From a virus: DNA of 48,158 nt. The position numbers and the translations under genes were made by a program. The DNA is taken from the IMG/VR virus record IMGVR_UViG_3300035698_013459, positions 1 to 48,158 of that record. The stretch is one strand, 5' to 3'. The notes beneath the pieces are model-generated. The model did no database searches. It worked only from the letters and a program-made list of their open reading frames with translations, and was not told the DNA's origin. How positions within the stretch are numbered: position 1 is the first letter of the stretch; every line of letters starts with the position of its first letter. Below, piece after piece: positions 1-48,158 of the stretch.

Positions 1-2681
1 AACGCCTTGGGGAAGGAAGTTATAAGCCTAAAGAGAATTTACAATTAGTTGAGAACACACGAGCTCTTGAATTGGCCAAGAAGCTGGACATAAAATACAT
101 ATGTAGCACCGACGCTCACATGCCAGAACTTGAAATGAAAACTGTCCAAAAAGTAAAAATGTGGAATAAATCAAAAAATTGGGAATTTGATTATATCTAC
201 TATTTACATGATTATAAAGAATTTAAGAAACAATGGATGGAAGAATACTTTCTCTCGGAGGAAATTTTTGAAGAGGGCTGTAAAAATACTATAGAGATAG
301 CTGATAAATGTCAAGATCTGGAATTGGAATTTAGTCATAAACTTCCTAAGATACAGTATGAGACCTATCCTGGGCATAAAAAGAACCAGACTAACACCGA
401 TCTTGTGGTTGAATTGGTCAAATATCACGATAAGGTAAATTTAAAAGACCCAGTGTATACTAATCGTTTAGTAAAAGAATTGAAGGTTTTGGGTGATAAT
501 GGCATAATTAATTTATTAGATTATTTTCTTTTATTGGAAGACGTCTGCCGTCATTGTAAAAAACAAAATATTAGATTGGGAGTAGCTCGTGGTTCAGCGG
601 GTGGCAGTCTTCTTGCTTATGCTCTTGATATTACTGACCTTAACCCTATTCTTCATGGTCTGTCTTTTGAACGTTTTATTAATCTCGCTCGTATTAAAAT
701 GGGTACATTTCCTGACATAGATTTAGATGTTGAAAGTGTGCGACGAGCTGAAGTAATCAAATATATGCAGGAGAAGTACGGTGTTGACAATGTGGCTCTG
801 TTTGGTACGATTCACACAATGAAAGTTAAATTAGCGTTAAGAGATACTATAAGGATACTAGATTCTACTTTACCACAAGAGAAGATTGATAGCATGGCCG
901 CTTCTATTCCGTGGATAGAATCAGAGAATAGCTCATTGGAAGAGATGGCCGAAATCCTTGATCAGTCTCCCGCCTTGAAAACATATTTTAAAAAGAGGCC
1001 AGACATACAGAAGGCTCTAATTTTGTCTTTGGGTCAGATGAGGCAATTTGGCGCTCATGCGGCTGCGGTTTGTATAAGTCCCACCCCAATCAATGAATTT
1101 GTGCCTTTGGCTAAAAAATCTAAAGATGAATTCTTTTATACTCAATATCCTATGGGGTATTGTGCTGAAGCTGGTTTGATTAAATATGATATTTTGGGTC
1201 TTAAGACCCTATCTGATATTGGTGGGTGTCTGGACATGGTATATGAAAGAACTAGCAAAAAGATTGATCCATGGAAAATACCATTAGATGATGAAGAGAC
1301 TCTGAGGGCTTTTAATAGGGGCAGAGACTATAATGCCACCATATTTCAGTTCAACACAGAAACTTTTAGCGATTTATTAACTGGTGTCAGGGGTGAAAAA
1401 CTGCATTTTAATGACTTAGTGGCTCTGAACACCTTGGGTCGTCCGGGAACTTATGACACAGGCATGCATTTAAAATGGATTGAGAGACGAAGGGGTGCAC
1501 CTCCTTCAGTTTTACATGCGGCCATGTGGCCTATCCTTAAAGACACTTTTGGGATTATTCTTTATCAGGAACAGGTCATGGCGATATTAAAATTAATGGC
1601 TGGATTTAATGACGAAGAAGCTGATGATATTAGAAGGGCCATTGGTAAGAAAAAAGTTAATTTGATTGATCATTATGGCAAAGTCTTTAGGGAAAGGGTG
1701 TCTACATACTACCCCGATGTTACTCCTAAGAAAGCTAATGATATTTGGGACAAAATTCAGTCGTTTGGTCGGTATAGTTTCAATAAGTCTCATTCAGTTG
1801 GGTATTCACAAATAGCATATGTCTGCCAGTATTTGAAGACACACTATGGATTAGAATGGTGGTGTTCTATTCTAAGAAACGAGACTGAGGATGATAAACG
1901 AAGGTCTTATTATCAGTTTATACGTAAGAAGATGGCTCCTTACGACATTAATCATTCAGATGATGCTTATTACATCAATAAAATCAATGGGAAGGAATTG
2001 ATTGTCCCCCCTATTAGCTCCATAAAATTTATTGGTAAAAAAATCATGGCGAAAATTCGTAAGCAGCGCCCCTTTAAATCTTTTGATCATTTTATGGGGT
2101 ATGCTTCTAAAGCTTCGGTTACCTTCAAAAAGAATGTAATTATGAACATGATTATTGGGGGGTTGTTTGGCTCTATAGAAGAGCGGACGGAGCTAGAATT
2201 GATCGAATGTTTTTATAAGACCTACCTTGGGGCTAAGATTAAAGCCAATGGGGAAGGTAATAGCAAATTTAAGGAATGGGAAGAGAATTATAAATGTATG
2301 ACTAACGACATATTGCAGCAAAAGAAGATGGAGCTTTTGCCCCATAATAATGTTGATCTTAATGATCTTCTCCCAGTAGAACATCAGGCTAAATACGATA
2401 ATTTTAGTGAGGCTTTGGCCAAGGGTGATCGGGACCCAGTTAGATTAATAGGTCTAGTCCTTGAGGTACATAATATTAAGACCAAGAGTGGGAAATCAAT
2501 GTTCTTTGCTACTATAGCTAATCAAGGGCTAAATATACCCTTAACCGTGTTCCCAAATTGTGCTACAAAATTTAGAGAGATTTTTCGTAAGGGAAAAATC
2601 GTTAGAGTTAATGGAAGAATAAATTTTTATGGTAGTAAGTATGGCATTGCCGTTGATGATGCGGCCGAATTTAAATCTTAA
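1..2681 (+). CDS. dnaE: DNA polymerase III alpha subunit-like (family C), 5' partial
   Basis: Replicative DNA polymerase of the bacterial DnaE type, expected to copy the phage genome. The frame is open to the left edge (first full codon at base 3), so the start and most of the PHP domain lie outside the window; the PHP tail with STDAHMP is at about 107-125. A GSAGGS loop (590-607) precedes the palm motif PDIDLDVE, whose Asp codons at 714 and 720 are the metal ligands. ILYQEQVM, RRAIGKKK and FNKSHSVGYS follow in the usual DnaE order, and the last 90 or so residues look like an OB fold. About 890 residues are visible, against roughly 1,050-1,160 in full DnaE. It ends 11 bases before the dNMP kinase and heads the rightward replication operon. 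Confidence 0.95.
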   Translation, partial: RLGEGSYKPKENLQLVENTRALELAKKLDIKYICSTDAHMPELEMKTVQKVKMWNKSKNWEFDYIYYLHDYKEFKKQWMEEYFLSEEIFEEGCKNTIEIADKCQDLELEFSHKLPKIQYETYPGHKKNQTNTDLVVELVKYHDKVNLKDPVYTNRLVKELKVLGDNGIINLLDYFLLLEDVCRHCKKQNIRLGVARGSAGGSLLAYALDITDLNPILHGLSFERFINLARIKMGTFPDIDLDVESVRRAEVIKYMQEKYGVDNVALFGTIHTMKVKLALRDTIRILDSTLPQEKIDSMAASIPWIESENSSLEEMAEILDQSPALKTYFKKRPDIQKALILSLGQMRQFGAHAAAVCISPTPINEFVPLAKKSKDEFFYTQYPMGYCAEAGLIKYDILGLKTLSDIGGCLDMVYERTSKKIDPWKIPLDDEETLRAFNRGRDYNATIFQFNTETFSDLLTGVRGEKLHFNDLVALNTLGRPGTYDTGMHLKWIERRRGAPPSVLHAAMWPILKDTFGIILYQEQVMAILKLMAGFNDEEADDIRRAIGKKKVNLIDHYGKVFRERVSTYYPDVTPKKANDIWDKIQSFGRYSFNKSHSVGYSQIAYVCQYLKTHYGLEWWCSILRNETEDDKRRSYYQFIRKKMAPYDINHSDDAYYINKINGKELIVPPISSIKFIGKKIMAKIRKQRPFKSFDHFMGYASKASVTFKKNVIMNMIIGGLFGSIEERTELELIECFYKTYLGAKIKANGEGNSKFKEWEENYKCMTNDILQQKKMELLPHNNVDLNDLLPVEHQAKYDNFSEALAKGDRDPVRLIGLVLEVHNIKTKSGKSMFFATIANQGLNIPLTVFPNCATKFREIFRKGKIVRVNGRINFYGSKYGIAVDDAAEFKS

Positions 2682-2692
2682 AAGGAGAAGAC

Positions 2693-3514
2693 ATGACTAA
2701 AAAATTAGAAGATTCTACTGTTATTGTGGCTTTTATCGGGCCTAAAGGGTGTGGGAAGACCACAGCATGTAAACATCTAGGTGCTAAGAGTGATGGGACG
2801 ATATTGACCTTTGCTGCTGAATTAAAGAAACTGTGTAAGGAAGCTTTCCGTCTTTCTGATGATCAGGTTTATGGAACTCACAAAGATGTTGCCTTTGCTA
2901 AGCCCATGGTACTTACAGAGAGAGCAGTTAAAAGGGTTACGAAAGGCATGGATATCAAACTTCATGAGTTTAATCCAAGCCACAAATTTTCGTGGTCTAA
3001 AATAGCTGTTAATAAATTCCCCGTTAATGCTAAGACATTTAACAGCCCTAGAGAGATTATGCAGTATGTTGGAACAGAACTGATGCATTCACTTTACCTG
3101 CCATTTCACTGTGAAGTAATGGGTCCGAATATTACTGGAGCTGGTTATTATTTTGTAGATGATTTAAGATTTATGAACGAATATGAATATTTGAAGGAAT
3201 TGTGTCCTTCACTTAAGATTGTGTTGATCAAGGGACGCAAAGAAAAGAAAACAGGGAAAGAAGAGCATTCTTCAGAGGCTGAATGGAAAAAAATTGACAC
3301 AAATTATACTATTAATAATTCAAAAACGATAAAAGAATACAGAACTAATTCAGAAGAACTCTTTGATACTATAATAACAGATATCGAAAAAGACTATGCA
3401 GACAAACCAGACACTAAAAAAGTCATAAATAATATCTTAAAGGACGATCATGACCCTAAATTTGGAAAAAATAAAGTCAGAGTTGGTAAGTTTATATTCG
3501 AAGCGAAAGCGTAG
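2693..3514 (+). CDS. Deoxynucleoside monophosphate kinase-like P-loop protein
   Basis: Probably phosphorylates deoxynucleoside monophosphates to feed DNA synthesis, like T4 gene 1. The P-loop GPKGCGKT is at residues 16-23, and the following 'AAELKKLC' helix with a V-Y-G-T-x-K-D stretch is typical of phage dNMP kinases. Length 273 aa. The start has the ribosome site AAAGGAGA. In a phage that may use an unusual purine, this kinase could have to accept dZMP as well as normal dNMPs; that is inference. The 3' end overlaps the next gene by 65 bases. Confidence 0.75.
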   Translation: MTKKLEDSTVIVAFIGPKGCGKTTACKHLGAKSDGTILTFAAELKKLCKEAFRLSDDQVYGTHKDVAFAKPMVLTERAVKRVTKGMDIKLHEFNPSHKFSWSKIAVNKFPVNAKTFNSPREIMQYVGTELMHSLYLPFHCEVMGPNITGAGYYFVDDLRFMNEYEYLKELCPSLKIVLIKGRKEKKTGKEEHSSEAEWKKIDTNYTINNSKTIKEYRTNSEELFDTIITDIEKDYADKPDTKKVINNILKDDHDPKFGKNKVRVGKFIFEAKA

Positions 3515-4076
3515 CGTTTGGTCGATTCGCGGAGTTTCTCTACTGCTAATCATTGTACTGTTTTATGTTGGGCAATGTGCTAGTGAAGTAGGGGAACTTG
3601 TTGAGGACACCATTGAATCTAACCCCATATTATCCGTAATTTCAACAATAACCGATAAAATTCCTAATCCTATCCGCGAAGCCATTAAAAAGAAAAAAGA
3701 GGAAGAAGAATCTGGTGTTGACATAGCTCATAAGGTCGATACTAGGTCTAGTAAATTCCGGACAGATGTTCATCTGGACGCTGGAGTTTACACTGATTTT
3801 TTCCCCATCCAAGAGAAATTCTTATTACCAAAACCAGGAATAGGTTTATCGGTCTTTTCTTATGGCCCCAGTTCTAACGAAACGCATTGGAGATTTTTAC
3901 GTTTTGGGGTTGGGGGTTGGCTCAACAGCGGCCTAGATTTAACTGTTGCTCCGGCCATGTACAACATAGGCCATAAGTTACTCATTATTACTAATACATA
4001 TATTTATCCTCATGTGGGGTATAATGTGACCAATAACCGATTTGTGGCAGGAGTGGGAATTTCTCTCAGTTTCTAG
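3450..4076 (+). CDS. Membrane-anchored protein with beta-rich C-terminus
   Basis: Not recognised. A basic N-terminus is followed by one membrane segment at about residues 29-44 (LLLIIVLFYVG), then an amphipathic, Lys/Glu-rich linker at 70-95 and a beta-rich domain. The chain ends in Phe in a GVGISLSF strand, as outer-membrane beta-barrel strands often do, but a single N-terminal anchor argues against a true barrel. The ATG at 3450 has AAAGGA seven bases upstream and lies inside the kinase gene. Its place in a replication operon gives no clear role. Confidence 0.7.
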   Translation: MTLNLEKIKSELVSLYSKRKRSVWSIRGVSLLLIIVLFYVGQCASEVGELVEDTIESNPILSVISTITDKIPNPIREAIKKKKEEEESGVDIAHKVDTRSSKFRTDVHLDAGVYTDFFPIQEKFLLPKPGIGLSVFSYGPSSNETHWRFLRFGVGGWLNSGLDLTVAPAMYNIGHKLLIITNTYIYPHVGYNVTNNRFVAGVGISLSF

Positions 4077-4104
4077 CCAGAATCAATTTTATACGGAGGT
4101 TTGT

Positions 4105-5013
4105 ATGAGTGCACAAGATTTATTTAACAAGGATGACGACACGAAGGTTTTAGATGAAGAACTTTCAAAATGCGAAGAGGAATTGGCTTCGTCTGGTGGT
4201 GGTGGTAACAGAAATTATTTTAAGATCGCAGAAGGAGAAGCTGGTAACAAAGTTAGACTCCTTCCTCCTTTGAAGGGGATCAAGACTCCGTGGTATCATG
4301 TTCCCATCCATTTTAATCTTATGGGCGCTAATGGCAAGAAACTGCCAGTGTTGTGTGGTAAAGACAATTTTGGTGAGTGTCCGCTTTGTGAAGATGCTCA
4401 GATGTTTAGGGATCAGGGCGACGGCCTAAAAGCATGGAATGCCGCTGCCAAAGATCAGTTTTTGTATAATATCATTACTGAGGATGGTGAATTTGCCGTT
4501 CTTACAGCACCAAAGAAGTTACAGCAGGAATTGATTAAACAATTTAAATTTGCTCGTTCTGATGATGGCGGTGAATACAATCCTTGGGATATCGAGCAGG
4601 GCTGTTATGTCAAGATTGTAAAGACCAAGGGTAAAAAAGAAGGTAATCAGAAATTCCCGCCCAATGTTTGGTCTGTCCATCTCTTGAAGCGTACCGCTGT
4701 TGATGCTGAAATGTTAGAAAAAGCAGCCGAGGGCATGACCGATCTTAAGAGTATGTATAGAGTGTTTAATGTTGAAGAATTAAATGGCCTTCTTAATGGT
4801 ACGTTTAATCCTTTTGAAAAGAATGACGAAGCTGATGATGTGGCAGCCCCAGCACCAGCCAATGAAGAAAAAGCGGGGGAGGAAGCGCCTCCGGCGATTA
4901 AAGATGATGCTGACGAAGTAAGCCCCCCTGTTAACGTGGAAGAAGACGTTAAGGACGTTGATGAAGTTTTGGACGAGACAGACGAATTAACAAAGAAATT
5001 TCTTAACAGCTAG
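4105..5013 (+). CDS. Single-stranded DNA-binding protein (T4 gp32-like)
   Basis: Coats single-stranded DNA during replication and recombination. Start chosen at 4105 because CGGAGG lies just upstream; an earlier in-frame ATG at 4042 has no such site and overlaps the previous gene. The 302-aa product has a gp32-like zinc site: His65 or His69, Cys84, Cys92 and Cys95 (C-x7-C-x2-C). The C-terminal 55 residues are strongly acidic, as in SSBs that recruit partner proteins. It sits directly before recA/uvsX, its usual functional partner. Confidence 0.85.
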   Translation: MSAQDLFNKDDDTKVLDEELSKCEEELASSGGGGNRNYFKIAEGEAGNKVRLLPPLKGIKTPWYHVPIHFNLMGANGKKLPVLCGKDNFGECPLCEDAQMFRDQGDGLKAWNAAAKDQFLYNIITEDGEFAVLTAPKKLQQELIKQFKFARSDDGGEYNPWDIEQGCYVKIVKTKGKKEGNQKFPPNVWSVHLLKRTAVDAEMLEKAAEGMTDLKSMYRVFNVEELNGLLNGTFNPFEKNDEADDVAAPAPANEEKAGEEAPPAIKDDADEVSPPVNVEEDVKDVDEVLDETDELTKKFLNS

Positions 5014-5018
5014 GGGGA

Positions 5019-5897
5019 ATGATGAGCAAATTAAAGGATGTCATGGACATCTTATACAAAGACAAGTCTGTGGTTTCTGCCTCTACAATTTCTGAGTCTT
5101 CCCCTATTCCAACCCCCTCGCCCAGTGTAAACTGGGCAATGGGAGGGGGGATAACCCCCGGATATTTACATTGTTTCAGCGGTCCGGAATCTAGTGGGAA
5201 GTCTTTTTTTGCGATGGCATGTGCGTCTGAACTGTTAAAAACTGACCCAGAAGGAATTATATTGTGGTTTGACGCTGAATTTTCATTTAGTAAACATTGG
5301 CTTGACGTCATGGTTTCGCCCGATGATCACGATAGAATCATAATAAAGAGAACCAATCGGGGCATAGACATCTTTGATTATTATTATGACACAATTATCG
5401 GTTTGGTAGAAAATAAGGGTTTAAAAGTTTTGGGTTGTGTTTTGGATAGTCTTCAATCCATTGTGGCTGTTAAAGAGGCAAAAAGAGCCAATACTGAAAA
5501 GATCATTATTGGCGATTTGGCTTCTTATATGCCCGGAGCTTTGAAAAAAATTCTTCAGCCTTCTAGAGTGCACAACATACCATGGATTATCATTTCGCAG
5601 GTTAGGCAAGACTTAGATCCCGGAGCTAAATATAAAGGTAGGACGCTTGTAACTACTGGTGGAATGGCCTTTAAACACCATATCGACATTGAAGTATTCT
5701 TCGAGAAGATCTGGTCTAAAGACAGTAAAATTTATGGTAGTACCAAAAACATGAACGATAAAGCTGAACAAATGGGGCATTCGGTGAGAGCCAAAATTTG
5801 GAAAGGTCGAGGTGTAAAACCACATAGGGTGGCCGAGTTTAAACTTCATTATGAACAAGGCATAGTAGACGGATGGAGAGATGGTGCACTTAGCTAG
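5019..5897 (+). CDS. RecA/UvsX-type recombinase, core domain
   Basis: ATP-dependent strand-exchange protein for recombination-dependent replication and repair. Walker A GPESSGKS is at residues 55-62; Walker B-like VLGCVLDSL and the DNA-binding region with IISQVRQDLDPGAKY follow in order. At 292 aa it lacks the C-terminal domain, which is encoded in the +1 frame by the next ORF, starting 17 bases before this stop codon. The start is one of two adjacent ATGs (5019 or 5022) after GGGGG. Family assignment is firm; whether this short protein works alone is not known. Confidence 0.9.
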   Translation: MMSKLKDVMDILYKDKSVVSASTISESSPIPTPSPSVNWAMGGGITPGYLHCFSGPESSGKSFFAMACASELLKTDPEGIILWFDAEFSFSKHWLDVMVSPDDHDRIIIKRTNRGIDIFDYYYDTIIGLVENKGLKVLGCVLDSLQSIVAVKEAKRANTEKIIIGDLASYMPGALKKILQPSRVHNIPWIIISQVRQDLDPGAKYKGRTLVTTGGMAFKHHIDIEVFFEKIWSKDSKIYGSTKNMNDKAEQMGHSVRAKIWKGRGVKPHRVAEFKLHYEQGIVDGWRDGALS

Positions 5898-6108
5898 CAA
5901 CCTTGGAGTTATTACTCGTAAGGGTAGTAATTATTATTTTGAAGGACAGCTTTTGGGGAATGGGAAAGATAAGACCACAGAGATGGTTGCGGCCTCTCCC
6001 GATTTACAAAAATCGATCATGGAGGCTGTCAGTAAAGCGGTATCAACAGAGGCTTGTGCTGATGATGTTATGTTGGCCGAGGCTGAGGATGAATTGGGAG
6101 ATATATAA
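5881..6108 (+). CDS. RecA C-terminal domain as separate overlapping ORF
   Basis: The 75-aa product reads like the end of RecA: LASNLGVITRKGSNYYFEG, then GNGKDKT, then a helix through 'SPDLQKSIMEAV', matching the family pattern of 'lgiiekSGaWYsy.geriGqGkena.. npel..eie'. It is in the +1 frame relative to the upstream recA and overlaps its stop by 17 bases. ATG 5881 or GTG 5884 follows GGAG, so re-initiation is possible; alternatively a +1 slip at CTT AGC TAG would join the two. An indel in the DNA or assembly is the third option. Confidence 0.7.
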   Translation: MVHLASNLGVITRKGSNYYFEGQLLGNGKDKTTEMVAASPDLQKSIMEAVSKAVSTEACADDVMLAEAEDELGDI

Positions 6109-7130
6109 TGCGATCACTTATCGTGGGAGACATACATATAAAAGAAAATAACATAGGGCTAGTTGATTTAGCTTTTAGTGGGATTCTGAATTATGTGGAA
6201 GTGAATAAAATCAAGAATGTTAAATTTCTTGGTGATATTTATAATCAGCGGGCTTTGATAAGGACGAGTCATCAGAGATTATTAGTTAAAACTGTGGCTC
6301 GGCTTGTTAAGCTTGGGTGTTGTGTTGACATTGTAGTTGGTAACCACGATTTTGATTCTTTGGATAGTAGAGATACGCACTCCTTGGACGTGTTGGATTG
6401 GCTTTTTAGCGACAGCGTTAATATTTATGCTGATAACACGTTCAAGGATGGGGTTATGTATCTTCCGTATTCCACCGACTTTGATGGGATTAAGGCATTC
6501 ATAGATAAACATCATAAGGATACCAAATGTGTTTATTGTCATCTTCCTATTAGTGGATTTCACTTGACTCCGTTTCATAAAGAAAAGAATGGCATACCCC
6601 CCACTTGGTTTAAGGGATTGCCAAGGGTATTTGCTGGGCATTTTCATATGAAGCAAACCATGAATGTAATTGTCTATCCGGGATCTTTATTAATAAACAC
6701 ATACGCTGAAGCTGGTATGCGTTCGATATTAATAGACTATGATATGGATACTAATAAGATTATTGAAATTGATTTGAAAACCATTGTACCGTCTATACCA
6801 TTATATCATGTGGTTATGGTAGATGGCATGACCAAGAATGTTTCTTATGGTCTGATCGATTTAGATAATGATTATGTTAAGTTTGTTATTGTGGCAGATA
6901 TTATCGAAGATTGTAGGAAGAAACACGATGAACTTTTGATAGAACTAAAGGATAAAACTGGCAAGTTTCAATTTCAATATAAAACCAGTAAGATGGAAGA
7001 AGAACGTATACCAGAACACATATCTGTTGAGGCCATGTTTTTACAATACGTCAAAGAGAAGTATAAAGACGACGAGGTGCTCACTAAACGAGGTCTTGAA
7101 TACATAAGGGAGTCCCATGCCCAAATATAG
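6108..7130 (+). CDS. Recombination endonuclease gp47 / SbcD-Mre11-like
   Basis: Nuclease subunit of the two-part complex that processes DNA ends together with the gp46-like ATPase encoded nearby. Calcineurin-type metal motifs occur in order: GDIH at residues 7-10, LGDIYN near 41, GNHDFDS near 79, HLPISG near 145 and GHFH near 181. Length 340 aa is normal for phage gp47. The ATG overlaps the stop of the RecA C-terminal ORF (TAATG), so translation is probably coupled. Confidence 0.88.
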   Translation: MRSLIVGDIHIKENNIGLVDLAFSGILNYVEVNKIKNVKFLGDIYNQRALIRTSHQRLLVKTVARLVKLGCCVDIVVGNHDFDSLDSRDTHSLDVLDWLFSDSVNIYADNTFKDGVMYLPYSTDFDGIKAFIDKHHKDTKCVYCHLPISGFHLTPFHKEKNGIPPTWFKGLPRVFAGHFHMKQTMNVIVYPGSLLINTYAEAGMRSILIDYDMDTNKIIEIDLKTIVPSIPLYHVVMVDGMTKNVSYGLIDLDNDYVKFVIVADIIEDCRKKHDELLIELKDKTGKFQFQYKTSKMEEERIPEHISVEAMFLQYVKEKYKDDEVLTKRGLEYIRESHAQI

Positions 7131-7446
7131 CTATAAATGCACAAAATGCGGACATGAAGGTGATAAAGTAACGCTCTATGCTGAACGGTACAATGTGGTG
7201 TGTTCGGAGTGTGGTGGGGAAACTGTCCTTTCGTTTTCATCTCTTGGATTTGCTGCCGAAGTTTTAGATACGGTAGATCGAGATAGAAACAAAAAAACGA
7301 TTAGAGATGTTGGAGACATTTTACAAGACAGAGCTAAGAAACATAAATTGACTGACAAGGAATCTTCGCACTATGTTGAAGAAAAAGGAATGACGGAAGC
7401 AGTAAAACGCGGTTATTTTGATAAGGAAAAGAAAAAATGTATATAA
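7117..7446 (+). CDS. FmdB-type zinc-ribbon protein
   Basis: A 109-aa protein with an N-terminal zinc ribbon: CTKCGH at residues 9-14 and CSECGG at about 31-36, the pattern of FmdB-family ribbons (MPxYxYxCxxCG). The rest is a basic, helical region without a known domain. It overlaps gp47 by 14 bases and gp46 by 10 bases, so it is translated as part of the recombination operon. A DNA- or protein-binding role is likely, but the exact function is unknown. Confidence 0.75.
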   Translation: MPKYSYKCTKCGHEGDKVTLYAERYNVVCSECGGETVLSFSSLGFAAEVLDTVDRDRNKKTIRDVGDILQDRAKKHKLTDKESSHYVEEKGMTEAVKRGYFDKEKKKCI

Positions 7447-9305
7447 ATTTTCAATCTATAGAAGCTTCTAATTTTTTGAGTTATAATGACATGAAACTTT
7501 CTTTTTTAGATGGCATTAATGTCATAGATGGGTGGAATGAGGACGCTGAGACGTCTAATGGTAGTGGTAAGTCGTCTATTTTTGACGCCGTGTCTTGGTG
7601 TTTGTTTGGATTGCTACCTAGGAATTTGAAATCGACTGAATGTATAAAATTTGGCGAGACTGAGGCCCACGCGGTATTGACTTTTAGTGATCTGAAGGAC
7701 AATGTATATAAAATTAGAAGAGAGGCTAAACCGTCTAAATTATATTTTTGGGTTAATGACAAACCAGTCACAGCCGAAAATAAAATGGCTCTACAAAGTG
7801 TTATAACTAAAAGAAGCGGTATGACATATGAACTCTTTAATAGAACTATTTATATCTCTCAAGGGTCTACAACTAAATTTTTGACTTCTTCTGAAGAGAG
7901 TCGCAAAGACATCTTATTTAAGATTGTTAAATTGGATCAGATTGATATAGTACATGATACTGTTTCTGAAGATTATAAAGAGGGGGAACACGAAATAAGA
8001 CAATCTGAGGTCCTTTTAGGTAAACAATTAGAAATGCTTAAAGAATATGCATCCTTGATGCAAGAACACGCAGAGAGAGCCAAACAATTCTCTTTGGATC
8101 GTGAAAAGGATCTTATATCTATGGATACTGAGATGGGATCTTTAGACGTTGAAGTATCGTCTCTGGCCGAAGAACTTTCAAAGATTAAAGAAATACAGAT
8201 TAATCGCCCACAATATGCTAAAGATTGTGAACAAACGCTGGTTGATGCTCAGGATACATTGCAAAAATTAGAGACCCTAAAAGAAAAGAAGTCTACTATC
8301 AAAACGAAGTTGAATGCGTACTACATAGAAAATGATAAATACGAATTTGAAACTTCTTCTTTGGAAGCGGTGGACAAACCGTGTCCGTTTTGTGCAAGGC
8401 CCCTAGATGATTCTTTTGTAGAAGCCAAACTTAAAGAGACTAAAGAGGCTGTCACGAGCAATTTGGCAATAATGAAGACATTAGAATCTAAAGTATTTAA
8501 AATTGATAAGGTTTTGGCGAGCCATTATAAGCTTACCATGGATAAGATTGAAGAATTCAATCAAAAGATTGGGGAAACTAAATCCTATGAGAAGGAAATA
8601 GAACAACTGGAGAAAGCACATCATTCTGTGTTTAATAGACGAGAGGGTTTGAAGAGAACCAGGGGAAAATTAATGTCTAGCCCCAATACTTTTATGGAAG
8701 TGAGAGCTGGGATTAAAGTGAAGTGGCGGGCGCTTTACGATAAGACTACCGTTGAGAACGACAAATTTGCTTCTAAAAAGAAAGATTTGAAACTCCTAGA
8801 AAAATTGAAGGGGGTGTTCGGTCCTCATGGGGTGAAAGCTCTCATTTTAGATGGTATTATCAATGAGCTTAATCAGACGGTTCGGGATTATTTGTCGGTA
8901 TTGTATGAACAATCAGTAGCCATAACTTTTAAAGTACATAGTCATACTACACCAAAAAGAGGAACTACATATAAGATTTCGGCCGAATTTATTATCAATG
9001 GCCAGGATTGGACTTTTAATGCGCTTTCGGGTGGAGAGAAAAGACGTGCTATAATAGCAGTTGATTTTGCTTTATCGAAGATTATGTCTAAGAGATATGG
9101 TGATGGGTGCAATTTACTTCTTTTAGATGAGATTACAACAGATCTAGATGAGCATTCAAGATCGAAATTTTACGAATTGTTGGGTCAAGTAGGGGAAGAC
9201 AAAGCCATTTATCTCGTTGATCATGCCTTTGACAGGAATAGTATTAGAAATGCCAACATTATGAAAGTGAGAAAATCTAATGGTACAAGTACACTAGGGA
9301 TTTAG
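7437..9305 (+). CDS. Recombination endonuclease gp46 / SbcC-Rad50-like ATPase
   Basis: SMC-like ATPase that works with the gp47 nuclease on DNA ends. Walker A GSGKSS is at residues 42-47; two coiled-coil arms flank a zinc hook CPFC near residue 315; the ABC signature ALSGGEKRRA and Walker B LLLLDEITTDLDE are near the C-terminus. The length of 622 aa is close to that of T4 gp46. All the catalytic motifs of the family are intact. Confidence 0.92.
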   Translation: MYINFQSIEASNFLSYNDMKLSFLDGINVIDGWNEDAETSNGSGKSSIFDAVSWCLFGLLPRNLKSTECIKFGETEAHAVLTFSDLKDNVYKIRREAKPSKLYFWVNDKPVTAENKMALQSVITKRSGMTYELFNRTIYISQGSTTKFLTSSEESRKDILFKIVKLDQIDIVHDTVSEDYKEGEHEIRQSEVLLGKQLEMLKEYASLMQEHAERAKQFSLDREKDLISMDTEMGSLDVEVSSLAEELSKIKEIQINRPQYAKDCEQTLVDAQDTLQKLETLKEKKSTIKTKLNAYYIENDKYEFETSSLEAVDKPCPFCARPLDDSFVEAKLKETKEAVTSNLAIMKTLESKVFKIDKVLASHYKLTMDKIEEFNQKIGETKSYEKEIEQLEKAHHSVFNRREGLKRTRGKLMSSPNTFMEVRAGIKVKWRALYDKTTVENDKFASKKKDLKLLEKLKGVFGPHGVKALILDGIINELNQTVRDYLSVLYEQSVAITFKVHSHTTPKRGTTYKISAEFIINGQDWTFNALSGGEKRRAIIAVDFALSKIMSKRYGDGCNLLLLDEITTDLDEHSRSKFYELLGQVGEDKAIYLVDHAFDRNSIRNANIMKVRKSNGTSTLGI

Positions 9306-9306
9306 A

Positions 9307-9393
9307 GTGTTGTGTCATAATTGTAATCATGCGTTAGGAGCTTATGGATACTGTCCACATCAAAAAAATGATATCGATAGACCCAGGGTCTAG
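9307..9393 (+). CDS. Possible 28-aa zinc-knuckle miniprotein
   Basis: GTG-initiated frame encoding a short Cys/His-rich peptide with CHNC at residues 3-6 and CPH at 16-18, a plausible one-zinc knuckle. It begins one base after the gp46 stop and overlaps the annotated start of the RuvC-like gene. If real, the resolvase may start at its internal Met codon (9368). Only the Cys pattern supports it. Confidence 0.3.
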   Translation: MLCHNCNHALGAYGYCPHQKNDIDRPRV

Positions 9394-9835
9394 CTGTACT
9401 GGAATAGCACTCTGGGAGGATGGGAAGTTAATAGATGCTTCTACTATTATTCCTCCCCACTTCCTGCATTGGACGGTTCGTGCTAAGATAATATCTACAT
9501 ATATCGGACAAATCATAAAATACTGGAAGCCGGATGTGGTGGCCGCAGAAAAAGGAATATACCGTGGGAAGGCGAACGAGGTACTTCTCTCATTACTTTC
9601 TATGATAACCCTAGAGGCTTTGGAATACGGCTTGACCATTGCTGAAGTCAATCAGTCCACTTTGAAAGCACACATGGGATCTGGAAGATTTGAGAAACTT
9701 GATGTGGCTCAAGCTGTAGTAGATAAATTAACTACAATTAAAGAAAAAAATATAATTAAAAAGGTCATTAAAGCTGAAGAATGGGACAAATCGGATGCTG
9801 CGGCCGTAGGAATTTGGTATTATGAAACCCACTAA
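9344..9835 (+). CDS. RuvC-like Holliday-junction resolvase
   Basis: Predicted to cut four-way DNA junctions made by recombination, before packaging. It has the RNase H-fold pattern of RuvC: ISIDPGSSCTGIA at the N-terminus (first Asp), VVAAEKG in the middle (Glu) and WDKSDAAAVGIW near the C-terminus (last Asp). Length 163 aa, about that of RuvC. ATG 9344 follows TAGGAG; ATG 9368 gives the minimal domain and is an alternative start. Confidence 0.85.
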   Translation: MDTVHIKKMISIDPGSSCTGIALWEDGKLIDASTIIPPHFLHWTVRAKIISTYIGQIIKYWKPDVVAAEKGIYRGKANEVLLSLLSMITLEALEYGLTIAEVNQSTLKAHMGSGRFEKLDVAQAVVDKLTTIKEKNIIKKVIKAEEWDKSDAAAVGIWYYETH

Positions 9836-10250
9836 AGAGAAAACCACATACTTACCTCTAGATAGTACGGCTGGGATGACTGATGAGGAGCGTTTTAAAG
9901 CTTTAATGAACAGCCCTCCAGAGGACATGAGTTCAATTATGCCTGCGGCCAACCAGTGGCTTGGTGAATATGGGGTAATTAGTGATTGGCACATTAATTG
10001 TATCATTCTCGAAGCTTTGAGCAGAGATGAACATATTATTAATGTAGAGATGGACATAGATAAAGTTAAAAAGTATATGAAGTGTAGAGTTTTAGTTGGG
10101 ATGGTGACGATTATTTCTAAGAAACGCAAAGCCAAAATCGTTGAATTATTTCGTGAGATAGGGGCTAAATACGCTAAAAAATATAATATAGACCTAGAAT
10201 TTAAACATGGCAAGAAAGACAAGAACAATAAGGAAGCCAATCTATATTAA
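9822..10250 (+). CDS. Hypothetical protein
   Basis: A 142-aa protein not recognised. It has a disordered first 30 residues, then mixed helices and a basic C-terminus (KHGKKDKNNK). It overlaps the resolvase by 14 bases and directly precedes the small terminase, so it may belong to DNA packaging or to the end of the replication operon. Confidence 0.7.
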   Translation: MKPTKEKTTYLPLDSTAGMTDEERFKALMNSPPEDMSSIMPAANQWLGEYGVISDWHINCIILEALSRDEHIINVEMDIDKVKKYMKCRVLVGMVTIISKKRKAKIVELFREIGAKYAKKYNIDLEFKHGKKDKNNKEANLY

Positions 10251-10265
10251 TAAAGGGGCTTAGAC

Positions 10266-10934
10266 ATGGCAGAAGAAGAAGTAAATCAACGGATTATCCC
10301 GTTGGAGTTAGACGAAGTGTTGTTTTTTATGTGGGCCAATGGCATGTCTCATGACGACATTGTTGCCCATTTTAAAGATTCAGATACTCCTTTTGATAAA
10401 AAACAATTGTATAGATATGCTCATAAAAGGGGTTGGGTAAAACGCAAGGAATCGATAGAAAGAGAAATTAAGAAAGATTTTGAGGACATCTTAAAAAGGT
10501 GTCAGTCTAAGAAAATGTCGGCCATCTCTATGGCAATCCAGACAGTTAGTGATATAATTATTAAAGATGTGGCAGATTATAGGGAGAATCCTGAGGGCTT
10601 TTGGAGGGATGTTAAGGATTTCAAACGTCCGCGCCCTTTTTGGATGGCCAAGAATGTTAGCGATCTTTCAGAACTTTATAAATTACAGAAATTCTTAGAA
10701 TTGAGCGATCAGCAAGAATTAGATGAAGGTAGAATTCATGAGGGCGAGAAGGCTGCTATACTTCAAGCTCTGGCCGATGTTCAGAAGATTAAAGCTGCTG
10801 AAGAATATAAATTATTACCAGAAGGTGAGATTGTTGATGCAGAGGTAGAGGAAATTATTGATGGTAAAAACGAAAAAGATAGACACGACATTGATCAAGA
10901 GGATCAGGGACCTACCCTGTGCGAGCAAGACTGA
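10266..10934 (+). CDS. Terminase small subunit candidate
   Basis: Likely DNA-recognition subunit of the packaging motor. The N-terminal 60 residues look like a helix-turn-helix (SHDDIVAHF ... KKQLYRYAHKRGW, followed by KRKESIERE), as in phage TerS proteins, and the C-terminal half is helical and acidic. It lies directly upstream of the large terminase and overlaps it by 74 bases. The assignment rests on position and the predicted HTH. Confidence 0.65.
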   Translation: MAEEEVNQRIIPLELDEVLFFMWANGMSHDDIVAHFKDSDTPFDKKQLYRYAHKRGWVKRKESIEREIKKDFEDILKRCQSKKMSAISMAIQTVSDIIIKDVADYRENPEGFWRDVKDFKRPRPFWMAKNVSDLSELYKLQKFLELSDQQELDEGRIHEGEKAAILQALADVQKIKAAEEYKLLPEGEIVDAEVEEIIDGKNEKDRHDIDQEDQGPTLCEQD

Positions 10935-13900
10935 GTTAGATAATTTTTTCATAACTTTTTTTGGTGTTCATCTTGCAAAAGTCCCCTTGATGCCTGGCAA
11001 TAGCTGCCCGCTTGATTTTGCGTGGGATGTTTATAAAACTGCCTTAGCAAGGGTTCTTACTACTGACGATGTTACTAACTTTATGTCTATGGCAAATCGT
11101 GGTGGTCAGAAGTGCGCTCGTGGTGATACTATGGTGTCTACTAATTCTGGCATTAAACGTTTAGACGAATTCGTTGATAATGATTATATTTCTTCTTATC
11201 CTAGATCAGCTATTGGGACAGGCCTTGAATTTAATGGCATTAGGGAAATATGGCGTATAGACACCCATAATGGGTATTATTTCGAAGGCACTAACGACCA
11301 TTTGGTGTCTACTTATGATAATGGTGTGGTTTATAAAACTATAGAGAACATCACTAAAGATGACCATATTATGGTTGGTGGTAATAATGGTGATACCAAT
11401 TTTGCAGAATACAATAATTTTGATCTTGGTTATTTAGTTGGCGTGTTGATTGGAGATGGATGTTTAACTATAAAAGATAGTATCCAATTAGAAATCCAAG
11501 ATTTGGGAGTTTTAAATAAAACTAAAGACATCTTAAATAGGCAATATAATATCCACTTTAATTTAAAATTTAATAAGACCAATAATTGTTGGAGAGTTAG
11601 ATTCAAAAGGACTAATTTTAAAAAATGGTTATTGTCCATGGGACTGGAGGAGGTCACTGCGCCTCATAAAAAAATTCCTAAATGCGTCTGGGAAGGTAAT
11701 ACGGATATGCGTTCTGGGTTTTTATCTGGATATTTTGATACCGATGGTAGTTTAACTTGGGGTAGGGGGAGAGGCTCTCATTGTAGATTCCGGTGGGGCG
11801 TTGCTTCCGAACAACTTATGAAGGATTTACAAGTATTGTTAATAAATTATAAGATTAAGTCTCATCGGTCTCAAAGGAATTTTCAGGCCGCTAAAAATAA
11901 TAAGGCGAAACGTGGGAAAACTTATACTTCGTATAATCTGTGTATTAATGGCATATTCGCCCATAAATTATTATCTTTAATATCTTCATTTAGTACCAGA
12001 AAAACTAGGGTTAAGGCTTTTGCTAACGCCAATGGAGCTAATCCTGATACACTGAACGGTGATACTTTCCCTAAAGATAAAGTGTGGGGATTGGTTGAAG
12101 ACATAAGGAAACATTACCAAGACAATTATAGATTTGATGATAGGTATTATGTTAGGAACAAAGCCAACATTGGTGGTAAATATAAAACCATTACTAGAAG
12201 GAAATTAAAGAAATTTTTAGAAGTCTATGAGATGTGTGATGCTTGTGATTCTTATAAAGAACTTAAATTGCTCATAAAAAGTGGTTTTTTCTTAGAAGAA
12301 GTAAAGAAAGTACATAATATTGGTATTAAAGACAAGGTTTATGATTTAACTGTTCCTGATAATAAAAATTTTCTGGGTAACGGGATGGTAGTTCATAACA
12401 CCCTCACGTGTGCGTGCGTCATTTCTATTTTGTTGATGCATGACCTTTATAGAGATATTATTCACATGGCGTCTATTGCTGCGCAGGCCAATGTCCTTTT
12501 TGAAGTGTGGCTTAATAAATTTGCTGCCCGCCCTTATATGGAAGATGTGTTTACCAAGTTAACCATGCGCAAAACGGTGTCGCGTACTACGAAGATGTTG
12601 ACAGTAACTCATGGTACAATGGATGCTGTGAATGCTCATCATGGTGGAATTCTTATCCAGGATGAGGTTGATTTAACGGCTCCCAGAGTGTTTGGTGAAT
12701 CAAAGGGTATGCTTGTTGCTTCCCAGGGGCGAGTACCATTGAACGTTATGATTTCATCTCGTAAGTATGCAATGGGTAACATACAGACTATCTTAGATAA
12801 GATTGATGATGATCCGGAATTTTCTAAACGTATTAATGTGCATAGGTGGGGACAGTTAGAGACCACGAGGAAATGTGATGATGAGCGGTCTGGCGAATTC
12901 GGTGTAGAAATTATGGTCAACGAAGATGATCTTTTGGCCCTTCCTATCAAGGAATGGCAGGGTCTCTCGAAGACAGAGCAATCTAAATATCAGATGATAG
13001 AGGGTTATAGAAACTGTCTTGATTGTGGTATTTTTTCTTTCTGTCAAGGACTTCTAAAGAAGCAAGTAGAGAATGTTCATCTAACTCCGATTGATGTTAC
13101 AGTTGATAACTTTCGCAGAGAGAGCGCGGAATTTTTTAAGGCCCAACGTCTTAATCGTAAACCATCGACTAAGGGTCTTATATATGGTTCTTATGATTCA
13201 AAAGTACATGATAAGAGTGAACCGGAGATCGCGTTATTGTTGTCAGAGGCTGAAGAGACAGCCAAAAATACCACAACGTTGGCGGCTTTATTAGAATTAG
13301 TTGTTAAACTTAAATTACCATTATATATAGGAATGGATTTTGGATACAATGAAGCTGCAGCGGAATTAATAACCGTGGATAGACAGACTAGAGTGTATAT
13401 CCTAGATGAATTGGACATGCCAGGATTGTCCGATCGTGATTTGGGGATAGCAACCCATAATAGGTGGGGCACATATCCCATAAATTACATATTTCCAGAT
13501 TGGGAAAGTCCGGGTGGCATTAAGGAACTTAGGAAGGTATGGGAATCCACGTGTGGTGTCTGTACAAATGCAAACAAAGACGTTCAGTATGGCATTAACT
13601 TGGTTAGGAACAAGTTATATAAGCCAGGGACTAAAGAACCTCATCTGTTTGTAAATAAATACCGGTGCTCCATGCTTAGACATTCATTTAAGAATTATAG
13701 ATATAGGATTGATCCTAAGATTGATGAACCCGTAGATAAGATTTATAAAAGATGGGATCATGCAGCGGATGCTGTTAGATACGTGTTAGCGACTATTATG
13801 GGTTCACACCCGTTTAGTGTATCCTGGGGAACTGGTGAAGCGGTTAAGACAGAGAATATAAATGCTGTAGATGGTAAACCGTCTTTGATACATGCGCCTA

Positions 13901-14037
13901 CGGGTTCGGAGTTAATGCAATTTGCTGGCAAGGAAGCACGGGCCACTTGGACTGATTTTGAAAAACAGATGGAAGAGGCTAATAAGGAAGAAGAAGCCGA
14001 CAAAAAGGGCTTTTGGTTTCATCTTCCGAATGATTAA
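10861..14037 (+). CDS. Terminase large subunit, interrupted by an intein
   Basis: Packaging ATPase and nuclease. The start is ATG 10861, with AGAGGA about nine bases upstream; a TTG sits just before it. The primary product has about 1,058 residues; removing the 429-residue intein leaves about 629 residues, normal for TerL. The Walker A-like loop is ANRGGQKT, and the intein sits exactly between its Lys and Thr. Walker B is GGILIQDEVD at about 12649-12669. The nuclease domain has YIGMDFGY (about 13321) and DHAADAVRY (about 13756). A Cys-rich stretch (CLDCGIFSFC) at about 13018-13047 may bind metal. Confidence 0.92.
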   Translation: MVKTKKIDTTLIKRIRDLPCASKTELDNFFITFFGVHLAKVPLMPGNSCPLDFAWDVYKTALARVLTTDDVTNFMSMANRGGQKCARGDTMVSTNSGIKRLDEFVDNDYISSYPRSAIGTGLEFNGIREIWRIDTHNGYYFEGTNDHLVSTYDNGVVYKTIENITKDDHIMVGGNNGDTNFAEYNNFDLGYLVGVLIGDGCLTIKDSIQLEIQDLGVLNKTKDILNRQYNIHFNLKFNKTNNCWRVRFKRTNFKKWLLSMGLEEVTAPHKKIPKCVWEGNTDMRSGFLSGYFDTDGSLTWGRGRGSHCRFRWGVASEQLMKDLQVLLINYKIKSHRSQRNFQAAKNNKAKRGKTYTSYNLCINGIFAHKLLSLISSFSTRKTRVKAFANANGANPDTLNGDTFPKDKVWGLVEDIRKHYQDNYRFDDRYYVRNKANIGGKYKTITRRKLKKFLEVYEMCDACDSYKELKLLIKSGFFLEEVKKVHNIGIKDKVYDLTVPDNKNFLGNGMVVHNTLTCACVISILLMHDLYRDIIHMASIAAQANVLFEVWLNKFAARPYMEDVFTKLTMRKTVSRTTKMLTVTHGTMDAVNAHHGGILIQDEVDLTAPRVFGESKGMLVASQGRVPLNVMISSRKYAMGNIQTILDKIDDDPEFSKRINVHRWGQLETTRKCDDERSGEFGVEIMVNEDDLLALPIKEWQGLSKTEQSKYQMIEGYRNCLDCGIFSFCQGLLKKQVENVHLTPIDVTVDNFRRESAEFFKAQRLNRKPSTKGLIYGSYDSKVHDKSEPEIALLLSEAEETAKNTTTLAALLELVVKLKLPLYIGMDFGYNEAAAELITVDRQTRVYILDELDMPGLSDRDLGIATHNRWGTYPINYIFPDWESPGGIKELRKVWESTCGVCTNANKDVQYGINLVRNKLYKPGTKEPHLFVNKYRCSMLRHSFKNYRYRIDPKIDEPVDKIYKRWDHAADAVRYVLATIMGSHPFSVSWGTGEAVKTENINAVDGKPSLIHAPTGSELMQFAGKEARATWTDFEKQMEEANKEEEADKKGFWFHLPND
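11113..12399 (+). other. Intein with LAGLIDADG homing endonuclease in TerL
   Basis: Self-splicing protein insert of 429 residues. It begins with Cys (CARGDTMV), has the B-block-like 'GTNDHLVST' and ends with 'NGMVVHN' before extein Thr, so the terminal His-Asn and the +1 Thr nucleophile are present. Two dodecapeptides typical of LAGLIDADG endonucleases are visible: YLVGVLIGDG (11431-11460) and FLSGYFDTDG (11718-11747), so it probably cuts intein-free terminase genes. Insertion in the ATP-binding loop means no active terminase is made until splicing occurs. Confidence 0.92.
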
Positions 14038-14041
14038 TAAG

Positions 14042-14070
14042 TTGAAACTGTAGTTAAGATGATATATAAT
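14042..14070 (+). promoter_or_regulatory. Sigma-70-like promoter before the virion genes
   Basis: TTGAAA at 14042-14047 and TATAAT at 14065-14070 are separated by 17 bases, a near-consensus sigma-70 promoter. It lies in the gap after the terminase and 20 bases before the next start codon, and would drive the structural genes. Confidence 0.6.
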
Positions 14071-14089
14071 TATCTAAAAGGAGTATAAT

Positions 14090-14518
14090 GTGAGCCAAGC
14101 AAAATTTATATTAGACAATATAGTGTATTCTGACGCAACCGCATCTAACGATCCGATGCGCAGAGAGCTAGATTGGAAACAACAGTGGGATATATCTTCG
14201 ATATCATATCCTACTACACAGACTTTGGCATTGACCGCTGGAGCACTCACAAGTATAAATATACCTGGCGGTGTGGCTACCTGGATAATGATTTTGACCG
14301 ATCAGGAGTTGGATATTGTTGCTACAGCCAATTCTACCCCAGCTTTGATAGTGGTGCCAAGTCCATGGGATTATGATAATTCTGTAGGAACTTGGATAGC
14401 TCCGTCGGCCGCCGGGACTAAAGACGGTCTTTATTTCATTAGGTCCTACACTGTGGCTCTCACGCTGGGGGTTCCCGGTACTACTAATGCTAATGTTACG
14501 GTTCTTACTGGATTATAA
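14090..14518 (+). CDS. Hypothetical virion-associated protein
   Basis: A 142-aa protein starting at GTG 14090 after AAAGGAG. It is rich in Thr, Ala and Gly with alternating hydrophobic residues, suggesting beta structure, and has no Cys. Its place between terminase and portal suggests a capsid decoration, head-tail or accessory virion protein; no family is recognised. Confidence 0.7.
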   Translation: MSQAKFILDNIVYSDATASNDPMRRELDWKQQWDISSISYPTTQTLALTAGALTSINIPGGVATWIMILTDQELDIVATANSTPALIVVPSPWDYDNSVGTWIAPSAAGTKDGLYFIRSYTVALTLGVPGTTNANVTVLTGL

Positions 14519-14529
14519 GGGGTTAATTT

Positions 14530-16260
14530 ATGCAAGATCAAACACAAAAAGCTAGCTTATGGGGAAACATCTCTGGGTTGGTTACTAATACTTTTGAGCT
14601 TCTAAATCAAAAAACCCAGAACGTCTTGGAGAAAGCTCGTGGTGGTCTTCATCAGGTTCAACGTGTGTCCATCGTTGATAATACTGAGGTTGCACAACAG
14701 GATTCAAGATATGTTGAAAGGTTTTCTTTTCTTACGGACGATTCTTTGAACATGATGGCAACCCGCGATGTTATTGTTGGTGCTATTTTGTTTAGGCGTT
14801 GTGCGCAGGTTTCTAGATTTTCTCGTCCAGCTAGAAAAAAATATTCACTAGGATATAGGGTAAAATTAAAAGAGGGGATAGAACCAACACCAGAAGATGA
14901 TGGGATTGCGCGCTCTATGGAAGATTTCATTCTTAATACCGGTTTTTTAGAAGATAGGAAAAAAGAAGAAAGAATGAATTTTGGTGAATTCCTTAAAAGG
15001 GAAACGAGAGACATGTTGGTCTACGATAGGATATCATGGGAGATGATTCCCGCCAACGATGGTACTTTGCATTCTTTTAGCCCCATTGATGCTGGAACCA
15101 TTAAGAAAGCTAGAAAAATTCAAGAGAATGATATGGATAACTTGCCTCAAACGATGGTGTCAACATTAGATCGTGAGCAAGAAGAACAACGTGTGTTAGC
15201 TCTAAAAGAACGTCTTAGTGACGTTGAAGCTTCTGATATTAAATATGTACAGGTTATTCAGGCTAAAATCACAGCTTATTACACAGACGAGGACATAGTT
15301 TTCCGTACGTTTAATCCAACTAATGAGGTTAAGCTTAATGGTTACAGTATTGGTCCTTTAGAAAAGTTGGTTGCCATTGTGACTTCGCATTTGCATGCAG
15401 AAGCGCATAATAAGTTTTATTTTACTAATGGTTTCTCTACACGAGGAATTTTAGCTATTAAAGGTAACATCCCTCAAGCACACATAGATGCTTTCAGACG
15501 TCAGTGGTATGCTCAAGTTTCTGGAGCAGGAAATTCTTGGCGTACTCCTATTATCGGCGGTGAGAACATCGATGTACAGTGGGTTCCTCTTCAGATGAAT
15601 AACAGAGACATGGAATGGGATGGATGGATGCACTATCTGGTTAAGGTTATCTGCGCTCTCTATCTAATTGCTCCTCAAGAAATTGGCTGGGATATTCAGT
15701 CTGGTGGAACGGTCATGGGCGATTCTGGCAAAAGGAACATGGTCCTCCTTACAGAATCCAAGGATACGGGGCTTGAACCGATCCTTAGATATTTTGAAGA
15801 TCTAATTAATGAAGAAATTTTTCCAAGATTTGGTGGGGAAATTGCTGCGGGTTTTGAATTTAGGTTTACTGGGTATGGCGATGATAATCCAACTGAGGTA
15901 ACAGAGAGGTTAATCAGACAGTTAACTAATTATAAAACCTTAGACGAGGTTCGCACAGAAGAAGAGCTTCCTGTTTTTGGGCCTCCTTTAGGTGAAATGA
16001 TATTAAATCCTACACTTATCCCATTTTATGAAGCGATGCTAGGATTGGGTGAATCTGATGACACGGAGGAAAAAGATGATAAAACTACTAATAAAACTAC
16101 TAAAAAGGCTTCTGGGAGTAAAGGAAAATCCAAAGGTAAGTCCAAGGGTAAAACCAAAACCAGAGGCTCCCAAGATAAAACGGACACCGCCAAAAAACAA
16201 ACCAAGGCGGCGGATCAGGAAACCACAAGTGCGGAAAAACGCAACCGTAAAGGTAAGTAA
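14530..16260 (+). CDS. Portal protein
   Basis: Ring at the capsid vertex through which DNA enters. The region from about residue 240 to 470 shows portal-like features: a domain before 'GPLEKLVAIVTSHLHAEAHN', then 'GNIPQAHIDAFRRQWYAQVSG', 'WRTPIIGG' and a long helix ending in 'APQEIGWD' and 'EPILRYFEDLINEEIFPRF', as in phage portals. Length 576 aa. The last 65 or so residues are an unusual Lys/Gly/Thr-rich tail with repeated SKGK units. It follows the terminase genes, as expected. Confidence 0.82.
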   Translation: MQDQTQKASLWGNISGLVTNTFELLNQKTQNVLEKARGGLHQVQRVSIVDNTEVAQQDSRYVERFSFLTDDSLNMMATRDVIVGAILFRRCAQVSRFSRPARKKYSLGYRVKLKEGIEPTPEDDGIARSMEDFILNTGFLEDRKKEERMNFGEFLKRETRDMLVYDRISWEMIPANDGTLHSFSPIDAGTIKKARKIQENDMDNLPQTMVSTLDREQEEQRVLALKERLSDVEASDIKYVQVIQAKITAYYTDEDIVFRTFNPTNEVKLNGYSIGPLEKLVAIVTSHLHAEAHNKFYFTNGFSTRGILAIKGNIPQAHIDAFRRQWYAQVSGAGNSWRTPIIGGENIDVQWVPLQMNNRDMEWDGWMHYLVKVICALYLIAPQEIGWDIQSGGTVMGDSGKRNMVLLTESKDTGLEPILRYFEDLINEEIFPRFGGEIAAGFEFRFTGYGDDNPTEVTERLIRQLTNYKTLDEVRTEEELPVFGPPLGEMILNPTLIPFYEAMLGLGESDDTEEKDDKTTNKTTKKASGSKGKSKGKSKGKTKTRGSQDKTDTAKKQTKAADQETTSAEKRNRKGK

Positions 16261-16299
16261 GAGTAAACAGAAGCCATCTAAAAAATAAAGGAGGCTATT

Positions 16300-16497
16300 G
16301 TGCCAAGAGGAGATAAAACAGGTCCAGAAGGTAAAGGCTAAAATACGGGCCGTGGTTTAGGTCCTTGTGATAAAGAAAACTTACGCCAAGACCAAGAAAA
16401 TAAAAAAGAAGAAGCACCACAAGGCAATCATGTACAATGGGGGCCTGGTGGCCGCAGGGGACGCGGAGATGGTAGGGGTCAAGGCCGTAACGGATAA
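16300..16497 (+). pseudogene. DUF5320-like small Gly/Arg-rich protein with in-frame stop
   Basis: GTG 16300 follows AAAGGAGG and begins MPRGDKTGPEGKG; after a TAA at 16339-16341 the same frame continues NTGRGLGPCD and runs to TAA at 16495, rich in Gly, Arg and Gln. The combined text matches the signature of DUF5320-type proteins (GPxGxGPxTGRGxGxC). The in-frame stop either disables the gene or would need readthrough. It fills the otherwise empty stretch between portal and the next gene. Confidence 0.6.
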
Positions 16498-16527
16498 ATA
16501 AACAGAAAAAGAAAAGGAATATATAAT

Positions 16528-17076
16528 ATGAGTATGGATAACAAAAAAATCATAAAAGATTTAGAGACAAAATATAGTTTAGTATCTTATCTAACTAAGT
16601 TGCTTGAAGCGGCTAATCCCTTAAAAAAGGATTTCAACCCTCCTAAAAGCTATGAAAAACAATTTTGGATAGGTTTTCAAAAATGGGTGCAGAATCAAAT
16701 TGTCGTGTTGATGGGTGAAAGTTCTGACGATTTGTCAATTGAATCTTTGTCGCCCGAAGAGATTGTGTTCCTTAAGAAATTTGTTGAGAAGGCCATTAAA
16801 ATTCCTTTAAATCCTAATAAACGGCCAGCTCGTGGTGCAATGTCGGCTAAAGTGCCGGTTCCGTATCCACCGCAGCCACCGATCACGGGTAAACCGGCTG
16901 TAGGTAAAACCATGTATGTCGTTGACAGTTCTACATTAAATAATCCAGAAATTGGGGTTGGATCTCCTGTTAAAGTGTTGTCACAAACTGCAGACCAAGC
17001 CATTGTGCAATTAACAGGGAGGCCGCAAATACAATTCAGTACAAACATAGAGAATTTATCAACGGAGAAAATATGA
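16528..17076 (+). CDS. Hypothetical protein, structural region
   Basis: Not recognised. The 182-aa product has a helical N-terminal half and a Pro-rich linker (PVPYPPQPP near residue 110), then a beta-rich C-terminal segment with 'GSPVKVLSQTADQAIVQL'. An AAAGGA site precedes ATG 16528. Its position after portal suggests a head or virion function, by inference only. Confidence 0.7.
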   Translation: MSMDNKKIIKDLETKYSLVSYLTKLLEAANPLKKDFNPPKSYEKQFWIGFQKWVQNQIVVLMGESSDDLSIESLSPEEIVFLKKFVEKAIKIPLNPNKRPARGAMSAKVPVPYPPQPPITGKPAVGKTMYVVDSSTLNNPEIGVGSPVKVLSQTADQAIVQLTGRPQIQFSTNIENLSTEKI

Positions 17077-17768
17077 TGAAAAAGAGAAAAGCTCCCCCTA
17101 CTAGGTATATGGGGCAACAGATGAATAAACCCAAAAACAGTGCTAATAATCAAGAGATGGAACATCGTTTAGCATCTTCAATGCATGTGCAAGGTCAAGC
17201 AGTAAAAGCGATTAATGACCGCATGGGTAAAATTGAGGATTCTATTCATAATTCTTATATACGTGCCGAGGCTTTTTATGAAGCTGTTCTGCGCAAAAAC
17301 TTAATCTCTAAAGATGAATTGGAAGAATGTATAACCTTTGTTAGAGATTCAGTGATGGAAGCTGCAGAAGCCATGTATGATCTGACTCACGGTCTTGAAG
17401 CTGTGGATAAACCCATTGACTCGTCTACTGATCTAGCGATTATTGTTTTTCAAGTTAAGAACACAGAAGATAAAATGATTATAGAAAAAGACGCTAGGTT
17501 ACAAATGATGGCGAACCCAGAAGTTTATCAGGTAACTCAACTTAAAGAGGTTGCTGCTTCTCTCATGGGGAAGAAAACTGGTGACAAAGCTTCTTTAAGC
17601 TTTTCTATACCTGAAAGCGAACCACAGAATCAGTTTGCCGGAATGTCCGTTCTTCTAGATTATGAGGTGCTCAAAGTAAAGGTACAAAAACCTAATGAAG
17701 AAGAGCCCACAGAAGAAGAACCCACAGAAGATGGACAAAAAACAGAACCCGACGGGCTTCTTGCATGA
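17073..17768 (+). CDS. Hypothetical protein with GreA/FKBP-like C-terminal segment
   Basis: A 231-aa protein. Residues 30-110 are helical. Residues about 160-215 contain ASLMGKKTGDKASLSFSIP and end in DYEVLKVKV, resembling the C-terminal domain of GreA-type factors and FKBP-like folds (GKKvGDkv...YeVl.i). The last 25 residues are an acidic, Pro/Glu-rich repeat. It overlaps the previous gene by 4 bases (ATGA). The match is short, so no function is claimed. Confidence 0.65.
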   Translation: MMKKRKAPPTRYMGQQMNKPKNSANNQEMEHRLASSMHVQGQAVKAINDRMGKIEDSIHNSYIRAEAFYEAVLRKNLISKDELEECITFVRDSVMEAAEAMYDLTHGLEAVDKPIDSSTDLAIIVFQVKNTEDKMIIEKDARLQMMANPEVYQVTQLKEVAASLMGKKTGDKASLSFSIPESEPQNQFAGMSVLLDYEVLKVKVQKPNEEEPTEEEPTEDGQKTEPDGLLA

Positions 17769-18867
17769 TCATGGCGCGGCCCGCATTTTGGGGGCCATTA
17801 AAGCTGATTTTTTAAGATTATGGAAAGAGTTGGGGCATAGACCGACTCAGAAGAATTATACGCAAGACGGAAGGTACAGACTAAAGATTATCGATAAATA
17901 CTTCGGTTCTTTTGATTCTCTAAAGCAGTTTGACCTTAATCTCCCTACTAAATTTAAAAACAAATTGAAACAGTCAGTAGAAGAGGAAGACTTTCAGCGG
18001 TATTTAATGGCTGAAGTTCTGCCTTGGGTTAGGAAATATAATATTGATTACACAGAAAAGGACCACAAGTTGTTAATAGTGGCGTCTGATTTTCATGATG
18101 AATTCCTTGATCCATTTTGCTTGAAAGTATTTTTAGAGACTTGTGCCCTTCGTCAACCAGATTATATCGCGCTTGCTGGGGACATCATGGACTTTTACGA
18201 ATTGTCTAGTTTTAATAAGAATCCGTCTAGGATCTATAAATTGCAGGAACAAATCGATTTTGTCGTAAATAACCTTTTAAAACCTCTTAGAAAAGCATGC
18301 CCTAATGCTCAGATAGATTATATTATAGGTAATCATGAACATAGAATGCTCAAATTTTTGATGACTCACGGGCAAGCATTATCATCTTTGAGATGCCTTA
18401 GGCTTTCCAGCCTTTTGAAACTTGATAAATATAAGATTAATTTAATGGCCACGCCCCCCTTTGATCAGATCGGGGATGAGCTTCATCGTAATTATAAAAT
18501 CTATGAGGGCATTTATTTAGTAACTCACGGAACTTCTACTAGCACCTATCATGCCCACAAAGAATTAGAAAATTGGAAATTTTCTGGGTGCTCTGGTCAT
18601 CTACATCGCAGGCAAAAAGTGGCCAAAGTGCCGATAGTAGCTCAATCATGGACTCAATTAGAATCAGAAATTGATTGGATTTCTATTGGGGGTATGTGTA
18701 AAAAGACAGCGGGCAGTGAATATGTAGATGGGATAGTGAGATGGCAGAATGGATTTAACATAGTTCACCTTTTTCCCAATGAGAAGAAGCATATTAATGA
18801 ATACATAGAGATCAAAGACGGCTTAGCCTTTATAAGCGGAAGGGTGTATAAGTCCAACAATGACTAA
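17731..18867 (+). CDS. Metallophosphoesterase with homing-associated N-terminal repeat
   Basis: Predicted metal-dependent phosphoesterase. The calcineurin motifs are SDFH near residue 100, AGDIMD, GNHEHR, THGTS and GHLHR. The N-terminal 65 residues (LWKELGHRPTQKNY ... FGSFDSLKQF) resemble the helical 'homing endonuclease associated repeat' that binds DNA in HNH enzymes. ATG 17731 is preferred; an in-frame ATG at 17695 lies deeper inside the previous gene. The substrate is unknown, but DNA is plausible because of the N-terminal repeat. Confidence 0.75.
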   Translation: MDKKQNPTGFLHDHGAARILGAIKADFLRLWKELGHRPTQKNYTQDGRYRLKIIDKYFGSFDSLKQFDLNLPTKFKNKLKQSVEEEDFQRYLMAEVLPWVRKYNIDYTEKDHKLLIVASDFHDEFLDPFCLKVFLETCALRQPDYIALAGDIMDFYELSSFNKNPSRIYKLQEQIDFVVNNLLKPLRKACPNAQIDYIIGNHEHRMLKFLMTHGQALSSLRCLRLSSLLKLDKYKINLMATPPFDQIGDELHRNYKIYEGIYLVTHGTSTSTYHAHKELENWKFSGCSGHLHRRQKVAKVPIVAQSWTQLESEIDWISIGGMCKKTAGSEYVDGIVRWQNGFNIVHLFPNEKKHINEYIEIKDGLAFISGRVYKSNND

Positions 18868-19231
18868 AAAATCAAGGGGAAAACGTAGACCGACGATTGT
18901 TGATAAAGCCATGTTTGGGTTTCTAAAAGAAATAACTGAAGCTGCTGCTGTCCATTTTGGACTTAAATATAAAAAATTGTCTTTAATGAAAAACACAGAT
19001 TCGTTATATTTGAGCGCTTGGGGTTATTGCTATGAAGAGAGTTTAGTTATAAAAATTAGAAGAGGTAAAAAATGGCTGCCCATTGAAGATATTGTTGACA
19101 CAGTCGCACACGAACTTGGCCATCTTTTAGACGATGATAAAGACGACAGTGAACACACTAGAGCTGGGCGTAAAAGATATTTAGAATATAAACGATGGAT
19201 AAAAAACAACGCAGTGTCTATGGAGGAGTAG
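18860..19231 (+). CDS. Small zinc metallopeptidase (HExxH)
   Basis: A 123-aa protein with VAHELGHLL, giving zinc ligands His84 and His88 and catalytic Glu85; His99 in DSEHTR could be the third ligand. The size and motif suggest a minimal metallopeptidase domain of SprT or similar type. No signal peptide is seen, so it acts inside the cell or in the virion. It overlaps the phosphoesterase gene by 8 bases. Confidence 0.75.
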   Translation: MTKKSRGKRRPTIVDKAMFGFLKEITEAAAVHFGLKYKKLSLMKNTDSLYLSAWGYCYEESLVIKIRRGKKWLPIEDIVDTVAHELGHLLDDDKDDSEHTRAGRKRYLEYKRWIKNNAVSMEE

Positions 19232-19235
19232 AAAG

Positions 19236-19679
19236 ATGACCAAAAAAACAAAAGTAAAATGGAGTGAAATCAAGAATTTTTCCCCAAAGGATTTTGGTGA
19301 ACCAGATAAAATGAACGTTGGCTTGGTTTATAAACTACAAGAATTTAGGACCCATTTGAACACCCCGATCTATATAACGAGTGCGTATTCTGTTGATGGC
19401 CATGCTACTAAATCTATGCATTATGTTGGCAAGGCAATTGACATATTAGTGCCAGGAATGGTACTATTGGATTTATACATGGAAGCGGAACGCTGGGACT
19501 GGAACGGACTTGGCATATATCCGCATTGGCATTACAAAGGAGCCAAGGTCGGTGGTATGCATTTGGACGTGCGAGACGGGGGAAGAGCAGCAAGGTGGTG
19601 GTTTGATGTTCAGACCAATAAGTATCGTCCTTGGGATGCGATTAATTTAAGAAGACTCGTTATGTCTAAAAGGTTGTAA
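19236..19679 (+). CDS. Peptidase M15-like endolysin candidate
   Basis: Probable peptidoglycan peptidase for lysis or virion entry. It shows the M15A pattern: SAYSVDGHATKSMHYVGKA with His62 and Asp69 (HxxxxxxD), then GGMHLDVR with His109 and Asp111. Length 147 aa, without signal peptide or cell-wall-binding domain. GGAGG lies upstream of ATG 19236. A holin is not identified next to it. Confidence 0.78.
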   Translation: MTKKTKVKWSEIKNFSPKDFGEPDKMNVGLVYKLQEFRTHLNTPIYITSAYSVDGHATKSMHYVGKAIDILVPGMVLLDLYMEAERWDWNGLGIYPHWHYKGAKVGGMHLDVRDGGRAARWWFDVQTNKYRPWDAINLRRLVMSKRL

Positions 19680-19691
19680 CTCTCCTATATC

Positions 19692-19720
19692 TTAACAAGT
19701 ATCTACAGGTATGATATAAT
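19692..19720 (+). promoter_or_regulatory. Promoter with TATCTACAGG operator-like spacer
   Basis: TTAACA (19692-19697) and an extended -10, TGATATAAT (-10 at 19715-19720), are 17 bases apart. The spacer holds TATCTACAGG at 19700-19709, a motif repeated at other control regions of the window. It would drive the HD nucleotidase gene and those after it, possibly under repression by a protein that binds the motif. Confidence 0.65.
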
Positions 19721-19744
19721 CTCTTTAGAGAATAGGAGAAAAAC

Positions 19745-20416
19745 ATGGAAGACAAATTTTTAGACAGATTATATCGACTTCGTTTATTAAAGAGATTTTC
19801 AATCAGGGCAGTTAATACACAGACTTCACCGGCTGAGCATTCTTGGTATGTCGCCGTCTTGGCCCTTTACATAGCCAAGAGGTACAATGCTAGCGACCTT
19901 TCTGAAAAAGATCAGCTTTATGATATTTCTTCTTTGTTAACTAAAGCCATGCTGCATGATGCCCCAGAGGTTATCACTTCGGACATTGTCCATTTTATCA
20001 AGCATTTTAATCCTGCTACAGAGCGAGTAATGGTGGAGATTGAGAATGAAGCCATTGATAATTCTTTGTTGGGTGATATGGATTCTTCCATCAAACCATT
20101 TTTTGAATATAATATCAAAAATGCAAAGGATGACACTCTAGAGGGTAAATTAGTTAGTTTGTGTGATTTATTAGAAATTGGCTATTATACTGTTAACGAG
20201 CGTACGGTTGGTAATATACAAAAATGGGTGGACGAGGTTTTTAAGGGAATTTGCGATTTGGTAGAGAGTCAAGTCGAAGCTTATCATCCTGTACTACAAG
20301 AGATCATTGGAGAATTAATATCGCACCTTAAACATCAATTTGGCTCCATAAATTTGCCAAGCAACAGTGACCTAATAGGGATGAGCTATGATAAAAAAGC
20401 TGCTAAAAAATCTTAG
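19745..20416 (+). CDS. YfbR-family HD nucleotidase (DatZ-like candidate)
   Basis: HD phosphohydrolase of the YfbR/OxsA family, which removes phosphates from deoxynucleotides. Metal ligands: His32 in AEHSW, His71-Asp72 in LHDAPEVITSD, and Asp141 in LVSLCDLLE; the N-terminal LYRLRLLKRF matches YfbR. Length 223 aa, slightly longer than YfbR. In phages with 2-aminoadenine DNA, DatZ of this family destroys dATP so adenine is not used. A PurZ-type gene 3 kb downstream supports that role here, but dATP specificity cannot be read from sequence. It has its own promoter. Confidence 0.82.
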   Translation: MEDKFLDRLYRLRLLKRFSIRAVNTQTSPAEHSWYVAVLALYIAKRYNASDLSEKDQLYDISSLLTKAMLHDAPEVITSDIVHFIKHFNPATERVMVEIENEAIDNSLLGDMDSSIKPFFEYNIKNAKDDTLEGKLVSLCDLLEIGYYTVNERTVGNIQKWVDEVFKGICDLVESQVEAYHPVLQEIIGELISHLKHQFGSINLPSNSDLIGMSYDKKAAKKS

Positions 20417-20807
20417 CTTTAACGCCGGAGAGAAAATAGATACCTCAGCCTTAGAACAGTTAAAACTGTCTAACGAAGACTTATTGAAACACGTACTGGA
20501 AATGAAGACGTCGATGGATAAGACTAAGACCGCTTCCGAAGTGAATCATGCTAAAAAGATTGAAGAGATGAACGCCATCAAGTTTTTGGTTGAGCAATTT
20601 ACAGGTTTGATGAATTATAATGTAGCTCAATCACAGGCCATATTGAATTTACACAGAAAATTGGTACAGGTTGATGCATTCGTTAAAGAAGTCATGGTGA
20701 CCTTGGATTTATCTATAGAGGAAGAAGAAGAATTACAACTTTTATTGGAAAAATACCAACTGTTAGAAGATGCCCGCACAGGGGACGCAACGTTGAGCTA
20801 TCAATGA
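20388..20807 (+). CDS. Hypothetical coiled-coil protein
   Basis: A 139-aa, largely helical product with probable coiled coil over residues 20-75 and an acidic stretch (SIEEEEELQLLLEK) near the end. Not recognised. It overlaps the HD nucleotidase by 29 bases and the next gene by 4 bases (ATGA). Confidence 0.65.
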   Translation: MIKKLLKNLSFNAGEKIDTSALEQLKLSNEDLLKHVLEMKTSMDKTKTASEVNHAKKIEEMNAIKFLVEQFTGLMNYNVAQSQAILNLHRKLVQVDAFVKEVMVTLDLSIEEEEELQLLLEKYQLLEDARTGDATLSYQ

Positions 20808-21409
20808 AAAAGTGGAGAAATTGGAAATATAAGCAGAGAAACAAAGTGGACATAACGGCCCGTTATTGGTGGTGTTATGCCAGAGAACAACGGGCATTGG
20901 CTGAAGTTTGTCAAAATCGGGTAGCCAATGGCGTCTGTTTGAAGTATAAGCGCTGCGATTATTTTAATCAGTGGAGGGAATTTATGGGTGACCAATTCGA
21001 AATAGCTTTAAATAAACTTATTAAAGAAGTTGAAGTAAATACAAAAGAGCCTGAACCTGAAAAACTTCCTTGTATGAAGACTCATAAAGAGAAGGTGGTT
21101 GAGAAAAAAAAAGTAATAGAAGAAAAATATCCTTCTAAGCATAGAAAATCTTTGTCTACTTATGTGCGTGAACATCCTGATATTGACATTTCTCAACTTG
21201 TAATGATGATCAGGATGGCAATTTCTAAAGGTACAGTAGAATCGCCTAACGATTTGCGCACTGCTCGTTTAAAGAAAACGATAAGGTATTATCGTTATAG
21301 GGATAGGAAAAATGTTAAAAAAACTAAAGAACCGTCTATCCAGAAGACTGAAGTGCCTTCTGGGGAGGCATCACTTGATAAACCATTATCGGGAGATTCA
21401 TCAGAGTAA
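20804..21409 (+). CDS. Hypothetical basic protein
   Basis: A 201-aa, Lys/Arg-rich protein. Cysteines at residues about 24, 37, 46 and 52 in the first 55 residues could bind a metal. The middle (EPEPEKLPC ... VVEKKKVIEEKY) is charged and probably disordered, and the tail is low in complexity. Its function is unknown. Confidence 0.6.
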   Translation: MKKWRNWKYKQRNKVDITARYWWCYAREQRALAEVCQNRVANGVCLKYKRCDYFNQWREFMGDQFEIALNKLIKEVEVNTKEPEPEKLPCMKTHKEKVVEKKKVIEEKYPSKHRKSLSTYVREHPDIDISQLVMMIRMAISKGTVESPNDLRTARLKKTIRYYRYRDRKNVKKTKEPSIQKTEVPSGEASLDKPLSGDSSE

Positions 21410-21542
21410 ATGGGAACACGTAGGATTAGTGTGCCCCTATTGTAATTTAGAGATAGGATTTGATAATGAGCCAGAAAAAATGCCCCAAATGCGGGGCGAA
21501 TTTTGTTCCTTCGAAGTTCAAACCGAGCCAGAAATATTGTAG
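21312..21542 (+). CDS. Small zinc-binding protein overlapping neighbours
   Basis: A 76-aa frame starting at ATG 21312 after ATAGGAAAA. A basic N-terminus (KKLKNRLSRRLKCLLGRHH) is followed by REIHQSKWEHVGLVC and PYC, giving Cys/His pairs for one zinc. It overlaps the preceding gene by 98 bases and the next by 77. The segment from residue 14 to 50 looks truly coding; the last 25 residues may be neutral overlap. Confidence 0.45.
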   Translation: MLKKLKNRLSRRLKCLLGRHHLINHYREIHQSKWEHVGLVCPYCNLEIGFDNEPEKMPQMRGEFCSFEVQTEPEIL

Positions 21543-23019
21543 TCCTCATTGTGCTAAGACAGATTATATGAGTGAGTATAATAAAACTGGTGCTCGCAGG
21601 AGGGCCGTACTTTCAAAAGAGAAATGTCTATGTTGCGGTACAGAAACTAACAAGATGACTACAAACAAAGAGTGGGGGAGGATCTGCTCTTCGTGTGCTT
21701 TAAAACTTAAGAATGGGACCCCAATTCAAAGTGAATTATTTAGTCCTAGCGGTGGTCAATATCGTGGTAGAGATTGGTGGATCGGAAGACAGATAGGCAA
21801 ATTCAAAGTAGTGGACATCCCGATAGATCCTTTGTGTGATGGAGCGTACGTAGAAACTGAAATAACCATAGAATGCCCATTAAAGCATCAATTCAAGAGG
21901 AGGGCTAGTTATGTTGGTTCTATTTGTCCGACATGTGCAGACATAGCAGACAAAAACAAAAGAAACTTTAAAAAAGCGATATTGCCGGCCCACGCTGGTT
22001 TTGACGAGTGGGCGACAATTTTATATAATAACACAGGTATAAAACTCATTGATGCTTCAGAAAATGGATGGTACACAAATCACCGGATGAAAGTGCAATG
22101 TAAATGTTGGTGCGGGAGATTATGGGAACCTAACTGGACTGACATAGTGAGAAAGCGGATTGTGTCGTGCGGGTGTATTAGCAAATCTTCACAGGCTAAT
22201 GAGGAGATTTATCAGTATGTTACAGTAGACATGGGTCTAAAAGCATATAAGGAGCATCCAATCGACAGTATGCAGATCGACGTCTACGTGCAGGACAAGG
22301 GATTGGCGATAGAGCACAATGGTCTGAGATGGCACCATGAAAGGCAAGATCTTAAAAAATATAACTTGTGTGGACGTAATGGTCTGGAATATTTTGCTTT
22401 TTATGAAGATGAATGGCTGTGGAAAAAGAAATTGTGCAAAAGATTTTTAAAACGTAAGTTGGGCAAGCTTCCGCCCTTATATAGTAATGAAACCCAGTCG
22501 GCTTCTAGAATAAATTTCACCCAACTTCCACCAGACGATGAGGTTAAGGATTTTCTAAAGAAGCATAGTTTGAAAACCATCAATGAACTTTCTAATGCTA
22601 AGACCATTGGCGCAAACGTTGCTGGCTATTTCGGTGATCGTATGGTTTGTGTTATAGGTTTAGATTTTGGTAAGTATCCTGCGGTAGCGGCGATACCGTC
22701 AACAGTTGATTATATGGTAGAGGATCTATACTTCGACATCCCAGACCTTTGGAAGACTGCTTGGGAATGGATTCATTATTATCTTGGTGTACGACACTCA
22801 GTTGGTTACACGGAAAATCGTTTGGGGATTGATAATAAATTTAAAGAGGCTGGTTTTGTACTGGATAAGGAAATAGAACCAGATTATTTTTGGATAAAAG
22901 GTCAAAGAAGATATCCTAAAGAACGAGAACCAGAGGATAAAATTAATTGGCATCGCCTTTTTGATTGTGGTCAGAAGAAATGGGTAAATAAGGTTAACAA
23001 TGACAAAGGAAAGGTATAA
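21466..23019 (+). CDS. Vsr-type (EDxHD) free-standing endonuclease, Hef-like
   Basis: Predicted homing-type DNA endonuclease. Several zinc ribbons occupy the N-terminus (CPKCG/CSPHC, CLCCG/CSSC). A Vsr-like nuclease core follows: MQIDVYVQDKGLAIEHNG then RWHHE at about residues 265-290 (acidic residues and His of the EDxHD type). The C-terminal 'GYTENRLG ... FKEAGFVL ... PDYFWIKGQRR' module is shared with phage Hef-like enzymes. The start at ATG 21466 is preferred over TTG 21460. Such genes spread by cutting related phage genomes and are often inserted beside important genes. Confidence 0.75.
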   Translation: MSQKKCPKCGANFVPSKFKPSQKYCSPHCAKTDYMSEYNKTGARRRAVLSKEKCLCCGTETNKMTTNKEWGRICSSCALKLKNGTPIQSELFSPSGGQYRGRDWWIGRQIGKFKVVDIPIDPLCDGAYVETEITIECPLKHQFKRRASYVGSICPTCADIADKNKRNFKKAILPAHAGFDEWATILYNNTGIKLIDASENGWYTNHRMKVQCKCWCGRLWEPNWTDIVRKRIVSCGCISKSSQANEEIYQYVTVDMGLKAYKEHPIDSMQIDVYVQDKGLAIEHNGLRWHHERQDLKKYNLCGRNGLEYFAFYEDEWLWKKKLCKRFLKRKLGKLPPLYSNETQSASRINFTQLPPDDEVKDFLKKHSLKTINELSNAKTIGANVAGYFGDRMVCVIGLDFGKYPAVAAIPSTVDYMVEDLYFDIPDLWKTAWEWIHYYLGVRHSVGYTENRLGIDNKFKEAGFVLDKEIEPDYFWIKGQRRYPKEREPEDKINWHRLFDCGQKKWVNKVNNDKGKV

Positions 23020-23027
23020 ATTAAGTT

Positions 23028-23234
23028 ATGACTCAATGGGTTTCAAGAATTGTAGGACCGAAAGAGGTTGGTACGACTCTTAATGATTTGACAACAGAAG
23101 GCTGGCATTGTTGGCCTCAATGTATACAAGTAATACAAAATATGGACTTGGTTCTTATAGTAGGTAGCCAAGAGGACTTTATGGATTTATATAATAACCC
23201 ACAGGAGGAAGACGATGAAACAAGGCAAGTTTAA
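23028..23234 (+). CDS. Hypothetical small protein, DUF4177-like
   Basis: A 68-aa protein with the pattern 'TTLNDLTTEGWHCWPQC ... DLVLIVG', similar to small DUF4177-type proteins (short beta-alpha-beta with L..L..xGW). It overlaps the start of the purZ-like gene by 20 bases, so they are probably translated together. Confidence 0.6.
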   Translation: MTQWVSRIVGPKEVGTTLNDLTTEGWHCWPQCIQVIQNMDLVLIVGSQEDFMDLYNNPQEEDDETRQV

Positions 23235-24357
23235 TATTCTATTAGATGGATTTCATGGGAGTTCTGGTAAAGGTAAGATGAGTACATATTTGGCACAAAA
23301 GTGGGGAGTGCGAGGTATGTGTTCAACTAATATGCCCAATGCTGGTCACACCGCGATCATTGGGGGTCACAAATTTATAGCCAAGATTTTACCCACCGCT
23401 GCCATCTTGAATAAGGTTCACAAAGAACTGCAGCCTCTTATTTACATAGGCCCCACGGCGGCCTTTACTATTGACCAATTTATGAAAGAAATGGATGAAT
23501 GCGAGCTGTCTTCTGACCAAGTCATTATTCATCCGCGTGCTGGCGTGATCACCCCCGCCCATAAAGAGTTAGAACAAACAGATTTAAATGGACCAAAATC
23601 TATAGCATCGACATGCCAAGGAGCGGGGACATTCTTGGCAGACAAGATACTGCGTCGTCCAAACCTTCTATTGGCGAAGGATTACCCAGATTTGAATAAG
23701 TACGTTTGCGGTGTAGAGGATTTTCCTCGTATGATTAATGCCCTTATGCAGGACATTAATGTGACTATGCTTCATGAAGTTAGCCAAGGGATCGGCCTTG
23801 ATATAAATCATGGTAGTCATTATCCTAATTGTACGTCTCGCAGCACTAATTCATTACAGGCCATCGCTGATATGGGAGTTCATCTTAAAAATGTTGGCGA
23901 CATCTATTTGAATATCCACGCAACTCCAATTAGAGTAGGAAACATCATAGAAGACGGGAAGCGAGTGGGATACTCAGGAGACTTTTACCCAGACGCTAAG
24001 GAGTTGACGTGGCAAGAAGTTGGAGAAAAGGCAGGAATGCCCCAAGAAGACATCGACGGACTATTTTCTACACAGTTGACCACCGTTACTAAACGTTTGC
24101 GTCGAGTATTTGGATTTTCTTGGATCGGGCTTCGCCATGCCGTGCAAATTTCATCAGCCTCCAAAATTGTTCTTAACTTTGCCCAATATATCGATTGGAA
24201 GGCACTGGGGATGCGGGGAGAAGGCAAAGCTGCTTTTGAACGCTTGCCTCCAGCTGTTAAAGATTTTGTAAAAGAGATTGAGACAGTGACCCACCTACCG
24301 GTGGTTCTTATCGGTACTGGGCCAGACAATGATGATATCATTGATTTAGAAATCTAG
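23215..24357 (+). CDS. purZ: PurZ-type 2-aminoadenylosuccinate synthase (PurA family)
   Basis: Adenylosuccinate-synthetase fold. PurZ joins aspartate to dGMP, the first step to dZMP (2-aminoadenine nucleotide). The P-loop region is GFHGSSGKGK; Ser16 replaces the catalytic Asp of PurA (GDEGKGK), the change linked to use of dGMP instead of IMP. NAGHT (42-46) keeps the catalytic His; EVSQGIGLDINHG and the STGPD-like TGPDNDD near the C-terminus match PurA. Length 380 aa, shorter than the bacterial enzyme (about 430), as in archaeal and phage forms. GGAGGAAGAC precedes ATG 23215. It ends 4 bases into the convergent sigma gene. Confidence 0.85.
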   Translation: MKQGKFNILLDGFHGSSGKGKMSTYLAQKWGVRGMCSTNMPNAGHTAIIGGHKFIAKILPTAAILNKVHKELQPLIYIGPTAAFTIDQFMKEMDECELSSDQVIIHPRAGVITPAHKELEQTDLNGPKSIASTCQGAGTFLADKILRRPNLLLAKDYPDLNKYVCGVEDFPRMINALMQDINVTMLHEVSQGIGLDINHGSHYPNCTSRSTNSLQAIADMGVHLKNVGDIYLNIHATPIRVGNIIEDGKRVGYSGDFYPDAKELTWQEVGEKAGMPQEDIDGLFSTQLTTVTKRLRRVFGFSWIGLRHAVQISSASKIVLNFAQYIDWKALGMRGEGKAAFERLPPAVKDFVKEIETVTHLPVVLIGTGPDNDDIIDLEI

Positions 24358-25577
24358 GAATTTTCCCAAGCTCTTTTTAAAGGATTGAGGGTCTTTATAG
24401 GGTTATTATTAATGGCCTTCAATTTCTTTATACCTTTACTGTAATGGTCGTAGGTGCGCTTTTTGCTGATTTTGCCATTACCGCTCACATCTCCAAGTTC
24501 CCCAATGTCTTTAAATGCAGGTTCTTCACCTTCTTCTACAGGGATAATAATGGGACAATTGAAAGGCATAAGGCCGTAACGTAGTCTTATGACCTTTTCT
24601 TGTCTTGGGGTTAATTCTTTGAAAGCCGTTTCTAACAGTCCTCTTATACTTGCGGTGTCCAGGTTTTGCATGATCTGTGCTTCTTGATCGTGAGGGTCTG
24701 GCAAGGAATTTATAAATGAGGTGTCGTCTTCACCATCAAAATGATTATTGTCATTAATGATATACAGGCTTTGTTCTGCCATGGTTTTGGCTTTAAGTGC
24801 TTTTTCTAACGACCATCCCAATTTTTCTCTTACCTTTTCTTCTAGGGGCACTTGTTTTGTTTCTTCGGTTAAGGAGGTTATGGTTTTATTAAATTGATTT
24901 ACCATGTTGTTTATATAGATAGGTACTCTAATAGTCTTTGATTTGTTGGCTATTGCCCTTGATGCGTAGAGTTTGATCCAATGCATGGCCATGGTGGTGA
25001 ATTTTGTGTCTCGTCTATAGTCATATTTATCTATTGCTGTTATTAATCCTAAATTCCCTTCTTGTATCAGATCTGTGAAGTCCACGCCTTTGTTTGTGTA
25101 TTCCTTAATTACTTTAACTACAAGTCGTAGGTTAGCTGTTGCCATCATGTTTCTAGAGTGTAGATAGGCAGTGGCGTCCTTATGATAACCACAATGTTTT
25201 AAGGTGTCTAATAAAACGTCTGATTTAAATTTGAAGTGATAAAGTGTATTAAACCTTTTAGTGTGGTTCTTTGTGAGACTCAATTTTAATATGTATGCCT
25301 TGAATTGTATTCTGGCGGCGTGCATTGATATTGATTTGATTTGTTCGTCTGGGTTAGAACTGTCGCAATCACACACCATCAATGCTAGGGATTCTTCATT
25401 TTCTATAATCTTTATACATCGGTTTTCTAGATACTTAACAGCTTTGTCAGATTGTGATATTTTATGTAGAATCTGGTCTTTTGTTTCTTCAAAATCTGCA
25501 GTGATTTGATGAATGTCCTTAATATCCATTTTAGGCACTGAATTAAAATATGCTTGTATTGCTGGATCTCTGGTCAT
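24354..25577 (-). CDS. Sigma-70 family RNA polymerase sigma factor
   Basis: Directs host RNA polymerase to phage promoters. Region 2 is canonical: NLRLVVKVIKEYTNKG, then DLIQEGNLGLITAIDKYDY and FTTMAMHWI, followed by a region 3-like part. Region 4 begins ELTPRQEKVIRLRYGL but has an insert of about 15-20 residues (PFNCPIIIPVEEGEEP) before the helix-turn-helix 'FKDIGELG'. The N-terminal 130 residues replace region 1. Length 407 aa. It converges on purZ with 4 bases of overlap and is preceded by two small leftward genes. Confidence 0.9.
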   Translation of the reverse strand: MTRDPAIQAYFNSVPKMDIKDIHQITADFEETKDQILHKISQSDKAVKYLENRCIKIIENEESLALMVCDCDSSNPDEQIKSISMHAARIQFKAYILKLSLTKNHTKRFNTLYHFKFKSDVLLDTLKHCGYHKDATAYLHSRNMMATANLRLVVKVIKEYTNKGVDFTDLIQEGNLGLITAIDKYDYRRDTKFTTMAMHWIKLYASRAIANKSKTIRVPIYINNMVNQFNKTITSLTEETKQVPLEEKVREKLGWSLEKALKAKTMAEQSLYIINDNNHFDGEDDTSFINSLPDPHDQEAQIMQNLDTASIRGLLETAFKELTPRQEKVIRLRYGLMPFNCPIIIPVEEGEEPAFKDIGELGDVSGNGKISKKRTYDHYSKGIKKLKAINNNPIKTLNPLKRAWENS

Positions 25578-25611
25578 AGGACCCCCCCCTAATTTTTGTT
25601 GGATGATTAGC

Positions 25612-25926
25612 TTACTTATCTACTAGCTTTGCGTACTTTTCTTTTTCTTCATCCGTGCAAAAATAGGGACCTATGATCTTTTCGAAATCTCCTGTGGTGA
25701 GCTTGACGATGATAGTTGCGCCGCCAAACCCCATTTGATTATCTTTGAAGTGTACAAAGCTTTGATCATTACTCAAGTAAAGCGTCGTATTTTCATCAAC
25801 GACGGTTTTATTGAACAACTCCCCCGACGGAGTATTCAGTTCCTTGGTCTTAACTTTTAGTTCTTCTTTGTGTTTGTGTTCCCCTATAGCCTCTGTGACT
25901 TTTTTGGGTTTCTTCCTGCCCGTCAT
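25612..25926 (-). CDS. Hypothetical protein
   Basis: A 104-aa protein with a basic, Lys-rich first 30 residues, then a beta-rich part (TTLYLSNDQSFVHFKDNQMG ends near residue 70). Not recognised. It lies between the sigma factor and the MazG-like gene, 34 bases upstream of sigma, probably in one transcript. Confidence 0.65.
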   Translation of the reverse strand: MTGRKKPKKVTEAIGEHKHKEELKVKTKELNTPSGELFNKTVVDENTTLYLSNDQSFVHFKDNQMGFGGATIIVKLTTGDFEKIIGPYFCTDEEKEKYAKLVDK

Positions 25927-25946
25927 GTCCTACCCCCATTCTGTTA

Positions 25947-26303
25947 TTAGAATTTCTTGCCATGTTTATAAGGACGACCGCGATTAAACTCCATCTTTTG
26001 TAATAAAGCCTGAGGCCACACGCCCTTGTAATGTTCCTCAGCATAAGCCAAAATCCTAACTACAATATCAACAACTTCTTCAAGTTCGTTGCTAATGTCG
26101 TCTTTACGCACCGCTTCGGCCCACTCGCCGACTTCGCTCATAAATGCCACAAGTTGTGGAAGTTTCTCATGGAGCGGGAAACCGTGGTCTATGGCGTTAG
26201 AATGGCACTCTGTGGCTATGTTTAAGAGATTGGGGTCATTCTGAAGGCGTGCTGTTGTGAATTTACTAGTTGGGGTGTTTGCGTCGTATTTAAAATCGGA
26301 CAT
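25947..26303 (-). CDS. MazG-like nucleotide pyrophosphohydrolase (MazZ-like candidate)
   Basis: All-alpha NTP pyrophosphohydrolase. The metal-binding pattern ExxE (Glu57, Glu60 in SEVGEWAEA) and ExxD (Glu76, Asp79 in ELEEVVDIVV) is intact, and the C-terminal KMEFNRGRPYKHGKK is the substrate-side motif of single-domain MazG proteins. Length 118 aa. In 2-aminoadenine phages, MazZ of this superfamily converts dGTP to dGMP, the substrate of PurZ. The presence of PurZ 1.6 kb away makes that role likely, though specificity is inferred. A promoter lies upstream. Confidence 0.85.
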   Translation of the reverse strand: MSDFKYDANTPTSKFTTARLQNDPNLLNIATECHSNAIDHGFPLHEKLPQLVAFMSEVGEWAEAVRKDDISNELEEVVDIVVRILAYAEEHYKGVWPQALLQKMEFNRGRPYKHGKKF

Positions 26304-26329
26304 TGGCTCTCTCTTTCTTTGATTCTGTT

Positions 26330-26358
26330 ATTTTATCATGTTTGTGTAGTTTTTGCAA
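26330..26358 (-). promoter_or_regulatory. Promoter of the MazG-like gene
   Basis: On the minus strand TTGCAA (26358-26353) and TAAAAT (26335-26330) are separated by 17 bases, about 27 bases upstream of the start codon. It would drive the MazG-like gene, the hypothetical gene and the sigma factor. Confidence 0.5.
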
Positions 26359-26378
26359 GTGTCCTTTTTAAATTGAGG

Positions 26379-26421
26379 TATTGGGGGGGAGATATATCCC
26401 CTCCCCCCCCCTCTACCAATA
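26379..26421 (-). terminator. Strong hairpin at end of the long leftward operon
   Basis: Inverted repeat TATTGG plus a G-run and GAG, against CTC, a C-run and CCAATA, around a short ATATAT loop. It lies between the last gene of the 26.5-40 kb operon and the promoter of the MazG-like gene, the position of a transcription terminator. No perfect U tract follows. Confidence 0.45.
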
Positions 26422-26499
26422 AAGGAGGAAGACAACCACCTTTAATATTTGATTTATTTTAGTAGATAATTGTGAGCTTGTAAAATTTATATCAACATT

Positions 26500-27009
26500 T
26501 TATAATTTGTTAAGATCCCTCTGACTATCTGCCTTTTGGGATTCATAAACTCGTTTATAGAAGAATGCCCTATTGTTCATGTCTTCTCGAAGGTTGGCAA
26601 AATAAGCACCCAAGGCTTCCCAAGTGTTTTCTAATTCCATCCATTTCATAACCTCTTCGTCCATCTCTGAATAGGCTTTTTTGGTTTTGTCGGTGTTGTT
26701 CACTTCGTTGGCCTTTAACCAATCTTTGGCCCTCAATAATAGGGATTTTGATGTTTCCGCCTTCCGCTGGCGTTTGCATTCTCTGGCGAATGCGTCACAA
26801 ACTGCAGTGTATAACCTAGATTTATCTATGATCTGTCCGCATGTCATAACTAATTCACCCGCATTGTAGTCATCAATTATTCCTGTGCTTGGAATCTGTT
26901 TTAAAAGCGCGTCCACCCATGTCGTAGAGACAAGGCGTGGGTCTATCTTCTCTACTATGTCCTTGGCGTGTTTAATCATTGATTTTTCTAATTCTATTGC
27001 TTTAGTCAT
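26500..27009 (-). CDS. Hypothetical helical protein
   Basis: A 169-aa, mostly helical and charged protein, not recognised. Start taken at 27009 because GGAGGAAG lies immediately upstream; the longer frame from 27024 would place that site inside the gene. Last gene before the hairpin at 26.4 kb. Confidence 0.6.
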   Translation of the reverse strand: MTKAIELEKSMIKHAKDIVEKIDPRLVSTTWVDALLKQIPSTGIIDDYNAGELVMTCGQIIDKSRLYTAVCDAFARECKRQRKAETSKSLLLRAKDWLKANEVNNTDKTKKAYSEMDEEVMKWMELENTWEALGAYFANLREDMNNRAFFYKRVYESQKADSQRDLNKL

Positions 27010-27065
27010 CACTTCCTCCATCATTTAGTAGCGCTTCTATCCCGCTAGCGTGTGTTATTTTCATT

Positions 27066-27668
27066 TTAATACTCCGCGTTCATTAATTTTTTCCAAGCAT
27101 CAAATTCTTTCTTGCTCTTGAATTTACCCATTGACTCGTGATGTACTATCATGACCTCTAATTCTCTCATGGCGTCGTCTAATTTATCTTCTGATAAACT
27201 TAATAACCACCTCAATACTGCTCTGATTTCTGTGGGGCCATGAATATCCATAATCTTTTTGATCATTTGCATGTCTGGTACGGTACTAATGTCTCTAAAA
27301 TCCTCCACCCCTGGGCAGAAGTATGGATTCTCGTCTTCCCACTTTTCTTTTTCCTCTTCTACTCTTTTTATTAGGATTGCCTTCTGTGTTGCCCTAGTGT
27401 TACTATTATTAATAATCTCTTTGATGTCGTCTAGACCATCCCAAGGTACGTCGTCTTTAGGTGTTGACCCCTTTTTGTTTCTACAAACTTCAATTATTTT
27501 TGCAACGAGATAATAAAGTAACAAAAGTGGAGCAAAAAGCAGGATTAGGATTATCTTAGTGCCTGCATCTTTTTTAAAGAAGTCACCATATACTTTGTAT
27601 GACGCTACGTTGTAGGCTGAATTAGCTTGTTTATAAAATTTCTCTTGGTCCGTTAATGGTTCTTTCAT
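27066..27668 (-). CDS. Single-pass membrane protein
   Basis: A 200-aa product with one clear membrane segment at residues 37-56 (IILILLFAPLLLLYYLVAKI) after a short soluble N-terminus, then a large charged cytoplasmic-type domain. Not recognised. The start carries the repeated GGAGGAAGACATG context. Confidence 0.7.
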   Translation of the reverse strand: MKEPLTDQEKFYKQANSAYNVASYKVYGDFFKKDAGTKIILILLFAPLLLLYYLVAKIIEVCRNKKGSTPKDDVPWDGLDDIKEIINNSNTRATQKAILIKRVEEEKEKWEDENPYFCPGVEDFRDISTVPDMQMIKKIMDIHGPTEIRAVLRWLLSLSEDKLDDAMRELEVMIVHHESMGKFKSKKEFDAWKKLMNAEY

Positions 27669-27680
27669 GTCTTCCTCCTT

Positions 27681-27724
27681 TGATTAAGGGGGGGGTGGAT
27701 TGTGGCCCCCACCCCTCATAATCA
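27681..27724 (-). terminator. GC-rich intergenic hairpin
   Basis: TGATTA and GGGGTGG pair with CCACCCC and TAATCA across the gap between two leftward genes. It may attenuate or protect the transcript; there is no U tract. Confidence 0.4.
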
Positions 27725-27730
27725 ATGTTT

Positions 27731-28006
27731 TTACCTTTTCTTGTGTGCATGCCTAATGTTTTTGCTTCCGTTGACGTGTCCCGAACACTGCCTACTGCAA
27801 TATTTGGCAGTTTCTTTGTTTGACCCAAACAAGGTCTTGCAGTTTTTGCACGCGAAAGTATATCTAAAGGCTTTCTTCTTTATTGTCGAGTTCCTCTTTT
27901 TGGTGTACTTTCTCTTTGGCCTGCTAGGGTCGTTATTCATGATTGCTGTCGCTTCTGCTGCTGTTTCCACCGTCATTTCCCAACCGTTTTTCCTTAATGT
28001 GATCAT
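27731..28006 (-). CDS. Small basic zinc-finger protein
   Basis: A 91-aa, very basic protein with CKNC and YCSRQCSGH, a C-x2-C-x14-C-x3-C zinc ribbon like those of HNH-associated and ribosomal-type small proteins. A KRKYTKKRN stretch in the middle suggests nucleic-acid binding. AAGGAGAAG precedes the start. It overlaps the upstream gene by 4 bases. Confidence 0.65.
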   Translation of the reverse strand: MITLRKNGWEMTVETAAEATAIMNNDPSRPKRKYTKKRNSTIKKKAFRYTFACKNCKTLFGSNKETAKYCSRQCSGHVNGSKNIRHAHKKR

Positions 28007-28188
28007 CTTTCTTCTCCTTTTCTTAGTTGTTCTTCTTGTTTAGGTTCTTTCTTTACCCATTGTCGTATTTCTTCTGCCACAATTAAGAAATTATCAATGG
28101 TGCAACCTCCGTAAACGTTTACGGTTCCATAGGCCGTACTAACATCTGCAATAAGCCCTCCGCTCTGAAATCTTTTAATGTCTTCCAT
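28003..28188 (-). CDS. Hypothetical small protein
   Basis: A 61-aa product starting at 28188 after AAAGGAAAAA; a longer frame from 28218 lacks a ribosome site. It contains 'GTVNVYGGCTIDNFLIVAEEIRQW' and is not recognised. ATGA overlap with the downstream zinc-finger gene. Confidence 0.55.
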   Translation of the reverse strand: MEDIKRFQSGGLIADVSTAYGTVNVYGGCTIDNFLIVAEEIRQWVKKEPKQEEQLRKGEER

Positions 28189-28198
28189 TTTTTCCTTT

Positions 28199-28417
28199 CT
28201 AAATAGCAATTTCTCCAAATTGTCTTATTGTCGTTTCCCATTTTCCTTTCATGGGGTTATAAATTTCTTTTTCTATCAGACCATCCAATTTGCATAACCA
28301 CACTCGCATTCCGTAAATCGGGTATCTACAAAACTTTTCGTATTTCAATTCTCCGCGTTTTTCGTGTCTTATTGTGTTCATCGCACGCAAATCAATCACA
28401 GACAATCGTTTACTCAT
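28199..28417 (-). CDS. Hypothetical small protein
   Basis: A 72-aa protein with mixed charge and a beta-rich middle ('YGMRVWLCKLDGLIEKEIYN'). GGGGGAGA precedes ATG 28417. Not recognised. Confidence 0.55.
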   Translation of the reverse strand: MSKRLSVIDLRAMNTIRHEKRGELKYEKFCRYPIYGMRVWLCKLDGLIEKEIYNPMKGKWETTIRQFGEIAI

Positions 28418-28429
28418 AATCTCCCCCTG

Positions 28430-28657
28430 TTAGAAGTTGTAAATAGGCGCGATAGTTACTCCCCAACCCTTAGGCAAGGCCAAGTCTACGGCGCATTTGG
28501 CACACTCATCACAAAAATAAAAAGTGTCTGGGCGTCTTTCATCGTTGTAGTAAATAACCACTGTGTTGTCGGCCTTATTGCACCAACATTGATAGGGCAT
28601 AACTGCATGTCCTAATGTTAATGAATTTTCACAGGTCGGTAGGGTCAATTCTTTCAT
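28430..28657 (-). CDS. Small Cys-rich protein
   Basis: A 75-aa protein; ATG 28657 is chosen because the conserved GGAGGAAGACATG context ends there (the longer frame to 28762 runs through a promoter-like element). Two Cys pairs, CWC near residue 24 and CDECAKC near 50, suggest zinc binding. Not recognised. Confidence 0.6.
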   Translation of the reverse strand: MKELTLPTCENSLTLGHAVMPYQCWCNKADNTVVIYYNDERRPDTFYFCDECAKCAVDLALPKGWGVTIAPIYNF

Positions 28658-28689
28658 GTCTTCCTCCTTGATTTTCTTTTTCTTTTTCT

Positions 28690-28726
28690 TTTTTACCACA
28701 TTTTTCGCTTGAGCACAAATCAATCG
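28690..28726 (-). promoter_or_regulatory. Leftward promoter cassette, copy A
   Basis: Minus-strand GATTGATTTGTGC followed by TGTGGTAAAA; related to three other copies with TTGCA and TAAAAT. It lies before the small Cys-rich gene. The stop codon of the upstream gene (TGA) is inside GATTGA. Confidence 0.45.
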
Positions 28727-28986
28727 CAGTACCCGCTTTCTTGTAAAACCGTACATTCCCAATTACCGGCACTTGATGTGGCCTTTCGTATTACTTCTTC
28801 TAATAATTCTTCAAACAGCATTACGCCATTTAAAGAAAATGTGTCTGACTGATTAATATGAAACTGCCATGAATTTTGTGTTTTAATGGCGCGTATGCAA
28901 GCCGTGGTGTTTGCCTCTATGACCATTCCCACTTCTATGATGTCGTCCTCTTTTTTAGTCTGATGTTTCATCCTTTTCATCCCCAT
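28720..28986 (-). CDS. Hypothetical small protein
   Basis: An 88-aa frame with 'EVGMVIEANTTACIRAIKTQ' and a helical 'MLFEELLEEVIRK'. Two nearer Mets (28980, 28971) are possible starts and none has a clear ribosome site. It overlaps the upstream gene by 32 bases. Not recognised. Confidence 0.5.
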   Translation of the reverse strand: MGMKRMKHQTKKEDDIIEVGMVIEANTTACIRAIKTQNSWQFHINQSDTFSLNGVMLFEELLEEVIRKATSSAGNWECTVLQESGYCD

Positions 28987-29239
28987 TATTCATAAAACTA
29001 ATCAGCGTTAGTTTACCCAAGAATTCTTGTTGTATCTCAGTGATGCCCTTCTTTGTGAATTCTGGGCAATTCCATTTTTCAATCCATGACAGTAATTTTC
29101 TCAAGTTGGTAGCGTCTAAATATTTGTATGGTCTGTCGGAGTTGGCCATCAATTCATATTTTTCAAGTATATATGATGGAGAGTCATGTTTTAGATCCCC
29201 TATTAATAACAGGAATGGGACTAATTTATTTAGCTTCAT
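28955..29239 (-). CDS. Hypothetical small protein
   Basis: A 94-aa protein with a hydrophobic N-terminus (LVPFLLLIG) too short for a firm membrane call, then helices. GGAGGGCG lies upstream, inside the preceding gene, which it overlaps by 14 bases. Not recognised. Confidence 0.55.
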   Translation of the reverse strand: MKLNKLVPFLLLIGDLKHDSPSYILEKYELMANSDRPYKYLDATNLRKLLSWIEKWNCPEFTKKGITEIQQEFLGKLTLISFMNNGDEKDETSD

Positions 29240-29423
29240 TATCTTCGCCCTCCTTTTTTAAGAACATGTCAGCCTTGTTTTTCATCCATGCTATCAACAC
29301 CTTGCGGGCCGTTCCAGCGGACACGCCATAGGTTTTAACTAATTCCTTAGCCGCGTAATACAGGTTGCATCGTCCGCTGTAATAAAGCCTATCTAGAAAT
29401 CTGTAATAAATTTCTTGACTCAC
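29226..29423 (-). CDS. Small helix-turn-helix protein
   Basis: A 65-aa product from GTG 29423, which overlaps the upstream stop as GTGA and follows AAGGAGAA. 'YAAKELVKTYGVSAGTARKVLIAWMKNKADMF' has the shape of a helix-turn-helix, so a small DNA-binding regulator is plausible. It is one of the few candidate regulators in the window. Confidence 0.55.
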   Translation of the reverse strand: MSQEIYYRFLDRLYYSGRCNLYYAAKELVKTYGVSAGTARKVLIAWMKNKADMFLKKEGEDNEAK

Positions 29424-29614
29424 TGTGATTCTCCTTTTTCTTTTATTTTTGCCATTATGAATTTTTTCCTGAAACAACATGCTTTCAATTCGTCCATTAG
29501 AAAACTAACGTGTTCTTCAACTTCTTGTAACGCCCTCTTTGGCTCGCTGATGATTGCGTTTTTGGCTCGTCTTTCTAGCAATTCTTTGTAATTTATTTTT
29601 TTTGTCTCTTCCAT
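29420..29614 (-). CDS. Hypothetical helical protein
   Basis: A 64-aa, charged helical protein with two adjacent Cys in 'LKACCFRKKF'. GGGGGGAAG lies before ATG 29614. It overlaps the next gene by 4 bases (GTGA). Confidence 0.55.
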   Translation of the reverse strand: MEETKKINYKELLERRAKNAIISEPKRALQEVEEHVSFLMDELKACCFRKKFIMAKIKEKGESQ

Positions 29615-29673
29615 TTTCTTCCCCCCGTTTGCCCCCCCACAGGGCGTTAAATCAAACGTAAATTTGCCTCTTA

Positions 29674-30033
29674 CTATTTAATGGCCTCTTTGTTCAGGAA
29701 GACGATTCTCCTTTGGTAAGGTACTGTGTCACTTATATCCTCAAATTCCTTTTCTCCGATTTCTGCCATGGCGGGTTTATTGAGCACGCTTATGCACTCA
29801 AATAATTTGTCTATGTTCTGATCCAAAGAATCATAAAGTTGGCTTGGATCACAGATGAATCTGGTGGTGTCTTTCATTTCAGCAATCCATTCTTCTCCTG
29901 TTGATCTTTCTCCGTCTTTAAGCATGTCTTTGAAGGGCTTTTCCAAATCTTTGATTTGTTTATCAAGCATCTTCTTGCGTTCTCTTAATTTGTACAGGGT
30001 ATCAACTGTTTGTGCCAATTCTATCTTGTTCAT
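29674..30033 (-). CDS. Hypothetical coiled-coil protein
   Basis: A 119-aa product with an N-terminal coiled coil (residues 8-45, DTLYKLRERKKMLDKQIKDL) followed by a small mixed domain, a layout seen in phage Gam-like or host-inhibitor proteins but not enough to assign one. It starts in the GGAGGAAGACATG context below promoter copy B. Confidence 0.6.
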   Translation of the reverse strand: MNKIELAQTVDTLYKLRERKKMLDKQIKDLEKPFKDMLKDGERSTGEEWIAEMKDTTRFICDPSQLYDSLDQNIDKLFECISVLNKPAMAEIGEKEFEDISDTVPYQRRIVFLNKEAIK

Positions 30034-30062
30034 GTCTTCCTCCGTTGTTTTTTGTTGTTTTT

Positions 30063-30099
30063 CATTTTACCATGCTTTGCTCCCGTGCAAAAATCAATC
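30063..30099 (-). promoter_or_regulatory. Leftward promoter cassette, copy B
   Basis: Minus-strand GATTGATTTTTGCAC and, 15 bases after TTGCAC, TAAAAT, 25-30 bases before the ribosome site of the coiled-coil gene. The upstream gene ends at the TGA within GATTGA. Confidence 0.55.
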
Positions 30100-30291
30100 C
30101 TTAGACTGTAAGAGTGGTTTGCGTTTTTCGTTATCGTCTTCAATAGAAATTATGTGTTGATCAACTACCTTGTCTACAAGTTCGTCTGCCGTATTAAGGT
30201 CTAACGTTTGGTGCGGTGCGAATTCCCTTTTTATGGCGGTTCCTACTGAGCCAATCAATGCCACTAATTGTTCTTGTGTGTACCTTTCCAT
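30094..30291 (-). CDS. Hypothetical small protein
   Basis: A 65-aa acidic helical protein; GAGGAG(G)AATAA precedes ATG 30291. Its last codons form the start of promoter copy B. Not recognised. Confidence 0.55.
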   Translation of the reverse strand: MERYTQEQLVALIGSVGTAIKREFAPHQTLDLNTADELVDKVVDQHIISIEDDNEKRKPLLQSKD

Positions 30292-30380
30292 TTATTCCTC
30301 CTCTTTCTTTAATGTTATTGGTATGTGTTTATCATTAGCCCACTCACCAATGAATTTATAAATTGTTTCTTCTTCTCCAT

Positions 30381-30581
30381 TTACCTTCTATCTGTGCTCT
30401 CACAAAAATCGAGTCCCAATTGTCTATCATCCTCTGTAACCATTCTCGTGCTGTCGTTTGGTTTCTCCTCTGATTTTATGTGTCCGCAAGTAACACAATG
30501 TTTGACTTTGATCTTGACAGGGCATGCTGCGCTGCCATGGATCTCTAGCAAGTCTGCGTATGTGTGTTTATGTTCCTTCAT
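30381..30581 (-). CDS. Small zinc-binding protein
   Basis: A 66-aa product; ATG 30581 follows AGGAGGTAAG. It contains HKH near the start and 'CPVKIKVKHCVTCGH', giving at least three Cys and several His for a zinc site. Not recognised. Confidence 0.55.
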   Translation of the reverse strand: MKEHKHTYADLLEIHGSAACPVKIKVKHCVTCGHIKSEEKPNDSTRMVTEDDRQLGLDFCESTDRR

Positions 30582-30592
30582 CTTACCTCCTA

Positions 30593-31162
30593 TTAATTGT
30601 CTATTATTTCCCATCCTTTGAAACGACCTACTGAAGTTGTTTCGCCGCAGTCTTCACATTCTACGAAGTCAAGCTCTTCTTCTACGCTTGAAAATTCCAA
30701 CACTCCGTCTTTGTTTACTGTGCCACTCATGTAGTTTGTAGACACTCCAGTAAATTCCATACTACCACATTGTGGACAACCAAATTTCTTCTTTTCAATC
30801 GATGACATGATTTTATGCCTCAGTTCCTTAATGCCACCCGAACTTTCCCACTTTCTGCTGTAAGTATTTTCGGGGATTACACTTAATTGGTCGCCGTTAT
30901 TCCATTTTACTAATTGGTTGGTGTCTTCATTCCACCACATACATTCTCGCATTATGTCAGTTTTGTATTTTATTAAACCACACAAAATTGAGATAAAAAT
31001 TTCGGGCGTGGTTTTTACTCTTACTAAAAAATCCAATTCTTGATATAAATATTTAGCTGCCAACTTTTTGCGGCATTCATGAGAAACACATTTTGCATTG
31101 GGTATTGATAATCGGTACATGCTAATTTTCGTAAACCTTTCTTTTATATTTGCGCTGTCCAC
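30593..31162 (-). CDS. Hypothetical protein with C-terminal zinc ribbon
   Basis: A 189-aa product from GTG 31162 (AAAGGGGAAA upstream). Cys pairs CPQCGS and CEDCGE in the last 60 residues form a zinc ribbon, preceded by a helical domain with CVSHEC. Not recognised; a nucleic-acid or protein contact role is possible. Confidence 0.6.
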   Translation of the reverse strand: MDSANIKERFTKISMYRLSIPNAKCVSHECRKKLAAKYLYQELDFLVRVKTTPEIFISILCGLIKYKTDIMRECMWWNEDTNQLVKWNNGDQLSVIPENTYSRKWESSGGIKELRHKIMSSIEKKKFGCPQCGSMEFTGVSTNYMSGTVNKDGVLEFSSVEEELDFVECEDCGETTSVGRFKGWEIIDN

Positions 31163-31193
31163 TGTTTCCCCTTTCTCGTACGCTCCCACCTAG

Positions 31194-31234
31194 GGTAAAT
31201 CCCCAAGCCCAAACTAGGCTTGGAGGAGTTTACC
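31194..31234 (-). terminator. Intergenic two-part hairpin
   Basis: GGTAAA/TTTACC and CCAAGCC/GGCTTGG form a near-perfect stem around the stop codon of the VWA gene. It may separate expression of the MoxR/VWA pair from genes further left. Confidence 0.45.
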
Positions 31235-32419
31235 AAATGGGGGTTTGTTTATACCGCTGTTACCTGCCGAGGTATTCATCCATACAACTTTATAAGGTGG
31301 TTTCTCTCGTGGAAAGTCTATGTACATGTCACTGAAATAGATGAGCATGTTTGGTCTAAATTTGTTATCTTCTACCCATTTAAAGACTGGTATTGAGCTT
31401 GTTCCACCGCGTCCGCGCAGGGTAATTTCTTTTTTAACTCGACCGATAGTTGAAACGTCCGATATTTCAGCATCACATTGGAGGAGTTTGCCGTCGTAGC
31501 CCATCCTCTTTATCCATCTAACTACACTATAAACTTGTTCAAGTTCAGGGTCTGACATTGATCCTGATGTATCTACAGCAATCACAAACTTGGGTCCGTA
31601 CATATCTCTGCTTCCTGAATAGAGTGGGAATCGTTTGTTTCTTCTTCGCCAATAAGTCGCTTCTTGTACGCTAGCCGAGATTTCTTTCCCGATCACCCTC
31701 TTGAGCAGCTTGCCCAATTCTCTGTGCTTCTTCCATCTGGCAAGAATTTTGTTTGCCATGTCTCCGCCGATATTGCCTTTGTTTTTGGCGGTCTCTATGG
31801 CGTTTTCCACTTTCCCCTTCCACACTTCTTCAACATCTGGGCTTGATTCGTCCCACTTGGCGTGACTATCGAAAGTGGTTCCTTGGTCCTTCTCGTCTTT
31901 TTCACCCTTATCCTTGCCCTTGCCTTGCCCGTTATTTTCTTTGTCATTTTCGTCTTTACCTTTACCATAACCACCACCACTCATACTCACTTTGATTGCG
32001 TTGTCCATGAGGTGTTTGTAGTAGTATTCTCTACTTTCTGAACGTGGCAAGTTCAGTTTGTCATAGGTAACTGCCAATTCTTTGAGGCTGTTTGGTACGG
32101 CTGCGTACGGTGATTGGTTGATCTCAGCGTCTGCTCCTATGTTTGATGCTTCATGGTTGGGTAGTCTATAGAATACATGAGCTAGAATGACGTGGTAAAG
32201 CTCATGTTTCATTAAGAATCTTATTCCTTCTTTGTCTAGACCGTCGATAAATTTCGGGTTGTAGTAAATTTTGATGTAATTATGGTCCATCGAGACCCCT
32301 GCCGTTGGGCATTTGGGGTCTTCAATGAATTTAATAAAATCAGCGAATTCCTGCAAAAGTGGCTCTGAAAAGACAAGCCAAACTAGCGTGTCTTCTAGCC
32401 TTTTCCTTGTTTCGTCCAT
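31214..32419 (-). CDS. VWA-like metallopeptidase (MoxR partner)
   Basis: A 401-aa protein of the 'putative metallopeptidase / VWA-like' type. The N-terminal domain has LMKHELYHVILAH, an HExxH zinc site. A low-complexity Gly/Lys/Asp/Glu linker follows (about residues 148-180). The C-terminal domain has a MIDAS-like VDTSGSMSD near residue 295 plus a later D-containing YFSDMYID. It sits 11 bases after the AAA ATPase gene, so the two are probably made and used together to remodel a target protein. Confidence 0.85.
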   Translation of the reverse strand: MDETRKRLEDTLVWLVFSEPLLQEFADFIKFIEDPKCPTAGVSMDHNYIKIYYNPKFIDGLDKEGIRFLMKHELYHVILAHVFYRLPNHEASNIGADAEINQSPYAAVPNSLKELAVTYDKLNLPRSESREYYYKHLMDNAIKVSMSGGGYGKGKDENDKENNGQGKGKDKGEKDEKDQGTTFDSHAKWDESSPDVEEVWKGKVENAIETAKNKGNIGGDMANKILARWKKHRELGKLLKRVIGKEISASVQEATYWRRRNKRFPLYSGSRDMYGPKFVIAVDTSGSMSDPELEQVYSVVRWIKRMGYDGKLLQCDAEISDVSTIGRVKKEITLRGRGGTSSIPVFKWVEDNKFRPNMLIYFSDMYIDFPREKPPYKVVWMNTSAGNSGINKPPFGKLLQA

Positions 32420-32430
32420 TGTCTTCCTCC

Positions 32431-33438
32431 TTAGTTAATGACTTCGAGAATCTCTCTTACCATTTCAGCAAACTGTTTGTTTTGTCTGCTCAAACTTTTA
32501 TTGATGCAATTCAGATTTCTCATGACGTACCCGACTGAGGATTTGCCAAATCGTAAAATTTGATCTGTTAAGTCCGAACTTTTAATCTTATTTCCTGCAG
32601 ATAGGAAACTTTCAAGACGGAGCAACAGAATCCTTTTTCTTAGTGGTTCCATCTCTTCTATATTGTAGGTGGTTGGTGTGGCGAAGAATTCTTTAGCCTG
32701 TGGAATTTCTCTCAGGATAGATTTGTTCTTCCAAGTTGCCACTCCATGTGATCCTACACAAGCATTGACAAGCTCAAGGGCCGAGTCTTCATCCAGTTCA
32801 TCAATAATGGGTAACACAGTACCCAGTTGTCTTAGCCCTCTTGGTGTCATTTCTTTACTTGGTAACTTGTAATTGCCGTTCACTTTGAGATGCGACTCGC
32901 CAAGCACCGCAAGTTCAGCAATTCTTGGGTCTGCGTCTGATCGAGCAAAATAACTTGACACTTCATCAACGCTGTTATCTACCTTGACGAAGAGGCATCT
33001 GTCTACAACCGCTTTGTCCATTTCTGTGACGCTGTAATCTTCGGTATCTGGGTTCATCGCTCCAATCACCACGGTGTGTGATAAATCATAGTTGGCCAGC
33101 ATTTTTTGGTCCAGAATTTGCATAATTGAATCCATTAGGACGGGTTTGCACCTGTTCAATTCATCAAGGAACAGCACACCTCCGTCTTTCAATCTTTCAA
33201 ACATTTCTACTTTGGAGAATTTTGTCACTCCATCTTCGATTTCTGGCAAGCCTAATAAATCCCCTGGGGAATCTAAACTACCCACCCTAATGAGTTCTAA
33301 GTGGAGTCCTGCTTTTTCACACGCATCTATCACCGTCTGCGTCTTGCCAATCCCCGCTGACCCTGTCATGATTAATGGCGGCAATTTGTTGCTTTGTATC
33401 CACATGTCTAATACTTTGCGTGTTTCTGTTACTTTCAT
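32431..33438 (-). CDS. MoxR-family AAA+ ATPase
   Basis: A chaperone-like ATPase of 335 aa. Walker A GSAGIGKT is at residues 26-33, Walker B GGVLFLDELNR near 90, sensor-like VIGAMNPD near 128, and an arginine-finger region VVDRCLFVKV near 150. MoxR proteins act with VWA partners to insert metals or remodel complexes; the VWA gene follows immediately. Such pairs are rare in phages outside large genomes, and the substrate is unknown. It starts in the GGAGGAAGACATG context. Confidence 0.88.
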   Translation of the reverse strand: MKVTETRKVLDMWIQSNKLPPLIMTGSAGIGKTQTVIDACEKAGLHLELIRVGSLDSPGDLLGLPEIEDGVTKFSKVEMFERLKDGGVLFLDELNRCKPVLMDSIMQILDQKMLANYDLSHTVVIGAMNPDTEDYSVTEMDKAVVDRCLFVKVDNSVDEVSSYFARSDADPRIAELAVLGESHLKVNGNYKLPSKEMTPRGLRQLGTVLPIIDELDEDSALELVNACVGSHGVATWKNKSILREIPQAKEFFATPTTYNIEEMEPLRKRILLLRLESFLSAGNKIKSSDLTDQILRFGKSSVGYVMRNLNCINKSLSRQNKQFAEMVREILEVIN

Positions 33439-33535
33439 GTCTTCCTCCTTGGTTGGCGTAATCGCCGATTGTTAGTGTGTTTTTTGTCCCCCCTGCTCTA
33501 TCTGCTCTCCCATGGGGTTATAAAGCAAGCCCTAA

Positions 33536-34051
33536 TTAAAACGGATAATTTCTAGAAGCTGTTGGTGACTCCGATTTCGTCTTATTTTGCGCTTTAATCA
33601 TGTTTCTGTGGTATTCAAAGATGTCGTCTAAATCTGAGGTTAAAGTGGCGTTAGTGTCTAAGACTGCGTTGCTGCGCATTGATAAGCGAGTCGTGATTGT
33701 GGAGTTGTCTCCAATTCGTGTTAGTGTGCATTCTACTGTCATTTCCATAGATCTGTTATAATCTTCGGGTTTTTCTGAATAATTGACTTCTACTGTCATT
33801 GTCCATTCTCCTTTTCTTGGTTCGAATGTCAACGCCGACGCTACGATTTTAGAGGGCACTGGATTGTTTGGCATGATTTTATCCCAAACTGTCAGAACGT
33901 TTTCTTTATTGTCTGTTCCCTTTACAAAAGCGTCTACAATATTTCTAGCCATGTCTTTTGTACAAGTTGGTTTATCTTCCATTTTCTTTTCTCCTTTAAA
34001 GATTGACACAAGGTCATCGATTGTTGTAATTACTTGGATGTTCGATATCAT
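33536..34051 (-). CDS. Hypothetical protein
   Basis: A 171-aa protein starting at ATG 34051, which overlaps the upstream stop as ATGA; an in-frame ATG at 33982 with GGAG upstream is an alternative start. The centre is beta-rich (EWTMTVEVNYSEKPE ... MEMTVECTLTRIG). Not recognised. Confidence 0.6.
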   Translation of the reverse strand: MISNIQVITTIDDLVSIFKGEKKMEDKPTCTKDMARNIVDAFVKGTDNKENVLTVWDKIMPNNPVPSKIVASALTFEPRKGEWTMTVEVNYSEKPEDYNRSMEMTVECTLTRIGDNSTITTRLSMRSNAVLDTNATLTSDLDDIFEYHRNMIKAQNKTKSESPTASRNYPF

Positions 34052-34554
34052 TCCTTGCACCTGTTTTGCATTGATTGTACGGTAACTAAATTAAGGTACT
34101 CTTCGTCGTCCATTCTGACTTCTCCTTTAAGCCATTTGGTTAAACTCTTAGACGACAAATGTCTAAGGTTGTCTCCTAGGGCTTTAGCTATTTTTAAAAC
34201 CCTGAATGCTGTCCCCTTACAAAAGTAAGACGCCGAACCTCTGATTGAGTACTCTCCATGCTGATGTCTGTATGAGTTAGTATAGCTAACACCGAATCGT
34301 AAATCATGTCCTACGCCTACGCCTACTTCTAGTCCGTCTGTCCCAATTCTAAGACTGACTATTTTTACCCCAGAATCGAGTGTTTTTTGTACTAGGTCAG
34401 CTATCATCTCTCGGTTATTATTATCTTCTTCTATCTGTTCTTCAGTTAATTGTTTTCCTAGTGATCTGTTGTAGTATCCCCCTCCGTTGTCCTTTATCTG
34501 CTTACATAGTGTGGCTATGTCGGGCGCACTCTGTTTTTTCGTTGTTTCATCCAT
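34048..34554 (-). CDS. Hypothetical protein
   Basis: A 168-aa protein; ATG 34554 follows GGAGGAAGACA. It contains a beta-rich stretch 'SLRIGTDGLEVGVGVGHDLRFG' then a helical end. Not recognised. Promoter copy C lies directly upstream, so it begins a transcript. Confidence 0.6.
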   Translation of the reverse strand: MDETTKKQSAPDIATLCKQIKDNGGGYYNRSLGKQLTEEQIEEDNNNREMIADLVQKTLDSGVKIVSLRIGTDGLEVGVGVGHDLRFGVSYTNSYRHQHGEYSIRGSASYFCKGTAFRVLKIAKALGDNLRHLSSKSLTKWLKGEVRMDDEEYLNLVTVQSMQNRCKE

Positions 34555-34581
34555 TGTCTTCCTCCTTTGTGATTTCGCGCT

Positions 34582-34618
34582 CATTTTACCACAAGCGCGC
34601 TGTTTTGCAAAATCAATC
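34582..34618 (-). promoter_or_regulatory. Leftward promoter cassette, copy C
   Basis: Minus-strand GATTGATTTTGCAA, then 16 bases after TTGCAA the sequence TAAAAT within TGTGGTAAAATGA. The leader to the ribosome site is only about 20 bases. The upstream gene ends at the TGA within it. Confidence 0.6.
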
Positions 34619-35138
34619 AGTAGCCTCGAACCTGTTTGTCTAGGGCTGAGACGGTTACCCGATTCACGTATGCCTCCCATCTCTCATCGTTGGGCATTCT
34701 CAGGCATTTTCTTAATTTAGTAGTATCAACCTTTGCGATGTTGTCACCCAATTCTTCAAAAGTTAGTCTGGCGTTTCTGATGAGCCTAGCCATATCAGTC
34801 GCGTTTTCTTTTTTGGAATGGTCACCATAGGGCTGTTCTAGATCGACGTATGCTTTAGCTCGCATCCATTCCCATTTGCCTGTGCGTGAGCTTTTACCTG
34901 CCCTTCCTTTTATGAAGATTTTCAAGACCCATGGGTACCCAGCGTTTGCCTTCTTGCAGGCATTGGGATAAAAGTGCATTGTGTAATATATCGTGTTTTG
35001 GTCCCTTTGGAATGAATAATAATAAAACATTTTGTCGTTTTGTCCTGCGTATTGTTCAATCTGTTTTATTTCATCAATCATAAAACTTCGTTCTAATTCT
35101 TTGTATAAATCGTCGTCTATTACGTCTTTTGATATCAT
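34617..35138 (-). CDS. Hypothetical protein
   Basis: A 173-aa protein with aromatic-rich 'KMFYYYSFQRDQNTIYYTMHFY' and a basic 'GRAGKSSRTGKWEW' region. It is not recognised and the GKS is not in a P-loop context. ATG 35138 overlaps the stop of the small upstream ORF (ATGA) and follows AAAGGAG. Confidence 0.6.
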   Translation of the reverse strand: MISKDVIDDDLYKELERSFMIDEIKQIEQYAGQNDKMFYYYSFQRDQNTIYYTMHFYPNACKKANAGYPWVLKIFIKGRAGKSSRTGKWEWMRAKAYVDLEQPYGDHSKKENATDMARLIRNARLTFEELGDNIAKVDTTKLRKCLRMPNDERWEAYVNRVTVSALDKQVRGY

Positions 35139-35251
35139 GTCAACTCCTTTCTAGGCCCTCTTACCCCGTCTGCTTCCACCTCTGGTAAAAAGGCAAGTGT
35201 TAATTCAAATTGGTTCCACCTGTTCGTCAGCTTCCCAATCAGGATTACCAT
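35135..35251 (-). CDS. Possible 38-aa protein
   Basis: Small frame beginning at ATG 35251 after AAAAGGAGC and ending in an ATGA overlap with the next gene. The ribosome site and overlap are the evidence. A competing frame over the same bases is open but has no start codon. Confidence 0.4.
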   Translation of the reverse strand: MVILIGKLTNRWNQFELTLAFLPEVEADGVRGPRKELT

Positions 35252-35266
35252 CGTTAGCTCCTTTTT

Positions 35267-35353
35267 TTATTTTGTTAATAGGTACTTTAGGGCCGCCAAA
35301 ACTACGACCGCGATGGAAAGGCCCATTACCCCCGCCGAAAAATAAAACCTCAT
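35267..35353 (-). CDS. 28-aa single-membrane-segment miniprotein
   Basis: ATG 35353 follows GAGGGGGGTAAG and overlaps the upstream stop as ATGA. The peptide is almost entirely one hydrophobic helix (GVMGLSIAVVVLAALKYLL) ending in Lys. It may be a holin-like or membrane-signalling peptide; the function is unknown. Confidence 0.45.
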   Translation of the reverse strand: MRFYFSAGVMGLSIAVVVLAALKYLLTK

Positions 35354-35547
35354 CTTACCCCCCTCTTTTCTCTTTCAGCAAGCATAACGTCTGCCATACT
35401 AGCTGCTAGTTCAACGTCCTCTGAGGGGCTAGCCAAGCTGTTTGTACAAATCCCAGACAACGCATGAGCTGCGAAGTAATCTCATTTTTCCTGTTCATCT
35501 CTGGTTCTCATTTCTTTAACTCTATCTGATGTATCTTTATCCATCAT
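35350..35547 (-). pseudogene. Conserved small phage protein interrupted by in-frame TGA
   Basis: ATG 35547 or 35544 after AGGAGGTAG opens a frame of 21 codons ended by TGA (35484-35482). The same frame then continues DYFAAHALSGICT ... EDVELAASMADVMLAERE, the pattern of a small protein common in phages ('rdyFAaqaL.Gll...ia.a...AD.mLaeR'). Normally these are one protein, so the TGA breaks it or requires readthrough. The final stop overlaps the next start, showing that the second half is still positioned as a translated gene. Confidence 0.5.
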
Positions 35548-35928
35548 CTACCTCCTTTGTTCATTTTCTTCTTCGGGGTTATCAAAAGCACTTATGGACC
35601 AATCGATTCTGTCTTTGTGTAACAGGACGTGTTGTCTGCGATATTTGTGATTCCTGTTTCCTTTGAATCTTTGTGTTCCACCCTTCTTGGCTTTTGTATG
35701 ACTTGTTGTTGGTAAAACGGTTACTATAATTTTGTTTCTGGCTATGACTTGGTAGCCGTCTTTTTTGATTGTGCAATTGCCGAGTTGGTCAACGATTGTG
35801 TAAGTGTGGTCGTCCAAAATCTCGTCTGCAATATCTCTAAGGTCTAGTCCTTCTACTCTGTGCAGGTATCTACATAAAGCGTGTTCCGATACTCTTGGTT
35901 TACCGTTTCTCTTTCGTATCGTTTTCAC
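35548..35928 (-). CDS. Hypothetical protein, DUF4258-like region
   Basis: A 126-aa protein from GTG 35928. 'SEHALCRYLHRVEGLDLRDI' followed by beta strands ('GYQVIARNKIIVTVLP') resembles a family of small phage proteins with a conserved HAxxRYLxR motif, possibly related to RNase toxin-like folds. The C-terminus is very basic. This is a family resemblance only; the role is unknown. Confidence 0.6.
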   Translation of the reverse strand: MKTIRKRNGKPRVSEHALCRYLHRVEGLDLRDIADEILDDHTYTIVDQLGNCTIKKDGYQVIARNKIIVTVLPTTSHTKAKKGGTQRFKGNRNHKYRRQHVLLHKDRIDWSISAFDNPEEENEQRR

Positions 35929-36268
35929 TTTTGTTGTCCTCCTTTCGTTTGTTTATCTCTTTCTTAAGTTGTTTTACCATTATTTTGTGGCCTTTTTCTG
36001 CTTCATCCCAAGTTGTGTATCTTTCCATTTCGTTGCTAGCCTCTACATCGTTAAAAACCATGGTTTCAAAAAGGATAGGAGGACCTTCACCAAAGTTATG
36101 GTCAATCCCCAAAAATACAGTAGATACTATGATTCCATTGTTAAGTTCAGTTCGTGCCACTACTTTAGCCTTGTAGTTACTTAGTAAATCGTTGATTTTT
36201 ATCATGTCGTCACAACTTATTGGGTTTTTGTCTTTATCTAACACATAATAGAGCGGTTTCTTTCCCAT
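35900..36268 (-). CDS. Conserved phage protein, paralogue 1 (DHNFGEGPP family)
   Basis: A 122-aa protein with the signature VSTVFLGIDHNFGEGPP then ILFETMVF and a C-terminal helix with 'RYTTWDEAEKGH'. It is a paralogue of the gene at 44165-44584, and 76 bases of DNA coding for this motif are nearly identical in the two. The function of the family is unknown to me. Confidence 0.7.
   Translation of the reverse strand: MGKKPLYYVLDKDKNPISCDDMIKINDLLSNYKAKVVARTELNNGIIVSTVFLGIDHNFGEGPPILFETMVFNDVEASNEMERYTTWDEAEKGHKIMVKQLKKEINKRKEDNKSENDTKEKR
36053..36128 (-). repeat. 76-bp near-identical repeat, copy 1
   Basis: It matches 44261-44336 with 74 of 76 bases identical by direct reading. It encodes the VSTVFLG(I/V)DHNFGEGPP motif; one difference is synonymous and one is Ile/Val. 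The flanking sequences diverge. Confidence 0.85.
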
Positions 36269-36280
36269 GTTTTCTCCCCG

Positions 36281-36309
36281 TTGCGCTTCCCCTTAGGGGA
36301 GGCGCGCAA
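36281..36309 (-). terminator. Intergenic GC-rich hairpin
   Basis: TTGCGC and TCCCC pair with GGGGA and GCGCAA around a TTA loop, between two leftward genes. It is a strong stem without a U tract, possibly an attenuator or RNA-stability element. Confidence 0.45.
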
Positions 36310-36324
36310 AGTTAAATTAATCAG

Positions 36325-36567
36325 TTATTTGTTAATCATAGTGTAGTGTCTACCTTCCTTCTTAGCTTTCTCTATGGCATTTAGATTTTCCCTCTTTTTA
36401 TTATTAAAGAGGTAGTCTGGGATGTTCACCCTCATAACATTTTCTACAAACGTGCATTCACTCTTTGGCAACCACCATTCGTACATCTCAGTATCATTTT
36501 CTCGGATTCTCAATCTCCAAGACTTTGGTGATTCTCCTAATTTTGTCACCACTTTTAAACTTTTCAT
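36325..36567 (-). CDS. Hypothetical small protein
   Basis: An 80-aa protein with 'SWRLRIRENDTEMYEWWLPKSE' and a basic helical end. AAGGAGAAAA precedes the start; the ATG overlaps the upstream stop (ATGA). Not recognised. Confidence 0.6.
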   Translation of the reverse strand: MKSLKVVTKLGESPKSWRLRIRENDTEMYEWWLPKSECTFVENVMRVNIPDYLFNNKKRENLNAIEKAKKEGRHYTMINK

Positions 36568-36683
36568 TTTTTCTCCTTGTCTAGTTCTAGGACTAGTTTG
36601 GTCCCTTCCTTGTTTTGAGTTACTTTGACTGAACCCATCCCAAACAGGTCAGTATAAGAACTTTGACTCTCGATTTTTTTCAT
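36564..36683 (-). CDS. Hypothetical 39-aa protein
   Basis: Short gene from ATG 36683 after CGGAGGAATT, ending in an ATGA overlap with the next. It has no Cys; a beta-like 'KVTQNKEGTKLVLEL'. The ribosome site and overlaps on both sides make it credible despite its length. Confidence 0.6.
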   Translation of the reverse strand: MKKIESQSSYTDLFGMGSVKVTQNKEGTKLVLELDKEKK

Positions 36684-36859
36684 AATTCCTCCGTTTCTAT
36701 CCCAACCAATTTGAGATTATAAATCAGTTTGTACCCCTTTTTACAAGATTTACAAGTCATGTTCCTGTTTAGAATGTATTCCGTTTTGAAGTCCTCTTCA
36801 CATACGGCATCCGTCCCTCCACAATAAGGACATTTTTTGTCTTGAATTTCATTGCTCAT
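36680..36859 (-). CDS. 59-aa zinc-ribbon protein
   Basis: Two Cys pairs, CPYCGG (residues 10-15) and CKSCKKG (36-42), plus Cys20, form a classic zinc ribbon. GGAGGAATT precedes ATG 36859 and both ends overlap neighbours by 4 bases. It probably contacts nucleic acid or a host protein. Confidence 0.65.
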   Translation of the reverse strand: MSNEIQDKKCPYCGGTDAVCEEDFKTEYILNRNMTCKSCKKGYKLIYNLKLVGIETEEL

Positions 36860-37110
36860 AATTCCTCCTCTGGTGGGTTGTCTCCCATATACTTATTTAC
36901 TTCATCGTCTAGGTGGCTGAATTCAAACGTAACGTCATTCCCGTCTTCGTCAAAGACACTAAAGTCAGTTACTTCGCAGCAAGCCCTAAGCTCTCCTCGG
37001 TTCCCGTCTGCATCGCAGCCGTACATCTCTTTTGTCCACTCAGCCTCAGCTTCTACTGTGTACTCTACCCCCTCATAAGTGAGAGTGAACTCTCTTTCAA
37101 CTGTCGTCAT
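36856..37110 (-). CDS. Hypothetical acidic protein
   Basis: An 84-aa, strongly acidic protein with beta strands ('REFTLTYEGVEYTVEAEAEW') and Asp-rich loops (CDADGNRGE, DEDGNDV) that could bind calcium. Not recognised. Small acidic phage proteins can mimic DNA; that is speculation here. Confidence 0.6.
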   Translation of the reverse strand: MTTVEREFTLTYEGVEYTVEAEAEWTKEMYGCDADGNRGELRACCEVTDFSVFDEDGNDVTFEFSHLDDEVNKYMGDNPPEEEL

Positions 37111-37466
37111 GATTCCTCTCCTCCTAACACCTTTAGTCGTTCTTGGCGTTCTTTGATTTCAGCTTGCAGTTTATTAATCTCTTGCACTTTCTTCTCTTCG
37201 ACTTCGTGTTTTAATCGTTCATCCCTTTGAATTTTATTTTCTACAGGGATGGCAGAAAAGAATTTTCCTCCCTTTCCTATGACGGCACTTACCGTCATAG
37301 AATCAAATCCTCTCTTATCCCCTAATCGTTTCCACGCAGCGTTTGCGTTATCCTGCTGACTGGGCGGGAAGGAGTTTCCTATCTTTATGTAGGGCACTGG
37401 CCTGCAGGCTTCTGCAATTTCTTTGAATTCTTCGTCTGTCATTTCGTAGTTTACTCTTGGGTACAT
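37107..37466 (-). CDS. Hypothetical protein with C-terminal coiled coil
   Basis: A 119-aa product; the N-terminal half contains 'IKIGNSFPPSQQDNANAAWKRLG' and the last 40 residues form a coiled coil (EEKKVQEINKLQAEIKERQE). AGGAGGAA precedes ATG 37466. Not recognised. Confidence 0.6.
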   Translation of the reverse strand: MYPRVNYEMTDEEFKEIAEACRPVPYIKIGNSFPPSQQDNANAAWKRLGDKRGFDSMTVSAVIGKGGKFFSAIPVENKIQRDERLKHEVEEKKVQEINKLQAEIKERQERLKVLGGEES

Positions 37467-37482
37467 TTGTTCCTCCTGTTTG

Positions 37483-37514
37483 TTTGTCGCTCCCCCTCAG
37501 GGGTAGCAGACAAA
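37483..37514 (-). terminator. Intergenic hairpin
   Basis: TTTGTC, GCT and CCCC pair with GGGG, AGC and GACAAA around a TCA loop, between two leftward genes; similar in build to the stem at 36.29 kb. Confidence 0.45.
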
Positions 37515-37541
37515 GTTAAAATTTGATTTCTAAGTCCTCTT

Positions 37542-37658
37542 TTATCTGCCTTTACAACAGATGTTGATGGCTGACGCTTTAGTTAGATGACATTCACTTT
37601 TGTCAAGGAAAGCTTCCCCCAATTTAGAGGCCCTACTCTGGGATTTCCTCTTTATCAT
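37542..37658 (-). CDS. Hypothetical 38-aa basic protein
   Basis: ATG 37658 overlaps the stop of the upstream gene (ATGA), the main evidence. The peptide is basic with three Cys (CHLTKASAINICC), possibly metal-binding. Confidence 0.45.
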   Translation of the reverse strand: MIKRKSQSRASKLGEAFLDKSECHLTKASAINICCKGR

Positions 37659-37834
37659 CCTAAAGTACACGTGTTGTTGAGTGAATTGACAATCGCGTTA
37701 ACCCCAGTTGATTTGCTCCACAATTTTTGGTATTTTTCCAATTCTGGAGGCAGCCAACTGTTGTTGATGGGAAATTTGTCCCAATGCTCTTGGACAATTT
37801 CTACTTTTTCTTGTATGCGTTGGTTAGAATTCAT
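37655..37834 (-). CDS. Hypothetical 59-aa protein
   Basis: Starts at ATG 37834 (GAGGAGAAATC upstream), overlapping the preceding stop by 4 bases. Helical with 'LPPELEKYQKLWSK'. Not recognised. Confidence 0.55.
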   Translation of the reverse strand: MNSNQRIQEKVEIVQEHWDKFPINNSWLPPELEKYQKLWSKSTGVNAIVNSLNNTCTLG

Positions 37835-38037
37835 GATTTCTCCTCTTGAGTTTCCCAAACGTCCATAATGACAACAGAAATGTCTTCATATTCCAACTCT
37901 TTGAGTTCTCCCATAATCGTGGCCTTACAAATAGATCTGACCATGTCCTCATCGAAACCATGGGCTTGTCCTGCTATGTTACAACTGACCTTAGCCTTAA
38001 CTTTAAACGTTTTTAATGGTTTAGTTATCTCTGTCAT
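37831..38037 (-). CDS. Hypothetical 68-aa protein
   Basis: Beta-rich N-terminus (FKVKAKVSCNIAG) and a helical middle. AAGGAGAT precedes ATG 38037. It is the first gene of the 37.1-38.0 kb chain of ATGA-linked genes, below the control region. Confidence 0.6.
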   Translation of the reverse strand: MTEITKPLKTFKVKAKVSCNIAGQAHGFDEDMVRSICKATIMGELKELEYEDISVVIMDVWETQEEKS

Positions 38038-38449
38038 GTGTGATCTCCTTTTTTTTGCATATCTGTAGTTATTACTTATTTTATACTCTATCTACAGCCG
38101 TTTGATTGGCCGTTTTACCCTTACAGAGTTGGGAGTTTTTTTTCACAGTATGTTCCCTCCCTTTTTTTCTCTTTTATTAAAAACTCCTACATAAAGAAAA
38201 CCCTTTTTTCCCCTTTTTCTCCTTTTCCCAACCCTAACGGGAAGAGAAGTAAGAGAAGGACTAAGAGGACCACCACACCGCCGTGAAGTTGTAGATGTCT
38301 ACAGTGTTCGAGAAGCCCGACTAATAACTAGGCCCTGAAGTGGTTGGAAACGATGAGCTGAAACCCTCTAGCACTCATCCTTCACCCCTTCAGCGCAGAT
38401 TATCTACACCACACAGTGCCCTGAGGACGCGGGTTTCCTGTCAGTGGGG
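38038..38449. other. Non-coding control region with no credible gene
   Basis: About 410 bases without a supported gene. It holds a TATCTACAG motif at 38089-38097 next to a minus-strand TATAAA-like box, the inverted pair TGTAGA/TCTACA at 38290-38303, and a long pyrimidine-rich tract at about 38150-38230. It may contain the promoter of the genes to the left and possibly a replication-related site; the latter is a guess. Confidence 0.5.
38290..38304. promoter_or_regulatory. Inverted operator-like motif TGTAGA-TG-TCTACAG
   Basis: Two half-sites of the TATCTACAG motif face each other with two bases between them, as expected for a dimeric DNA-binding protein. Related single sites lie at 19700, 38089, 40398, 40414, 40578 and 45307. 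Confidence 0.5.
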
Positions 38450-38686
38450 TTATTCGATGATAGCTTTCATGACTTTGCTTGCGGAGGGTTCTGGACCCAC
38501 TTTCACCCTGTCAGTTATCATGCCGAAGGGGTCGTCTGAGTAGCTGAGAAACCCATAAAAGTTCGCGCCTTCGTGCCAAATACGGACGGAACGCAGGTGT
38601 CTCCCCCTCTCCTCTGGGAGTGCGGGTTTGGTTTTCTCTACTGGGGTTTTCTTTACTGGTTGCTTTTCGGCTGGCGTTTTCTTCAT
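38450..38686 (-). CDS. Small basic protein, 'WHEG' family copy 1
   Basis: A 78-aa protein: a Lys/Pro-rich N-terminus with repeated KKTPxEK units, then 'VRIWHEGANFYGF' and 'KVGPEPSASKVMKAI'. It resembles the protein at 39283-39537 in the W-H-E-G, GP and final helix. It starts in the GGAGGAAGACATG context below promoter copy D. Confidence 0.6.
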   Translation of the reverse strand: MKKTPAEKQPVKKTPVEKTKPALPEERGRHLRSVRIWHEGANFYGFLSYSDDPFGMITDRVKVGPEPSASKVMKAIIE

Positions 38687-39035
38687 GTCTTCCTCCTTGG
38701 TTTGGGGGCATATTGTGCCCTATTGATTGGTATGCTAGAATTGAAATTCGAACAAAGTAAGAGTTTCAATCTCGCGGTTTTTTTCATGCCCTCATTTTAC
38801 CACAGAGCGAGCCGTCTGCAAAATCAATCCAGTTAACCTCCAGTTCTCTTTAGGGACTGAAGTGTCTCCCTCTTCTCTCCCTTAGGGGGGTGAGTGGGTG
38901 GCGCGCACTCTGGGTTCTAAAGTAAGCTGAAATTACTGAGGGAGGTGTCTGACTATTCTTGAAAGATAGTCCTGCCCCATTCCTCCCCCCAGAAAATGCT
39001 GGGCTAGGTCGGTAACTCTAACTTAACTTTGGCTC
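38687..39035. other. Leader and non-coding stretch
   Basis: About 350 bases holding promoter copy D and a leader of roughly 100 bases before the WHEG gene. Further right are imperfect hairpins, for example GACTAT/ATAGTC at 38951-38971. A 34-codon minus-strand frame in the leader ends as ATGA on the next start but lacks a good ribosome site. Confidence 0.5.
38793..38829 (-). promoter_or_regulatory. Leftward promoter cassette, copy D
   Basis: Minus-strand GATTGATTTTGCAG, then 16 bases after TTGCAG the TAAAAT of TGTGGTAAAATGA. It is nearly the same as copy C over the whole 37 bases except for the middle of the spacer. Confidence 0.6.
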
Positions 39036-39215
39036 TTAGAGCTTCAGTTTCTCTGCCTTCAGGTTGTAGATGAACCCCTCTTTCACGAGCTGTTCCGTCG
39101 TGTAGTCAAGACGGTATTCGCTCATTAATTCTTGCATTGCTGCTTCTCCTGCTTCATCTGGATCGTCCGCGTCCACATAAACGAGGATTTCCATCGTTAC
39201 CGCGTATCTAGCCAT
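39036..39215 (-). CDS. Hypothetical 59-aa protein
   Basis: ATG 39215 follows GGGAGGCAAGAC. Compact alpha/beta pattern: 'YAVTMEILVYVDADDPDEAGEAAMQEL' then a helix and a strand, like small phage proteins with the 'A.t..eA...A...l' motif. The function is unknown. Confidence 0.6.
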   Translation of the reverse strand: MARYAVTMEILVYVDADDPDEAGEAAMQELMSEYRLDYTTEQLVKEGFIYNLKAEKLKL

Positions 39216-39254
39216 GTCTTGCCTCCCTTGCATGAGCTTAAGTGCTCAAGGAGA

Positions 39255-39275
39255 GGGAGGAATCTAGTTCCTCCC
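39255..39275 (-). terminator. Perfect 8-bp hairpin between leftward genes
   Basis: GGGAGGAA and TTCCTCCC with a 5-base TCTAG loop. It lies between two small genes. Its stem includes a ribosome-site-like GGAGG, so it could also mask translation signals. Confidence 0.45.
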
Positions 39276-39282
39276 CTACCTT

Positions 39283-39537
39283 CTAGCTCTCAGGTGTTTC
39301 TGTTGGCATCTTAGCTTCTTTTATCAGCTCGCCCATTTTCTTGTGCATTTCCTCTAGCCCGCTGAAGGGTCCGATCCTCTTCTTAGCACTTTTGGTTCCG
39401 TCTAGTCCCTCGCTGTAGATGATGTAAAAGCTATCACCCTCGTGCCAGAACTTTCCTGATTGGACTCTATACTGACGTTCCTTGGCTACTTTGGCCTTCT
39501 TTTCTACTTTTACTGCCTTTTTTGTTTCTTCTGTCAT
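39283..39537 (-). CDS. Small basic protein, 'WHEG' family copy 2
   Basis: An 84-aa protein with a Lys-rich start, then 'QSGKFWHEGDSFYIIY' and 'KRIGPFSGLEEMHKKMGEL'. It is a probable paralogue of the protein at 38450-38686, with the same order of motifs. GGAGGAAGACC precedes ATG 39537. Confidence 0.6.
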   Translation of the reverse strand: MTEETKKAVKVEKKAKVAKERQYRVQSGKFWHEGDSFYIIYSEGLDGTKSAKKRIGPFSGLEEMHKKMGELIKEAKMPTETPES

Positions 39538-39661
39538 GGTCTTCCTCCTTTTTCTTCCTGTTTCGGTTATCAGGACAACCCCGACTTCCTAATTCAGGTC
39601 GATGTGAACTTCTACTCTATAACCCAGCCGATCCTTGGGGTTCTAAAACAAGTGGAAACTC

Positions 39662-39811
39662 TTATAATTTCTCCCCACACAATTTGCATTCGCAATGCTC
39701 TTGTCCCTTGTTGTCGGTCCACCTTTCAATCCTCTGGTGGCCGATTCTCTTGCACACGAACGCACAAAGTTTGCTCATATACCAATTAAACCATCTGTTC
39801 CTTAGTGTCAT
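39662..39811 (-). CDS. 49-aa zinc-binding protein
   Basis: ATG 39811 follows AAAGGAGAAAA. Cysteines in 'LCAFVCKRIGHQ' and 'HCECKLCGE' give a likely zinc site; the pattern RIGHQxIExW resembles other small Cys/His phage proteins. The function is unknown. Confidence 0.55.
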   Translation of the reverse strand: MTLRNRWFNWYMSKLCAFVCKRIGHQRIERWTDNKGQEHCECKLCGEKL

Positions 39812-39823
39812 CTTTTTTCTCCT

Positions 39824-39943
39824 TTATTGTAATCCTACTACTGAAAATCCTCTGCCTGCCCACATCAACAGGTGAACGACAAAAAAGCTAGTCAACACCC
39901 CTGCGCAGAACCAAAGCGCTTTCTCTACCGTTTCTTTCTTCAT
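39824..39943 (-). CDS. 39-aa single-pass membrane miniprotein
   Basis: ATG 39943 follows GGGGGATTC. A short charged N-terminus is followed by one membrane helix (LWFCAGVLTSFFVVHLLMW). It ends 12 bases before the next gene. It may be a small holin-like or regulatory membrane peptide. Confidence 0.5.
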   Translation of the reverse strand: MKKETVEKALWFCAGVLTSFFVVHLLMWAGRGFSVVGLQ

Positions 39944-40009
39944 GAATCCCCCATGCTTTGGCGGAGCCGCTTTTCACTGTGTGCTCGCAACCCCGCGTTT
40001 GTTCGTTGC

Positions 40010-40240
40010 CTACGCCACCTCTTTCACTTCGACTTCCGCTCCGTACGGCAAGGCCACCCATTTTCCTTTGGTGACGGGCTTCAACCCCTTAGCGCCGTTC
40101 ATTGGGACGAATTCTGTGCGTTCTCCCTCTATCATTAGGCACACACTCCCGCTTTCCAAACCACGCGCTACAAGTGTTTTCTCTAGTTCGCCACTCTTTT
40201 TACCACTCCACAAACAAACATCTCTCTTTACTATAGTCAT
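40010..40240 (-). CDS. Hypothetical 76-aa protein
   Basis: First gene of the leftward arm. Beta-rich, with 'VKRDVCLWSGKKSGELEKTL' and an acidic end. Ribosome site GGAGGTTTTT. Not recognised. Confidence 0.55.
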   Translation of the reverse strand: MTIVKRDVCLWSGKKSGELEKTLVARGLESGSVCLMIEGERTEFVPMNGAKGLKPVTKGKWVALPYGAEVEVKEVA

Positions 40241-40261
40241 AAAAACCTCCAGTTGGGGCTA

Positions 40262-40347
40262 GCCGCTATGCGGCCGCCAGTTAGATAGTCGACCCCCCAT
40301 ACCGTATGGGTCGGGTCCCTTCTCATGCCTCACAAGGCAGTACGTAC
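40262..40347 (-). other. Tandem hairpins in the leader of the leftward arm
   Basis: Stems GCCGC/GCGGC (40262-40274), GACCC+CCCATA with TATGGG+GGGTC (40291-40317) and TGCCT/AGGCA (40326-40339), followed by GTACGTAC. Three perfect stems within 80 bases, just upstream of a gene start, suggest a structured 5' leader on the minus-strand transcript. Confidence 0.5.
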
Positions 40348-40397
40348 TCCATAACCTATACTATCTAGCTCTCACAGCTACCTCTATGGGAGAAAAA

Positions 40398-40423
40398 TAT
40401 CTACAGGGAAATATATCTACAGG
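40398..40423. promoter_or_regulatory. Tandem TATCTACAGG operator-like sites
   Basis: Two copies, 40398-40407 and 40414-40423, start 16 bases apart, both within GGGA/AATATATCTACAGG contexts. They lie between the hairpin leader and the rightward promoter, where a repressor or activator could act on both directions. Confidence 0.55.
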
Positions 40424-40577
40424 TCGATGGAATCGCCTATCTATAGCCTCTTTCAGCCTCTTTCAGCCCACCTCAACCACCATACCACACAATGTATATA
40501 TTTGTAAAGACCCTATACCCCCCCTACTAGGACTGGGTCCCCTCCCCCCAGAGGGGAAGAAAACCTTCAGGAAAATA

Positions 40578-40622
40578 TATCTACAGGCCTATCTTTTCGA
40601 AAAACCGTGGTTATGATATAAT
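40578..40622 (+). promoter_or_regulatory. Extended -10 promoter with upstream operator-like site
   Basis: TATGATATAAT (40612-40622) is identical to the promoter box at 19710-19720 and includes the extended TGn element. The -35 (about 40594) is poor, and TATCTACAGG lies at 40578-40587, so an activator may be needed. It would start transcription right at the structured RNA. Confidence 0.6.
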
Positions 40623-40623
40623 G

Positions 40624-40724
40624 ATTTTGGTGGTGCAGGAGAGGCGCTTATTAGAAACGAACACGCCTTTTTTGAACGGGGGTCTTCTGTGGCATGACAG
40701 ATAGCCCCCCTTCAGCACCAAAAT
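40624..40724 (+). ncRNA. Candidate structured RNA / 5' leader with three stems
   Basis: The outer stem ATTTTGGTG/CACCAAAAT (40624-40632 with 40716-40724, 9 perfect pairs) encloses two hairpins: AGGCG/CGCCT (40642-40668, followed by T6) and GGGGG+TCTGT/ACAGA+CCCCC (40678-40709). It begins a few bases after the -10 box. The shape is a three-way junction; a riboswitch, attenuator or free small RNA are all possible. No known RNA family is recognised. Confidence 0.5.
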
Positions 40725-40741
40725 AGAGGGAAAGGAAGATA

Positions 40742-40924
40742 ATGGTGGAATGTAAAGAATGTCAGTGGTGTAGGTACTACAATATGCATTCAGAAGCCGA
40801 GGGAACTTATTATTGTGATAACCCCAGAGTGTTGGAGTCCTTGAGAGTGATGTACACCTACAGCCCGATGCGTTTTTTGGATGCAAATATTACGCGAAAA
40901 TGGCTTTGCAAGAAGGACAGCTAG
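40742..40924 (+). CDS. 60-aa zinc-binding protein
   Basis: Small Cys-rich protein: CKECQWC near the N-terminus, a further Cys at 25 (YYCDNP) and WLCKKD at the end, giving a four- or five-Cys site. AAAGGAAG precedes ATG 40742. First gene after the structured RNA, so probably controlled by it. Confidence 0.65.
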   Translation: MVECKECQWCRYYNMHSEAEGTYYCDNPRVLESLRVMYTYSPMRFLDANITRKWLCKKDS

Positions 40925-40977
40925 AGTATGATGAAGCCTTTGATGGTTCAAATGATTATTTTTCATAAGGAGATTAA

Positions 40978-41208
40978 ATGGAAAAACACAAAACGGAATG
41001 GAAAGCAAAAAGATCTAGGAAATACACTAGACCAGACATATTAGTAGAATTAAGTGTTTGGCAACTCGAAAAGAAGGACAACCTGCAATTAAAGGTTGGA
41101 AGTCCAGGGAGCGTAGGATATATACATAATGTAAATGTAGAGGACCTAGAATGGATGTTAGAGGAACTCAAACGGGCGATAGACATTGCCAATGAGATAA
41201 TGACGTAA
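40978..41208 (+). CDS. Hypothetical 76-aa protein
   Basis: Basic N-terminus, then a beta-rich part ('ILVELSVWQLEKKDNLQLKVG') and a helical end. AAGGAGATTAA precedes ATG 40978. Not recognised. Confidence 0.6.
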   Translation: MEKHKTEWKAKRSRKYTRPDILVELSVWQLEKKDNLQLKVGSPGSVGYIHNVNVEDLEWMLEELKRAIDIANEIMT

Positions 41209-41227
41209 AATTTTATAGGAGAGCAAT

Positions 41228-41567
41228 ATGGTCATAAGCACAAAAACAATTGAAATTGAAAGTTGTGATAACTGCGGAAAGGACCCCTCTTATAACAGAT
41301 GCTTAGGTTGTGGATTAACCTTTTGTTATGACTGCGAAAAAACTAAACTTCACACCTACCCTTTTTCATTATATTTTTGGGGGTAGTGCAGAAGGAAAAT
41401 TCTGCCATAAGTGCGACGCCAATCCTCCTGATCATGCGGAGGTAATACATTCTCTATATTGCAAGATGGCAATGCTCCGCAAGGAACGAGAAGCGTACCA
41501 TAAGAAAACAGACGAAGAAGGCAAACAAATAACGGATGCGATTGAAGCTATTCGTAACAGATGGTAG
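41228..41567 (+). CDS. Double zinc-finger protein with apparent +1 frameshift
   Basis: ATG 41228 (AGGAGAG upstream) encodes 'CDNCGKDP ... RCLGCGLTFCYDCEK' up to TAG at about 41386. A frame one base further on continues GGSAEGKFCHKCDANPP and a charged helix to 41567. The two halves make one sensible protein (about 112 aa) if one T of the T5 run at 41361-41370 is skipped. It may be an indel in the DNA, an assembly error, or programmed slippage. The zinc pairs suggest nucleic-acid or protein binding. Confidence 0.5.
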
Positions 41568-41575
41568 GAGGAATG

Positions 41576-42109
41576 ATGAAAAAGAAAACGAAAAGATGGT
41601 TGTGGTTTACGGTGGCAACAGTGTTTGTAATTACGTCGTGGACGGGGATGGGGATATGGGAATGGTATAAAGGTTTCCAAGCGGATAAGACACTTTCCTA
41701 TTTACAATTAGCGGATGACGCTAGCGATCCACAAGTGAAAGCTGACTATTTAGAAGAATTCGTAGTGAAAATTAAGCAAAAGGACCTTCCAGAATACGCG
41801 GCATTTATCAAAAAAGTAGAAAGGGTTAGCATTGTCCAACAATTAATAGTAGTAGAATCATTGGTTAAAAGGTGTAAAGAGACTGCACAACTTCCTAGAG
41901 AATCTTTTGGTTTTGCTCAAGGCATGGAACAGATCACAGGCCAAGAATTTGATCATGCCGTAGATTCTGTACAATCTGTGTTCTATAAGGCCTTAATGAT
42001 GCAATACGGGTTTATACTATACTATACTTGTATTTGGTGGCTTATTCTCAATTTCTTATTGTCATGCGCCCTTGTAATGATGCTCATTTGGGCTGCTGAT
42101 ACTTACTAA
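41576..42109 (+). CDS. Membrane protein with two membrane segments
   Basis: About 177 aa from ATG 41576 (GGTAGGAGG upstream). One membrane helix after a basic start (WLWFTVATVFVITSWTGMG) and another at the C-terminus (IWWLILNFLLSCALVMMLIW), with a soluble helical domain of about 110 residues between. Not recognised; a holin-like or inner-membrane remodelling role would be a guess. Confidence 0.7.
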   Translation: MKKKTKRWLWFTVATVFVITSWTGMGIWEWYKGFQADKTLSYLQLADDASDPQVKADYLEEFVVKIKQKDLPEYAAFIKKVERVSIVQQLIVVESLVKRCKETAQLPRESFGFAQGMEQITGQEFDHAVDSVQSVFYKALMMQYGFILYYTCIWWLILNFLLSCALVMMLIWAADTY

Positions 42110-42114
42110 TTTTA

Positions 42115-42188
42115 TGCGGGGTAGAGCAGTCCGGTAGCTTAACAGGCTCATATCCTGGTGGTCGTCGGTTCGAATCCGGCCCCCGCTA
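42115..42188 (+). tRNA. tRNA-Met (CAT), initiator type
   Basis: A 74-base cloverleaf with anticodon CAT at 42149-42151, T-arm GTCGG/CCGGC around TTCGAAT, and D-stem GAGC/GCTT. It resembles bacterial initiator tRNA: position 1 (T) does not pair with 72 (T), and D-stem pair 11-24 is A-T, both initiator marks. Of the three anticodon-stem G-C pairs, only two are present. No encoded CCA. An initiator tRNA is uncommon in phages. Confidence 0.85.
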
Positions 42189-42191
42189 CAT

Positions 42192-42265
42192 GCGACCATA
42201 GACTAATTGGTTAGGTCACCACTCCTTCACAGTGGAGATTGCGGGTTCGAACCCCGCTGGCCGCA
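42192..42265 (+). tRNA. tRNA-Glu (TTC)
   Basis: 74-base cloverleaf: acceptor GCGACCA/TGGCCGC (one A-C mismatch), anticodon stem CCACT/AGTGG with loop CCTTCAC, T-arm GCGGG/CCCGC. Anticodon TTC is at 42226-42228. Odd: loop position 33 is C instead of the nearly invariant T. Three bases separate it from the initiator tRNA, so they are probably processed from one transcript. Confidence 0.85.
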
Positions 42266-42284
42266 CAACAAAAGGAGAAAGAAA

Positions 42285-43499
42285 ATGTATAAGTTTCAAG
42301 AAGGTGGGTTACCAATATTAGCATGGCTAGAAAATCAAGAAGATTTGGAATCGGGGGCAGCTAAACAAGCGGTTAATCTATCTCTCCTACCTTTTGCGGT
42401 TGGACACATATGTTTGATGCCAGACACTCATCAAGGGTATGGCATGCCAATTGGTGGAGTACTAGCTACTAAGGATGTAATAATCCCCAATGCCGTAGGA
42501 GTTGACATCGGCTGTGGAATGTGCGCGGTTAAAACTAACATCAAAGTTGAAGAGCTGACCCAGGAAAAGATCAAGAAGCTGTTCGGAGGCAGCAAGGGAT
42601 ATCACGGTGGGATACGTTCTGCCATACCTACAGGTTTCAATCATCATAGCAAGAAACAGGATGAACGTCTGATGCCTCCCCTTCCCCAAAGTTGTGAATA
42701 TCTGCGCGAAAATGACTTTATTATTTATCAGGAGTGGTCCTCTGCTAGAAAACAGATAGGTACTCTTGGGGGTGGTAATCACTTTATTGAGATCCAGAAG
42801 GACGAAAAAGATAACGTCTGGATTATGCTTCACTCCGGCAGCCGGAACCTTGGGTTCAAAGTGGCCAATCATTATAATAAAGTGGCCATCGAACTTAACA
42901 AGAGATGGCTTTCTTCTGTACCTAAGAACCACGAGTTGGCGTTCTTACCTATCTCTTCTGAAGAAGGTGTTCGTTATTCAATGGAGATGAGTTATTGCGT
43001 TGATTTCGCTTTTAACAGCCGCAGGTTGATGATGACTAAGATTGAGGAGATTTTTGCAGATGAATTCCCTCATTATAATTCTATTGTAGAGCATAATATA
43101 GCTCATAATTATGCTGCAATTGAGAATCATTTCGGAAAAAATCTGATTGTTCATAGGAAGGGGGCCACTAGGGCTTATGAGGATGCAGTGGGGATCATCC
43201 CAGGTTCCCAGGGTGCTGCCTCCTACATAGTTAAGGGACTAGGAAATCCTGCCTCCTTCAAGTCTTGTAGCCATGGAGCGGGCAGACGTATGAGCCGGAC
43301 TAAGGCCAAAGCACAACTTGATTTGGCTACCGAAATAAAGAAGATGAATGACCAAGGAATTGTTCATGGCCTTAGGAACGTGGCAAACCTAGACGAAGCT
43401 CCTAGTGCCTACAAAGATATCGACGTAGTCATGGAAAACCAAAAGGACCTGGTAGAGGTCCTATACAAGCTCCAACCCATGGCGGTAATAAAAGGATGA
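42285..43499 (+). CDS. rtcB: RtcB RNA ligase
   Basis: tRNA-splicing and RNA-repair ligase that joins 2',3'-cyclic phosphate or 3'-phosphate ends to 5'-OH ends using GTP and Mn. ATG 42285 (AAAGGAGAAAG) is chosen; a longer frame would run into the tRNA-Glu gene. 404 aa, normal length. Motifs: MPDTHQGYGMPIGGV, GVDIGCGM (metal Cys), LGGGNHF, HSGSR, EHNIAHN and SHGAGRRMSR (guanylated His). Directly downstream of two tRNA genes, it may repair tRNAs cut by host anticodon nucleases. Confidence 0.95.
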   Translation: MYKFQEGGLPILAWLENQEDLESGAAKQAVNLSLLPFAVGHICLMPDTHQGYGMPIGGVLATKDVIIPNAVGVDIGCGMCAVKTNIKVEELTQEKIKKLFGGSKGYHGGIRSAIPTGFNHHSKKQDERLMPPLPQSCEYLRENDFIIYQEWSSARKQIGTLGGGNHFIEIQKDEKDNVWIMLHSGSRNLGFKVANHYNKVAIELNKRWLSSVPKNHELAFLPISSEEGVRYSMEMSYCVDFAFNSRRLMMTKIEEIFADEFPHYNSIVEHNIAHNYAAIENHFGKNLIVHRKGATRAYEDAVGIIPGSQGAASYIVKGLGNPASFKSCSHGAGRRMSRTKAKAQLDLATEIKKMNDQGIVHGLRNVANLDEAPSAYKDIDVVMENQKDLVEVLYKLQPMAVIKG

Positions 43500-43780
43500 A
43501 AATGTACAGGAAAAGCTGGGTCCCATTCCCCAATCCTTCTAGGGCGTGGAAAGAAGGCAAGCTTAGTAATTTTCCGGTTTGCTGTATTGTCTATTTCATT
43601 CTTAGAGAGCCGTTTATGTGGCTGAGGGGATTTTTCCCTTGGCCCGGCTATTTTTGGAAATTTAGAGAGATGATTAGTATTGATACTAGTTATCGACACT
43701 GTCCATTTCATAGTATATGGTATAGAATAGTAGGATGCCCAAAATGGGAAAAAGTCGATGGAGAGAGACGACTAGTATGA
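43496..43780 (+). CDS. Hypothetical aromatic-rich protein
   Basis: A 94-aa protein rich in Trp, Phe and Arg ('MWLRGFFPWPGYFWKFREM') with Cys at residues 29, 30, 69 and 81. ATGA overlap with rtcB. It may be membrane-associated. Not recognised. Confidence 0.55.
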   Translation: MKMYRKSWVPFPNPSRAWKEGKLSNFPVCCIVYFILREPFMWLRGFFPWPGYFWKFREMISIDTSYRHCPFHSIWYRIVGCPKWEKVDGERRLV

Positions 43781-43798
43781 ATCTTAGAGTTTTACAGT

Positions 43799-44164
43799 TT
43801 AAATTGAAGTGTCCAACTGCTGAAATCCATCCGTATCTGGGTTTATAGATAATGGGGGCGGGTCTAGATGGTATGTTACACCAATTACTTTTCGTATGCT
43901 CTGCCTTTGAATCTTTTGATGAAGATCTAAAGCTCCTATTGTGGCTTCAGCCTCAGTTTTATAAATATTCTCTCCTGGCACCACACAGTTTTCACAATTT
44001 GGGAAATCAGGAATGACCCAGGGGAGTCTTGTAGGAAAAGTGTCTTTCGTAATGTGACCAACTGGTATGCCCCTATTGGTCTTACCAACGACGATCTTAC
44101 ACGTTTCATGATAGCCTGTTTCTAGATACCAGGCATAATAAACTGTAAAAAATCTTCTAGGCAT
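43799..44164 (-). CDS. Hypothetical protein
   Basis: A 121-aa protein with 'CENCVVPGENIYKTEAEATIGALDLHQK', where the 'Y.tEaEA...a......I' part is common in small phage proteins handling unknown ligands. GGAGAG precedes ATG 44164, next to the stop of the paralogue-2 gene. Confidence 0.6.
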   Translation of the reverse strand: MPRRFFTVYYAWYLETGYHETCKIVVGKTNRGIPVGHITKDTFPTRLPWVIPDFPNCENCVVPGENIYKTEAEATIGALDLHQKIQRQSIRKVIGVTYHLDPPPLSINPDTDGFQQLDTSI

Positions 44165-44584
44165 TTACTCTCCTCGAATCATTTTTAGGATTTTTTCGTG
44201 TCCTTTTATTGCTTGACTTACCGTCGCGTATCGTTCTTGGTATTCATCGTGTTCCCCACCAAAAACCATGGTTTCAAAAAGGATAGGAGGACCTTCACCA
44301 AAGTTATGGTCAACCCCCAAAAACACAGTAGATACTTCAACAAGTGGATCCAGATAAAGTATGTCATCAAGTATGGCATCAAGTGTGATTCGACTGGCGT
44401 TTTTAAACCATTCCCCCCATGTTATTAATCCTGTCTTGCTTATTTTACCTTGGTCATCTATAGTGTATTTATCCGTAAAAATAACATCATTCTGAACGTT
44501 GCTCATCAACGTTGGTTTTAGGGTTACCCCCCCAATTTTGATTGCCACGTCTTTGGCTTTGTATGTGCGGTTTATTTTTGCCAT
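44165..44584 (-). CDS. Conserved phage protein, paralogue 2 (DHNFGEGPP family)
   Basis: A 139-aa protein with VSTVFLGVDHNFGEGPP, ILFETMVF and 'QERYATVSQAIKGHEKIL', the same architecture as the gene at 35900-36268. An N-terminal domain of about 75 residues replaces the 35-residue one of paralogue 1. The function is unknown. Confidence 0.7.
   Translation of the reverse strand: MAKINRTYKAKDVAIKIGGVTLKPTLMSNVQNDVIFTDKYTIDDQGKISKTGLITWGEWFKNASRITLDAILDDILYLDPLVEVSTVFLGVDHNFGEGPPILFETMVFGGEHDEYQERYATVSQAIKGHEKILKMIRGE
44261..44336 (-). repeat. 76-bp near-identical repeat, copy 2
   Basis: Partner of 36053-36128 (two differences in 76 bases). It lies in the same reading frame of the paralogous gene. 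Confidence 0.85.
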
Positions 44585-44784
44585 AAGGCACTAGTCTGGT
44601 TAATACACTGGCAATATTTGGTTTTGAAATTATACATGAATCTATTGAAACCGTTATTTAAACAGGCATCCTTACAATCAATCCAGCCTATAAATGAAGG
44701 ATCAAAGGGATCTTTTTTTTCTGGGATGACATCACATACATACTTTGGGAGTTTTTCTTCGGTCCAACCACATCTAATTTTCAT
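44572..44784 (-). CDS. Small Cys-rich protein
   Basis: A 70-aa protein with cysteines at about residues 5, 17, 37, 41, 58 and 60 (CKDAC, CQC). It overlaps the next gene by 13 bases. Possible zinc or disulfide protein; not recognised. Confidence 0.55.
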   Translation of the reverse strand: MKIRCGWTEEKLPKYVCDVIPEKKDPFDPSFIGWIDCKDACLNNGFNRFMYNFKTKYCQCINQTSALWQK

Positions 44785-44786
44785 TG

Positions 44787-45245
44787 TTATACTCCTATGT
44801 TTTTAAGTACGCCCATGTGTTTTCTATATTGAGCTACCACATTAAATTCTCCTCTTTTAATTGTGGGATGGCTAATTTTGAAAGGTTCTGAACATTCCAT
44901 AATGGCGGAGAACACGGCGATCTTAGTTGGCCTTTTTGTCGGTTGCGTGTATCTAGCGCTAATACTATGTTCAGTAGACGCATATTCACTGTCATAGACA
45001 ATGTCATAAATGAAAGCTGGGATTCCATTGATGGTTGGAGATAAAATTGGGATTGAGATCATCGCTTTCAAGGAACTAGGAATAAACATCATAGATTCTG
45101 GCATCCACGCTACACATTTTGTATACAACTTTATTTTAAATAAGAAGGTTCCGTTTTCAACCACTGGTAAGAGGTCATCTTGACCGTGGGCCTCCCAAAA
45201 GTCTCCGTGGTTTTTAATCAGCTCTACGTGCGGTTCAATATTCAT
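44787..45245 (-). CDS. Hypothetical protein
   Basis: A 152-aa protein rich in beta strands and Ile/Pro ('SLKAMISIPILSPTINGIPAFIYDIVYDSEY'). Not recognised. First gene of the short leftward block; divergent from the gene at 45348. Confidence 0.6.
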   Translation of the reverse strand: MNIEPHVELIKNHGDFWEAHGQDDLLPVVENGTFLFKIKLYTKCVAWMPESMMFIPSSLKAMISIPILSPTINGIPAFIYDIVYDSEYASTEHSISARYTQPTKRPTKIAVFSAIMECSEPFKISHPTIKRGEFNVVAQYRKHMGVLKNIGV

Positions 45246-45298
45246 TATCTATAGTTTAGTGCATTCTGAACCCACGGGTAAAGATATTCCTCTCTATC

Positions 45299-45327
45299 TT
45301 TACAGGCTGTAGATATCCGTGTTAAAT
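45299..45327 (+). promoter_or_regulatory. Promoter with inverted TATCTACAG operator-like spacer
   Basis: TTTACA (45299-45304) and TTAAAT (45322-45327) are 17 bases apart. The spacer has CTGTAGATAT (45307-45316), the reverse complement of the motif in the 19.7 kb promoter. It would drive the rightward genes from 45348. Confidence 0.55.
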
Positions 45328-45347
45328 TTTTATTTGAGGAGGTAAAA

Positions 45348-45956
45348 ATGACCGAAAAAGAAGGCAATTACACTTTTAAGTATGTATACGCCACACCTGA
45401 CAAACTTGATGATGTTATGTACAATCCTGGAGAGCTCATGAACACAGCTAGGGTTGATTTTTCTTATGTTAGTTGCAGTAGTACAACGACCGGCCCAGGA
45501 GAAGGGTCTATGAGATTTGATAAAGCTACCAATCAGGTTCAATGTTATGATGGCAATAATTGGATCCCCCTTAATGGGGGGATTAAGATTACCCCTAGGG
45601 GTGGTAGCATAGATCAAATTACTTGGGTCGTTGAAGATAATAATATGAATTATAGAATGCGTAATTATCGAATTTCCTGCCAAGCTATTAGAATGTTCCT
45701 TGAAAAGGGCTGGGTTGGCGATACAATTAAAGTAACAATTGAAGAAATGGAAAAAATCATTCATATGGATAAAGGCATCCCTGATGATGCCTTTGTTAAT
45801 AGAGTGGGGGTCAATGCGTCTCATGCGGCGTTAGACGTTTGGGTTACTTCTAAAGAATTTGAGGTTGTCAAGGATACAGACCCAATCCCCCTGCATACTT
45901 TGGAGATAGAAACTACTAATGGAAATTGGAAACTGGAAGATAAAAGAGTGCCCTAA
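45348..45956 (+). CDS. Hypothetical protein with tail-fibre-like motif
   Basis: A 202-aa protein. The centre 'GSMRFDKATNQVQCYDGNNWIPL' matches the short beta motif (G.i.yd...n.v..ydG..W..l) seen in tail fibre and other surface proteins. The C-terminal half is mixed alpha/beta. GGAGG precedes the start. A virion surface role is possible, but the location among small early-type genes argues for caution. Confidence 0.55.
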   Translation: MTEKEGNYTFKYVYATPDKLDDVMYNPGELMNTARVDFSYVSCSSTTTGPGEGSMRFDKATNQVQCYDGNNWIPLNGGIKITPRGGSIDQITWVVEDNNMNYRMRNYRISCQAIRMFLEKGWVGDTIKVTIEEMEKIIHMDKGIPDDAFVNRVGVNASHAALDVWVTSKEFEVVKDTDPIPLHTLEIETTNGNWKLEDKRVP

Positions 45957-46155
45957 TTGTTGCATTCCTTATGACATGATTGGGGCTGGGTGCAGGAGAA
46001 GCTATTGTACTAGAAAATTCCCGCATGGGAAGCGATACGATTACGCAGTGAGTTATGTATGTCATAAATGCGGTAAGAAAGAAAACGAATTGATAAAGGA
46101 CGAGGTATTATGGGAAAAAATAAGGGAAATCGGACGTCTGATGTATGCAAGGTAG
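45919..46155 (+). CDS. Zinc-ribbon protein
   Basis: A 78-aa protein with CPNC at residues 11-14 and CHKCGKKE at about 48-55, plus CRRSYC between, a zinc ribbon. It overlaps the previous gene by 38 bases and the next by 46, so the start is uncertain; GGAGATAG is ten bases upstream of the chosen ATG. Confidence 0.55.
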   Translation: MEIGNWKIKECPNCCIPYDMIGAGCRRSYCTRKFPHGKRYDYAVSYVCHKCGKKENELIKDEVLWEKIREIGRLMYAR

Positions 46156-46985
46156 TTCCTGCATCATCTATTAAGAAGGTAATAGGAAATGACATGCTGG
46201 ATGCCATGAGTTATCTGTTGTCGGACTTTGACAGGCATTCTTTCTGTACTACAGAAAAAATGGATGCTTCCACAGCTAAGATGATTGTAGAAATGATTAA
46301 TGAAAGCCATGTAATGTTAAATGGTGACTACGCGTCATTAAAAAAGATTGCTATGGCTTTGTCCAATTATCCAAGATCTGAATTTAGTTTCATGGACTAC
46401 GACGGAATTCAAGAATGGCACGTTAAAGTAAAACTTAAAATGACACAAGAGGAAGCTATGCAAATAGCGGAAGTTAGAGAATGGCTCTACAATTCTGAAA
46501 GTAAATACCGGTATAGAGCCCTAGAACATGGAGGGTATACCTATATTGAATACCCTAGACAATACGGGGGCAAAATAAACGAATTCAGTAATCTTAAAGA
46601 AGCGATTTTAGAATGCTATAAATATAATTTGAAGGATTTATGGAAGGGGGAGCTTATGAAGGGGAAATTTATGGAATCAGTATTAATTAAAGAAATGCCA
46701 AAAGAGATGGAAGATAAATTTGGGCATGATAACGTAATCGGGACTTGTTGTAAGTGCCAAATTTCAGTCGTAGAAAAACATCTTAATACTACATCTTATT
46801 CTACAAATTTAGGTAAAATAGTGGCGTCTAGTGTTTATTGTAAAAGATGTTGGGATCAGATGTTAGATAGGATGGTGCATTTACTTGATCAACTTGATGA
46901 TGGATCAATTAGTAAACTGTGTAATTTTGCTAGGAACATTGATTATGAAGGTAAATTCACTCTCAAATTTCAGAGCACTGATTAA
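46110..46985 (+). CDS. Hypothetical protein with C-terminal zinc ribbon
   Basis: A 291-aa protein with a long helical N-terminal part and, after residue 210, CCKCQIS ... YCKRCWDQM, a two-pair zinc ribbon. Not recognised. Overlaps of 46 bases with the previous gene and 1 base with the next (TAATG). Confidence 0.65.
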   Translation: MGKNKGNRTSDVCKVVPASSIKKVIGNDMLDAMSYLLSDFDRHSFCTTEKMDASTAKMIVEMINESHVMLNGDYASLKKIAMALSNYPRSEFSFMDYDGIQEWHVKVKLKMTQEEAMQIAEVREWLYNSESKYRYRALEHGGYTYIEYPRQYGGKINEFSNLKEAILECYKYNLKDLWKGELMKGKFMESVLIKEMPKEMEDKFGHDNVIGTCCKCQISVVEKHLNTTSYSTNLGKIVASSVYCKRCWDQMLDRMVHLLDQLDDGSISKLCNFARNIDYEGKFTLKFQSTD

Positions 46986-47025
46986 TGGGATCCCCGAGCC
47001 ATGTGTTTATGGGCAGTCGAATGTG

Positions 47026-47043
47026 TACGATTTATCACGATAT
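47026..47043 (+). repeat. 18-base repeat shared with the phosphoesterase gene
   Basis: TACGATTTATCACGATAT occurs here and at 47724-47741. The surrounding bases (46999-47043) also read like the phosphoesterase segment FMGxxxMxTIYHDI, so this is a short partial copy of that gene. Confidence 0.65.
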
Positions 47044-47056
47044 TACAGAGGATAGA

Positions 47057-47374
47057 ATGTCAAAACCTACGAGTCAAGCAGATGTAGTTAATGAGATGAT
47101 TAACGCAGACATGATAGACAACTTTGATTTTAAAGCCACATTAAATTTGGTTAAACATATTAATATTAATTATGGTAATATTATTGTGTATTACAAATCC
47201 CATGGTCAACATATAATAGATGTAAGAGGTGCATATAGAGATTGGGCAGCCCATGGGACTGTTGATGATACTAGAATGGTCTGTGATAACTTAGAACGAG
47301 GGCTCAAGTTTGTTTTAAAGAACTTGTATACTAATGATCACAGATTTAACACAAAAAATTCGGAACAAATTTAA
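47057..47374 (+). CDS. Hypothetical protein
   Basis: About 105 aa from ATG 47057 (CAGAGGATAG upstream). The frame is open from 46985, but that upstream part is a remnant of the neighbouring phosphoesterase gene, so it is excluded. Contents: 'FKATLNLVKHININYGNIIVYYKSH'. Not recognised. Confidence 0.55.
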   Translation: MSKPTSQADVVNEMINADMIDNFDFKATLNLVKHININYGNIIVYYKSHGQHIIDVRGAYRDWAAHGTVDDTRMVCDNLERGLKFVLKNLYTNDHRFNTKNSEQI

Positions 47375-47919
47375 TGGAAACCTTTGTTACTTCAGATCAG
47401 CATTTTGGTCATCGCAATATTATAAGACATTGTAGTCGCCCTTTTTCGTCTGTCTTTGAGATGAATCAATACATGATAGCCTATTGGAATAACACTGTTA
47501 CTAATAATGACATTGTCTACCATTTGGGTGATTTTGGCCTCGCCCCCCAAAACGTCCTCCAAAAGATTTTTAGACAGCTCAATGGGAAAAAAATCATACT
47601 TGTAAAAGGGAATCATGATAAATCCGATAAATGGATGTTAGAAATAGGATTTGACGAGGTACATAAATACATAGATTTAAAGTTAGAAAAAAAGAAGATT
47701 TTCATGGGGCATGTGCCCATGTATACGATTTATCACGATATCATGATCTGTGGTCACATTCATAAAGCCGCCAAGATAAATGGTAACATCGTTAATGTGG
47801 GGGTGGATGTGTGGGATTATCGCCCTGTTTCCTTAGATACTCTTATTAAACTAAAATTAGATCGATCCAAAACAAAATACATGATCACTGAGATAGAGGG
47901 AGAAAATAATGAAAGATAG
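47374..47919 (+). CDS. Small calcineurin-like phosphoesterase
   Basis: A 181-aa single-domain metallophosphoesterase. Motifs: SDQHFGH (7-13), HLGDFG (50-55), KGNHDKS (near 78), MGHVP and CGHIHK, the complete metal set. The short form resembles phage and bacterial YfcE-like or 2',3'-cyclic-phosphate-type enzymes; the substrate is not predictable. Overlaps the previous stop (TAATG). Confidence 0.82.
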   Translation: METFVTSDQHFGHRNIIRHCSRPFSSVFEMNQYMIAYWNNTVTNNDIVYHLGDFGLAPQNVLQKIFRQLNGKKIILVKGNHDKSDKWMLEIGFDEVHKYIDLKLEKKKIFMGHVPMYTIYHDIMICGHIHKAAKINGNIVNVGVDVWDYRPVSLDTLIKLKLDRSKTKYMITEIEGENNER

Positions 47920-48142
47920 AAATAATCTGGTGCATTTTTTAAAAGAGACAAATGTCGAAGGCCCTCGTTATTTCCCCCACATAGGTTATGCAGATTTTCA
48001 TCACATCGCAGATAAATTAATAGAACTTTTAGAAGAAAATGGAATAGAAACCGCTAAATTATGGGAGGCATTAGATGTCAGACGAAAAGAAAGTGATACA
48101 GTTTCCAGGGAATCCAAAAGCACCAACCCCAGATGTGAATAG
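47909..48142 (+). CDS. Hypothetical 77-aa protein
   Basis: Helical protein with 'HIADKLIELLEENGIETAKLWEAL'. It overlaps the phosphoesterase gene by 11 bases and the start of the next by 68 bases; the last 20 residues may simply be overlap. Not recognised. Confidence 0.5.
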   Translation: MKDRNNLVHFLKETNVEGPRYFPHIGYADFHHIADKLIELLEENGIETAKLWEALDVRRKESDTVSRESKSTNPRCE

Positions 48143-48158
48143 CGTGCCACCAAGTGCA
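48075..48158 (+). CDS. Small protein, 3' partial
   Basis: ATG 48075 follows GGGAGGCATTAG and runs off the right edge. The visible part is MSDEKKVIQFPGNPKAP and then Pro-rich sequence, a beginning (V..FPGNP) common in small phage proteins of unknown role. Confidence 0.5.
   Translation, partial: MSDEKKVIQFPGNPKAPTPDVNSVPPSA

What the first reader, a model, noticed from the sequence alone, without database searches (positions are those of the whole stretch)
19745..26303. Probable 2-aminoadenine (Z) genome pathway: PurZ, DatZ-like and MazZ-like genes
Three enzyme types needed to replace adenine by 2-aminoadenine occur within 6.6 kb: a PurA-family protein with the PurZ-type Asp-to-Ser change (23215), a YfbR-family HD nucleotidase (19745) and a single-domain MazG protein (25947, other strand). 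Established knowledge: PurZ converts dGMP toward dZMP, DatZ removes dATP and MazZ makes dGMP from dGTP in Z phages such as S-2L. Inference: this phage makes Z-DNA. The genes are separated and on two strands, unlike the compact clusters I recall, which suggests independent assembly of the pathway.
Basis: partly seen in the sequence, partly recalled or inferred. Interest (0 to 1): 0.92.

Follow-up and report, generated by a model that had tools for sequence, protein, structure and literature searches.

The report
PurZ phage with unusual partner enzymes
This fragment of an uncultured virus of bacteria carries a real gene for making 2-aminoadenine ("Z"), the base some viruses put in their DNA instead of adenine, but the genes around it differ from those of known Z viruses, and close relatives of the gene occur in viruses with genomes up to about 436,000 bases long.

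Summary
In detail: a PurA-family gene with Ser at the PurA Asp13 position (23215-24357), a YfbR-like HD gene (19745-20416) and a small MazG gene (25947-26303, minus strand). The PurA-family protein is a true PurZ by tree (100/99), active-site residues and AlphaFold model. It falls in a 22-member subclade (100/99), related to the S-2L/phiVC8 lineage, in which I found no cultured phage; eight members lie on contigs over 200 kb. The partner genes are not the known ones. The HD protein lacks three residues called strictly conserved in DatZ (Q29, G74, K116), resembles bacterial Lin2634, and is missing from its expected place in the closest relative. The MazG protein keeps the metal-binding residues but not MazZ-1's guanine contacts, has no BLAST match to MazZ-1 or MazZ-2, yet is 61-63% conserved, like PurZ. 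The fragment encodes a DnaE-type Pol III alpha and a dNMP kinase; no DpoZ was found. Best reading: the phage makes dZTP, probably puts Z in its DNA, and adjusts nucleotide pools with independently acquired enzymes. Only the PurZ assignment is firmly supported; Z in the DNA is untested. In passing: PurZ genes in Clostridia/Bacilli chromosomes, some fused to a Nudix domain.

The parts
23215..24357 (+). PurZ, 2-amino-deoxyadenylosuccinate synthetase; Ser16 (P-loop GSSGKGK, about 23257-23277) replaces PurA Asp13
   Evidence: tree; residues; AlphaFold pLDDT 94.5; Foldseek top hits P. horikoshii PurA and phiVC8 PurZ
19745..20416 (+). YfbR-like HD phosphohydrolase, candidate dATPase (DatZ-like but lacks Q29, G74, K116)
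25947..26303 (-). single-domain MazG-type NTP pyrophosphohydrolase, candidate dGTPase; not MazZ-1 or MazZ-2 by BLAST
72..2681 (+). DnaE-type DNA polymerase III alpha (N-terminus cut by the end of the contig), with PDIDLD motif
2693..3514 (+). deoxynucleoside monophosphate kinase, candidate dZMP/dGMP kinase
   Evidence: searches (PF21448 E 5e-7; PHROG 139 E 3e-26), conserved in G007 and G008
21460..23019 (+). HNH/homing-type endonuclease just upstream of PurZ; homologues lie near PurZ in seven other loci
24354..25577 (-). sigma-70-like factor between PurZ and the MazG gene, convergent with PurZ

Best explanation
The window is a fragment of an uncultured tailed phage that makes dZTP and probably replaces some or all of its adenine by 2-aminoadenine. 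Shown by sequence: the 23215-24357 product is a PurZ with the features linked to dGMP use (Ser in place of Asp13, the C204 equivalent) and an ATP-type energy pocket (N305, F306, Q308). Inferred: PurZ joins dGMP and aspartate using ATP (or dATP); host PurB releases dZMP; the phage dNMP kinase and host kinases make dZTP; the MazG protein supplies dGMP from dGTP; the HD protein removes dATP; the phage DnaE-type Pol III alpha copies DNA from the altered pool. Lacking an identified Z-selective polymerase, specificity would have to come mainly from the pool, as proposed for S-2L. The helpers appear to have been recruited separately from those of the S-2L and phiVC8 lineages.
For: PurZ tree: PurZ proper 100/99, apart from PurZ0 and PurA; window + G007 + G008 100/100; 22-row subclade 100/99. 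Residues: S23, S131, C204, T273, N305, F306 and Q308 of S-2L PurZ all kept, versus D, T, V, G, T, K, D in E. coli PurA (roles from PMC8342488). AlphaFold pLDDT 94.5, pTM 0.93; Foldseek top hits are P. horikoshii PurA 5k7x and phiVC8 PurZ 6fm1. PurZ (62/57%) and the MazG protein (61/63%) are among the best conserved genes shared with G007/G008, where most shared genes are at 30-50%. HD metal ligands and R19, K81, I22 are kept. A dNMP kinase lies directly after Pol III. Precedent for a non-selective polymerase with pool control: S-2L PrimPol plus DatZ (PMC8065100).
Against: No chemistry was measured. The HD protein lacks Q29, G74 and K116 and is missing from the matching place in G007, the relative with the most similar PurZ. 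The MazG base-contact residues differ from MazZ-1. No DpoZ/PolA was found, and C-family polymerase use of dZTP is unknown to me. Only a fragment was seen.
Confidence: 0.62

Rival explanations
1. The phage makes dZMP/dZTP but its DNA is only partly substituted, or Z is used transiently (for example to resist cleavage of incoming DNA), because Pol III alpha does not discriminate and the dATP-removing enzyme is optional.
For: No DpoZ found; HD gene absent from its expected place in G007; the S-2L cluster alone gave only partial substitution in E. coli (PMC8342488).
Against: PurZ's ATP/dATP-type pocket could itself lower dATP; PurZ and MazG are strongly conserved; G007 is itself a fragment.
Confidence: 0.2
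2. Only PurZ belongs to a Z pathway; the HD and MazG genes are ordinary phage nucleotide housekeeping genes that lie nearby by chance.
For: HD resembles Listeria Lin2634 and lacks DatZ residues; PHROG 3301 is in only 7 of 46 PurZ records and similar MazG proteins also occur in haloviruses.
Against: MazG conservation matches that of PurZ in all three genomes; jumbo relatives G018, G019 and G022 also carry an HD gene directly next to a MazG-like gene, suggesting a recurring pair.
Confidence: 0.35
3. The PurZ-like enzyme acts as an ordinary PurA (IMP to adenylosuccinate) to raise host AMP.
For: Same fold and superfamily; the 735-kb phage LR756501 does carry a true PurA, GDEGKGK.
Against: The Asp needed by PurA is Ser; T131S, V204C and G273T changes and an ATP-type pocket are as in PurZ; the tree excludes PurA.
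Confidence: 0.05

Closest known systems
PurZ of Vibrio phage phiVC8 (DgsS, PDB 6FM1) and cyanophage S-2L (7ODX)
   Same: Ser at the PurA Asp13 position, C204, V241, TTVT loop, N-F ATP-pocket residues; related lineage in the tree
   Different: 29-32% identity; A instead of G130; genes not clustered; no neighbouring DpoZ or PrimPol found
PurZ of Bacillus phage vB_BpsS-140
   Same: Closest isolate match (37.8%); Ser kept; the record also has DnaE Pol III alpha and no PolA, YfbR-like or PHROG 3301 hit
   Different: Outside the window's 22-row subclade; T273 is Ala; no HD/MazG pair found with these models
DatZ of S-2L and related Z phages
   Same: YfbR-like HD family; metal ligands, R19, I22 and K81 kept
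   Different: Q29, G74, K116, W20 and P79 replaced; tree placement undecided
MazZ-1 / DUF550 (S-2L, PMBT28, SH-Ab 15497)
   Same: MazG-type metal motif, K76, N80, R83
   Different: D60 to A, I56 to V, W15 to A, W85 to Y, K31 to A; no BLAST match
PurZ0 system (Archimedes, Wayne, Ghobes)
   Same: Z synthesis with its own set of pool enzymes, including DmtZ
   Different: PurZ0 is a separate clade; no DutZ or DmtZ identified in the window, though a nucleoside deoxyribosyltransferase-like gene is near PurZ in relatives of another subgroup

Membership tests
PurZ (2-amino-deoxyadenylosuccinate synthetase) | Ser replaces the catalytic Asp13 of PurA | tested here: met
   GSSGKGK; Ser invariant in alignment
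PurZ (2-amino-deoxyadenylosuccinate synthetase) | Groups with PurZ, apart from PurA and PurZ0 | tested here: met
   100/99 support, 58-row tree
PurZ (2-amino-deoxyadenylosuccinate synthetase) | ATP-type pocket and PurZ-specific substrate contacts | tested here: met
   N305, F306, Q308, C204, T273 equivalents present
PurZ (2-amino-deoxyadenylosuccinate synthetase) | Converts dGMP + Asp to dSMP | not testable with these tools
   Needs enzyme assay
DatZ | HD metal ligands and R19, K81 | tested here: met
   H34, H66, D67, E70, D119, R19, K81 equivalents
DatZ | Strictly conserved Q29, G74 and K116 (PMC8065100) | tested here: not met
   T, S and S in the window
DatZ | Placement in the DatZ clade | tested here: inconclusive
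   Free tree leaves it out (84/94); joining not rejected, p-AU 0.32
MazZ-1 | Four acidic metal-binding residues | tested here: met
   E35, E38, E50, D53 equivalents
MazZ-1 | I56 and D60, kept by all MazZ-1 (guanine contacts) | tested here: not met
   V and A
MazZ-2 | Sequence homology to phiVC8-type MazZ-2 | tested here: not met
   phiVC8, ZP6 and OH MazZ-2 queries give no window hit at E 1e-3
Z-cluster (datZ-mazZ-purZ) | mazZ between adjacent datZ and purZ | tested here: not met
   Genes at 19745, 23215 and 25947, the last on the other strand
Z-containing DNA phage | 2-aminoadenine in virion DNA | not testable with these tools
   Needs mass spectrometry
DpoZ-type replication | Family A polymerase selective for Z | tested here: not met
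   No PolA hit in the window; DnaE Pol III alpha present; fragment only

The most novel reading that the evidence does not exclude
Z-DNA is made by a large, uncultured branch of phages, including ones with genomes of 200-436 kb, in part copied by C-family (DnaE-type) polymerases and supported by dNTP-pool enzymes recruited independently of DatZ, MazZ-1, MazZ-2 and DutZ; the window is a small-contig member of this branch.
Probability: 0.45. Interest if true: 0.78.

Novelty: new variant of a known kind. Interest (0 to 1): 0.62.

Why it matters
Studied Z phages copy their DNA with DpoZ (family A) or, in S-2L, a PrimPol, and are small. A well-supported PurZ branch that includes very large phages, many with DnaE-type polymerases, would show that the Z base is more widespread and its support enzymes more interchangeable than described. 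It makes a specific question testable: can a C-family replicase copy Z-DNA, and is pool control alone enough? Bacillus phage BpsS-140, an isolate with PurZ and DnaE, offers an immediate laboratory test.

Tried and rejected
Close relatives of the window HD and MazG proteins were sought in IMG/VR by peptide seeds: none. AlphaFold of the MazG protein with three sequences gave pLDDT 45.9 and was not used. PF12917 and PHROG 3301 were searched across 46 PurZ-bearing records to test co-occurrence: found in only 7 each, so no general PurZ-DatZ-MazG linkage. PolA proteins of the large phages were compared with DpoZ: for the jumbo ones only 20-25% identity, so DpoZ status is not supported. The 735-kb phage LR756501 looked like a PurZ hit but is a true PurA with Asp. 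The literature library held no paper naming BpsS-140, and the searches I made for PurZ with jumbo phages found nothing describing it. The true-PurA reading was rejected by tree and residues.

Full report
WHAT IS THERE. The window is a linear 48,158-bp IMG/VR virus fragment of 39.6% GC. It also carries phage genes: portal, an intein-bearing terminase, RuvC-like, RecA/UvsX-like and SbcC-like proteins, a dNMP kinase and a sigma-70-like factor, and at its left end a DnaE-type DNA polymerase III alpha with the PDIDLD motif, cut by the contig end.

PURZ. The 380-aa protein has GSSGKGK where PurA has GDEGKGK. Its best family is PHROG 1211 (E 2e-45) and its best PDB match by sequence is phiVC8 PurZ (E 7e-39). 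Mapped on S-2L PurZ, it keeps S23, S131, C204, V241, T273-T276, N305, F306 and Q308, whereas E. coli PurA has D, T, V, V, G-A-T-T, T, K and D at these places (residue roles from PMC8342488). The N/F/Q set predicts ATP rather than GTP as donor. The AlphaFold model (pLDDT 94.5) matches P. horikoshii PurA and phiVC8 PurZ best. This is the best supported part of the finding.

A NEW BRANCH. In a 58-row tree the window groups with G007 and G008 (100/100) inside a 22-row subclade (100/99) of uncultured viral contigs. Its sister in that tree is the lineage of S-2L, phiVC8 and relatives (98/96 for the two together; 80/57 for the sister lineage itself, which is weak). Eight members of the subclade lie on contigs of 228-436 kb. 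The nearest isolate in 50,697 phage records is Bacillus phage vB_BpsS-140 at 37.8%, which falls outside the subclade. Viral identity of these contigs rests on IMG/VR; a PF03237 terminase was found in 8 of the 33 records tested.

RELATIVES WITH THE SAME GENE ORDER. G007 (56 kb) and G008 (39 kb) share most of the window's left half. PurZ (62% and 57%) and the MazG protein (61% and 63%) are among the most conserved genes; most others are at 30-50%. The HD gene is present in G008 (39%) but missing from the matching place in G007. PurZ is on the opposite strand in both relatives, beside an HNH endonuclease; HNH homologues lie near PurZ in eight loci in all, which suggests, without proving, that PurZ moves with them.

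THE HD GENE. It keeps all metal ligands and R19, I22 and K81 of S-2L DatZ, but has T, S and S for Q29, G74 and K116, which PMC8065100 reports as strictly conserved in DatZ. Its best PDB match is Listeria Lin2634. A small tree leaves it outside DatZ (84/94), but joining it is not rejected (p-AU 0.32). It may still act on dATP; membership in DatZ is not supported.

THE MAZG GENE. It keeps the four metal-binding acids, K76, N80 and R83, but the guanine contacts I56 and D60 of MazZ-1 are V and A. None of the known MazZ proteins used as queries hits it. Its fold could not be modelled. Its strong conservation alongside PurZ is the main reason to link it to the pathway.

POLYMERASE. No family A polymerase was found in the window, while DnaE-type Pol III alpha occurs in 21 of 46 PurZ-bearing records, including window, G007, G008 and BpsS-140. 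The PolA proteins of the jumbo members are only 20-25% identical to DpoZ. If DNA of these phages contains Z, selection must rest on the nucleotide pool or on a polymerase feature not yet known. S-2L is a precedent for pool control (PMC8065100).

OTHER HELPERS. The window encodes a dNMP kinase right after Pol III, a candidate for the dZMP step. In jumbo members G018, G019 and G022 an HD gene is directly followed by a MazG-like gene, far from PurZ. In 11 loci of the DnaE-bearing subgroup a nucleoside deoxyribosyltransferase-like gene lies near PurZ, recalling DmtZ of PurZ0 phages (PMC12884076). These fit the functional convergence described there.

VERDICT. PurZ: high confidence. Z in the DNA: likely, untested. 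DatZ and MazZ names: not supported as memberships, plausible as functions.

Noticed in passing
L029-L060, L064 (PurZ at about 10001-11190 of most): PurZ proteins 38-54% identical to the window's occur on viral contigs up to 436 kb; eight of the 22 tree members exceed 200 kb.
   Followed up: partly
L029:8177-8572 and 10 more loci (L030-L033, L035, L036, L041, L044, L045, L057): Nucleoside deoxyribosyltransferase-like gene (PF05014 in L029) near PurZ, reminiscent of DmtZ.
   Followed up: partly
L144, L145, L146 (G018, G019, G022): HD (YfbR-like) gene directly followed by a MazG-like gene in 362-436 kb phages, roughly 190-230 kb from PurZ.
   Followed up: partly
L103, L104, L105, L108, L111, L122, L128: In Clostridia/Bacilli/Tenericutes MAGs a Nudix-like domain (by sequence inspection) is fused upstream of a Ser-type PurZ.
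   Followed up: partly
L115, L117, L103, L128: PurZ genes in what look like chromosomal housekeeping neighbourhoods (recA, glycolysis genes, thrS/nth by sequence inspection), not prophages; a Nudix-like gene is fused or near in each; patchy, 4 of 114 genomes of one order.
   Followed up: partly
G046, G047, G050, G051, G052: These MAGs showed only PurZ-type hits and no canonical PurA with PF00709; incomplete assemblies may explain it.
   Followed up: no
L182 (LR756501, 735 kb): Huge phage with a true PurA (GDEGKGK), not PurZ.
   Followed up: yes
window 10858-14037: Terminase large subunit interrupted by an intein with LAGLIDADG domain; relatives G007 and G008 have about 630-aa versions.
   Followed up: no
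window 42115-43499: tRNA-Met, tRNA-Glu and an RtcB RNA ligase next to each other.
   Followed up: no
window 31214-33438: AAA ATPase and VWA/DUF2201 pair, 53-62% conserved in G007 and G008, about as high as PurZ.
   Followed up: no
G007 33331-34582 and G008 24500-25716: Sugar-nucleotidyltransferase-like and cupin-like genes between HNH and sigma factor, absent at that place in the window (by sequence inspection).
   Followed up: no

What the first reader, a model, noticed from the sequence alone, without database searches (positions are those of the whole stretch)
23245..23277. Catalytic Asp of PurA replaced by Ser in GSSGKGK
PurA has GDEGKGK, in which the Asp removes a proton from IMP. Here the same loop is GSSGKGK (Ser16, Ser17), while NAGHT and the C-terminal TGPD motif are kept. 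As I recall, loss of this Asp is the mark that separates PurZ from PurA, because it makes room for the 2-amino group of guanine. This single substitution is the strongest sequence evidence for the Z pathway in the window.
Basis: partly seen in the sequence, partly recalled or inferred. Interest (0 to 1): 0.75.

Follow-up and report, generated by a model that had tools for sequence, protein, structure and literature searches.

The report
Phage PurZ enzyme, unusual Z-DNA lineage
A virus of bacteria carries an enzyme that has swapped the key acid of an ordinary adenine-making enzyme for a serine, the known mark of viruses that replace adenine in their DNA with 2-aminoadenine ("Z"); this one belongs to a so far uncharacterised branch that pairs the enzyme with a bacterial-type DNA polymerase.

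Summary
Codons 23245-23277 read DGFHGSSGKGK, and Ser16 (AGT, 23260-23262) stands where PurA has its catalytic Asp13. Ser is present in all 64 PurZ and 5 PurZ0 sequences I aligned. Asp is present in 6/6 aligned PurA and in 77/77 readable cellular PurA loops. The tree needs one change of this residue. Other PurZ signatures agree (TTVTK loop, Gln324 for the GTP-reading Asp333, long insertion after PIRV).

New points:
(1) Asp11 is not a replacement base. Asp at -5 and Glu at +1 exclude each other in all 75 sequences.
(2) The protein lies in a 31-member clade (SH-aLRT 100) known only from uncultivated viral contigs, eight of them over 200 kb.
(3) The contig has a DnaE-type (family C) polymerase and no family A polymerase. 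Published Z phages use PolA or PrimPol. A complete-genome relative, Bacillus phage vB_BpsS-140, shows the same pairing.
(4) The DatZ- and MazZ-like genes are divergent and not clustered with purZ.

No activity or base composition was measured. I call it a new variant of a known kind.

The parts
23215..24357 (+). purZ-like gene, 380 aa: predicted dGMP + Asp + (d)ATP -> N6-succino-2-amino-dAMP synthetase
   Evidence: phrog_1211 '2-aminooxy adenylosuccinate synthetase' 2.2e-45; PF00709 4.9e-30; best PDB sequence match phiVC8 PurZ 6fm1 6.9e-39, ahead of archaeal PurA 5k7x 2e-29; tree inside the PurZ branch; AlphaFold pLDDT 93.4
23245..23277 (+). P-loop DGFHGSSGKGK (the finding)
   Evidence: aligned to GSTGKG of phiVC8 and S-2L and to GDEGKG of PurA
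23260..23262 (+). Ser16 codon AGT in place of catalytic Asp13 (= S-2L Ser23)
   Evidence: Ser in 64/64 PurZ and 5/5 PurZ0, Asp in 6/6 PurA
23245..23247 (+). Asp11 codon GAT (E. coli Gly8 column): PurZ-specific acid that replaces Glu14 in all-or-none fashion
   Evidence: D with non-E 60, G with E 15, no other combination
24079..24093 (+). TTVTK (289-293): PurZ aspartate-loop signature (S-2L T273-K277)
   Evidence: T273 in 63/64 PurZ, G in 6/6 PurA
24184..24186 (+). Gln324 in place of guanine-reading Asp333 of PurA; same as Gln308 of S-2L PurZ, so an adenine nucleotide as donor is predicted
   Evidence: S-2L ligand contacts in PMC8342488
24094..24096 (+). Arg294 aligned with PurA Arg303, which contacts the 2'-OH; kept here, so deoxyribose preference cannot be read from sequence
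19745..20416 (+). YfbR-like HD phosphohydrolase, DatZ candidate (dATP removal)
   Evidence: PF12917 9e-24, phrog_7076 dATP triphosphohydrolase 6.9e-15; R-F-x-I keeps S-2L R19 and I22 and K81, but P79 and K116 are lost
25947..26303 (-). MazG-like pyrophosphohydrolase, MazZ candidate (dGTP -> dGMP)
   Evidence: phrog_3301 2.7e-13; 61% conserved in sister contigs L021 and L022; catalytic acids kept, I56 -> V and D60 -> A
3..2681 (+). DnaE-type DNA polymerase III alpha, 5' end cut by the contig end; only recognised polymerase on the contig
   Evidence: PF07733 2.5e-61, PF17657 8.5e-37; phrog_405 1.1e-189; no PF00476 match
2693..3514 (+). deoxynucleoside monophosphate kinase directly after dnaE; candidate dZMP kinase (inference)
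   Evidence: phrog_139 2.6e-26; PF21448 5e-07; the same pair in L105 and L106

Best explanation
The gene is a true purZ. Its product most likely condenses dGMP (made by a MazG-like dGTPase) with aspartate, using ATP or dATP, to N6-succino-2-amino-dAMP. Host PurB and kinases (perhaps helped by the phage dNMP kinase) would turn this into dZTP. Shown: the family, the Ser16 substitution, the PurZ-type loops and the placement in the PurZ branch. Inferred: substrate, donor and product. Further inferred: the phage's DnaE-type polymerase copies dZTP into the genome, with the HD phosphohydrolase lowering dATP, so the DNA is wholly or partly ZTGC.
For: Ser at the Asp13 position in 64/64 PurZ and 5/5 PurZ0, Asp in 6/6 PurA, one change on the tree. 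Asp in 77/77 readable cellular PurA loops. Best solved sequence match is phiVC8 PurZ, with a bound-dGMP structure. PurA, PurZ0 and characterised PurZ are separate groups (99-100), and the window lies with PurZ. TTVTK, Gln324 and the long insertion after PIRV are PurZ-like. Published rule Asp13 -> Ser in PurZ. HD (DatZ-like) and MazG-like genes within 4 kb. A 38%-identical PurZ in complete-genome Bacillus phage vB_BpsS-140, which likewise has DnaE and no PolA.
Against: No biochemical or base-composition data. The NCBIfam PurZ model scores 175 bits, below its curated cut-off of 300; a PurA model (PRK04293) scores slightly higher, 186.7, also far below its cut-off of 368. The fold does not separate PurA from PurZ: the top VIA-align hit is archaeal PurA 5k7x, Z 44.5, against phiVC8 PurZ Z 42.6. 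Arg294 is kept as in PurA, so GMP might be used as well. The DatZ and MazZ candidates lack some specificity residues, and the HD gene is absent from sister contig L021. The three genes are not adjacent. The contig is a fragment.
Confidence: 0.87

Rival explanations
1. An ordinary or degenerate phage PurA that raises the AMP/dAMP supply; the Ser is incidental.
For: Same fold; archaeal PurA is the best structural match; Arg303 equivalent kept; a 735-kb phage does carry a PurA.
Against: That phage PurA, six aligned PurA and 77 readable cellular PurA loops all keep Asp. Loss of Asp13 would cripple a PurA (established enzymology, from memory). The Ser form is conserved across a family as deep as 31-35% identity, so it is under selection.
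Confidence: 0.04
2. A PurZ-like enzyme that makes 2-amino-adenine nucleotides, but the genome is only partly Z, because the DnaE polymerase is not selective and dATP removal is weak or absent in this lineage.
For: No DpoZ on the contig. HD gene divergent and absent in L021, in vB_BpsS-140 and in most large relatives. S-2L shows that a non-selective polymerase depends on DatZ (PMC8065100).
Against: Other dATP-removing enzymes exist (DutZ, DmtZ; PMC12884076) and could be unrecognised here; a deoxyribosyltransferase-family gene sits by purZ in many large relatives.
Confidence: 0.25
3. A PurZ0-type enzyme.
For: Same Ser at the Asp13 position.
Against: PurZ0 keeps Gly8, Glu14 and Asp333; the window has Asp11, Ser17 and Gln324. 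PurZ0 is a separate clade (100). No dUTPase-like or deoxyribosyltransferase gene was recognised on the contig.
Confidence: 0.02

Closest known systems
PurZ of Vibrio phage phiVC8 (6fm1/6fko/6tnh) and cyanophage S-2L (7odx)
   Same: Ser for Asp13, Asp at -5, TTVTK loop, Asn or Gln for Asp333, insertion after PIRV, pocket residues N42, A43, T133, R147, Q191, R240, V241
   Different: 28-32% identity; separate SH-aLRT 100 clade; larger insertion after PIRV; Arg294; genome context with DnaE instead of DpoZ or PrimPol
PurZ (annotated purA) of Bacillus phage vB_BpsS-140
   Same: closest named relative, 37.8%; genome has DnaE, RecA and sigma factors, no PolA
   Different: loop is GGQVGSEGKGK: Gly at -5 and Glu kept; no YfbR-like HD gene; lies in another PurZ sub-branch (support 82)
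PurZ0 (Gordonia phages Archimedes, 7vf6, and Ghobes)
   Same: Ser for Asp13
   Different: Gly8, Glu14 and Asp333 retained; DutZ/DmtZ neighbourhood (PMC12884076)
Short PurA of Pyrococcus horikoshii (5k7x)
   Same: short PurA architecture, best fold match Z 44.5
   Different: GDEGKG catalytic Asp, GTVTG loop

Membership tests
PurZ (N6-succino-2-amino-dAMP synthetase) | Catalytic Asp13 of PurA replaced by Ser | tested here: met
   Ser16
PurZ (N6-succino-2-amino-dAMP synthetase) | Groups with characterised PurZ, apart from PurA and PurZ0 | tested here: met
   PurA and PurZ0 each one clade (99, 100); the window with PurZ (branch 99), own sub-clade 100
PurZ (N6-succino-2-amino-dAMP synthetase) | PurZ-specific contact residues (S-2L T273, Q308) and loss of guanine-reading Asp333 | tested here: met
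   T289, Q324
PurZ (N6-succino-2-amino-dAMP synthetase) | PurA/PurZ fold | tested here: met
   but it does not separate PurZ from PurA
PurZ (N6-succino-2-amino-dAMP synthetase) | Discrimination for deoxyribose (PurA Arg303 contact lost) | tested here: inconclusive
   Arg294 aligned to Arg303; phiVC8 Lys267, S-2L Leu278 in this column
PurZ (N6-succino-2-amino-dAMP synthetase) | Makes succino-2-amino-dAMP from dGMP, Asp and (d)ATP | not testable with these tools
   needs purified protein
NCBIfam NF038379 (naming model, not a biological definition) | score above the curated cut-off of 300 bits | tested here: not met
   175 bits; all PurA models also below their cut-offs
PurA (adenylosuccinate synthetase) | catalytic Asp13 | tested here: not met
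   Ser16
PurZ0 | Gly8, Glu14, Asp333 kept and PurZ0 clade | tested here: not met
Z-cluster (datZ-mazZ-purZ of S-2L and phiVC8) | mazZ lies between datZ and purZ | tested here: not met
   HD gene 2.8 kb upstream on +, MazG-like gene 1.6 kb downstream on -
Z-cluster (datZ-mazZ-purZ of S-2L and phiVC8) | DatZ with R19, W20, I22, P79, K81, K116 | tested here: inconclusive
   R, F, I, F, K, S in the window
Z-cluster (datZ-mazZ-purZ of S-2L and phiVC8) | MazZ-1 catalytic acids and guanine readers I56, D60 | tested here: inconclusive
   acids kept; I56 -> V, D60 -> A
DpoZ-type Z phage | family A polymerase | tested here: not met
   no PF00476 match in the window, L021 or L022; DnaE present in all three; all three contigs may be fragments
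ZTGC-DNA phage | 2-aminoadenine in virion DNA | not testable with these tools
   needs mass spectrometry

The most novel reading that the evidence does not exclude
A large lineage of phages, including jumbo phages over 200 kb, makes Z DNA with a family C (DnaE-type) replicase instead of DpoZ or PrimPol. It manages dATP by means other than the known Z-cluster, with a deoxyribosyltransferase-family gene beside purZ in the jumbo branch.
Probability: 0.5. Interest if true: 0.75.

Novelty: new variant of a known kind. Interest (0 to 1): 0.5.

Why it matters
The Asp-to-Ser mark itself is known. What would be new is that Z biosynthesis extends to phages with a bacterial-type replicase and very large genomes. 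The held papers state that Z phages usually use PolA or PrimPol (PMC8599892), and none of those searched or read mentions DnaE, PolIII or jumbo Z phages. It would make testable whether a PolIII-type polymerase can select or tolerate dZTP, and how dATP is kept out without a canonical DatZ. The cultured phage vB_BpsS-140 offers a ready test.

Tried and rejected
Fold comparison as a discriminator: uninformative, since PurA and PurZ share the fold.

Asp11 as substitute catalytic base: rejected as a general answer, because PurZ0 and four PurZ lack it. The exchange with Glu14 is perfect but rests on only 2-4 independent events, so it has no statistical weight.

Profile search of 84,980 cellular genomes with the window clade (A2): no relative found. 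The first attempt with the broader alignment A1 could not be run.

Search of known phages for the window's HD protein and MazG-like protein: only remote matches.

Papers on DnaE or jumbo Z phages: none found. The library lacks most subscription papers, so this is weak evidence of absence.

PurZ0 assignment: rejected.

Full report
OBSERVATION. The window holds a 380-codon ORF at 23215-24357 (+). Bases 23245-23277 read GATGGATTTCATGGGAGTTCTGGTAAAGGTAAG = DGFHGSSGKGK. NAGHT (42-46) and GTGPD near the end are present. The protein belongs to the adenylosuccinate synthetase family (PF00709 4.9e-30; phrog_1211 '2-aminooxy adenylosuccinate synthetase' 2.2e-45). Its closest solved relative by sequence is PurZ of phiVC8 (6fm1, E 6.9e-39), then P. 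horikoshii PurA (2e-29) and S-2L PurZ (2.2e-28). The AlphaFold model is confident (pLDDT 93.4, pTM 0.92).

THE RESIDUE. I aligned the protein with S-2L, phiVC8, SH-Ab 15497 and other PurZ, with PurZ0, with PurA, and with relatives from IMG/VR contigs. Ser16 falls in the column of E. coli Asp13 and S-2L Ser23. Counts in that column: PurZ 64 Ser of 64, PurZ0 5 Ser of 5, PurA 6 Asp of 6. One of those PurA is encoded by a 735-kb phage, an in-phage negative control. As a further control I fetched cellular relatives of the archaeal short PurA: 77 of 77 readable loops have Asp. One of the six seed patterns of that search contains DEGK, so it is partly biased. On the tree the residue changes once.

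REFINEMENTS. Ser17 is not the mark; it replaces Glu14. Two acids in the loop exchange as a set: Asp at -5 (window Asp11, E. coli Gly8 column) occurs only where Glu14 is lost (60 sequences), and Gly at -5 only where Glu14 is kept (15 sequences), with no mixed case. The four PurZ with Gly/Glu are vB_BpsS-140, L054, L068 and L081. PurZ0 and PurA are also Gly/Glu. This rests on 2-4 independent events. Because PurZ0 lacks Asp11, it is not the general replacement of the catalytic base. Other PurZ-type positions in the window: TTVTK (S-2L T273 region), Gln324 for guanine-reading Asp333 (Gln308 in S-2L, hence an adenine nucleotide as donor, inferred), and a 47-residue stretch between PIRV and TTVT against 24 in E. 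coli. One PurA-like position is kept: Arg294 at the Arg303 column, which in PurA contacts the 2'-OH (PMC8342488). So deoxyribose preference cannot be read from the sequence. 'Makes room for the 2-amino group' is plausible, but the S-2L structure gives 3.7 A from Ser23 to that nitrogen and says that its polarity may still contribute.

PHYLOGENY. In a 75-sequence tree PurA and PurZ0 are each one clade (SH-aLRT 99, 100), and so is the set of characterised PurZ against the other groups. The window lies in the PurZ part, in a clade of 31 (support 100) that holds no named phage. Its sisters are L021 (61%) and L022 (57%). The clade includes eight contigs over 200 kb (L026, L027, L032, L035, L036, L037, L039, L041; sizes). 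It was not found in 84,980 cellular genomes.

CONTEXT. The contig (a virus record of 48,158 bases) has one recognised polymerase, a DnaE-type PolIII alpha cut by the left end. A deoxynucleoside monophosphate kinase follows directly. L021 and L022 have the same pair at 48-50% identity for DnaE and no family A polymerase. In the 31-member clade, 19 searched records have DnaE matches, often split over two or three ORFs. Five have a strong family A match (L032, L034, L046, L048, L049), and most others only weak partial ones or none. Of eleven named records searched, eight Z phages have PolA, S-2L has none (its PrimPol is known), and vB_BpsS-140 has DnaE and no PolA in a record described as a complete genome. 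[quoted passage not shown] I found no paper on DnaE Z phages in the held library.

POOL ENZYMES. An HD/YfbR-like gene (19745-20416) is a DatZ candidate: the Arg-Phe-x-Ile motif keeps the Ile that excludes a 2-amino group in S-2L DatZ, but Pro79 and Lys116 are not kept. It is in L022 and absent from L021. A MazG-like gene (25947-26303, -) keeps the metal-binding acids and is 61% conserved in both sisters, but not the guanine readers of MazZ-1. They flank purZ within 4 kb but do not form the published datZ-mazZ-purZ order. In the jumbo branch a nucleoside deoxyribosyltransferase-family gene (PF05014) lies 1.3-2.7 kb upstream of purZ in 10-12 contigs. That family includes DmtZ, so far reported with PurZ0 (PMC12884076).

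CONCLUSION. Shown: the substitution, its perfect correlation with PurZ/PurZ0, PurZ phylogeny and PurZ-type loops. Inferred: dGMP as substrate, an adenine nucleotide as donor, dZTP production, and Z in the DNA. The last step is the least certain, because the replicase type is not the one known from Z phages and the dATP-removing gene is divergent. The finding itself is a new member by a known mark. The combination with DnaE and the uncultivated jumbo clade makes it a new variant worth testing in vB_BpsS-140.

Noticed in passing
11113-12399 (inside terminase ORF 10858-14037): 429-aa intein with LAGLIDADG domain inserted in the Walker A motif of the terminase large subunit (GGQK|T); L021 and L022 have the uninterrupted GGQKT.
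   Followed up: partly
L023, L024, L026-L028, L030, L031, L035, L037, L039, L064: 1.3-2.7 kb upstream of purZ: Conserved nucleoside deoxyribosyltransferase-family gene (Tyr, Asp, Glu kept) next to a conserved 232-aa ORF without Pfam match, and a 261-276-aa ORF directly downstream of purZ: a possible purZ-linked nucleotide module of jumbo phages.
   Followed up: partly
records of L023-L042: DnaE of many PurZ-carrying large contigs is split into two or three ORFs (for example G016 165634-167579, G020 255405-257323).
   Followed up: no
42115-43499: tRNA-Met and tRNA-Glu directly upstream of an RtcB RNA ligase gene (PF01139 1.2e-109); the listed TTG start at 42207 overlaps tRNA-Glu, so the true start is downstream.
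   Followed up: partly
21460-23019: HNH/homing-endonuclease-like ORF (phrog_559) just upstream of purZ, also beside purZ in L021 and L022.
   Followed up: no
24354-25577 (-): Sigma-70-type factor overlapping the end of purZ on the other strand; also in L021 and L022, with sigma factors in vB_BpsS-140 too.
   Followed up: no
L002:31814-35421: The DnaE of Bacillus phage vB_BpsS-140 is unannotated and read as two overlapping ORFs (363 and 852 aa), either a frameshift or a split gene.
   Followed up: no
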